Below, piece by piece: positions 1 through 39,767 of a DNA stretch of 39,767 nucleotides. The DNA lies in assembly GCA_903927025.1 (NCBI GenBank), contig CAIYLG010000032.1:1-39767 (forward strand), read 5' to 3'. The stretch is from an uncultured Armatimonadota bacterium. Its GTDB lineage: Bacteria; Armatimonadota; Fimbriimonadia; Fimbriimonadales; Fimbriimonadaceae. The position numbers and the translations under genes are program-made. Every line of letters starts with the position of its first letter. The stretch's first letter is position 1. The notes below the pieces were generated by a model, which saw nothing but the letters and a program-made list of their open reading frames with translations, ran no database searches and had not been told where the DNA came from.

Positions 1-1
1 T

Positions 2-502
2 CAAGGGGACGAGTGCCTCACGGAAAGGCGGCTGGCAAACGACGTCGGCTATTCGGTCACTCACATTCGGCGCGTTTTCTGCGCGGCGATGAATGAATCG
101 CTAGGCGATTTCATTCACCGAATCCGGCTGGAGCGCGCGGCAGGCCATCTCATCATTGGCAATCAAAGTGTGGCGGCGGTGACGTTAGCGGCCAACTACC
201 AGTCGGGGGAAGCGTTTGCAAAAGCGTTCCGCGCTAGATTCCAAAGCCCTCCGACCGAATTCCGAGCCCTTAATCAAGCCAGTGAACGCCTCCTTCCCGG
301 CTACGTCTGCTCCGAAGGAGTCTCGAAAGAGGACCTTCCGAAGGAGGTCGGCCTGTACGTATCCTGCGACCGAATTGTGACGTACCTCTACGATGGGATA
401 TCTTTGGTTGGTCGGATAGATCCAAACCCAGCCGGAGAGGAGCATCAGTCCAAGGAAAGCGGACGTCGAGCAAGGTCGAAGCCATGGACGAACGTAGTCT
501 GA
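2..502 (+). CDS. AraC-family regulator, C-terminal part (5' end outside window)
   Basis: The reading frame is open from the first bases, so the gene starts upstream of the window. The visible part holds both helix-turn-helix units of an AraC/XylS DNA-binding domain. The first runs through LTERRLANDVGYSVTHIRR and the second through VTLAANYQSGEAFAKAFRA, followed by the usual FxxxPxEFR end. About 65 further residues follow, where many AraC proteins of this type carry a GyrI-like ligand domain. Here that part is short and ends in a basic tail, so the effector domain may be truncated. It overlaps the next ORF by 19 bp. The target genes are unknown. The family call is firm; the completeness of the C-terminus is doubtful. 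Confidence 0.7.
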   Translation, partial: QGDECLTERRLANDVGYSVTHIRRVFCAAMNESLGDFIHRIRLERAAGHLIIGNQSVAAVTLAANYQSGEAFAKAFRARFQSPPTEFRALNQASERLLPGYVCSEGVSKEDLPKEVGLYVSCDRIVTYLYDGISLVGRIDPNPAGEEHQSKESGRRARSKPWTNVV

Positions 503-2337
503 TCGAACTGGCCTCCGTTGACCTCGATTTGGCATGCCTGAAAGAACAGAACAATCGCATCGCCATAAGCCAGGGTTTGCCTCCCATCGGCGCAACGCTT
601 ACGAACGCTCACGGGATCGAGTGGGTTGTCGATGGACACACGTATGCTCCAAGCGTCATGACCCTGGGCAGGACTAAGACCGACAGTGATCCAAGGGACC
701 TCTATCCGGTGTCGATTCCGCAAAACTTGAGCCAAGGCTTGCAAGACATGCTTCAAGAACTGCACGCCTGCACGCCGAAGGACTTCGTTCCGCTAGATAC
801 GGTGCCGCATTTAAGGCCCGATCAGGCAATGCCTTTCAGCCACTCTGTCGACTCTGGCAGCGATCCTAACCGCATACTTCTGTTCTTCGATGCTGCTCGA
901 ATACACGAGGCGGCTTTCGCACACGAATTAGCGCATGTGTGGGTTGAGTTGGTTGACGGGATTGAGGACTACCGCGTGCTGGAAGACCTGTCGGATTCCG
1001 TTCGGTATGGACAAGTTCAACGCATTCAGTCCTTTGTGCTTGACTTCCGGGTAAACGACCTTATCCGGTCGAGAGGCTTCGACACATTCGAGTTGGAAAA
1101 CGACCGTATCAAGTCGCTTGAACAGCTATCGGTTGCCGCCGCCAAAGGTTACGAACCGCCATCTCAGTGGGAGTCGGTCGTCATGGCGATGCTTCTTGCC
1201 GAAGTATTCATCGAAACTTCAAACGCTTTGGCAAGCCAATCAGATGTTTTCCAAATCATCCGCGAGAAACTGCCAGAGGAGTGGGCGTTAGCCGAAGACT
1301 TGACGGAGATCGTGAGGAGCGAACCCAGAACGTCGGCAGATTCCGCCAAGCGGTGCATCGACAAGACCCTTGTTTTGAGCTTTACCTTTGCAGGCGAGCA
1401 TCTCGACTTGGAGAAGGACCTCATCGAAAAACCGCCTTCTATCGCATGGCGCGATAAATGGCCCGGATGGCTAAGGGAACTGACACCCCAGCAAAAATGC
1501 GAAGTCGGAAAGGCGATGGCTCGCTCTGGGTTGGGAGGCATGGCGAAGGTTCAGCTTCTGAACTCCATGAACGGTGCGGGCGTTCAGTTCTCCACGGATG
1601 GAGTATCGTGGACCGATCCCGTCGCCCTACCGTTCCGGCTACCAGACCCAACTCGGCCACATGAGTCGCTATCAAGAATCATGGAGATTAACGAACAGAA
1701 CAGGAGGAGACAAATGGAGCAATTTGAGCGAAGGAAGAACCACACGCCCGGAAGACGGGCCTATGCGACCGGTGAAGCTAGGTTTATCACCCAGGTCCGC
1801 ATGGAGCAGATGCTTGCTGGGGAGCACGCATACGCCTATGCGTTCAATAACCCCGTAACTTACGTTGATCCAAATGGTCTCTCACCTCAAAGAACCATGA
1901 TCTCCGGCAAGGGCACAGGCAGTTGCAGCGTCAAAGTATGTTCGGAGTATGGATTCAACAACATCATCGTTACTCACCAATATGTCTGTTCAACTACTTC
2001 CGGCGGAAAAACTTGCTCCGGCGGTTTATATCCGGCTTCTAAAGGATCTAGCGCGGGTGGCGAAGTGCGTGACTGGGACCAGAAGTGCCAATCTTCGAAC
2101 CGTCGGTTTCCAATCGTATGCCAAACGGTATCTACTGATTGTCATCTGGCAGTCGCCGTATGCGTTTGCATTAGTAGTCTGCGAGCAGATCCGCCGACTT
2201 ATGGGGCCGTTGGTGGACATGTGTGCTATGGATTCAAGTACGACGTTCAAAATTGCGTCGCAGATCTTCTCGGAGGAATCTGGAACTTATGGGACATAGG
2301 CAGCGGCGACTTCAGGTTTCCAATTGCAGTCGCATAG
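484..2337 (+). CDS. Chimeric protein: HExxH metallopeptidase-like region plus RHS-core tail and Cys-rich C-terminus
   Basis: This 617-residue ORF has three visible parts. Residues 1-390 contain HELAH at 147-151, a zinc-metallopeptidase-type HExxH motif in a helical context; no family was recognised. Residues about 428-468 look like the end of an RHS-repeat-associated core (FIT..., then YAYAFNNPVTYVDPNGL). Residues 470-617 form a tail with about a dozen cysteines, in the position where RHS proteins carry their variable toxin tip. There are no YD repeats before the core, so this is not a normal RHS protein. It is either a recombination fusion of an RHS tip onto another gene or an orphan tip cassette. 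There is no signal peptide. The ATG at 484 overlaps the AraC gene. The small membrane-protein gene that follows may be its partner. Confidence 0.6.
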   Translation: MDERSLIELASVDLDLACLKEQNNRIAISQGLPPIGATLTNAHGIEWVVDGHTYAPSVMTLGRTKTDSDPRDLYPVSIPQNLSQGLQDMLQELHACTPKDFVPLDTVPHLRPDQAMPFSHSVDSGSDPNRILLFFDAARIHEAAFAHELAHVWVELVDGIEDYRVLEDLSDSVRYGQVQRIQSFVLDFRVNDLIRSRGFDTFELENDRIKSLEQLSVAAAKGYEPPSQWESVVMAMLLAEVFIETSNALASQSDVFQIIREKLPEEWALAEDLTEIVRSEPRTSADSAKRCIDKTLVLSFTFAGEHLDLEKDLIEKPPSIAWRDKWPGWLRELTPQQKCEVGKAMARSGLGGMAKVQLLNSMNGAGVQFSTDGVSWTDPVALPFRLPDPTRPHESLSRIMEINEQNRRRQMEQFERRKNHTPGRRAYATGEARFITQVRMEQMLAGEHAYAYAFNNPVTYVDPNGLSPQRTMISGKGTGSCSVKVCSEYGFNNIIVTHQYVCSTTSGGKTCSGGLYPASKGSSAGGEVRDWDQKCQSSNRRFPIVCQTVSTDCHLAVAVCVCISSLRADPPTYGAVGGHVCYGFKYDVQNCVADLLGGIWNLWDIGSGDFRFPIAVA

Positions 2338-2356
2338 GGCCTTTTCAAGCAGCATC

Positions 2357-2788
2357 ATGTGTGATTCAGATAGTGGTCGTCACCGTGGGCATGTCTTTTC
2401 CATCCCACGTTGCATCCAAACAGTTGCAGGATTGATAGCCGTGGCGGCTATCTGCTTCTTTAGCGGTATCGTTGTAGGTAATGTGGCAGCCAACAGAGCT
2501 AGGTGCCGCGAGATCGCATTATCCGTCGCGGGTGCGCTATATGGTGGCAGCCTCTCACCAGATTCTTCTTCACACAGCTTTTTGTCTCCTGAGGCCTCCT
2601 CTTGGTTCTCTCGCAGGAAGTCAAAGTTAGGTGCCCCCTCTGAATACAGAATCATAGATATTCAGCAGGGACCGTTTGGATTGCCAACCATAGTTTTCGT
2701 CAAGGTGACGAGGAGGCAAAAGGCTTATGTTGAGGAAATGACGATGCAGGGAGTCGGATTTGTTGACGCAATTGACGGCGTCGGATGA
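2357..2788 (+). CDS. Small single-pass membrane protein, possible partner of the RHS-tail ORF
   Basis: The product has 143 residues if read from the ATG at 2357. An in-frame TTG at 2324 would add 11 residues and overlap the preceding stop. One hydrophobic segment is clear near the N-terminus (GLIAVAAICFFSGIVVGNVA), so the protein probably sits in the inner membrane with a C-terminal soluble domain of about 100 residues. No family was recognised. RHS toxin tips are usually followed directly by a small immunity gene, and the position fits that arrangement, but this is inference from order only. Confidence 0.45.
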   Translation: MCDSDSGRHRGHVFSIPRCIQTVAGLIAVAAICFFSGIVVGNVAANRARCREIALSVAGALYGGSLSPDSSSHSFLSPEASSWFSRRKSKLGAPSEYRIIDIQQGPFGLPTIVFVKVTRRQKAYVEEMTMQGVGFVDAIDGVG

Positions 2789-3120
2789 CATCACAGAGAT
2801 TCGGTGCAGGTTTGGTTTCTTCGGCGGCGTGATAGTTTTGCGGTCAGAATTGATGGTGATCGCACCCGTTTCAAGGCTATCCGGCACTCTTCGGCCCAAA
2901 AAGCCTGAGCGCTCTCGTCGTGACCTGTTAGCGGATATAAGACATGTTCGGCCTATCAAGCTAGATGTGGAAGTTCTAGTCGTGTGTGTTTCGGAGTACC
3001 ATGCCGACTGTCTCTGGCTCGTACGGGCTGAAAAACGGGGATATTGCAGAGGGGCTTCTGTGGGGGAAGTTTGAATCAGACGTCTGCCTTTGAACCTAGT
3101 GTCTTGTGCCTGGGACTTCA
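2789..3120. other. Stretch without a supported gene
   Basis: Short ORFs exist on both strands, but none has a recognisable domain, a good start or a credible composition. The last 50 bases (from about 3070) resemble the 50 bases that precede the second copy of the 17-bp repeat near 7577, so this end probably belongs to a repeated element. Confidence 0.4.
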
Positions 3121-3142
3121 TGACCGACCAGTTCTGATTTAG
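3121..3142 (+). repeat. Dispersed 17-22 bp motif, copy A
   Basis: The core TGACCGACCAGTTCTGA also occurs at 10924-10940 exactly, and with one change at 7577-7593. Copies A and C match over 22 bp with one mismatch. Upstream of A and B a looser match runs about 50 bp back, including a TTGAACCTAG block at the same distance (17 bases) from TTCATGACCGACC. In copy A the motif runs straight into an 18-bp palindrome. Confidence 0.7.
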
Positions 3143-3172
3143 ACATGTCCATTTTGGACATGTCTAAATCAG
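3134..3172. repeat. 18-bp perfect inverted repeat with 3-base spacer (possible abutted transposon ends)
   Basis: The left arm is 3134-3151, the spacer is TTT (3152-3154), and the right arm is 3155-3172, with no mismatch. The arms read outward as TGGACATGTCTAAATCAG and then diverge, as the inner parts of left and right insertion-sequence ends do. Two IS ends facing each other over 3 bases resemble an IS circle junction or a nested insertion scar. It could instead act as a hairpin terminator, but no T tract follows. No transposase gene is adjacent. Confidence 0.6.
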
Positions 3173-3192
3173 CTGATGAACCTCGTTGGGGG

Positions 3193-3607
3193 TCATATTT
3201 GACGAATCGGTTTGGCACCCAAATATTCCTCCTCAGGGACCTGATTCAGCCAATCGACGTTCTTGCGGTCAATCTTCTCGCAACCGCGATGAGGCTCATG
3301 GCGGTTGTGGATGTCGCACCGTGCCAGTGCTTCTCGCCCGGACCAAATCAAATGATGTTTCCGGGACGAATCTCTTCGACTGGGCCGCCTTCGCGCTGAG
3401 CCCAGCCAAGACCTGAGACCACTAAGAGGGTCTGACCAAGAGGATGCGTGTGCCACGCAGTGCGGGCCCCTGGGTCAAATGTCACCATCGCTCCGCCTAC
3501 TCTAGCTGGCTCCGGCGACTGGAAGGGTGCGTCGATCCGAACTGTTCCCGTGAACCAATCCGCTGGCCCCTTTTCCGATGCCACAGACCCGACGCGCTTA
3601 ATTTCCA

Positions 3608-3608
<1 letters not shown>
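3193..3608 (-). pseudogene. Broken cupin-domain gene (small cupin oxidoreductase-associated type)
   Basis: The frame starts [15 protein letters not shown] at 3608 and shows the cupin metal motif HTHPLGQ, then an EEIRPG block. It is then cut by a TGA at 3348-3350, where relatives have tryptophan. The same frame continues with FGPGEKHWHGAT, a canonical second cupin motif. Near 3285 the reading must shift by one base to continue EKIDRKNVDWLNQV...EEEYLGA to the stop at 3193. There is therefore one nonsense codon plus one frameshift. The start overlaps the stop of the upstream aldo/keto reductase as TGATG, so it was the last gene of that operon. Intact members are small single-domain cupins of about 130 residues often found beside aldo/keto reductases. 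Confidence 0.8.
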
Positions 3609-6286
<2,678 letters not shown>

Positions 6287-6424
6287 TCTACTAACCTCAA
6301 TCTATTCCTGCCAACTGAGCTATAAACACTGAAATGAACCTCTAGACTCCGCGCATGCCTGAAGAGTGCCGCGGCGCTTGATTTGTACGTATTCTATGCC
6401 CATCTTGGAGTTATGGTCTTGAAC

Positions 6425-6451
6425 ATTCCTCCAGGAATCTTGTAGGATTCT
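6425..6451. promoter_or_regulatory. Possible regulator-binding repeats in the divergent promoter region
   Basis: Two near-identical octamers, AGGAATCT (6433) and AGGATTCT (6444), are spaced 11 bp start to start, the helical spacing typical of AraC-family sites. The first overlaps a palindrome, ATTCCTCCAGGAAT (6425-6438). The region lies between the SDR operon and the AraC gene. The role is inferred from position only. Confidence 0.3.
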
Positions 6452-6507
6452 GCATATCGGCGAGCAAGTGCAATAGGGTGTTTAGCGCAAGGTCCAAGAT
6501 TGAGAAC

Positions 6508-7425
6508 ATGAAAGGTCGGGCACTTGACCGCGATAAGGAGAACCGCCTCGAGCTAGCCGAGTTGATCGCCGAGGTAGTTGGGACTGACGGAGTAGTCGAA
6601 CCCGTGGCCGGACTGCGGATGACCCGCGCGTCCGAGCCCACTGATCGTATTCACGCCGTCTCCCTGCCCTCGCTCTGCGTCATAGCTCAGGGAGTGAAGG
6701 AGGTCTACCTCGGAGAGCGCTTGTACCGTTATGACTCTGAGCACTACCTTTTGGCGACCATTGAGGTCCCGCTCACTGGTCGAGTCGTTGAGGCGACCCC
6801 GTCACGGCCCTATCTCGCCCTTCGACTCGACATCGACCCAATGCTCGTCGGCTCCGTTATGGTTGATGCTAGCGTTCTGTCGACGAATGGTCTTGGCGAC
6901 GTAAAAGCCATCGTAGTCAGTGAACTCCACTCCGGCCTCCTTGACTCTGTCGTCCGCCTAGCAAGAGTGCTTCAGTCATCGTCGGAGGCAGGGGTGCTCC
7001 TGCCCCTAATAAAGCGCGAAATTGTGTTTCGACTACTGACTGGCGAACAAGGCTCACGGCTTAGGCACCTCCCGCTCCAAGGTGGGCATTCAGATCGAAT
7101 CGCTCAGGCTGTGAAGAGACTTCGGAAGGAATATGACAGGCCGCTTCGAGTCGAGGCCCTTGCGAGAGAGTTGGGAATGAGCCCTTCAGGGTTTCATCAC
7201 CACTTCAAGGCGGTGACTGATATGAGCCCGCTCCAATATCAGAAGCAGATCAGGCTGCAAGAGGCACGACAACTGATGCTCGGCGAGAACCTAGATGCCT
7301 CAAGCGCTGGATACCGGGTCGGCTATGAAGACCCGTCGCATTTCAGCCGTGACTACAAACGGCTGTTTGGTACCGCGCCCGCGCGAGACGCCGAGCGACT
7401 GCGCTCCCTTGTTGCCGCTGACTAA
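6508..7425 (+). CDS. AraC-family regulator with AraC_N domain, YqhC-like
   Basis: Read from the ATG at 6508 (a GTG at 6478 is possible) the protein has 305 residues. The N-terminal half is of the AraC_N type (CVIAQGVKEVYLGERLYRYD, then EVPLTG). The C-terminal half has two helix-turn-helix units (LARELGMSPSGFHHHFK and AGYRVGYEDPSHFSRDYKRLFG). E. coli YqhC has this layout and activates yqhD and dkgA in response to toxic aldehydes. The divergent operon with a DkgA-like reductase makes the same job likely here. Regulation of that operon is inference from order and family, not demonstrated. Confidence 0.88.
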   Translation: MKGRALDRDKENRLELAELIAEVVGTDGVVEPVAGLRMTRASEPTDRIHAVSLPSLCVIAQGVKEVYLGERLYRYDSEHYLLATIEVPLTGRVVEATPSRPYLALRLDIDPMLVGSVMVDASVLSTNGLGDVKAIVVSELHSGLLDSVVRLARVLQSSSEAGVLLPLIKREIVFRLLTGEQGSRLRHLPLQGGHSDRIAQAVKRLRKEYDRPLRVEALARELGMSPSGFHHHFKAVTDMSPLQYQKQIRLQEARQLMLGENLDASSAGYRVGYEDPSHFSRDYKRLFGTAPARDAERLRSLVAAD

Positions 7426-7576
7426 AATCGAACGCCTGACGGTATCGGAGTTCGAATCAACGGGGTCAAAAACGGAGTCTTTGCGCGGGGAATTGCGGGG
7501 CACAATGGGGCTCAGAGGGGAAGAATTGAATCTTGGACCTCTTCGTTGAACCTAGATTTGCCACCTCGCGCGTTCA

Positions 7577-7593
7577 TGACCGACCAGTTTTGA
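7577..7593 (+). repeat. Dispersed 17-bp motif, copy B
   Basis: TGACCGACCAGTTTTGA differs from copy A by one base. The preceding 50 bases resemble those before copy A, with TTGAACCTAG and TTCATGACCGACC at the same spacing. Unlike copy A, no palindrome follows. It lies 51 bp beyond the 3' end of the alpha/beta hydrolase gene. Confidence 0.65.
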
Positions 7594-7643
7594 TGGCACT
7601 TCCCTTCACGGCGCTGAACGCCAGCTTCTTGTTGCCAATGAGG

Positions 7644-9902
7644 TCAAGTCCTTTGGACGACCGACCAGATGAGGTTCACGATATCGTCTTTGAAGATGTC
7701 GTCATGACCACCGCCGGTAGCGGCGGACCCGCGAAATACGATCCGGCTCGCGTCGAGGTTTAAGAAGCGGTTGGGGTGCAGAGTTACCTCTTTTGGTGGT
7801 TCTGCGAGCATCGCAAATTCGCCGCCTTTACCGAGTTCAGCCGGAGGGATCGGTGTCTTGCAGCTTCCAACATATCCAGCACCTAGCCGACCGTTGTTGG
7901 CAAACGGATACCAAAAGCCGTTCGCGGTGTCGTACTTGGAATAGATGGTTGCGTAACTCGTTAGTTTGTCCGCCCATTCCTGCTCGCCGCGAAGCCAATC
8001 GCTCGACATCGCGCCTTGTAAAAGAACGACGTTCGTCACTCGGTTTTGAATGTCCAGGGTCTTTTCTTCGCCAACGTCAAAAAGAGCACGAAGCGCACGG
8101 AGTTTCTTGTTCCGTTTTGGCGCTGGTATTCCAACTCCCCCCTTAAAGGCACAGAACATTCGACGCGCCGCATTGAGCACGACGAGCCCACCAAAACTGT
8201 GTCCTATAAAGTGGATCCTCGCATTCCTGACATCCGGGCATTCGCTGGCCAACAGATTCATAAAGCGGCCGAAGTCGTCGCCAGCATCCACACCCTTTCG
8301 CTGCAGTTCAAAGAAGGCGAGCTGATTCTGGATTAATCCGGCGAGTTCGTAAACCGCACTATCAGGGCCAACCGAACCGCGGACCATATTGATTGGCCAC
8401 CGCGCAAATCCTGCCCAGTAGTCGCGGAAGGTCCACGGCTCGTCCCCTGCCCTGCGAAGCCGTTCACCAAAGACACCGTGAATCGAACGACCGGAAAAGT
8501 ATTTTGCATAGGCTGAGATCAGGCTGATCAATACGACTGCCCCCACAGTTCCCCATGACCACTCTGGACTAAGCGTCTGCTGGTATGCCAAATAGCCCAG
8601 TGGAATCGCAAAAAGAACATATGCTGTGCGAAAAATCCAGGAAGCAAGCAGAAGGAAAAGAACCGGCAGGGTGTGAATGATCTGAACGGGAAGCCAAGCA
8701 ACAACTAACCCCACCGGCCAACCTTTTGATGCCTTGGCCCGACCATCGTTCTTGGCTACATTCCACGCATAGTAGCTTGCGAGAACAACGATGGCGACGA
8801 CGTAGACCAACAGAATAATAGCGGTGACGAATACTTCTGGCGTGGCCCAAAAGCTGTGTTTTCCCCTAGTTAGTTGAACAGGTTCTGCCCAATGTTGATA
8901 GTTGGTAAGCGATCGATCATAGGCATCTGCGAAAAGCGTGCGAGCTGGTTTTGAAAGCGCCGCAATCAAACTACCTATCGGTAAGCCTAGGCTCATGGCA
9001 AACCCAGCAATGGTACGTATGACGCTCCATGGCGAGCCAACCGGCCGCGCGCGCTCCGATTGATCGACCAGCACCTGAAGCTTGGCGGTCTCGTTGAAGC
9101 AACCCCAGAGTGTTGTCAGAATCGCGGCAGAATCGACGTCTCCACCTGCCGGACCTTGCCAATCTCTCAACTGGGCGACATCAAGTAAATCCGCGGTCGC
9201 CTTCAAGGCCTCTCTATCGGCATTAACGCTGACCGCTTTCACATCGGGTGCCGAGATCGTGCTCATGAATGCAAATGCCCCTTCAAGAGCGTTTATGAGC
9301 TGAGCACGTGACTTCTTCGGTTTTGGTTCAAACGCGGCCAAACAACGTTGAATAAAATCGCTCTTCTCGCGGCGTCCGCCCGGATCAACCCAAGCATCTT
9401 CGCCGGGGTCGGAATGCCAGTGACAAGCAATGTAGATGGATCCTGGAATAGGTTCGATCCGATTCCGACCCACTAGACCGAAGAATTTTGCCAGCAACCG
9501 GTCGTACGCGGCCACGCCTGCATAGAAGTTCCGGTGCCAGCCGTGACTCATGAGGAATACGTCTGTCAAGGGCCTCCCCTGCTCTCTAAGGTGGGAGCAG
9601 ACCAGCTGAATCTCTTCTCTAAGGAGTTGATGCTCTCCCGCACAAGCTTGTTCTAACAGTGGTACGAGGAAATAGGCGCGCTGATGCCGCAAGTCAGGGG
9701 CCACGCCGGGCAGAACAGGAGGAATCATCCAAAGGCGTGCCCAGGCGGGATCGCGCATGGCTGAGCGAGCCATCTCCATCGTGATCGACGCAGGATAATG
9801 GATTCCGGCGGGCATACGCAATTCCCAATACCGCTTCCAAAGATTCCGTTCCCACTCGGGAAGCTCGTGTAGTGGGATCGATGGATTACTTTGATCTAGC
9901 AA
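7644..9902 (-). CDS. Membrane-embedded alpha/beta hydrolase (lipase/esterase-like)
   Basis: This is a 752-residue protein of no named family that I recognise. It shows the parts of an alpha/beta hydrolase: HGW at 120-122 after a hydrophobic strand (oxyanion loop), the nucleophile elbow GHSFGG at 567-572, and a late histidine in GGGHDDIF (733) that fits the triad. The stretch between oxyanion loop and nucleophile is unusually long. It holds about four hydrophobic segments (around 357-379, 397-424, 426-441 and 449-466), so the catalytic domain is probably split around a membrane anchor. There is no signal peptide. The substrate is unknown; a lipid-like or ester substrate near the membrane is plausible. 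Confidence 0.65.
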   Translation of the reverse strand: MLDQSNPSIPLHELPEWERNLWKRYWELRMPAGIHYPASITMEMARSAMRDPAWARLWMIPPVLPGVAPDLRHQRAYFLVPLLEQACAGEHQLLREEIQLVCSHLREQGRPLTDVFLMSHGWHRNFYAGVAAYDRLLAKFFGLVGRNRIEPIPGSIYIACHWHSDPGEDAWVDPGGRREKSDFIQRCLAAFEPKPKKSRAQLINALEGAFAFMSTISAPDVKAVSVNADREALKATADLLDVAQLRDWQGPAGGDVDSAAILTTLWGCFNETAKLQVLVDQSERARPVGSPWSVIRTIAGFAMSLGLPIGSLIAALSKPARTLFADAYDRSLTNYQHWAEPVQLTRGKHSFWATPEVFVTAIILLVYVVAIVVLASYYAWNVAKNDGRAKASKGWPVGLVVAWLPVQIIHTLPVLFLLLASWIFRTAYVLFAIPLGYLAYQQTLSPEWSWGTVGAVVLISLISAYAKYFSGRSIHGVFGERLRRAGDEPWTFRDYWAGFARWPINMVRGSVGPDSAVYELAGLIQNQLAFFELQRKGVDAGDDFGRFMNLLASECPDVRNARIHFIGHSFGGLVVLNAARRMFCAFKGGVGIPAPKRNKKLRALRALFDVGEEKTLDIQNRVTNVVLLQGAMSSDWLRGEQEWADKLTSYATIYSKYDTANGFWYPFANNGRLGAGYVGSCKTPIPPAELGKGGEFAMLAEPPKEVTLHPNRFLNLDASRIVFRGSAATGGGHDDIFKDDIVNLIWSVVQRT

Positions 9903-10179
9903 TAAACCTTCTCCTTTCTCCTTATTTCCCTAAATGGGCCGAGGGGAAGTGATCTAACAAATGAATAGTATAACCAGTCGCGATATTACTGCGACAAGTT
10001 ATTTGTCTTCGCGCCAGACTGGGTAAGAAAGGTCTTTGGGAAGTGTGCGGACGGGCTCCATAGGGTGAAGCACTGGCTATATTCAGGCTGCAACAGTGAC
10101 GTCGCCGCTTCAAATGGAACACTGAGCTGAAATCCACAGCAACATGAAATCAACATGATATCAGCACGATGGAGGACTC
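9903..10179. other. Intergenic region upstream of the toxin-antitoxin remnant
   Basis: No gene is seen. The palindrome TGATATCA (10156-10163) lies 17 bp before the antitoxin ATG, next to tandem CAACATGA-like words. This is where Phd-type antitoxins bind their own operator, so it may be the old autoregulatory site. Confidence 0.3.
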
Positions 10180-10461
10180 ATGGCTAACTTGACCAATTCT
10201 CACAGGCTCACCGAGTTTCAGAGGAACGCTAAGGAGTTTATCGACACGATGAACCAAAGCAGAGAGCCGGTGCTAATCACCGTCGATGGAAAGGTTCAGG
10301 CGGTGCTCGTTGATCCCGTCAGCTATCAATAAATGGAAGCGAAGGTCGAGCGTGGGCGCTTCCTTGAGGCACTCCGAGAAGGTCTGCTCGATATAGACGA
10401 AGGCAGGACACGCCCAGATGAAGAGGTGTTTGCCGAGCTTCGTGCAAAGCATGGGTTTTAA
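10180..10461 (+). pseudogene. Phd/YefM-family antitoxin split by an in-frame stop
   Basis: GGAGGA precedes the ATG at 10180. The first 50 codons give a Phd/YefM DNA-binding domain (MANLTNSHRLTEF..., PVLITVDGKVQAVLVDPVSYQ). A TAA at 10330-10332 then replaces what is usually Glu, and the very next codon is ATG. The same frame continues for 42 residues (MEAKVERGRFLEALREG..., ending LRAKHGF), matching the toxin-binding half. Restart at the ATG could still give two separate halves. It overlaps the toxin gene by 11 bp, as intact pairs of this type do. Confidence 0.75.
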
Positions 10462-10765
10462 GGTCGAACTCGCTGAACGAGCACGGCTCGATATTGACGA
10501 GGCAGCAGCCCATATCCGCGTGGACTTGCCTCAGCACGCCCAAAAGTGATTCGATGAACTGTTAGACGCGCTAAGAAGCCGATCGGAGTTTCCAGAGGGC
10601 AATGCGCCAACCCCAGAATCGCGAGTGCTCAAGCGAACTCTTCGGTCTATTCACCACTACTCAAACCGAGTGATATACGAAGGTCAAGCGGATCGAAATG
10701 TCGTCTATATCGTTCGTGTCTTCCACGGCGCAAGAATGCCCCTCAATAGAAAGCAAATCCAGTGA
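10451..10765 (+). pseudogene. ParE/RelE-family toxin with in-frame TGA
   Basis: The frame of 104 codons starts MGFKVELAERARLDIDEAA and ends VVYIVRVFHGARMPLNRKQ, the normal extent and pattern of a ParE/RelE ribonuclease or gyrase-targeting toxin. Codon 33 (10547-10549) is TGA, exactly where relatives have Trp (in QKWFDELL). The active toxin is therefore not made without readthrough. Loss of the toxin together with a split antitoxin points to a decaying addiction module. Confidence 0.75.
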
Positions 10766-10923
10766 GCTTCCAAACCGCCAAGAACGGGAGCGAGTCGCAA
10801 GCTAAATGAGGCCACCAAACGATCGCCTTATATCGAAGGTTTCCGATAATCAATTTCTGCAAATGCCATAAAAATCAAGTATAGAGCACCGAAAAGTTAA
10901 GGTATCACCTGAATTGAACCGTG

Positions 10924-10945
10924 TGACCGACCAGTTCTGAGTTAG
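10924..10945 (+). repeat. Dispersed 17-22 bp motif, copy C
   Basis: The 17-bp core is identical to copy A, and the match extends to 22 bp with one mismatch (TTTAG in A, GTTAG here). A TTGAACC word lies just upstream, closer than in copies A and B. It ends 9 bp before the ATG of the next gene, so it may contribute to that gene's leader. Confidence 0.65.
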
Positions 10946-10954
10946 GCTGGAACA

Positions 10955-11569
10955 ATGGAAGCACCCCTTGATGCCAAGACCTGGCCAGATGGCCGAAGAA
11001 TCAAGTTTGCACGGGTACTCAAGCCGCAGGCTTCCTCTGGCGACGAATTCTGCAGTCTCGAGCAACCGCGCACTCGGACGTATGAGTTCGCACGAACGCC
11101 AAGCAGTGAAAGGTTGATGGTTGGAATCCCTGAGCAAGGCACAGATTTGGTCCGACTTCTCGCAAAGCGGATGGGTGGTCCATTTCGCATTCTCTATGTC
11201 CTGATGGTGGGCCGAATTGGGTCGCCCGAAGGGCGGTACGAGCTGCTCGGCGAACTCGATGAAGCTACCCTTGATGTGTGGCTAGACTGGTTCAAAGAGG
11301 CACTTGATCACGATGGTCGCCACACACTATGGGTCAAGTGTGTCGGCGATGGGCTCATCGTTTACGACCGCCATGAGCTCTTGTTCATTTATGGAGATGT
11401 GACCGCCGTTAGGTCGGAACTAGCCGACCTTGGCTATACCGAAGGTGAAGTTCGCACCGACTTCGAGCATCAGCACAGCTACTGGCCAGATTACGACGCG
11501 TTGGAACGCTACATCGCAAGCTCAGTGGATTTTCGATACTATCCGCTCGTCGTCGGATCGGATTTATAG
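10955..11569 (+). CDS. Hypothetical protein
   Basis: The product is a soluble, acidic protein of 204 residues with no signal peptide or membrane segment and no family that I recognise. The C-terminal half is rich in aromatic residues and Asp/Glu (WLDWFKEALDH, SYWPDYDALERYI). It follows the toxin-antitoxin remnant and repeat copy C. The ORF looks real because its composition is even and it uses the whole span, but no function can be given. Confidence 0.55.
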   Translation: MEAPLDAKTWPDGRRIKFARVLKPQASSGDEFCSLEQPRTRTYEFARTPSSERLMVGIPEQGTDLVRLLAKRMGGPFRILYVLMVGRIGSPEGRYELLGELDEATLDVWLDWFKEALDHDGRHTLWVKCVGDGLIVYDRHELLFIYGDVTAVRSELADLGYTEGEVRTDFEHQHSYWPDYDALERYIASSVDFRYYPLVVGSDL

Positions 11570-11720
11570 AAGGTCATGGCCTCGCGCGCGAGGTTGATCA
11601 TGTGGGCGCGCTAGAAAGAGGTCTCAACCCCGTTGTGGCAGGCTCCCGCAGTTTGGGCGCTGAGCCCCTTTGGGGCCGATCAAGGGATCGTATAGCCCCA
11701 TCCAAGCCACCTGGACTTGC

Positions 11721-12350
11721 CTAACTCTTTGGAAGGCGAAAATGCCCGGTGATCTTCCACGACCTCAGCACATCCTCTTCTTGCGCCCCGGCACCGATGT
11801 TGTGGATCACCAACGGAAACCATTCTGGGTCTAGGCGATCCGTCAAGACTCCTGTGTGGTCCAGCCCTGAAGAGAGACGCCATTCCACGATGTCGCCAGG
11901 AGACCAGTTTTTGGGATCATTCGTGCCCATCGCCAAGCTCACCCCAAAGCGGCGAAAGAAGACGCGCTGGTTGGGGACCCGACGCTGATCGATGTTCGAG
12001 TCCGGACGTGGGTTGTGGGCGTATCGGTGATAAACCCCCCAGTGGCTAGAGATATCTTTGTGGATAAGCTGCTGCAGGTCGTATCCCGCATTGCGCAGAG
12101 AGCGGATCACAACATCCGTGCACACTCCCTTCTTCCTGTCCACATCCCCATTGGGATAGGAGATTTTCTGGTAGCTCGGATCATATCGGGTGCCCCAAGA
12201 GAGCTGATTCCGTGCCCCTTCCACGATGAGTCGCTGAGTTTTCTTGAGCCTTGGTTGTGATGCTGCAGCGGAGCGGGACAGATGAGGGGCGGAGTTGCAG
12301 GCAGACGTCGTCAGAAAGACGATTGCTAAACCGGCCCACCTGACGCTCAT
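11721..12350 (-). CDS. DUF1287 lipoprotein (YijF-like)
   Basis: The N-terminus is a lipoprotein signal with the lipobox ending TSAC (C18). The mature part carries the DUF1287 hallmark GVCTDVVIRSLRNAGYDLQ (C77) and a downstream LDHTGVL (H165). These match the Cys and His of an NlpC/P60-like fold, so a cell-wall peptide hydrolase or amidase role is plausible, though the family's function is not settled. The length of 209 residues is normal. It is flanked by convergent and unrelated genes. Confidence 0.8.
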   Translation of the reverse strand: MSVRWAGLAIVFLTTSACNSAPHLSRSAAASQPRLKKTQRLIVEGARNQLSWGTRYDPSYQKISYPNGDVDRKKGVCTDVVIRSLRNAGYDLQQLIHKDISSHWGVYHRYAHNPRPDSNIDQRRVPNQRVFFRRFGVSLAMGTNDPKNWSPGDIVEWRLSSGLDHTGVLTDRLDPEWFPLVIHNIGAGAQEEDVLRSWKITGHFRLPKS

Positions 12351-12464
12351 ATACTCACAAACGCCAAATCTTCGACGATCATTCCCACGCTCTTGACTTC
12401 ATCGTCGATCTGGGAATCTCCTCATAAACCGCACTGCCGATGACATCTTTAGAACGGTGCGGCA

Positions 12465-12869
12465 TCACGCCTTGGAGTTCTGAAGCCTTGAGTTGCGGAA
12501 CCATAACCATAGAAACATTGGCTGTGTAAGAAGGCACCTACTCACGCTTACCCAAAAGGGCCTAAGCCCGAATGTATTGGCAATTGCGAATGGAGCCACG
12601 AAAAATAGAAGACAAGCAATCGTCATGAATCCGAACAGTCTGATCAGTGATTTCCCCGGTTCGGTAGAGCATCTCGTCGCGGGTTGGGCAACTACGATGG
12701 CCGTCACCATGACCGGAACCGAAACGAACAGCACGGGATAAAAGACCCAATCCGCAAAGGTCAGTTTCACGACTGGCGCGTATTCGAAATGGGGACCAAG
12801 CTGATAAGCCCAAATCGGCACGAGTATGCTCGCGATCACACTGATCCCGCACCAGATTAGGCGCTTCAC
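12465..12869 (-). CDS. Small integral membrane protein
   Basis: The product has 134 residues with about four hydrophobic segments (near 5-22, 38-62, 79-98 and 104-124) separated by short loops. No family was recognised. It is on the same strand as the DUF1287 gene, 114 bp upstream of it, but with no sign of a shared transcript. Confidence 0.5.
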   Translation of the reverse strand: MKRLIWCGISVIASILVPIWAYQLGPHFEYAPVVKLTFADWVFYPVLFVSVPVMVTAIVVAQPATRCSTEPGKSLIRLFGFMTIACLLFFVAPFAIANTFGLRPFWVSVSRCLLTQPMFLWLWFRNSRLQNSKA

Positions 12870-13462
12870 GGAAAGAGTATACGACGATTCCCAGTAGGTA
12901 AGCGAGGATCTATGACTCGAATTTCCATTGTCTCAGTGAGGAATGCATCTATCCAGCTTCTGGTCAAGCCTGCAGGTTGGCCTGGTTTGCCCGACTGCTG
13001 TTGAGCCGGGTTAGGAGATTGTGGTCTGGCCCCTCTCCTGCCATACCATGTCGTGCCTGCATACAACGCTTGGCAGGAGAAGGAGCCCCTGCCGACAGCT
13101 TCGATGCTTGACCCAAATTGTAAGGTGGACTGAATGCCCCGTCCCGAAAATTGGATGGTATGAGGTCAAAATATCCGTGCAGACCGCCCCACTTCATTCC
13201 TAAGCGCATCTGCGCATCCCTTTGTAAACCGAGCCGCCTATGGCGTTCTTAGAAGCGAGTCGCCGACTTTTGCCCCCCTTTGGACATCTGGGTGAATTCA
13301 AAATACGTTTACAAGTCGAAACAGGATTTCAAGGTGGATCCGTTCTTCAATCGCGTCCAGTAGCGGGGACCTAAAGGGATCGCCTGACTTTGTGCTTTCG
13401 AATCGATCGATGCCTTGATCACCCACCTTGAATTCTCTCGCTTCAGTTAGAATGCGATCACT
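12870..13462. other. 593-bp stretch without a supported gene
   Basis: ORFs of about 60-80 codons occur on both strands, but none shows a domain or a good ribosome binding site. A 10-bp inverted repeat (13034-13043 with 13071-13080; arms TCTCCTGCCA) could form a stem with a long loop. Otherwise nothing was seen. Confidence 0.35.
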
Positions 13463-14167
13463 TTGCAAAAAGCATCCTTCGTCACTCTCACGCTCGCGAG
13501 ATTCGATACCCTCCGGGAAGTTGGCTCTTTGACCGACGACGGCCATAAACAGCTGTTTTCCGTCGTTGCTCCAGACACTCGCGCCGCCGGAACCGCGGGT
13601 AAGTCCAAGTCCGCCTACAAGTTCTGCGCGGTTGCGCTTCACCGGGACAAAGAGTCTGCAGCGGCCTATTACGAAGATCGGGCCAGCATCTTCAACTGGC
13701 TAGGCGATGCCAAAGAGGTTTGGAGTGCGCTTCTTCGACCGGTACGCCATGTTGGTGAAGTCAACTATCTAGACCGAGAGCATCCGGGACTCATTTACGA
13801 TTGCCCTGCCGAGGCAGTGCCAGCGGGGCCGCTTGTTGTCCTAACTACTGCAGGTTTCAATCAGGAAGGGGACTGGTTGGAGCGAGCCACCGCGTTCAGC
13901 GTTGGCGTCACCGCCGTGAGAGTGGGCATGACGGGAATGCCTGGGCTCCACTCCCAGCAGAGTTTCTTGATGGATGGACCGGATGGCCTCACCGTCACTT
14001 TGTGGAAAGACTTCGCTTCGGTACGTGATTTCGCATACGGCCCCGGCGTCCACAAAGACCACCTCGTGCGCCAGAAGGCGGGCGAGTTTGCCGATCGCAC
14101 GTCTTTCACCCGCTGTGTGGTCGAACGAAGCGAAGGCGTCTGGCACGGCTCGATACCGTTTGCCTAG
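13463..14167 (+). CDS. CrtA/spheroidene monooxygenase-like protein
   Basis: This is a protein of 234 residues with a TTG start; no better in-frame start was found downstream. The central and C-terminal parts (FSVGVTAVRVGMTGMPGLHSQQSF, then TLWKDFASVRDFAYGPGVHKD and a closing DRTSFTRCVV) match my memory of spheroidene-monooxygenase-like proteins with a dimeric alpha-beta barrel-type fold. The neighbours do not suggest carotenoid synthesis, so the real substrate may differ. The stop overlaps the convergent vapC stop by 4 bp. Confidence 0.55.
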   Translation: MQKASFVTLTLARFDTLREVGSLTDDGHKQLFSVVAPDTRAAGTAGKSKSAYKFCAVALHRDKESAAAYYEDRASIFNWLGDAKEVWSALLRPVRHVGEVNYLDREHPGLIYDCPAEAVPAGPLVVLTTAGFNQEGDWLERATAFSVGVTAVRVGMTGMPGLHSQQSFLMDGPDGLTVTLWKDFASVRDFAYGPGVHKDHLVRQKAGEFADRTSFTRCVVERSEGVWHGSIPFA

Positions 14168-14592
14168 TGGCAAGCTGGAAGATGCTGCTTGTCGCCGTAA
14201 GCCGCGACCTGTACATCGGTGTGGATGAAGTCGTTACCCTTGAACAGTAAAGGTTCTGCAAACGCCTTCGCAAGGGCGTAGCTGAAGCAGTCGCCGAAGT
14301 TCAACCCTGCATGATGACCTGAACCCTTTCCGAAATCACGGTAGGCCTCACGGGCGATGTGTGCCTGATGTGGGGTTACTGGCTCGACTTGGATGCCCAA
14401 GGCATTGAGCAGCTCATCGACGCGCCTGCTCGCAATCGGATCCCTGGCCTGGTCGATCTCGGCGCCGATCTCAACGTAGCTCGCAGTGGACATCAGGAGG
14501 GACGTTCGGGATGCCTTCATCGCCAAAACGAAATCCTTTGCATCTGGTTCCGCCCGAAGAATGGCGATGATGACAGAAGTGTCAACGATCAC
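14164..14592 (-). CDS. vapC: VapC-type PIN-domain ribonuclease toxin
   Basis: This is a 142-residue PIN domain. The metal-binding acids are visible: D4 in MIVDTS, E41 in SYVEIG, D101 in NFGDCFSYALAK and D121 in FKGNDF. Such toxins cut RNA, often tRNA or rRNA, when freed from VapB. The start overlaps the vapB stop by 4 bp (translational coupling). Unlike the ParE-like toxin upstream, it is intact. Confidence 0.9.
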   Translation of the reverse strand: MIVDTSVIIAILRAEPDAKDFVLAMKASRTSLLMSTASYVEIGAEIDQARDPIASRRVDELLNALGIQVEPVTPHQAHIAREAYRDFGKGSGHHAGLNFGDCFSYALAKAFAEPLLFKGNDFIHTDVQVAAYGDKQHLPACH

Positions 14593-14837
14593 CTCGGCAA
14601 TCCATCTGCACCAAACAGAAGAGTGCCATGATCTTCTCCCTTGAGAGATTCTGGGAGTCGAGAAGAGCAGTCTCGTCCGATTTCCAAAATATGCTCGATC
14701 TGCCCATCTACAGATTGGAGGCGGGCGAGTTTTTCATCTACTGCCTGCTTAATCGCCTCAGTTAGGCTTAAGCCCGTAATGGCCGCAAGTTTGGCGACTG
14801 CCATGCTTGTTTCTTCGTTCTTTATACTTAGCGCCAT
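14589..14837 (-). CDS. vapB: VapB-type antitoxin (PSK/Rv0623-like)
   Basis: The product has 82 residues and begins MALSIKNEETSMAVAKLA, the pattern of the PSK-type transcription-factor antitoxins paired with PIN toxins. The N-terminal half binds DNA and the C-terminal half binds VapC. The AT-rich sequence just upstream (14838-14880) probably holds the autoregulated promoter. Confidence 0.85.
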   Translation of the reverse strand: MALSIKNEETSMAVAKLAAITGLSLTEAIKQAVDEKLARLQSVDGQIEHILEIGRDCSSRLPESLKGEDHGTLLFGADGLPR

Positions 14838-15025
14838 GGGATATTTCTATCACGTAGTTATAGCAATATAGAATTCATAATTTGATACGGTCGGCAATCT
14901 TATATTTCCTGAGCAAAAGACTCCCCGGTGGCATCACCATCCCCGAAAACTTAAGCCGTGGAGGAGATGGTGTCCGCTTTGGCGATGGACGCGGATTGAA
15001 TTCCGACAAGACCAAGCCAGCGACT

Positions 15026-15031
15026 TATAAT
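15026..15031 (+). promoter_or_regulatory. Perfect -10 hexamer six bases before an ATG
   Basis: TATAAT at 15026-15031 has a CCGACA word 17 bp upstream (15003-15008) that could serve as -35. The ATG at 15038 follows after six bases and there is no Shine-Dalgarno sequence, so the transcript would be leaderless or nearly so. Confidence 0.45.
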
Positions 15032-15037
15032 GAGCAG

Positions 15038-15403
15038 ATGGTGACCCCATCCAAGCAGGCAATTTCTGAGCTGTGGGGCATGCACGCCGTGAATCTTGCT
15101 ATCTGCGGAGTGCTTTCTTGCTTTCTGCTGCTGGTAAGCAGGTTTGACGCGCATCCTTTGTCATTCTTGGTATTGCCTCTCGGAATGGCTTTCGGTGCGC
15201 TCAATTCTCTTGAAAGGGGACTCGAGGTTGGACGAAAGCGCTTGCCCTGGATCGTCCTTAAAGGGATCCTGTTGGTGGCGTTACCGGTCGTCGGGCACCG
15301 CCAATTTGGCCCAACTTGGACAGTTCTCTTTCTTGTGAGCTTCTTGGCGATCACATTTCATGAATTGCGACGGCTCAACAAAGCGTCACCGCTTCGGCTT
15401 TGA
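15038..15403 (+). CDS. Small integral membrane protein
   Basis: The start at 15038 (121 residues) is chosen because it follows the TATAAT element directly. The longer open frame from 14882 has a composition unlike protein and would cover the promoter. Four hydrophobic segments are visible (about residues 17-32, 39-55, 71-84 and 90-105), ending in a short basic tail. No family was recognised. Confidence 0.5.
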   Translation: MVTPSKQAISELWGMHAVNLAICGVLSCFLLLVSRFDAHPLSFLVLPLGMAFGALNSLERGLEVGRKRLPWIVLKGILLVALPVVGHRQFGPTWTVLFLVSFLAITFHELRRLNKASPLRL

Positions 15404-15493
15404 TGCCTTCAGCCGTTTCAGTTCCTCCTGGAACATCTTGAGCGCTTCCTTGTTTCCCTGGGTCTTTGTCGTCGCGATCATTTCCTTCGTCAT
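15386..15493 (-). CDS. Short ORF encoding a charged helix, possible gene remnant
   Basis: Thirty-five codons (starting MTKEMIATTK, containing FQEELKRLK) form a highly charged amphipathic helix with good codon composition on the minus strand. A TAA stands just upstream in frame. It overlaps the 3' end of the convergent membrane-protein gene by 18 bp. It may be the surviving tail of a larger gene or a small protein. Confidence 0.22.
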   Translation of the reverse strand: MTKEMIATTKTQGNKEALKMFQEELKRLKASKPKR

Positions 15494-15557
15494 TTCCACG
15501 TCGTCCTTCCAGCGTTACAAGGGCGTGCGTACGTCCCTCTGACCGAACAGCGTTCGC

Positions 15558-16028
15558 CTAAAGCGGCTTGGTGAAAATGAGTTTGTCCTCACCAGGAGCA
15601 TAGAAATCCTTGATGCTTGCTTCGTGGACATAGCCGAGCTTTCTGTAGAAGGTTCTCGCCTGCTCGTACTGCTCCAGGCTAGAGGTCTCCACAAGGATCA
15701 GCCTGGCTTCGCGCAACCGCAGCTGCGCTTCTAGCTCAGACACAAGTTGGGCTCCACGTCCAGAATTCTGATAGTCGGGATGAACCGCAATCATCAGCAT
15801 GTTCCAGGTGCCTTCCGCCATCATTTCGGGCACGCAGTACACCGCACCAATTGGTCCAGGATCGCAGAGGGTCAACCAAATCGAACCATCGCTACCTTCG
15901 CTGAAAAATGGATTGATAATGGGCTCAAACATCTCGGTGGGAAACAGCCCAGTCGCCTCAATAACACCCTTGATTCCTTCTATGTCGCTCTCGACTGTGT
16001 TTCGCACCATGGCTTGGCTAATGTACAT
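15558..16028 (-). CDS. GNAT-family N-acetyltransferase
   Basis: This is a 156-residue single GNAT domain. The acetyl-CoA-binding motif A is visible as MLMIAVHPDYQNSGRGAQLV, followed by the ETSS...YEQARTFYRKLGY motif B. The acceptor (amino acid, peptide or small amine) cannot be told. An alternative ATG lies at 16010. Confidence 0.85.
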   Translation of the reverse strand: MYISQAMVRNTVESDIEGIKGVIEATGLFPTEMFEPIINPFFSEGSDGSIWLTLCDPGPIGAVYCVPEMMAEGTWNMLMIAVHPDYQNSGRGAQLVSELEAQLRLREARLILVETSSLEQYEQARTFYRKLGYVHEASIKDFYAPGEDKLIFTKPL

Positions 16029-16179
16029 CCTTCTTGGCTGATTGCACCACCGTGAGTTGAACCCGTCACTGGAAAACTACGTATTCGTTCTGAATGCCGA
16101 AAGTTCAGGTTCGCGGCTCGGGTACGACCTTTGGACCGCCGCCTGGATGGGTGTTCAACCCCATGGAAAACCCCCTAAA

Positions 16180-16866
16180 ATGTTTTTGCTGCCCGTAATC
16201 TTTTTCACCATGCAGACTCAAGCCGTCCAGCAACGCTATTCATGCGAATACATCACTTCAGACAGCAAGAGAGCGATTCTCGGCCGGCGAATCATCAGTG
16301 GGACAGTTAATACCGCGGGACACAAGCAAACTTGGAGCGCAGTCACGATGGACCAGCCTCCGGCGCCCAGTGCTCCGCTTTCGTACATGGAAGGATTCAG
16401 CTACGATCCCACCAAGAAGGATGTCTTAACGGATGCGCAAACCTTCAAAGAGTTTCCATCCTCAGCCGTGGAGGCGAAGGATATCGTTTCCGACATGCTG
16501 GAATTTGCGGGATACGCAGGCTGGGTGGGCAAGATCAAGCCGGGAGTGGAGACGGTTGTTCCACCGAGCAAAGATCACCCGGAAAGTCGAGTCACCCTTT
16601 CTGGGTTAGGTGAAGCAACCTATCACGGCCACGCCTGCACGATCCTCAAGTACGAGTCGTTCTTCAATAAGCTTGAGTTCAGCGCACCGGGAGCTAAGTT
16701 CGCGGGTCATAGCCATCGATGGGGAGAAGTCTGGGTCAATCAACGCTCAGGCACCATCGTTCGGGCCACGCTGAAGGAGGACCTGCTGGGCGAAGTCACG
16801 ATGCAGGACGCCAAGGAGGCGATGACCATGAACATCCTCCGGAAGGGAAACCTGGAGATGAACTAG
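16180..16866 (+). CDS. Secreted hypothetical protein
   Basis: The start at 16180 is chosen because it gives a short signal peptide (MFLLPVIFFTMQTQA); the frame extends further upstream without one. The mature part, about 213 residues, has no recognised domain. It is rich in His/Tyr (YHGHACTILKY, FAGHSHRWGEVWVN), ends with beta-type segments, and reads like a periplasmic or surface protein. Confidence 0.55.
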   Translation: MFLLPVIFFTMQTQAVQQRYSCEYITSDSKRAILGRRIISGTVNTAGHKQTWSAVTMDQPPAPSAPLSYMEGFSYDPTKKDVLTDAQTFKEFPSSAVEAKDIVSDMLEFAGYAGWVGKIKPGVETVVPPSKDHPESRVTLSGLGEATYHGHACTILKYESFFNKLEFSAPGAKFAGHSHRWGEVWVNQRSGTIVRATLKEDLLGEVTMQDAKEAMTMNILRKGNLEMN

Positions 16867-16892
16867 AGTCTCCAGCACACCGTGAGGAAAGG

Positions 16893-17405
16893 CTAGGCGT
16901 CCGTCAGGGTGCAGATAGAGCGGTCAAAGCAACAGGGTCTTCGCTTTCCGGACCGCATTTTCGAGCAACCGACCTCGATCCGCTTCTTGCGAGTCGCTTC
17001 CACGCGCGTCGAGGTGATCCACCGGATCCAGTCCCACCGAGCGGCAGGGGTGATGTCAACCCAAACTGCGTGGGCGACGGGATCCGCTTGCAGTGCCGCT
17101 TCGATGTCTGAGGGCACGTTTGGTTCTGGCCAATCTTTAGTGGGCTCAATAGTGAGCGAGACGGTCTCACCCGGATTGCCGACGGCTTCTCCCAAAAGGC
17201 GGTCAACGCGGAACCAGTGGCTACCTTTTCCGTCCGGTTCAAGCGCGGCCTGAAATTCGTGGCCGTTGATCGTCCCGTTCACCATCACCATGCCCCGAGA
17301 TGGAAGCTGCTCGCTCGCATCCATCGGAAGGCTAAGCAGAATTCCCTGGCCCACTCGGTCAGTCGCCTCTGGCTCATACAGCTTTGTCTCTATGTGAATT
17401 GCCAT
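16893..17405 (-). CDS. YdeI/OmpD-associated family protein with DUF1905 domain
   Basis: Residues 1-95 match the DUF1905 pattern (small beta-barrel; VMVNGTINGHEFQAALEPDG...HWFRV). Residues 100-160 carry the YdeI/OmpD-associated pattern, with WVDITPAARWDWIRWI, TRKKRIE and the GKRRPCC motif near the end. The family is linked to bacteriocin protection in some hosts, but its molecular action is unclear. The length of 170 residues is normal. Confidence 0.82.
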   Translation of the reverse strand: MAIHIETKLYEPEATDRVGQGILLSLPMDASEQLPSRGMVMVNGTINGHEFQAALEPDGKGSHWFRVDRLLGEAVGNPGETVSLTIEPTKDWPEPNVPSDIEAALQADPVAHAVWVDITPAARWDWIRWITSTRVEATRKKRIEVGCSKMRSGKRRPCCFDRSICTLTDA

Positions 17406-17580
17406 CGCATTCGCCCCACACCAATTCTTACCCGGTGAAATATTCCGTGAGTAGAAAAGGATATCGAATTTTCGAATCAGAGAAGCAGGGAAGGCATTTA
17501 CCGTCTCTTAGTCATGCAAAGAATCTCAACAGCGTAAAACCAAACAGGATGGTAACCTCGCACCCTTTGGAGGTTCATAG

Positions 17581-18066
17581 ATGAGTCTTTCTTCTCACAA
17601 AAGGGTTTTAATTGCCGTATTGGTCGCTAGCTTCTCGGTTACATCGTCGTTTGCACAGCATAAAGCCAAGCACCTAACCACAGGGGCAAAATTGAGGGAA
17701 CTAGACGATGCATGGTCTCATGCTGCAGCGTCGCACAAGTTGGACGCAACGGTTGCCTTCTACTCGGAAGATGCGGTGATGCTGGCCCCCAACGAGCCGA
17801 TCCACACTACCCGGAAGGCGATCCGAGCGGCCTGGGTTCCTTTCTGTGATCCCAGCACCTCCATCGCTTGGAAGGCAACCAAAGTGGAGGTCGCAAAGTC
17901 TGGAGACGTCGCCTACATGTACGGAACCTACAAGCTCATGGTGAAGGAAGGTGGCAAATTCATCTCCGATAAGGGCAAGTTCGTGGAGATCTGGAAGTAC
18001 CAAAAGGAGGGCTCCTGGAAGTGTGCCGTCGACATGTTCAATTCCGATCTCCCTGCCGCTGGGTAG
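17581..18066 (+). CDS. Secreted SnoaL-like/DUF4440 protein
   Basis: A strong GGAGG lies eight bases before the ATG. The signal peptide runs to SSFAQ (about residue 26). The mature domain has the cone-shaped NTF2/ketosteroid-isomerase pattern (LRELDDAWSHAAASHKLD..VAFYSEDAVML, then GKFVEIWKYQKEGSWKCAVDMFN). Proteins of this type bind small hydrophobic ligands or have isomerase-like activity; the ligand is unknown. Confidence 0.85.
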   Translation: MSLSSHKRVLIAVLVASFSVTSSFAQHKAKHLTTGAKLRELDDAWSHAAASHKLDATVAFYSEDAVMLAPNEPIHTTRKAIRAAWVPFCDPSTSIAWKATKVEVAKSGDVAYMYGTYKLMVKEGGKFISDKGKFVEIWKYQKEGSWKCAVDMFNSDLPAAG

Positions 18067-18161
18067 CCTTGCCTTAAAGACCCAGGAAGGCAACAAGCTC
18101 CAGATACCGGATTGGCTCTGCAAGGCAGCAGTCTGGCTGGGGCCCCTCTTCGGACCAAAAC

Positions 18162-18193
18162 GCCATGTTGATGGGCTAGTCGACCAACATGGC
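18162..18193 (+). terminator. Possible hairpin after the SnoaL-like gene
   Basis: Arms GCCATGTTG (18162-18170) and CAACATGGC (18185-18193) pair perfectly over 9 bp with a 14-base loop, followed by a weak T run. It is placed 96 bp after the stop codon. Confidence 0.35.
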
Positions 18194-18306
18194 AATCTTT
18201 GTGGTCAGGTTGTCGCCTCGACCTCTAAAGGCCTCAATCTTGGGCCACATCCGCCCAACCAAGGCGTAAACGTGCTCTGGAATTGGATCGTTTAATCCTT
18301 CGCAAG

Positions 18307-18312
18307 CATAAT
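18307..18312 (+). promoter_or_regulatory. -10-like hexamer six bases before an ATG
   Basis: CATAAT at 18307-18312 has TTGGAT 18 bp upstream (18283-18288) and six bases before the ATG at 18319. The spacing to the ATG is the same as at 15026, again without a Shine-Dalgarno sequence. Confidence 0.4.
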
Positions 18313-18318
18313 AAACGC

Positions 18319-19113
18319 ATGGGCGTCGCCAAGACCCTGCGATCAATTGACTTTGTTTCCGCGCTTCGAGGCTGTGCTGCTGCTCGACAGGAGTACGAGT
18401 CACGGGGCCTAGAGATTGGCAAGTGGGTGGAGCGATCGAATTCAAACGGTCTGCTTGAGTCGCGTTTGACGAATGCGGGCGCGATTCCAGAAGCCATCCA
18501 AGACTTCATTCGATCGGAAAACGATGGTGAAGCCATCAAACGCTTAACCGCCCTTTGTGCCCAAGGGCGCGAACTTGGCTCGGAGGCGGCACTTGCCGAT
18601 CTGGCAGCCAGACGCCGGGCCTTCCGAACTTTGGAAGCCAGTCTCCCACTCTTCGTCGAGAACCGTCCGCGCATCCGCGAGTACCACCGCTGGCTAGATG
18701 CACTTCCAGCATTTGACCTTCGACCCCTCATGGCCGGACTAGCGAAAGAGTTCACCGCATTCCCGAAGTCTCTTAACCCGCTTTCGAAGATTCCGGAATG
18801 CAGAGCATTTGAAGCGTGGGTCGCCATCTACGACGTCACCAATGGTTTCACCAGACCAGCGCACGCGATTTCGGAAGCGATCACTTCCGCCGCAAACGAG
18901 CCAGGACTGAGCCATAGTCTCGTCTCCCACCACATGCCGGCGCTCTCCGAAATGGTAGGTCGGTTTCAATCTGCCGAGGACCATCGCGATGCTTTGTCGA
19001 CGCTTCTCGACATCATGGACCTTCATGCAGGAACCGGCAGTTGGCCTGCGGTTCGGGAAGGGAAGGTGACAGTGGTTAAGGGTGAGGTTGAAGTAAGTCT
19101 CACCGTTCGATAG
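18319..19113 (+). CDS. Hypothetical soluble alpha-helical protein
   Basis: The start at 18319 (264 residues) follows the -10-like element directly. The frame opens at 18283, but that start would include the promoter. The protein is mostly helical with many Ala/Leu/Glu/Arg residues, no signal peptide and no membrane segment. I recognise no domain. Confidence 0.55.
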   Translation: MGVAKTLRSIDFVSALRGCAAARQEYESRGLEIGKWVERSNSNGLLESRLTNAGAIPEAIQDFIRSENDGEAIKRLTALCAQGRELGSEAALADLAARRRAFRTLEASLPLFVENRPRIREYHRWLDALPAFDLRPLMAGLAKEFTAFPKSLNPLSKIPECRAFEAWVAIYDVTNGFTRPAHAISEAITSAANEPGLSHSLVSHHMPALSEMVGRFQSAEDHRDALSTLLDIMDLHAGTGSWPAVREGKVTVVKGEVEVSLTVR

Positions 19114-19252
19114 GCATCTCTGAGCAAATGTTTATTCGTGTTTAATAGCGTTTACCCTCTTCGCGATCGTGAAAGGGAATTATGAGTAAAGTGATCAAAA
19201 CTTCAGGAGAAGGTACCGAGCAATTCCTTAATCCGAAGCCACTGGGACCTCA

Positions 19253-19281
19253 TTGCCTGTTTCCTCATCTTCAAGTAAAAT
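19253..19281 (+). promoter_or_regulatory. Sigma70-type promoter of the sugar-nucleotide operon
   Basis: TTGCCT (19253-19258), a 17-bp spacer, and TAAAAT (19276-19281). Transcription would start near 19288, leaving about six bases before the ATG at 19294, and there is no Shine-Dalgarno sequence. Confidence 0.55.
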
Positions 19282-19293
19282 AGAGACCTATTT

Positions 19294-20196
19294 ATGTCTG
19301 ATTTGAAAGGAATTGCAAATAACCTGGTGGTGCTCTCAGGCGATCATAACGGTGTCGCGCTGAAAGAGATCGTAAAGGCCGAACTGAATAAGCTAGGTCG
19401 CCACTGCATCGACATCGGACCCTACTCTCCGGATATCAAAGTCGACTACGTGGACTATGCGACCACCCTCGGAAAGATTGTCGACTCCGGTGACTGTGCA
19501 TGGGGAGTTCTCATCTGCGGAACAGGTATCGGAGTGAGCATTGCCGCCAACCGATTCCAAAACGTTCGAGCCTCCGTGGTTCATGACCTGAACGTAGCCG
19601 TGAAAACACGCGAGCACAACGACTCCAACGTTATCTGCTTGGGCAGCTGGGTGAATACAGACGAAGTAAACATTGAAATCCTCCGCGCCTGGGCCGGCGA
19701 GCCATTTGGCGAGGGACGTCATGTCAAGCGCGTCGAAAAGACCAAGCGGCAGGATAAGGATAAGGTGGTCTTCACCAACGGCATCTTCGACCTCCTCCAC
19801 GCAGGTCACATCAATCTTCTTAATTTCTCCAAATCCCTTGGTGGCAAGCTGGTGGTTGGCATCAACTCAGATAGAGCGACAAAGCTCCTGAAGGGTAACG
19901 ACCGTCCCATCAACAACGAGCAGGACCGCAAGGCAATTCTAGAGACGCTCACCTGCGTCGACGAGGTCATCATCTTCGATGACGTCACTCCCACCGAACT
20001 GGTGAACTCGCTCCACCCGGACATCCTCGTCAAGGGTGCTGAATGGACAAGCGACGAAGTGCGTCAGCGAGACAACGTCCCAGACGACATCGAGATCAAG
20101 GTTTTCCCCCTCCTCTACAAGGGTGGAAGCAACGCGAAGTATTCAACGACGTCGTTGGTGGAAAAGGCCCGCGTAGGCAACGACTCGGCAAGCTGA
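19294..20196 (+). CDS. Fusion: RpiB/LacA-type sugar-phosphate isomerase plus HldE-C-type nucleotidyltransferase
   Basis: Residues 1-145 are an RpiB-family aldose-ketose phosphate isomerase: the GDHNG start, DYVDYA, catalytic C75 in LICGTGIGVSIAANR, and REHNDSNVICLG. Residues 155-295 are a HxGH nucleotidyltransferase like the C-terminal domain of HldE/RfaE (TNGIFDLLHAGHINLL with HAGH at 169-172, VGINSD, KG motif). In E. coli that domain joins to a kinase and makes ADP-heptose from heptose 1-phosphate; here it is joined to an isomerase instead. The gene leads the operon and its stop overlaps the kinase start (TGATG). Isomerase substrate: ribose 5-phosphate is the family norm, but a heptulose phosphate is suggested by the context. 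Confidence 0.88.
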   Translation: MSDLKGIANNLVVLSGDHNGVALKEIVKAELNKLGRHCIDIGPYSPDIKVDYVDYATTLGKIVDSGDCAWGVLICGTGIGVSIAANRFQNVRASVVHDLNVAVKTREHNDSNVICLGSWVNTDEVNIEILRAWAGEPFGEGRHVKRVEKTKRQDKDKVVFTNGIFDLLHAGHINLLNFSKSLGGKLVVGINSDRATKLLKGNDRPINNEQDRKAILETLTCVDEVIIFDDVTPTELVNSLHPDILVKGAEWTSDEVRQRDNVPDDIEIKVFPLLYKGGSNAKYSTTSLVEKARVGNDSAS

Positions 20197-21227
20197 TGAA
20201 ACAGGATTCGAATACGCCCGCCAGCGTAGGGGTACCTCTACGCTCAGAAGACTGTCTCAGCAAGTCTGAGGCTAAGCAGATGATCGAGGGCTTTGCGTCC
20301 AGCAAAGTTCTCATGATCGGCGACATCATCCTCGACGAGTATCGCTGGGGAACGGCGCTTGGCCTGTCTGCAGAGACTCCCACCATCGTAGCAAAAGATG
20401 ACAAAACCACCGTGTCCATTGGTGGTGCAGGCCTCTACTGTAGAAATATGCTCGCCTTAGGCGGCCAGGTGAAATTCATCTCCCTGATTGGCGGAGACGA
20501 ATTCCGTCGCTTCGCCAAAAGCTTCCGACACAAGAACCTCTCAAAGGCATTCTTCGAGGACAAGACCCGAAAGACGACAGTCAAAAGCCGGTTCTGGGTC
20601 AGCGGCTACAAGCTGCTCCAGTGGGACCAACTCGACAACAGATTTATTTCAGAAGAGTTGGAATCTCAGATTCTCGCGATGATCGAGAAGGACCTGCCTG
20701 AGTACGACAAGCTGGTGGTTTCCGATTATCGTCACGGTCTCATCAGCGAGGGTATGGCTGCAAAGCTGGTCCAAGTTGCCAAGAAGCATGGCAAGCCGAT
20801 CTACGTGGATTCTCAAGTCTCGCAGCGTGCAGGCAACCACCGATGGTACGTGGGGGCGGACTTCTTCTGCGTCAATGAGCGGGAAGCGTTAACGGTGGAT
20901 GCCGATTTTCTCAACCGGTCCATTCCTGATTCGCTCGCAGCCATCACCGCTGAACTCAAGGCGGGCACCGTCTTGGTCAAGCTCGGTGAGCGCGGCTGCT
21001 CCGTGATGATCGATTCCAAAATCGTTTCCGTCCTTCCTCCACCCACTGAGGTGCGGGACACTTCCGGAGCGGGAGACGCCTTTTTCTCCGTGCTTTCACT
21101 GGCCAAGGGCGACCTCACCGAAAAGCATCTTGCGATGGCCAACCGTTGGGCTTCGCTCTCAACAACCATCAAGGGAGCACAGCCTCCAACCCTGTCGATG
21201 CTATTCGATAGCTTCCCTAAGCGCTGA
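20196..21227 (+). CDS. PfkB-family sugar kinase, HldA/RfaE1-like
   Basis: The start at 20196 overlaps the previous stop by one base; the frame runs back to 20043 but that part reads as a shadow of the fusion gene. The protein has 343 residues. Ribokinase-fold motifs match the kinase half of HldE: IGDIILDEYRWG, the GGAGLYCRNMLALGG segment, and the anion-hole signature DTSGAGDAFFSVL near the C-terminus. HldE-N phosphorylates D-glycero-D-manno-heptose 7-phosphate at O1. An adjacent HldE-C-type domain in the fusion protein supports the same role. Confidence 0.85.
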   Translation: MKQDSNTPASVGVPLRSEDCLSKSEAKQMIEGFASSKVLMIGDIILDEYRWGTALGLSAETPTIVAKDDKTTVSIGGAGLYCRNMLALGGQVKFISLIGGDEFRRFAKSFRHKNLSKAFFEDKTRKTTVKSRFWVSGYKLLQWDQLDNRFISEELESQILAMIEKDLPEYDKLVVSDYRHGLISEGMAAKLVQVAKKHGKPIYVDSQVSQRAGNHRWYVGADFFCVNEREALTVDADFLNRSIPDSLAAITAELKAGTVLVKLGERGCSVMIDSKIVSVLPPPTEVRDTSGAGDAFFSVLSLAKGDLTEKHLAMANRWASLSTTIKGAQPPTLSMLFDSFPKR

Positions 21228-21235
21228 AATCCACC

Positions 21236-21964
21236 ATGAACATGCACCATTACGGCCTCGAAGTTGACAAGCTCCAGTCGCTCATCGCAACGCCAACTCA
21301 CCACGACACCGCTTACGGAACGCATGGCGTAGTCGCAGAAGCAGACGACTATCGCCTCGAACGATGGTTTGTGAAGAGCGGAGAGACTCTGAGCCTCACC
21401 ATTGAAGCAGGCCGAGAGCTCACACTTTTTGTCGAAGACGGGCTCGTTGGCGTAGGTGATGAGGAAGTTGCGAAGCACAAGCAGATCACTCTCGCACCAG
21501 GAACCACGATAGAATTCTTGGCCAAGTCAGATTCCGCTCTATATGGATTCAGCGGTCTGATTGACGAATCAAGTCTGACCAGTGGCTACAGAATTGCCTC
21601 GCCAGATGACTACCGAGACAAGTATTGGGGAAGCATCCAAACGATGGTCAACGCCATCTACACGGGAAAGCGCCTCTTCTTTGGCAAGGGCCAGCACAGC
21701 AGCCTCCACTTTCACTGCAACAAGCTGGAGCATTACTACATCCACACCGGCAAGCTCCTGGTCCGTTTGCGAGCAGGCCGTGGTGAAGATCGTCTGTTCA
21801 CCCTGAACCAGGGAGATACGCTGCTGATTCCGCCCGGTCTCATGCACCAGGATGGTGGTTTGGAAGACACCGTCATTATCGAAGTTTCGACGCACGATGT
21901 GGACAGCGACTCATTCATCGTGGAAGACGGCGCGACGATGGAAATGCCTGGATTCGGGTCATGA
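21236..21964 (+). CDS. Two-cupin protein, possible sugar-phosphate isomerase
   Basis: This 242-residue protein seems to hold two cupin barrels. The first (about 25-105) is degenerate. The second (about 145-225) has metal ligands H158, H160 and E165 in SSLHFHCNKLEHYY and H204 in IPPGLMHQ. That arrangement resembles type II phosphomannose isomerase and lyxose isomerase cupins, which interconvert aldoses and ketoses. It lies between the kinase and the phosphatase; its stop overlaps the next start (ATGA). A role as isomerase or epimerase in the sugar pathway is likely but not certain. Confidence 0.7.
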   Translation: MNMHHYGLEVDKLQSLIATPTHHDTAYGTHGVVAEADDYRLERWFVKSGETLSLTIEAGRELTLFVEDGLVGVGDEEVAKHKQITLAPGTTIEFLAKSDSALYGFSGLIDESSLTSGYRIASPDDYRDKYWGSIQTMVNAIYTGKRLFFGKGQHSSLHFHCNKLEHYYIHTGKLLVRLRAGRGEDRLFTLNQGDTLLIPPGLMHQDGGLEDTVIIEVSTHDVDSDSFIVEDGATMEMPGFGS

Positions 21965-22326
21965 GCAAGAAGGTCGTTTTTGACCTAGATGGAACGCTGT
22001 GCACGTCCTCGGCGCCAGACTACGAAAATGCTCAGGCCATTCCCGAGGCAGTGGAAGTGGTCAATCGACTTTATGATGAGGGCTTCACCATCCTCGTCTA
22101 CACCGCAAGGTTTATGGGCCGCAACGGCTCAGACATACACAAGACCTACCACGAAGGCTACGACTTTACAAAGAAGCAGCTTGAGAAGTGGGGAATCAAG
22201 CATCACCGACTGATGATGGGCAAGCCGCCCGCAGATGTTGTGATCGACGACCTGGCTGTGTTCTTTCAGCCAGATTGGAAGGAAATCGAAAAACGAATTC
22301 GAGAGAAGGTTGGGGACTCTAAATGA
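21961..22326 (+). CDS. Minimal HAD-family phosphatase
   Basis: The product has 121 residues with no cap domain. Motif I is VFDLDGTLC (Asp nucleophile and DxD), the threonine motif II is in LVYTARF, a lysine precedes in the FTKKQLEKWGIKHH region, and motif IV is VVIDDLA. It is similar in size to small HAD proteins of capsule and LPS loci. In the heptose pathway a HAD enzyme (GmhB) removes the 7-phosphate; this one could do that step. It overlaps both neighbours by 4 bp. Confidence 0.82.
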   Translation: MSKKVVFDLDGTLCTSSAPDYENAQAIPEAVEVVNRLYDEGFTILVYTARFMGRNGSDIHKTYHEGYDFTKKQLEKWGIKHHRLMMGKPPADVVIDDLAVFFQPDWKEIEKRIREKVGDSK

Positions 22327-23063
22327 AGCTATACGTTGACACCGCAAATTTGGTCGATATCGAGCAGGCGCTCGATCTCGGCATCGTCGAAGGCATTACG
22401 ACCAATCCATCGCTCTTTGCAAAAGAGCCAAAGTCGGACTACATCGCCCATCTGCAGAAGATTGTCGATCTGGCCCACAAGTACGGCGGAACTCAGTCCC
22501 TCAGCGTGGAAGTTTTCAGCGCTGACCCTAAGGAGATGATTGTCCAGGGCGAGCAGTTCGTTAAGGAACTCAACTACCCACACCTCCGCGTTAAGGTTCA
22601 GGTCAGCTACAAAGGGACCAGCTACCTCAACGTCGTTCGTGAATTCTCACAGCGCGGAATCCCAGTCAACTGCACCGCACTGATGACGCCTGTTCAGGCA
22701 ACGATGGCCGCCGCAGCGGGCGCCAAATACGTCAGCCTTTTCTACAACCGAATCAAGGATGGCCTCAACGGGTTTGAAGAGGAGCGAGCAGCCCTCCTCG
22801 GTGCTGGAGTCGTCGATATGACTGACTTCGACCCCAATAACGTGGTTCGCGAAACACGAGATCTCATTGAGAACTATCCCAATGCAGAAATCATTGCGGG
22901 AAGCATCCGAAATGTTCTAGACGTCAAGTACGCAGGCTTGGCCGGTGCACACATCGTTACCGTCGGACCCAAGATCCTGAACCAGGCGATGGGGCACTAC
23001 AAGACCGATGAAGCGGTTGGCCAATTCCTTACGGACTTTGCCAAGTGGCTGTCCACGGAATAG
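22323..23063 (+). CDS. Transaldolase, TalC/fructose-6-phosphate aldolase-like
   Basis: This 246-residue class I aldolase barrel begins MKLYVDTANL..., with the conserved GITTNPSLFAKE and the Schiff-base lysine K91 in LRVKVQVSYKG. NCTALMTPVQA and IIAGSIRNVLDV follow as in the family. Such enzymes transfer dihydroxyacetone units, giving fructose 6-phosphate or sedoheptulose 7-phosphate, the entry substrate of heptose synthesis. Its place inside a sugar-activation operon suggests it supplies the C7 precursor rather than serving general pentose metabolism. Confidence 0.88.
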   Translation: MKLYVDTANLVDIEQALDLGIVEGITTNPSLFAKEPKSDYIAHLQKIVDLAHKYGGTQSLSVEVFSADPKEMIVQGEQFVKELNYPHLRVKVQVSYKGTSYLNVVREFSQRGIPVNCTALMTPVQATMAAAAGAKYVSLFYNRIKDGLNGFEEERAALLGAGVVDMTDFDPNNVVRETRDLIENYPNAEIIAGSIRNVLDVKYAGLAGAHIVTVGPKILNQAMGHYKTDEAVGQFLTDFAKWLSTE

Positions 23064-23091
23064 TCGGGCTGATCTAAGAACAGCTTAAACG

Positions 23092-24192
23092 ATGTCAGGC
23101 AAACAGAGAATCCTGGTGCACAGCATCGGCAGCTTAGGTGACACTATTGTCACCATTCCTGCCCTGCGAGTGGTTCGGCGGCGATACGGCAGCGATGCCG
23201 AGATCACGCTCCTCAGCGACGTCACACAGCCTGACATCGTGAAGGCAAAAGATGTGCTTGAAGGCACTGGTCTGGTCGACAAGTACCTGGAGTACAAGAT
23301 TGCCGGCGGTGCCAAGGCAATGCTTCCCTCCGTGTTCAAGCTGTGGAAGATGCTTGTCGGCGGAAAATTCGATGCAGTCGTCTATCTGATGACCAGCGAG
23401 AGGTCCGCAAAAGCCGTCCAGCGAGATGAACTCTTTTTCAAACTAGCAGGCATTAAGAAGCGCTATGGCTTTGAGCCCTTTAGCGATGAGTACCTCTACC
23501 CCCGTGACGAACGGGGCCGGCCCAAACAGGTGCCCCACGAGGCGGTAAGGCGCGGTGAGCGGCTTGAAAAGTACGGATTTGGCAAGCTTCAGCACGATGA
23601 CCTTTACGAGGCATTTCTCATCCCGCCGGATGCCGCCAGCGAAAAGGCGATCAGTTGGCTGAACGAGCGTCGACAGTTCCCGGACAAGGTTCTGGTTGGC
23701 TTCTGCCCTGGAACCAAAATGCCGTCCAAGCGATGGCCACTGGATCGATTTGAGGAGATCGGCCGGCGCCTCATCGCAGATGGCAGATTCGAAATCGTGG
23801 TTGGCGGCGGGCCGAATGATGCTGCCGACGCAAAGACGCTCATTGCGGCTTGGGGACAGGGCCTGAATGCTGCCGGCGAGTTCTCGGTAATGGGTTCCGC
23901 CGCCCTCCTGCATCAATGCTCATTCATCGTCTCTGTCGACAGCGGCCCGATGCACTTAGCTGGTGTTGGTGGCGTGCCCTGTGTCTCCATCTTCAGCTCC
24001 ATCGACTTTCCGGGGCGGTTTAGCCCGCTTGGCAAGGGGCATATCCTCCTCCGCTACGATGACGTGGACTGCTCCGCGTGCCGGAACCCTAACTGCCCAG
24101 TGAAGGGGCATCCGTGCATGACAGCCGTCACCGTTGAGCAGGTTTGGGATGCTGTGAAGAAGGTCTCTGGCGAAATCGGCCACCCGCTCTGA
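23092..24192 (+). CDS. Glycosyltransferase family 9 (heptosyltransferase-like)
   Basis: This 366-residue GT-B enzyme starts with the GT9 motif (HSIGSLGDTIVTIPALRVVRR). It has the C-terminal donor-site motif VSVDSGPMHLAGVGGVPCV and the CSACRNPNCP...PCM cysteine cluster typical of ADP-heptose:LPS heptosyltransferases. It acts at the inner face of the cytoplasmic membrane on LPS core or a similar acceptor. It lies 28 bp after the transaldolase and probably uses the sugar nucleotide made by the operon. Confidence 0.88.
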   Translation: MSGKQRILVHSIGSLGDTIVTIPALRVVRRRYGSDAEITLLSDVTQPDIVKAKDVLEGTGLVDKYLEYKIAGGAKAMLPSVFKLWKMLVGGKFDAVVYLMTSERSAKAVQRDELFFKLAGIKKRYGFEPFSDEYLYPRDERGRPKQVPHEAVRRGERLEKYGFGKLQHDDLYEAFLIPPDAASEKAISWLNERRQFPDKVLVGFCPGTKMPSKRWPLDRFEEIGRRLIADGRFEIVVGGGPNDAADAKTLIAAWGQGLNAAGEFSVMGSAALLHQCSFIVSVDSGPMHLAGVGGVPCVSIFSSIDFPGRFSPLGKGHILLRYDDVDCSACRNPNCPVKGHPCMTAVTVEQVWDAVKKVSGEIGHPL

Positions 24193-24194
24193 AA

Positions 24195-24219
24195 CCCCTC
24201 ACCGTAGAATTCGGTGGGG
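24195..24219 (+). terminator. Possible hairpin after the GT9 gene
   Basis: CACCG and CGGTG pair around a 7-base loop, extended by CCC/GGG with one bulged T. There is no clear T tract, so it is a weak call. Confidence 0.3.
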
Positions 24220-24290
24220 AAGCGTTCCACGCACACTCCCGGATGACGACCATGATCGTGTGCTTTCGCTGTCCATAATGTCAACACGCC

Positions 24291-25001
24291 ATGGCTGACG
24301 ATCGACCCACCATCCAGATGCTTTCGGCGTTTCTGCGTCAGCTGACGCGACCAGAAGTGCCCGTCCTACAGGAAGGCCTTGAGATTTGGGTCGGCTGGGG
24401 CGTGTTGGCGATTGTCGCTTCAATCCTCCACCATGATGTCGGTGGGCTGATTGCCATCGCCGCGGGCTGGGGAAGTTACTATTTTTTGCGGCGTCGACGG
24501 GAAACCCAGATGGCATCGCTCACCCCTGGGCAACGGCTCGCTTACGAACGATGGCGCAGAGTCCATCGCGTCCAGAAATTGCTGAAGGATGGATACATCA
24601 AGCGGTCTATCCCCTTGCCGGTGATGGTGCGGCTAGAAAGCGCAGCTCGCAACTGGCATGACGCACGAGAGGGACTCCACAACTGGCTAGATGCCGACCC
24701 TGCCGCTGTCGCCGAACTCGCCGCCACCATCGACAGCCTCATGATCGCCGCTGTCGCCGTCGCCGAGCCGGTGATCAAGCAAAAAGATCAACGGAACAAA
24801 GATGTCCGACTCATGGAAGAGGATGCTGACTTGATGAACCGAATCTGCGCCAAGATCGAAGCCGAAGAGGCCCGCCTCCTCGCCTGGAAGATTGAGCCAG
24901 TAGGAACCACCTCAATCTCCCCCGACTCTCTGCGCGCCCGGCTCGAGAACATCAAAGCAGAGCGACTAGCCGCCGAAGCCGAACTCGACTCGCTCATTTG
25001 A
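24291..25001 (+). CDS. Hypothetical membrane-anchored protein with helical cytoplasmic domain
   Basis: The product has 236 residues. One or two hydrophobic segments lie at about 33-65 (VGWGVLAIVASILHH, GGLIAIAAGWGSYYFL), followed by RRRR and a long helical region with coiled-coil-like charge patterns up to the C-terminus. No family was recognised. CATAAT (24274-24279) lies 11 bases before the ATG. Confidence 0.55.
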   Translation: MADDRPTIQMLSAFLRQLTRPEVPVLQEGLEIWVGWGVLAIVASILHHDVGGLIAIAAGWGSYYFLRRRRETQMASLTPGQRLAYERWRRVHRVQKLLKDGYIKRSIPLPVMVRLESAARNWHDAREGLHNWLDADPAAVAELAATIDSLMIAAVAVAEPVIKQKDQRNKDVRLMEEDADLMNRICAKIEAEEARLLAWKIEPVGTTSISPDSLRARLENIKAERLAAEAELDSLI

Positions 25002-25064
25002 GCAGGGGAGCGTTTCCTTTAGGTGCCACCCATCCGGGGGCTGCGGGTTTGAACACGCTTGCGG

Positions 25065-25171
25065 CCTTGACTTCTAGTCAAGGTACTAATCCCATGAACA
25101 CTCTGCCTTCGCGACCAACCCCCGGGTTGAAACCCGGGCTGCAGGAGTGCTGAAGGCCGCACTCCTGCAGC
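25065..25171. terminator. Cluster of three hairpins between convergent genes
   Basis: The hairpins are CCTTGACT/AGTCAAGG (25065-25083, 3-base loop), CCCGGGTT/AACCCGGG (25121-25138, 2-base loop), and a 13-bp perfect stem with arms 25138-25150 and 25159-25171. They sit between a plus-strand and a minus-strand gene and so could stop transcription both ways. The middle one also resembles palindromic units of intergenic repeat families. Confidence 0.5.
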
Positions 25172-25183
25172 GGCGAGTCCGCC

Positions 25184-27751
25184 TCAGGGCTTCACAAGAC
25201 GAACCAATCCCACATCAACACCCTGCCCGCCCGTTGTCTGGTGACAATGGACGGTGAGCACGATGTGCGCTCCGGGCTTGAGCTGGGCCCTTGCTGCCGC
25301 AGAGATTTCGAGCGGCTCGTAGGAGTTTTGATAGCCGGCTTCCTTGGTGGCGAGTACGCCATTCACGTAGACCTCAACATCCTCGTCGTGATACACCTGC
25401 ATAAACAGGTCACCCTTGAAGTCGGGCATTGTGAATTCGCGTCGAAGCCAGATATCGTCAGAAGTCCACTGGGTCTTTGGAGCGATCCCCGGAGTACCGT
25501 CGGACCCGAAAGGTCCAACGCCGTCCTTCCAGGCACTTGCATCAAAGGACGAACTCGTCCAGCTTTCGGCCGGCTGACTCAGCGAATACTTCCAGCGAAC
25601 CTCAGCATCCTTTGAACTGGGGACAACCGAAACCATCTTAGGCATCTTCGGGAGCGGTGCCCAAGGGCCTACGTTAACCTTGTCATCAAACTGAACCCAC
25701 TTCTTCCACGTCGCGCGGTCGGAAAGCATCTTGATGAAAATGCCACCCACCACTGATCGGGCGTGCATGCCGTCGCTCTTGATGTCATCGGTGATGTAGG
25801 AGTCGGCAAGCGGCGAGTGCGCGCTGGTCGTGTTCAGATAGTTGTAGATCGGATTGATCAGCGTCTCGAAGGAGTCCAGATCAGTCGCCATCGTGGCACT
25901 CCAAATCGACCAGTCCGTTTTGGTGAGGTGCGTTCGAGAGTCGAGCGGCACGCCGTACGGAAGCATGACCTTCTTGTAGTATTCGATTTCCTTGCGGGCG
26001 ACTGACGTCGGGAACACATTGAGGTTCAGAAGCCGATCCCAAACGAGGTTGTACTTCTGGCTCCATGTGTTCGGCTTGTCGAAGGCAAGGAGGGAGTGGT
26101 CACCTGCATCCGCAACTTCGACCCAGTGCTTCGCATCGACTTTGGCGATCTTGTCGTACTTGCGAGCGTTGACCTGGTCGCCATTGATTCGGCAGAGGTC
26201 GCCATATGCGGCTAAGCCGAGAATCGCCTTGATCGAGAGGTTGGCGTTGTGCGCCAAATGCCCCATAAAGTCGTCGGTGCAAAGCTGGTCTTCCGGATCA
26301 AGACCGTACTTTTCCAGATACTCCGCCCACTGAGTGAGCTTGGGCCACCAGGGCTTGAGCCAGCCAACATTCCCTTCAGACTGCGCGATCGCATCGCACA
26401 TGATGAGCATGTTGCCGCTTTCTTCAACTGGCATCCCTTCGCCGCCATCGTCGGTGCCCTTTGCAATTGGATAGGTCCCGAGATCGTGGGGGGCATTGGG
26501 GAATTTCCAGTGGTCCGAGGCCGCATAGCTGAGAATCGGTACCAGAGAGGCTTTTGCGAGCGGAGGATTCAGCACTGCCCAAATTGGGAACATCGGAAAC
26601 ATGACGTCAACCGTAGCGATGTCGCCGTTGCTGGTGTTCTCTTTTGTGAACATGAGCGGCTGCTTGTTTGCATCCGCCGCGATCCCTGTCGCCGCAAGAC
26701 ACTGGCGGTACGAGAGAGCCGCAATCAATGCATATTTAGGGCCGCCCAACGAAGTTAGGTCGTCCATCAGCAGCTTGTCGAAGATGTTGCATTGATCCGC
26801 CTCGTAGGCGAATTTGTCTTCGGCTTCCTGAAGCATCGATCCAGGAGTGGCGCCGTTCCGCCTCCAGAAGGGTCGAAGCTTTTGCCCGAAGTACTTGATG
26901 GCGTACACCTCGTCGTAGGCTATCATCGCGTGGCGGGAAACGGGTTTGGTTGAGACGCTTCCGAGGTCGAATTCCAGTGCCAATGTTGGCTGGTCATCGT
27001 CTGCGGCTCGGGGCATGCGCGCGTCATCCGTCTTTGGAAGGGCACCCTTCTCCGCAAAGGAAGCCGTAAGAACGGCTTCAGACCCACTAGCTGCCGTCAC
27101 CTGGTTAGTCGGAGCCGCCAAATATACGTAGCCCCAATCGATTCGGGTGTCGTCGCCAGCTGTTTGCAGAACCGGTTGATCAGCCGTGCCAGCGTGAAGT
27201 GCGGTTAAGGGGCCAAACGTTTCGCGTCCCCATACAACCGTCTGCTTGGTGTCATTTACGGTAAGTGCAGAACTGGCGCTGTCAAAGATTTCAACCTTAT
27301 GAGGCTTTCCGTCCGCGGACCGAACCTTCCAGTCGATATAGTTCACTGGTCGCGTCATCGCACTCAGATCATCTGGAATTGCCGCGGCAATAAAGTTCAG
27401 GGTGACATGGACCTGGCTGTTTTCGAAGTCGAAGATGCTTTGAGATGGTGTCAGCCGGAAGCCCACCTGCGGCAATGCAGGAATCGACTTCGGAGAATTG
27501 CCGATCAGGCGATACGCGGTCCCATCCACTCGAATCATGCTGATCAGCGGGTGCGGATGGTGAGTCCAGTGTCGGGTGACGTCATCGGTTAGGTGATCTG
27601 CCTCTGACCAGATGCTGAAATACGGATCAAACGTGATCAGCGGAACTGCAGGTGGGCGAAAGCTTTGGGCATGTGCCTTGCCGAGGGTGCCCAAAAGGCT
27701 CCCACTGGTCAAAAGAGTGCCGAGTGCGAGGATGCGTAAAGTCGAGGTCAA
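25184..27751 (-). CDS. Secreted DUF4965/DUF5127/DUF1793 (glutaminase A-like) protein with C-terminal jelly-roll
   Basis: This is an 855-residue protein. The TTG start at 27751 is chosen for the GGAG six bases upstream and the signal peptide ending GKAHAQ. The N-terminal PPAVPLITFDPYFSIWS block, the middle TFGPL..YDEVYAIKYFG region and the RQCLAATG...NGDIATVDVMFP(MFP) block match the family known as glutaminase A-like, several members of which look like glycoside hydrolases with an (alpha/alpha)6 barrel. About 150 C-terminal residues (WLRREFTMPDF..VYVNG) resemble a galactose-binding jelly-roll. It is probably an extracytoplasmic carbohydrate- or glycoconjugate-acting enzyme. Confidence 0.82.
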   Translation of the reverse strand: MTSTLRILALGTLLTSGSLLGTLGKAHAQSFRPPAVPLITFDPYFSIWSEADHLTDDVTRHWTHHPHPLISMIRVDGTAYRLIGNSPKSIPALPQVGFRLTPSQSIFDFENSQVHVTLNFIAAAIPDDLSAMTRPVNYIDWKVRSADGKPHKVEIFDSASSALTVNDTKQTVVWGRETFGPLTALHAGTADQPVLQTAGDDTRIDWGYVYLAAPTNQVTAASGSEAVLTASFAEKGALPKTDDARMPRAADDDQPTLALEFDLGSVSTKPVSRHAMIAYDEVYAIKYFGQKLRPFWRRNGATPGSMLQEAEDKFAYEADQCNIFDKLLMDDLTSLGGPKYALIAALSYRQCLAATGIAADANKQPLMFTKENTSNGDIATVDVMFPMFPIWAVLNPPLAKASLVPILSYAASDHWKFPNAPHDLGTYPIAKGTDDGGEGMPVEESGNMLIMCDAIAQSEGNVGWLKPWWPKLTQWAEYLEKYGLDPEDQLCTDDFMGHLAHNANLSIKAILGLAAYGDLCRINGDQVNARKYDKIAKVDAKHWVEVADAGDHSLLAFDKPNTWSQKYNLVWDRLLNLNVFPTSVARKEIEYYKKVMLPYGVPLDSRTHLTKTDWSIWSATMATDLDSFETLINPIYNYLNTTSAHSPLADSYITDDIKSDGMHARSVVGGIFIKMLSDRATWKKWVQFDDKVNVGPWAPLPKMPKMVSVVPSSKDAEVRWKYSLSQPAESWTSSSFDASAWKDGVGPFGSDGTPGIAPKTQWTSDDIWLRREFTMPDFKGDLFMQVYHDEDVEVYVNGVLATKEAGYQNSYEPLEISAAARAQLKPGAHIVLTVHCHQTTGGQGVDVGLVRLVKP

Positions 27752-27801
27752 TCCGTACTCCTGCCTTAAAGGCGGTTTAGTTTATCGCCCAATGGCCCCC
27801 G

Positions 27802-30060
27802 TTAGACGGATTTAAGGTACTTGCTCAGCAGCATGCGCACTTCTTCTGCGCGAAATGGCTTGCTGATATAGTCGGTCATCCCCGCCTCTAGGCACGCCTC
27901 TCGATCCTCAGCGAGGGCTGCGGCGGTCATCGCGATGATCGGAACGCGTGATCTGGATCCTTCTGCACGCCGTATTTCCCTTGTCGCACTCGCACCATCC
28001 ATATGTGGCATGTGTAGGTCCATCAGGACAAGGTCGTATTGTCCCGCACTAAACTTCTTGGTCGCCTCAATGCCATCGGAAGCGACATCGTAGGTGAGGC
28101 CAAGGTGTTCGAGAAGCTTGACTGCCACCAGAACGTTAATCTCGTTGTCTTCCGCAACCAGCACATGGCCGCGAAGGTCCGTTGGGTTAACGCCAAACAG
28201 ATCGGGTGAGGCAAGGCCTCCCTGGGGGTCACAAGACGGGGCGGGAATATCGATCCAAAATTTGCTTCCCACCCCAACTGCGCTGTCTAGGCCCATCTCG
28301 CCGCCCATCATTGACACCAGATTCGTGCAGATGGTCAGACCCAAGCCAGTGCCTCCATACTGCCTGCTCGTTGAAGTGTCAGCTTGGGTGAAGCTATCAA
28401 ATACTGCCCTCTGACGCTCGGGTGAAATCCCAATCCCAGTGTCGGAAATCGTCATCCTAAGTCGCTCCGCCTCGAAAGCTGCTTCCAGCGTGACACCGCC
28501 ACTGGCTGTGAACTTCACCGCATTGCCGACCAAATTCGTAAGGATCTGCCGTAGACGACCGGCATCTAGAAAGAGCATCGGAGCCACCGGGTTGGTCAGT
28601 TTCGCCGAGAAGGTGAGGTTTTTGGCGCGGCACATCGGCCCGAAAACGCCATCAATCTCATCAAGCACGTCCTTCAGCGAGCAAGGTGCCGGGTCCAGGA
28701 CTACCTTGCCAGCTTCAATCTTGGAGAGGTCCAAGATGTCGTTGAGCACTACCAGCAGCGACTGACCGCTGGAGAGAATGGCGCTTACGTAGGTCTTCTG
28801 CTCCTCGGAAAGCGGAGTGGTCAAAAGGAGTTGTGCAAGCCCAAGCACCCCGTTCATCGGAGTCCTGATCTCGTGGCTAAGGTTCGCAAGGAACTGGCTC
28901 TTGACCTCGTTGGCATGTTCCGCATCTTCCCGGGCCTTAATGAGCTCCGTGATGTCAGTGACTGCGCCAACCATCCGAGCGATATTTCCGTCACCGCCAA
29001 AAGTGTGGGTGGCGCGGCTCAGCAGGTGTCGAACAGAACCATCCTTATGCAAGTAGCGGTGGGTTGCCTGATACTCGCTGATTTCACCGGTGTTGAATGC
29101 ATGCGCCAGGTTCCACGCCTGAACTTCGTCGTCTGGGTGGATCAGTTTGCGCCAGGTGTCGTTATCGTTCTCGAGTTCGTCATCCTCGTAGCCAAGAATC
29201 GCCTTCCACCTTGGCGAGAACCAGATCGTATCGTTGATCAGGTCCCAGTCCCAGATGCCGTCATTGGTGGCCTTTACCGCCAAGGCAAAGTGCTCGGTAG
29301 CGTCCTCAAGCGCCCGCTCCGCTTCGACTCGGGCTGTATTGTCGATGATAATGCCGTTGTAGACAATTTCGGTTGGTGTGACTTTAACGGGAGTGGAATA
29401 GCCTCGCCACCATTTGATTCCGCCATCTGCCGTTTCAAATCTGCCGTCAAAAGTCCAATCCGAGAAATTGGCTTTCGATTTCGCAATACTTGAGTCGAGG
29501 CCCGCCATATCCTCGGGGTGGACTCTGATTCGTGTCCAGTCCTGCATCAGTTCTTCAGGCGTGAGGTTGTAGTACTCCGTGACCTTCGGGCTTACGTAGT
29601 AAAAACCGCGTTGGCCGTTCTCCCGTTCGTACCACTGGTAGAGCACTCCTGGAACGGTGTTCGTGATGGATTCGAGCCAATCTCGGGTTTCGATCAGGTG
29701 GGCGTCTCCCTCCTCGTGGCAGAAAATGCAGATGGGAGAGCTGCCGACGAACTTCCAGCGCCTCGAAACAAAATCACCAGACGCAACACGAATGCGATGG
29801 CGCGCCTCAACCCCCAATTCCTCGCCGCCACACTCCGCCAGGTTGGAGTCCAGGCGTGATCGATCATCCGGGTGGACGAGAGTTTTAAAGGACCTTCCAA
29901 CCGATTCTTCTCTCGACCACCCAAGGTCACGAATCCATGCGTCATTGACACTGAGGATTAGCCCCCTGCGATCTGTAACACAGCAGGGGGTCGGGTAGAG
30001 CTGAAACAGTTTCTCTTCAGGAGTTGGCACAGGAGTGTCGGCACCGGCATCCCTTGACAA
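27802..30060 (-). CDS. Soluble hybrid histidine kinase with PAS domains
   Basis: The product has 752 residues with no membrane segment. Domain order: three PAS/PAC units (about 15-115, 130-245 and 255-375), HisKA with H396 in NLSHEIRTPMNG, HATPase with LVGNAVKFT, SDTGIGI and GGTGLGL, and a receiver with D681 in LVLMDLHMPHMDG and K in ISKPF. It senses a cytoplasmic or diffusible signal and relays phosphate to its own receiver; no separate Hpt or output gene is nearby. It ends 50 bp before the secreted DUF4965 gene on the same strand, so the two could be co-expressed. Confidence 0.9.
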   Translation of the reverse strand: MSRDAGADTPVPTPEEKLFQLYPTPCCVTDRRGLILSVNDAWIRDLGWSREESVGRSFKTLVHPDDRSRLDSNLAECGGEELGVEARHRIRVASGDFVSRRWKFVGSSPICIFCHEEGDAHLIETRDWLESITNTVPGVLYQWYERENGQRGFYYVSPKVTEYYNLTPEELMQDWTRIRVHPEDMAGLDSSIAKSKANFSDWTFDGRFETADGGIKWWRGYSTPVKVTPTEIVYNGIIIDNTARVEAERALEDATEHFALAVKATNDGIWDWDLINDTIWFSPRWKAILGYEDDELENDNDTWRKLIHPDDEVQAWNLAHAFNTGEISEYQATHRYLHKDGSVRHLLSRATHTFGGDGNIARMVGAVTDITELIKAREDAEHANEVKSQFLANLSHEIRTPMNGVLGLAQLLLTTPLSEEQKTYVSAILSSGQSLLVVLNDILDLSKIEAGKVVLDPAPCSLKDVLDEIDGVFGPMCRAKNLTFSAKLTNPVAPMLFLDAGRLRQILTNLVGNAVKFTASGGVTLEAAFEAERLRMTISDTGIGISPERQRAVFDSFTQADTSTSRQYGGTGLGLTICTNLVSMMGGEMGLDSAVGVGSKFWIDIPAPSCDPQGGLASPDLFGVNPTDLRGHVLVAEDNEINVLVAVKLLEHLGLTYDVASDGIEATKKFSAGQYDLVLMDLHMPHMDGASATREIRRAEGSRSRVPIIAMTAAALAEDREACLEAGMTDYISKPFRAEEVRMLLSKYLKSV

Positions 30061-30247
30061 GAAGGGCGTACCATGTGATTTTACGGGGTGGTTGCATTAG
30101 CCTATCGGTTTACGATCGACTTTCTTTATAGATGTTGATGTTAATCCCTTGACAGCCTCAGTAGAAAGCATTGATTTGGGTAATCGACAGCTGAATATTC
30201 AGCTATGAATCCATTTCGTGACACTAAAAAGCATTTGGAGAAAAGAT

Positions 30248-30661
30248 ATGACACGTACGGGAAGCGCAGTTTGGAATGGCAATCTCAAAGACGGTAAAGG
30301 CACCGTCTCAACGCCCAGCGGAGTACTCGACCACAGTCAGTACAGCTTTAAGACTCGGTTTGAGGATGGAGTCGGCACGAACCCAGAGGAGCTTTTGGCA
30401 GCAGCCCATGCGGGATGCTTCTCGATGGCACTAAGCAACACTCTGGGAGGGCACGGAATAACGGCTGAGAAGATTGAGACGACCGCCGCCCTCACGATGG
30501 AAAACCTCACCATCACCAAAGTCCACCTCACGGTTGTTGCCACGATCCCAGGCGCGGACGCCGAGGCATTTCAAAAGGCTGCGACCGAGGCAAAGGAAGG
30601 CTGTCCCGTTTCTCGGCTGTTCAAGGCTGAGATCACGATGGATGCAAAGCTGAACGCTTAG
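30248..30661 (+). CDS. osmC: OsmC peroxiredoxin
   Basis: A GGAGAAAAG site precedes the ATG at 30248. The 137 residues align over the full length with E. coli OsmC: VSTPSGVL, FEDGVGTNPEELLAAAHAGCFSMAL with peroxidatic C57, and GCPVSRLFKAEIT with resolving C119. It reduces organic hydroperoxides. It is monocistronic, followed by a strong hairpin. Confidence 0.93.
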   Translation: MTRTGSAVWNGNLKDGKGTVSTPSGVLDHSQYSFKTRFEDGVGTNPEELLAAAHAGCFSMALSNTLGGHGITAEKIETTAALTMENLTITKVHLTVVATIPGADAEAFQKAATEAKEGCPVSRLFKAEITMDAKLNA

Positions 30662-30670
30662 AAAGATGAC

Positions 30671-30705
30671 AATGAGAGAGTTGAACGGTGTTCGACTCTC
30701 TCATT
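30671..30705 (+). terminator. Strong hairpin after osmC
   Basis: The arms 30671-30686 and 30690-30705 pair over 16 positions (one U-G) around the loop GGT. The outer 11 bp are perfect. No T tract follows. Its position rules out a start for the next gene before 30705. Confidence 0.6.
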
Positions 30706-30738
30706 CCGGAGTCGATTTCCTTTAAACTGTCGGGTGAC

Positions 30739-32733
30739 ATGTTCAACCGAAACCCCCGAGTCGTATCGGCACTGATGCTGACTGCGACCGTGTCCATGGC
30801 AGGGCGCGCACAGCAGGATCTGAGACCATTCATCAGCCCGATGTTCACCAGCAACATGGTGCTTCAGCGAGGCATGAAAGATCCCGTTTGGGGATGGGCC
30901 GCGCCAGGCACAGCAGTGACTGTTTCCATCAACGGTCAGGACACCTCGACGACGGCAGGTTCCGATGGCAAGTGGCAGGTCAAAGTTGGCCCGTTGCCAG
31001 TAGGCGGTCCCTACACGATGACCGTCACGGGCCCCCAAACGATCAAGTTCGACAATATTCTCGTCGGCGACGTCTGGATCTGTTCGGGACAGTCGAACAT
31101 GGAAATGGGAGTAGGGAACCTTAAGGATCCTGATGCAACCATTTCAGCCGCTAACTACCCAACTCTTCGGCTGTACGCGGTTCCAAAGATGATCTCCGCC
31201 GAGGCGCTGTCCTCGACCTCAGGCAATTGGCAGGAGTGCACCCCTACCGCGCTGCGAAAGGATGGGGATTGGGGTGGATTTTCGGCCGCCGCCTACTTCT
31301 TTGGCAAAAAATTGAACGAGGATCTCAAGGTCCCAATCGGACTGATTCACACAAGCTGGGGGGGAACGCCAGCTGAGGCGTGGACGAGCGAAAAGGAGCT
31401 TGGAGACCACCTTCCAGAATTTCAGACCTATCTTGCCCAGTTGGCCACTTTGCGAGAGTCAAGAAAGCACAAGACCGAAAATGGCATCGACCCGTTTGCC
31501 GAGTGGTACCAGAAGAATGACCCCGGAACCGGAACCTCGGCTGCCTGGGCTGCCGCCGACCTCAACGACTCCTCCTGGAAGTCGTTGAACCTTCCCGGGT
31601 TTGTTCAAGATTCCGGTATCCCCGAACTCAAGAATCCGGAGAGCGTGTTTTGGCTCCGACGCACCGTCGAACTGACCGCCGACCAAGCCGCTCAGGCGGC
31701 AACGCTCAACTTCGTCGCAGATGATAACGATACGACGTGGGTAAATGGAGTCAAGGTCGGCGCCACCGAAGGTTGGAATACTCCTCGGCAGTACAAGATC
31801 CCATCGGGAACGCTTCATTCGGGCAGCAATTCTATCTCCGTACGGGTGACGGATACCTCGGCACCAGGGGGCATCTACGGCGATCCAAACGGCTTGTTCC
31901 TCCAAGTGGGAGGAGAGAAAGTATCTCTTGTTGGAAGTTGGAAGGTGAAGCTTGGCGTTGCCATTTCGGCAAAGAACGCGCTTCCAGCGACCATTCAGCA
32001 GAATCCAAATTTCCCCTCTGTTCTCTATAACGGAATGATCCAGCCCCTCGTCCCCTACGGCGTTAAGGGAGCCATCTGGTACCAGGGTGAGAGCAACGCA
32101 GGAAAGGCATTCCAGTATCGAACCCTTCTTCCCACGATGATTGAGTCTTGGCACAAGAGCTGGGGCCAGGGATCGTTCCCATTCCTCATTGTTCAGCTCG
32201 CCGGATTTGGCCACCCTGCCACGATTCCGGGTGACGATGCCTGGGCCGAACTTCGGGAAGCTCAATTCCTCACCACGAAGAAGGTGAAGAACGCAGGGAT
32301 CATGACCGCTGTCGACATTGGCGAAGAGAACGACATTCACCCGAAGAACAAGATGGAAGTGGGCCGCCGTCTCGCGCTGGTCGCAGAAGCCTCCGACTAC
32401 CACATGAAGGTGGAGAGTTCCGGACCTGTCTACAAGTCTATGAGAGTTGAGGGTGGTGCCGTTCGCATTTCCTTCGAGCATGCCAAGGGTCTTCAGTCGG
32501 TGGGAGGAAATCTCAAAGGATTCATCATCGCTGGAGCTGACCATAAGTGGACTTGGGCCGATGCGAAGATCGACGGAAACAGCGTCATCGTCTCGGCTGC
32601 ATCGGTACCCAATCCGGTTGCCGTGCGCTACTCCTGGGCAAGCTTCTCAGACAGCAATTTGGCCAATGGCGAGCGGCTGCCTGCGTTTCCATTCCGAACG
32701 GATGACTGGAAAGGCATAACCGGCGGCAAGTAG
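30739..32733 (+). CDS. Secreted sialate O-acetylesterase
   Basis: The start at 30739 gives a signal peptide ending AGRAQ (about residue 24). The SGNH-type nucleophile is in CSGQSNMEMG (S119). LIHTSWGGTPAEAW, IWYQGESNA and a C-terminal EENDIHPKNK (Asp/His) complete the catalytic blocks of this family. Residues about 230-400 carry the jelly-roll insert (FWLRRTVELTADQAAQ, then WVNGVKVGATEGW) common in these enzymes. It removes acetyl groups from sialic acids or acetylated polysaccharides. The secreted peptidase encoded next suggests joint attack on glycoproteins. Confidence 0.92.
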   Translation: MFNRNPRVVSALMLTATVSMAGRAQQDLRPFISPMFTSNMVLQRGMKDPVWGWAAPGTAVTVSINGQDTSTTAGSDGKWQVKVGPLPVGGPYTMTVTGPQTIKFDNILVGDVWICSGQSNMEMGVGNLKDPDATISAANYPTLRLYAVPKMISAEALSSTSGNWQECTPTALRKDGDWGGFSAAAYFFGKKLNEDLKVPIGLIHTSWGGTPAEAWTSEKELGDHLPEFQTYLAQLATLRESRKHKTENGIDPFAEWYQKNDPGTGTSAAWAAADLNDSSWKSLNLPGFVQDSGIPELKNPESVFWLRRTVELTADQAAQAATLNFVADDNDTTWVNGVKVGATEGWNTPRQYKIPSGTLHSGSNSISVRVTDTSAPGGIYGDPNGLFLQVGGEKVSLVGSWKVKLGVAISAKNALPATIQQNPNFPSVLYNGMIQPLVPYGVKGAIWYQGESNAGKAFQYRTLLPTMIESWHKSWGQGSFPFLIVQLAGFGHPATIPGDDAWAELREAQFLTTKKVKNAGIMTAVDIGEENDIHPKNKMEVGRRLALVAEASDYHMKVESSGPVYKSMRVEGGAVRISFEHAKGLQSVGGNLKGFIIAGADHKWTWADAKIDGNSVIVSAASVPNPVAVRYSWASFSDSNLANGERLPAFPFRTDDWKGITGGK

Positions 32734-32814
32734 CGAACGTTCTGGCTCTATTTTCCTTCTCAAACAATTGAAAGTCTCCGTCACTTACGGAAATCCATCG
32801 ATTCAAAGGGAAGC

Positions 32815-35013
32815 ATGAATATTGCCACAATTCTTTTGGCCAGCATGGGAATGCTGGCCAACCAAACTGGACCCACGCAGGATCGCATCGAGCTCATACG
32901 GGGAGTTGGAGAGATCGCTGCTCCTCAAGCCAGCCCCGGTGTTTTGAGCGTATCGGGCAAGGCCTTTGTTTTTGCGACGGGAACTCAGAGCAAAGGTAGG
33001 GTTCCGATCTTCGCGGCGGTTCCCGTCGAGCGTGGGCGGGCAGTGGCGGCGAGTCACGAACGGTTCTTCTCGGAAATTGCCCTCAAGAATGGAGGCAACG
33101 GCCGTTTGCTGGGCAATATTCTCAGTTGGCTGGGGCGCAAACCCGTCGGCAGCCTGAGGGTTGGGTTGATGGGTTACGACTCAATGGCCCCCGCGCTGCG
33201 AGCCGCTGGCATCTCTGTCAGCCCTGTCACTGTCGAAACCCTACAGGGTGTGCTTGGAAGTCTTGATGTCATCTGCGCCACAATGCCCGCCCTAGAGCAG
33301 TCGCGCGGCGCTCAGGTGGCTTTGATGCGCTTTGTGAAATCAGGTCACGGGCTCTTTCTCGCCAGTGCAGGATGGGGCTGGAGTGTGCAACACCCCAATC
33401 AAAACTTGCTTGCGGATCACCCGGGCAATCAGATGCTGTTCCCTTACGGCATTTGCTTCACTCAGGATACCGCGAATCAAACCTATCTACTCCAGACGGA
33501 TGACAGCACCCTGTTCAACACAGACGGCGCTCTAGAGGCTCTGAAATCAAAGTCGCTTTCCGTTGTGGATCGAACGACTGCAGTCTTTACGGTCGAGCGA
33601 GCCCTCTCATTCTTGCCGCCCGAAGCTCCAGGACTCCCTTCCCAAATAGATGCCGGAGCGGCAACAGATCCTGGAGGCGGGATACCGTCGGTTGACAATC
33701 CCATCACTCCGGACAAGCCTTTCTCCCGTCTCAAAGCGTGGTTGGATTATCGCCGCATCCTCTCAGTGCCCGTTAAAATGCTTAAGGCGCACCCGTCGGC
33801 GCAGTTCTTTCCAGGATCCGTTCCTGCATCGGCCGCTCGAGTCACTCGCTCGCTGGTCATCGACACATCCATCAGCGATTGGCACAGCACCGGCTTCTAT
33901 GCGGCGCCGGGCGAACTGATCCAGATCCAGATACCCGAGGAGGCGACCAAGGCTGGCCTCCGAGTTCGGATTGGACCCCACTTTGATCGGCTGTGGCAGC
34001 TGGATAGCTGGCCCCGGTTTCCAGACATCTCACTGATTCGGTCACTCCCCTACGAGGAGAACCAGGCGGCGAGCCCATTTGGAGGAACGATCTATATCGA
34101 GGTACCTCCCCAGTGTCACCTTGGCAAGGTGAGCGTAGGATTCAAGAATGTCGTTCCGGCCGCGTGGTACGTCAAGGGGCAAACCACAGCTGCCCAATGG
34201 AAGCAGATGATCAACGGTACTTCAGCTCCATGGGTCGAGCTTCAAGGGGATCTCGTGATCCTTTCCGTGCCGCTGAGTTCTGCCAAGACAATTGTCGACC
34301 CCGCCCCACTCATGAACTATTGGGATCAGGTGCTCAAGGAATGCTATGCATTTTATGCAACACCTCGTCGGACCCGGCAAGAGCGGTACTGCACGGATGT
34401 GGAAATCAGCGCAGGATACATGCACAGCGGCTACCCGATCATGACCCACATGGATGTCGCGGACACCATGTGCAGCCTCCCCAAGCTTCTGTCAAAAGGG
34501 AAGAGTTGGGGATTCTATCACGAGGTCGGCCACAACTTCCAGGCTTCGCCGTGGACTTGGTCCGGCACTGGGGAAGTGACCAACAACCTATTCTCGCTGT
34601 ACGCCAGCGAACGGATGAATCGAATTACTCCCCACACCTATGGTGAGGCGCATCCCGCGATGGACCCGCAAAAGTGCAAGGATCGGTTGAAGAAGTACCT
34701 TGCCTCAGGTGCCCATTTCGAAGATTGGTGCAAGGACCCGTTCCTCGCCCTCACGATGTTCGCCCAGCTTCGTCAGGCTTTTGGCTGGGATCCGTTCACA
34801 CGTCTGTTCGCCGAGTATCAAGAGATGCCAGTGACTCAGTGGCCCGCCGATGACACCGCCAAGCGAGACGCGTTCCTCGTGCGGTTCTCCAAGCTGGTTC
34901 AACACGACCTGGGACCGTTTTTCCAGGCATGGGGGATTCCCACCAGCCCTGCGGCCAGAGGAGCTGTGCTTGGGTTACCAGCTTGGATGCCTTCCGATTG
35001 GCCGGTCAAGTGA
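32815..35013 (+). CDS. Secreted M60/enhancin-type metallopeptidase (mucinase-like)
   Basis: This is a 732-residue protein. AAGGGAA stands just before the ATG, and a short hydrophobic N-terminus (ATILLASMGMLA) is the likely signal. The M60 motif is complete: HEVGH at 569-573 followed by GEVTNN with E587, and DVADTMCS before it. The region about 450-700 is the peptidase M60 domain. Residues 100-260 include a Rossmann-like segment seen in such proteins (GSLRVGLMGYDSMAPALRAAG). M60 enzymes cut O-glycosylated proteins such as mucins. Confidence 0.88.
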   Translation: MNIATILLASMGMLANQTGPTQDRIELIRGVGEIAAPQASPGVLSVSGKAFVFATGTQSKGRVPIFAAVPVERGRAVAASHERFFSEIALKNGGNGRLLGNILSWLGRKPVGSLRVGLMGYDSMAPALRAAGISVSPVTVETLQGVLGSLDVICATMPALEQSRGAQVALMRFVKSGHGLFLASAGWGWSVQHPNQNLLADHPGNQMLFPYGICFTQDTANQTYLLQTDDSTLFNTDGALEALKSKSLSVVDRTTAVFTVERALSFLPPEAPGLPSQIDAGAATDPGGGIPSVDNPITPDKPFSRLKAWLDYRRILSVPVKMLKAHPSAQFFPGSVPASAARVTRSLVIDTSISDWHSTGFYAAPGELIQIQIPEEATKAGLRVRIGPHFDRLWQLDSWPRFPDISLIRSLPYEENQAASPFGGTIYIEVPPQCHLGKVSVGFKNVVPAAWYVKGQTTAAQWKQMINGTSAPWVELQGDLVILSVPLSSAKTIVDPAPLMNYWDQVLKECYAFYATPRRTRQERYCTDVEISAGYMHSGYPIMTHMDVADTMCSLPKLLSKGKSWGFYHEVGHNFQASPWTWSGTGEVTNNLFSLYASERMNRITPHTYGEAHPAMDPQKCKDRLKKYLASGAHFEDWCKDPFLALTMFAQLRQAFGWDPFTRLFAEYQEMPVTQWPADDTAKRDAFLVRFSKLVQHDLGPFFQAWGIPTSPAARGAVLGLPAWMPSDWPVK

Positions 35014-35030
35014 TAGTAAGCTAGTCGGAA

Positions 35031-36095
35031 ATGGCTGCAACAATGAAGGGTGCCATTCTGCCGGGCAACAGTACGGCAGAACTTCGTGAATTTGAGATTC
35101 CCAAGCCGGGTCATGGCGAGGTGCTCATCCGGATGAAGTCGTCTACGATTTGCGGAAGCGACATCCGCTGCATCTACCGTGAACACCTCGGCAAGGGGCC
35201 GGAGGGGTATCAATCGGGCATGATCGCCGGTCACGAGCCCTGCGGCCAGATCGTTGAATGCGGTCCCGGAATGCGCCGGTTCAAGGTGGATGATCGGGTG
35301 ATTGTCTATCACATCAGCGGATGTGGCGTTTGCAACGATTGCCGTCGCGGATACATGATCTCCTGCTCCAGCCCCTACCGCCGAGCCTACGGTTGGCAGC
35401 GAGACGGCGGAATGGCGGAATACCTGCTCGCCGAAGAAAAGGACCTGGTGCTTCTTCCCGAATCGCTTTCCTATACGGATGGCGCCCAGGTTGCCTGCGG
35501 TTTTGGGACCGTTTACGAAGCGATCCAGAAAATTGGGGTCTCCGGAGACGACGCGGTGTTGGTCACCGGCCTGGGGCCGGTCGGACTCGCGGCTTTGATG
35601 CTTGCGAAGGCAAAGGGTGCAAACCTCACCATCGGTACCGACGCGGTGCCGGAACGGCTGGAGCTTGCCAAGCAGCTGGGGCTGGCGGATCATGTGATTC
35701 CCGCCGGGCCAGATGCCCTTGCTCAGATCCTCGATGCTACCGGCGGGTTTGGGTGCGAGCGCGCGATCGACTGCTCTGCCAATGATAAGGGGCGTCTCAC
35801 TGCCATCCAAGGCACCCGGAAGTGGGGCAAGCTCGCTTTCGTAGGGGAAGGCGGTTCCTGTTGCTTCCAGCCCTCACCCGATATCATCCACGACCAAAAG
35901 ACGATTTATGGCTCTTGGGTCACCAGCATTTGGCTTATGGAGGAGCTCGTCGAAAAGCTCGTGAGGTGGAACGTCCACCCCGCTGACCTTGTGACTCACC
36001 GATTTGGTCTGGACAGTGTTGCCGATGCTTACGCCCTGATGGCGGAAGGTAGATGCGGCAAAATCGCGATTGCGTTTGATGAGGAGCTTTCCTGA
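35031..36095 (+). CDS. Zinc-dependent alcohol dehydrogenase (MDR family)
   Basis: The product has 354 residues. Catalytic zinc ligands are C41 (STICGSDIR) and H68/E69 (AGHEPCG). The structural zinc site is C98, C101, C104 and C112 ([16 protein letters not shown]). The Rossmann motif is GLGPVG at 180-185. It resembles threonine/sorbitol dehydrogenase-type members; the substrate is probably a sugar alcohol or related polyol. The stop overlaps the next ATG (TGATG), so it works with the aldo/keto reductase that follows. Confidence 0.9.
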
Positions 36096-37066
36096 TGAGT
36101 GTCCCTTTTGCCCAGCTTTGGAACGGTTCAAAAATGCCCATGATCGGTCTGGGCACGTTCGGATCCGATAAATACAGCGGTGCTGACGTCGCCGAAGCGG
36201 TCCTCGGGGCTGCTGAGGTTGGCTACCGTCACTTCGACTGTGCTGCCGTGTACAGCAACGAGGCCGAGGTGGGCCGATCTCTGGAACAGCTGATCCGGGG
36301 CGGAATTCCGCGTGAAAAGCTGTGGGTCACCTCAAAGCTCTGGAACGATAAGCACGCGGAAGCAGACGTGATTCCTGCCTTCGAGCGTTCTCTTACTGAT
36401 CTCCGCCTCGACTACCTAGACCTGTACCTGGTGCATTGGCCGTTTCCCAACTTCCATGCTCCTAAGGTCGATGTCACCTCGCGGGATCCCCACGCCAAGC
36501 CGTATATCCACGAGGACTTCATGCGAACCTGGCACCAGTTGGAGGTGCTTGTGGATCGCGGCCTCGTCAAGAACATCGGCACCTCGAACGTGACCATCAC
36601 CAAGCTCAAGCAGATCCTTCGAGATGCCGACATCAAGCCGGGTGTCAACGAGATGGAACTCCACCCCCATTTTCAGCAGCCGGCCCTATTCGAATACGTC
36701 GTTGCAAATGGCATCGTGCCGGTCGGCTACTGCCCGATCGGGTCACCAAGTCGGCCCGAGCGAGACCGAACGCCGGAAGACACCGTGGACATGGAAGACC
36801 CCGTGATCCTCGAGATCGCGGCGCGTCGCGGACTTACTCCCGCCAGCGTCTGCATCGCCTGGGCTGTCCAGCGTGGCCAAGTCCCGATCCCGTTCTCCGT
36901 CAAGCGGCATCAGTACGAGGAAAGCTTCAAAGCCGCCGCTGGCGACCTGCTTTCTGCGGAGGACATGCTCGCGATCTCCAAGATCGACCGCAACTGCCGC
37001 CTGATCAAGGGACAAGTCTTCCTCTGGGAAGGCGCACCCGGCTGGGAAGCCCTCTGGGACGAGTAG
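36095..37066 (+). CDS. Aldo/keto reductase
   Basis: The product has 323 residues. The tetrad is D48, Y53, K81 and H114 (FDCAAVYSNE, VTSKLWND, YLVHWPFP). TSN, NEMELHPHFQQ and IPFSVK follow. It differs in sequence from the two reductases near 4-5 kb and is closer to aldose-reductase-like members. It is translationally coupled to the zinc dehydrogenase; the pair could interconvert a sugar and a polyol. Confidence 0.9.
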   Translation: MSVPFAQLWNGSKMPMIGLGTFGSDKYSGADVAEAVLGAAEVGYRHFDCAAVYSNEAEVGRSLEQLIRGGIPREKLWVTSKLWNDKHAEADVIPAFERSLTDLRLDYLDLYLVHWPFPNFHAPKVDVTSRDPHAKPYIHEDFMRTWHQLEVLVDRGLVKNIGTSNVTITKLKQILRDADIKPGVNEMELHPHFQQPALFEYVVANGIVPVGYCPIGSPSRPERDRTPEDTVDMEDPVILEIAARRGLTPASVCIAWAVQRGQVPIPFSVKRHQYEESFKAAAGDLLSAEDMLAISKIDRNCRLIKGQVFLWEGAPGWEALWDE

Positions 37067-37078
37067 GCAGCAATGGGC

Positions 37079-37226
37079 GCGCGGACATTTAGTCCGCATT
37101 TGCCAAGGGGTTTTAACCCCGCTGCTGTAGTCTCCGTGAAGCCGTAGTTCTCGCGATTCCTGCTTCGCAGTAACGGCGAGGCGCAGGGCTGAAGCCCTGG
37201 CCGAGTTGCGGACTAAATGTCCGCGC
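37079..37226. repeat. MITE-like element with 20-bp perfect terminal inverted repeats
   Basis: Arms 37079-37098 and 37207-37226 are perfect reverse complements (ending GCGGACATTTAGTCCGC inside the left arm). Inside are smaller palindromes, GGGGTTTTAACCCC and CAGGGCTGAAGCCCTG. The 148-bp unit has no ORF and lies between the aldo/keto reductase and the GNAT gene. It could be a non-autonomous transposon or a member of an intergenic palindromic family. Confidence 0.7.
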
Positions 37227-37294
37227 TCCCTGATCCAAAACGAAAGTGGAAAGAACATCGAAGTCGTCACGGTATCCAAGCAAAATACATAGCA

Positions 37295-37822
37295 ATGGAA
37301 ATCCATCTAGAAACTGAGCGACTCATCCTCCGTCAATTCACCCTCGAAGATGTCGACCTCCTGATGGAACTTGACAGTGATCCGGAAGTCACGCGCTACA
37401 TCAATGGAGGAAAACCTCCCGAGCGTGACAAGGCTCAAGACTTTGTGGAATTCGTCATCAGCGGCTATGCCGAAAACCCCAGGCAAGGCTTTTTCATCGC
37501 GCTGGAGAAGCCCACCTTGGAGTTTATCGGTTGGTTTCACTACCGTCCCGACCGCCGAATGACCGACCACATGGAAATCGGCTACCGCCTGGTCAAGGCC
37601 GCATGGGGCCGCGGACTGGCAACCGAGGGGTCCAAGGCGCTGATCGAGGATGGGTTCAGCAGAGGCATCCACAAAGTATCCGGTTGCACCCTAAAAGCGA
37701 ACGTACCTTCCCAAAACGTGCTCCGTAAGATTGGCCTGGAACTCGTCGAAGAGTACGACGAGCAAAGAGTGCCGATGGAAGACAAGTCCGCGCTGCTGTT
37801 CGCAAGGGATTTTGAAGCCTGA
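37295..37822 (+). CDS. GNAT-family N-acetyltransferase (RimJ/RimL-like)
   Basis: The start at 37295 (175 residues) is chosen because the family begins LETERLILRQFTLEDVDLL; upstream codons lie in the repeat. Motif A is visible as MEIGYRLVKAAWGRGLATEGSK and motif B as NVPSQNVLRKIGLELVEEY. It probably acetylates a protein N-terminus or an amine; the substrate is unknown. Confidence 0.88.
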   Translation: MEIHLETERLILRQFTLEDVDLLMELDSDPEVTRYINGGKPPERDKAQDFVEFVISGYAENPRQGFFIALEKPTLEFIGWFHYRPDRRMTDHMEIGYRLVKAAWGRGLATEGSKALIEDGFSRGIHKVSGCTLKANVPSQNVLRKIGLELVEEYDEQRVPMEDKSALLFARDFEA

Positions 37823-37979
37823 TCTGTTTCCGCATGAGACAAGCCACAACACCGAAATGAACCAGTAAAAATAACAGAAACGATCAATCTATAAAAAGTC
37901 CTTTGGTTTTTTGCAAAACATGCCGTATCTTGTGACCCATTAAGCTGGTTGGGCCAGTAATTGCACAGGAGTGACTCGT

Positions 37980-39650
37980 ATGATCGTTTCCATGTTGGCA
38001 GGCAGTCGTGTGATGCGGTACGCATCGGTACTCATTGCCGCCACTACCGGCTATACCACATCGGCGCTGGGTATCAATGCCGTATTCAGCAGCATCAGCG
38101 AAGCGATTCGGCAGTATCAGCGGCTTCCGCATGGCCATTACACGACTGAGCCGACCGCCCCATATCTTGGAGCCCACCCCGGCAGAGATCCCAAAGGTCG
38201 CGGAATCTGGAAGACAAGGCCAGGAGCCGCCGGTGGCGGACACTTCAGCGTCGCAACATCTTTCCTCCAGGGGCCGCACCACACCCTGGCAGTGGATTCT
38301 GCCCCCGGTGCGGCATTCCCGTGGGAGGGCAGCGCCGGTACTTCCGGCCGTTCCAGCCTGAATACCGGCAACGGAGACCTGCTCACAAAGCTTCACCTCG
38401 TCGACTGGAAGTCTAGAGGCCTAGGCATCGACTTCACCCTGTACCACAACAGCGAGACCAACTATTCGGATGAACTCGGCGCGGGGTGGACCTGGACCTA
38501 CGACATCTACATCAACAACCTCACGACGAATCCAGTCGTCCACTGGGGCGACGGCACCTCAATCCCATACACCGCACCTGGAGGTGGCGGCGGCGGAGCC
38601 GGCGAGGAGCTTGAGGCGGTTGCCGAGCACGGACCCGTCGCTCTGCTGTTCACCACCACCTATACCGCGCCTGCCGGCATCTACGACCAGCTTGTGCAGA
38701 ACACAGACACGACCTGGACCCTCACGAAGAAGAACGGCACCAAATATCAGTTCAACACCGCTGGTTTCTGTAATGCAATCACCGATACGAACGGCAACAC
38801 GATCACGCTGACTCTGAACTCCGCGAACTACTGCACACGGGTTACCGACCCCACCGGCAAGTACCTGACCATCAACCTCAGCGGGTCCAACAAGTTCACG
38901 AGCATCGTGGACCCGCTGGGCAGAACCTGGAGCTTCACGCAGACGAGCGGGGAACTCACCAGCGTCGCCTGGCCAAGCCTGAGCGGAACGATCTACAGCG
39001 ATTCTTACACGTACAACTCAAGCAACGATATCCTCACGCATACCGATAAGCGCGGAAATGTTTGGACGAACACCTACAACTCGGACGGCAGCATCGCGAC
39101 CACGGCAGATCCGCTGTCTCACACTACGAGCTACAGCTATTCTTCAAGCGCGACCACGGTGACCGACCCGCTGAGCCACGTCCGCACAGACAACTATTCA
39201 AGCGGATTGCTCGCGTCCAGCCAGGACAAGTCTGGCTACAGCGACTCCTTCACGAGTCGGGACTCTAACTATAATCCGACTACGGTCGTCGATAAGAACG
39301 GAAAAACCTGGACCTACACGTACGACTCCCTCGGCAACACGCTCACGAAAACGGACCCTCTGAGCCACGGGTGGGTGTGGACCTACAACTCACTCAGTGA
39401 GCCGCTTACAGAAACAGATCCCCTGTCTCACGAGATTCAGTACACCTATTCGACCACAGGCAATCAGCTGACAATCACGGATGCCTTGAGCCATGTTGTG
39501 CTGACGAATACCTACGACACCTACGGGGAGCGCCTGACCGCGACTGATGGTGTTTCAAACACCACGCACTTCGCATACGATTCTAGCGGGAACTGCACGT
39601 CGACTACAGACCCGCTGTCCAGCGTAACTGACCTGTTCCCCGTAGTTTGA
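37980..39650 (+). CDS. RHS/YD-repeat protein, truncated by an insertion sequence
   Basis: AGGAG lies eight bases before the ATG at 37980. The N-terminus is weakly hydrophobic (RVMRYASVLIAATTGYTTSALG). Then comes a GNGDLLTKLHLVDWKSRGLGIDF block typical of the start of RHS cores, a glycine linker (GGGGGGAGEE), and about a dozen YD-type repeats (TYTYDSLGNTLTKTDPLSHG and similar). At 39629 the IS left end begins, and the last seven residues and the stop come from the IS. The core end and any toxin tip are therefore separated from it. Confidence 0.82.
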   Translation: MIVSMLAGSRVMRYASVLIAATTGYTTSALGINAVFSSISEAIRQYQRLPHGHYTTEPTAPYLGAHPGRDPKGRGIWKTRPGAAGGGHFSVATSFLQGPHHTLAVDSAPGAAFPWEGSAGTSGRSSLNTGNGDLLTKLHLVDWKSRGLGIDFTLYHNSETNYSDELGAGWTWTYDIYINNLTTNPVVHWGDGTSIPYTAPGGGGGGAGEELEAVAEHGPVALLFTTTYTAPAGIYDQLVQNTDTTWTLTKKNGTKYQFNTAGFCNAITDTNGNTITLTLNSANYCTRVTDPTGKYLTINLSGSNKFTSIVDPLGRTWSFTQTSGELTSVAWPSLSGTIYSDSYTYNSSNDILTHTDKRGNVWTNTYNSDGSIATTADPLSHTTSYSYSSSATTVTDPLSHVRTDNYSSGLLASSQDKSGYSDSFTSRDSNYNPTTVVDKNGKTWTYTYDSLGNTLTKTDPLSHGWVWTYNSLSEPLTETDPLSHEIQYTYSTTGNQLTITDALSHVVLTNTYDTYGERLTATDGVSNTTHFAYDSSGNCTSTTDPLSSVTDLFPVV

Positions 39651-39767
39651 CCCACTTGAAGTGTGAAATCCGTCTGGAATCACATGAAGAAAACTGGCAA
39701 GCGCTACACCGAGGACGAGATCCTGAAGGTGTTGAAGGAAATCGAAGCTGGCGGCGCGATAGCGTCA
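39629..39767 (+). mobile_element. Left end of an IS3-family (IS407-like) insertion sequence
   Basis: The sequence begins TGACCTGTTCCCC, the style of IS407-group terminal repeats, with an AT-rich leader and then an orfA start. It interrupts the RHS gene. The element runs off the window, so the right end and target duplication cannot be seen. Confidence 0.75.
39684..39767 (+). CDS. IS3-family transposase OrfA, N-terminal part
   Basis: Twenty-eight codons are visible (MKKTGKRYTEDEILKVLKEI, then EAGGAIAS), matching the start of the OrfA helix-turn-helix protein that binds IS ends. In this family OrfB follows by frameshift, beyond the window. Confidence 0.8.
   Translation, partial: MKKTGKRYTEDEILKVLKEIEAGGAIAS

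Follow-up and report, generated by a model that had tools for sequence, protein, structure and literature searches.

A recurrent six-gene operon with an RpiB–nucleotidyltransferase fusion may provide an additional route to a nucleotide-activated sugar

Sugar nucleotides set the surface appearance of phages and bacteria, and to our knowledge only a few routes to activated heptoses have been described. The ADP-heptose pathway consists of GmhA, HldE, GmhB and HldD, and the GDP-D-glycero-D-manno-heptose pathway of GmhA, HddA, GmhB and HddC. Among isomerases of a different fold, RpiB from M. tuberculosis contacts the C5 phosphate of ribose 5-phosphate through Arg113, a contact that is missing from the hexose-phosphate isomerase LacAB (PMC3755991). 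In RB69-type phages a SIS-type isomerase domain is part of a fused protein, and UDP-arabinose has been proposed to be made for the DNA (PMC6024577).

We analyzed a window of 39,767 nucleotides (positions 1 to 39,767 of contig CAIYLG010000032.1, assembly GCA_903927025.1) from an uncultured Armatimonadota bacterium. The initial annotation had described six tightly spaced genes with seven activities, and the six plus-strand open reading frames, together with their Pfam and NCBIfam profile matches, bore this out (Table 1). The isomerase and the nucleotidyltransferase, listed there separately, are domains of a single protein. The gene junctions are, in order, a 1-nt overlap (TGATG at 20194-20198, where the kinase start codon lies on the fusion stop), an 8-nt gap, two 4-nt overlaps and a 28-nt gap.

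Table 1. Positions of the operon, its genes and associated features in the window
Feature	Position	Strand	Basis or remark
Six-gene operon	19294-24192	+	Seven activities; RpiB and HldE-C nucleotidyltransferase in one protein
Weak promoter-like sequence 5' of first gene	19253..19281	+	9/12 consensus matches; number of such sites about as in shuffles
RpiB-family isomerase fused to HldE-C-type nucleotidyltransferase	19294..20196	+	PF02502, PF01467/TIGR02199, full-length orthologues
Trp119 codon of RpiB domain	19648..19650	+	Aligns with M. tuberculosis RpiB Arg113 (catalytic His+11)
HldA-like PfkB sugar kinase, 343 aa	20196..21227	+	TIGR02198; closest solved structure 4e84
Two-domain cupin	21236..21964	+	Weak Cupin_2/PMI-C matches; bicupin fold (AF2); orthologues in module loci
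Small HAD phosphatase, EcbF/BcbF-like; candidate sugar-bisphosphate phosphatase	21961..22326	+	TIGR01689, BT0820-family, phrog_1238
TalC-type transaldolase	22323..23063	+	PF00923; best solved relative is the transaldolase 3r8r
GT9 (heptosyltransferase-family) glycosyltransferase	23092..24192	+	PF01075; TIGR02195 below cut-off

In the fusion, the RpiB domain covers approximately residues 12-152 (144 bits in the Pfam search) and the nucleotidyltransferase domain approximately residues 155-292 (TIGR02199, 146 bits, below the NCBIfam cut-off of 181.5); the AF2 model of the whole protein was too weak to rely on (pLDDT 74, pTM 0.49). Heptose families were the nearest for the kinase (179 bits, cut-off 345), the nucleotidyltransferase and the GT9 transferase (89.6 bits, cut-off 134.6), and the solved structure closest to the kinase is a heptose-7-phosphate kinase. 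The scores of the kinase and the nucleotidyltransferase, both below the heptose equivalog cut-offs, speak against a heptose product. The cupin was modelled with high confidence (pLDDT 93), and its C-terminal domain retains an HxH...E...H metal motif. The nearest solved structure to the small HAD is 9iqw, and the operon contains no GmhB-type phosphatase. The transaldolase has the Schiff-base lysine (Lys91) together with Phe140 and Glu63, all invariant in 15 of 15 aligned sequences, and not the Tyr and Gln that we take to be the FSA-type residues at the latter two sites.

The window contains neither a SIS isomerase nor HldD nor a class II aldolase, all own-genome matches being on other contigs, and the operon has no AraD-family epimerase. 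The claimed absence of GmhA and HldD is therefore true of the operon. At the level of the genome it holds for hldD, which had no match over the cut-off (the best match was a GalE), but not for gmhA, which lies on contig C15 with a fused hldE and gmhB. The view that the bacterium does without the standard route was thus not upheld, hldD alone being missing, and of the gmhA/gmhB/hldD set whose presence elsewhere was to count against a variant route, gmhA and gmhB were found. A housekeeping RpiB is encoded on contig C22. As the genome has its own RpiB and the C15 genes, neither standard task depends on the operon; it would represent an additional pathway and not a GmhA bypass to the same heptose, and its product is probably a different sugar. 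The proposal of a variant route to an activated heptose or another unusual sugar accordingly survives as a self-contained set leading from precursor to NDP-sugar, but as an extra pathway and not as a replacement. A second transaldolase set, on contig C62, is accompanied by a GmhA-like SIS and an HddA-like gene, a pairing of transaldolase and isomerase that favors a heptose.

Full-length orthologues of the fusion (49-66% identity) were present in 17 loci (L080-L086, L104-L113) on viral contigs and in CPR bacteria, an archaeal MAG, Pelagibacteraceae and Prochlorococcus. They are surrounded by an HldA-like kinase, a cupin, a transaldolase, a small HAD and usually AraD (a homologue of L-ribulose-5-phosphate 4-epimerase), with GT9-like neighbours at several loci. 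Because the same set recurs in many unrelated loci, the grouping is beyond chance; all six parts, from the Trp119-bearing RpiB to the HAD, are found in the window. The search of related genomes that the initial annotation had recommended gave a divided answer: none of the 290 other genomes sampled in the phylum yielded an orthologous operon (genus- and phylum-level searches with fusion, cupin and HAD), while the operon recurs in unrelated organisms and viruses. Its absence from these 290 genomes indicates that the operon was probably acquired horizontally, as one instance of a mobile sugar-nucleotide module. Its GC and GC3 match those of the flanks, so that its composition bears no sign of recent transfer. 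Plasmid searches returned separate RpiB and HldE matches only, and scanning viral contigs with the cupin alone returned no matches. What looked like a fusion in Rhizobium CB3090 (H1) adjoins a kinase match and was judged to be an ordinary HldE. Neither the fusion nor the module was described in the open-licence PMC papers that we searched.

Can an isomerase other than GmhA act in this module? A kinase-seeded scan of viral contigs yielded 71 distinct kinase loci, 22 with RpiB and 49 without. SIS/GmhA was mutually exclusive with RpiB (0/22 versus 29/49), whereas the RpiB loci were enriched in transaldolase (22/22 versus 3/49), cupin (22/22 versus 6/49) and HAD (18/22 versus 4/49); these comparisons, like their p-values, treat the loci as unrelated. 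The module RpiBs form one separate clade (97/87 in the tree). They conserve the catalytic Cys, His and Asp-His of the fold, and Asp17, His18, Cys75, His108, Arg142 and Arg146 are all intact. At the position of M. tuberculosis Arg113, by contrast, all of them carry Trp119 (20/20 and 22/22 in two sets), a residue seen in none of 87 other RpiBs, 69 of which have Arg. Trp119 was part of no scan pattern. A second signature, Asn19, was partly biased in the first set, as the scan pattern included DHNG, and was upheld in the kinase-seeded set (22/22). The change in the phosphate site suggests that the RpiB domain has a new substrate and does not act on plain ribose 5-phosphate. Hence, of the non-GmhA isomerases proposed to replace GmhA, RpiB gained support within the operon from the exclusivity, the single clade and Trp119.

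We give about even chances to the reading that the module is dedicated to making an NDP-sugar with more carbons than a pentose, probably a heptose derived from sedoheptulose 7-phosphate, judging from sequence. In the order of steps that we infer, the transaldolase would supply a ketose phosphate, most probably sedoheptulose 7-phosphate, which the RpiB domain with its remodelled phosphate site would convert to an aldose 7-phosphate in the place of GmhA. The HldA-like kinase would then phosphorylate C1, the small HAD would take off the terminal phosphate, the fused nucleotidyltransferase would form the NDP-sugar, and GT9 would transfer the sugar onto a surface glycan. In every RpiB-family reaction known to us, the aldose formed (ribose, allose, galactose or erythrose) has its C2 hydroxyl on the right, while GmhA yields manno; with the RpiB stereochemistry, sedoheptulose 7-phosphate would give D-glycero-D-gluco-heptose in the window operon and not the canonical manno form. 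In copies bearing AraD, inversion at C4 beforehand would lead to the galacto series.

AraD could also mean that the product is a pentose. The epimerase, in the operon or in trans, would interconvert xylulose 5-phosphate and L-ribulose 5-phosphate, RpiB would make an aldopentose 5-phosphate, and kinase, HAD and nucleotidyltransferase would yield an NDP-furanose, e.g. of L-arabinofuranose or ribose. By their names RpiB and AraD act on C5 sugars, the genome has an AraD-like gene elsewhere (C61), and an AraD-family epimerase matching L-ribulose-5-phosphate 4-epimerase models occurs in 18 of the 22 viral modules and most genomic ones, which hints at pentulose chemistry and speaks against a heptose. 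However, AraD is missing from about one fifth of the viral modules and is not in the stretch for the window copy, L105, L189, L198, L211 and L219; no RpiB sequence feature convincingly split AraD-bearing from AraD-less modules. As this pathway also leaves the invariable transaldolase unexplained, and the ribose 5-phosphate contact is gone in every module RpiB, we regard it as unlikely.

In another explanation, the cupin stands in for GmhA as ketose/aldose isomerase or as an epimerase, with RpiB and transaldolase first building a different skeleton (for example octulose 8-phosphate from ribose 5-phosphate and a C3 unit). Cupin and SIS never occurred together in the viral scan (0/28 cupin-positive versus 29/43 cupin-negative loci, relatedness ignored), and in four viral loci and cyanophages L068 and L069 the cupin accompanies kinase, nucleotidyltransferase and HAD in stretches that contain no RpiB and no SIS; the cupin, as exclusive with GmhA as RpiB is, could therefore be the isomerase, a point against the reading that gives RpiB this role. 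Sugar-isomerase families are among its best matches and its structural neighbours include an IolB-like bicupin, but these matches are weak, the fold search returned generic bicupins, and the phosphate-site change points to a new substrate for RpiB itself, which makes this explanation improbable. It is very unlikely that RpiB simply replaces GmhA as a non-orthologous equivalent and that the operon makes the usual D-glycero-D-manno-heptose nucleotide: the HldA-like kinase, HldE-C-type nucleotidyltransferase, GT9 and exclusion of GmhA would fit, but gmhA, hldE and gmhB are already in the genome, RpiB-family stereochemistry predicts the C2 epimer, and kinase and nucleotidyltransferase have diverged from the heptose equivalogs.

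Returning to the heptose derived from sedoheptulose 7-phosphate, we tentatively propose, as a possibility, an undescribed and horizontally spread pathway to nucleotide-activated gluco- or galacto-heptoses, common to large phages, CPR and marine bacteria and an archaeal MAG, in which a repurposed RpiB takes the place of GmhA and an optional AraD sets C4. If this is true, unannotated sugar loci of phages and uncultured microbes become predictable and testable from an isomerase of a fold family unlike that of GmhA, the Trp119 signature and a possible stereochemical switch in the presence or absence of AraD. A further suggestion is that RpiB, talC and araD genes at phage loci of this kind are best left out of counts of pentose-phosphate or arabinose metabolism.

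How does the module compare with described systems? Like the ADP-heptose pathway, it combines a PfkB kinase, a phosphatase and an HldE-C nucleotidyltransferase, followed by a GT9-family transferase; the operon differs in having RpiB for GmhA, a small EcbF-like HAD for GmhB, a dedicated transaldolase and a cupin, no HldD, and HldE scores below cut-off. With the GDP-D-glycero-D-manno-heptose pathway, of which this genome has an HddA-like set with a transaldolase on C62, it would share a D-glycero heptose nucleotide made without HldD, but that pathway uses a GHMP kinase, another nucleotidyltransferase family and a GmhA-like SIS isomerase. Fold and catalytic residues are common to the module RpiB and the RpiB/LacAB isomerases, and LacAB, too, accommodates a longer substrate with no contact from Arg113; Trp at that position, the nucleotidyltransferase fusion and the separate clade set the module RpiB apart. 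The loci of cyanophages P-TIM68 and S-CAM1 also encode an HldA-like kinase, an HldE-C nucleotidyltransferase, a cupin and a small HAD, but have neither RpiB nor transaldolase within the stretch. There the cupin is annotated as cysteine dioxygenase and the small HAD as phosphoheptose isomerase; both labels are doubtful, and the latter protein was ruled out as GmhA, as HMMs identify a small HAD. Finally, the arabinosylation genes of RB69-type phages (PMC6024577) are likewise phage-encoded sugar-nucleotide genes that include a sugar isomerase, which is of the SIS type and not RpiB as in the module.

The six genes of the operon fill the whole interval listed in the table. The first two overlap by 1 nt, 8 nt separate the second from the third, the next two junctions are 4-nt overlaps, and 28 nt lie between the last pair. 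The initial annotation had recognized this sugar-nucleotide operon, and domain searches matched every activity that it named, but the isomerase and the HldE-C-type nucleotidyltransferase, listed there as separate, are a single 300-aa fusion protein with an RpiB domain. A kinase ORF starting at 20043 was rejected as an upstream-start artefact; the ATG at 20196 overlaps the fusion stop codon and yields 343 aa (253-369 aa among relatives). The AF2 model of the fusion was too weak to be informative.

Features of the window and of the loci compared with it
Sequence	Positions	Strand	Feature
Window	19294-24192	plus	operon: RpiB-nucleotidyltransferase fusion, HldA-like kinase, cupin, small HAD, transaldolase, GT9
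Window	484-2337		long ORF (617 aa), no Pfam match at E 1e-5
Window	7644-9902		long ORF (752 aa), no Pfam match at E 1e-5
Window	30688-32733		SASA-type esterase gene, preceding M60 peptidase
Window	32815-35013		M60 (enhancin-like) peptidase, M60-like N-terminal domain
Window	35031-37066		ADH and aldo/keto reductase pair, following M60 peptidase
L016 (contig C62, same genome)	9562-13771		GmhA-like SIS protein, transaldolase, HddA-like kinase, nucleotidyltransferase, GalE
L104 (Doudnabacteria genome)	4445-5545		cupin and small HAD fused (366 aa)
L107 (binned as Longimicrobiales)	2672-5975		module near-identical to L109
L109 (binned as Acidobacteria)	204-3507		module near-identical to L107
L068 (cyanophage)	7417-7755		annotated phosphoheptose isomerase; small HAD of this pathway by HMM
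L069 (cyanophage)	6760-7083		as above
L068	6941-7417		annotated cysteine dioxygenase; cupin of this pathway by HMM
L069	7043-7420		as above

Does the operon replace the standard heptose route? Elsewhere in the assembly (5.25 Mb, 98% complete, with the window as entire contig C32), contig C15 carries near-canonical gmhA (180 bits, cut-off 209), gmhB (161 bits, cut-off 178) and fused hldE (450 bits, cut-off 521), while a genome search for HldD gave no match above cut-off, the top match being a GalE. The C62 set is possibly a further heptose nucleotide route, and a housekeeping RpiB is present on C22. The refuting condition named in the initial annotation, a complete gmhA/gmhB/hldD set elsewhere in the genome, thus largely holds for gmhA and gmhB but not for hldD. 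As the organism is not short of a standard front end, the operon must have a further role, as an extra pathway and not as a replacement. The initial interpretation is partly supported, in that comparative sequence evidence gives good backing to a sugar-nucleotide route independent of GmhA.

To escape the bias of an RpiB-based search, we scanned viral contigs by kinase alignment and obtained 71 distinct loci, 22 with RpiB and 49 without. Transaldolase and cupin accompanied RpiB in 22/22 loci each (versus 3/49 and 6/49 RpiB-negative loci), and HAD and AraD, an L-ribulose-5-phosphate 4-epimerase homologue, in 18/22 each (versus 4/49 and 0/49). GmhA-type SIS proteins occurred in 0/22 versus 29/49 (Fisher p about 6e-7). 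Although the p-values take no account of kinship among loci, the pattern is almost all-or-none. AraD is an optional part of the module, since four distinct viral modules, L105 and the window lack it.

The cupin was as exclusive with SIS as RpiB was (SIS in 0/28 cupin-positive versus 29/43 cupin-negative loci). Moreover, kinase, nucleotidyltransferase, cupin and HAD occurred without RpiB (four viral loci, two cyanophages); in viral loci L218, L255, L259 and L262 these genes form a core set in a stretch without RpiB, transaldolase or GmhA. Together, this places the cupin in the shared part of the pathway, where it could be an isomerase or epimerase. The cupin-HAD fusion in L104 supports a functional link between these two proteins. 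The labels of the cyanophage genes (phosphoheptose isomerase, cysteine dioxygenase) are doubtful, and they recur in PHROG 1238 and 7851.

An alignment-based scan found seven full-length fusion orthologues in viral contigs (L080-L086; 49-56% identity). Ten others (L104-L113; 51-66%) came from scanning 84,980 bacterial and archaeal species; they lie in CPR bacteria (Doudna-, Taylor-, Kaiser- and Parcubacteria), an archaeal MAG, Longimicrobiales, Acidobacteria and Proteobacteria MAGs, Pelagibacteraceae and Prochlorococcus. On sufficiently long contigs, kinase, cupin, transaldolase and HAD were nearly always alongside, mostly with a class II aldolase matching L-ribulose-5-phosphate 4-epimerase models; L087 and L088 have the same gene set with RpiB unfused. 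The near-identity of L107 and L109 may reflect mis-binning or very recent transfer. The operon was likely acquired horizontally, because the fusion was absent from 290/290 other sampled genomes of the phylum and the window RpiB clusters with Doudnabacteria inside a CPR cluster (support 100/98), although the base composition of the operon is ameliorated. We found no description of the module in the literature searched.

The transaldolase has retained its Schiff-base Lys, together with the Phe and Glu by which transaldolases differ from fructose-6-phosphate aldolases. As kinase, nucleotidyltransferase and GT9 also belong to heptose families (scores under equivalog cut-offs), we favour sedoheptulose 7-phosphate as the putative precursor, and the product is most likely a heptose. 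The known RpiB-family products (ribose, allose, galactose and erythrose phosphates) share a C2 stereochemistry opposite to that of the GmhA product; by textbook stereochemistry, the predicted sugar is therefore D-glycero-D-gluco-heptose for this operon and D-glycero-D-galacto-heptose for modules in which AraD would first invert C4.

The module RpiB keeps the catalytic positions Asp17, His18, Cys75, Thr77, His108, Arg142 and Arg146. Trp occupies position 119, 11 residues past the ring-opening His with no gaps between, in 20/20 module RpiBs and in 22/22 of those recovered by kinase-seeded scanning (18 on contigs outside the first set), versus 0/87 other RpiBs (Arg in 69, Asp in 14). This position corresponds to Arg113 of M. 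tuberculosis RpiB (His102+11), which is reported to touch the phosphate of the substrate and to lie partly over the pocket of that enzyme (PMC3755991). Loss of this Arg throughout the module argues for a substrate other than ribose 5-phosphate, and probably a longer one; LacAB, a hexose-phosphate isomerase, is reported to rely on another Arg instead of Arg113 (PMC3755991).
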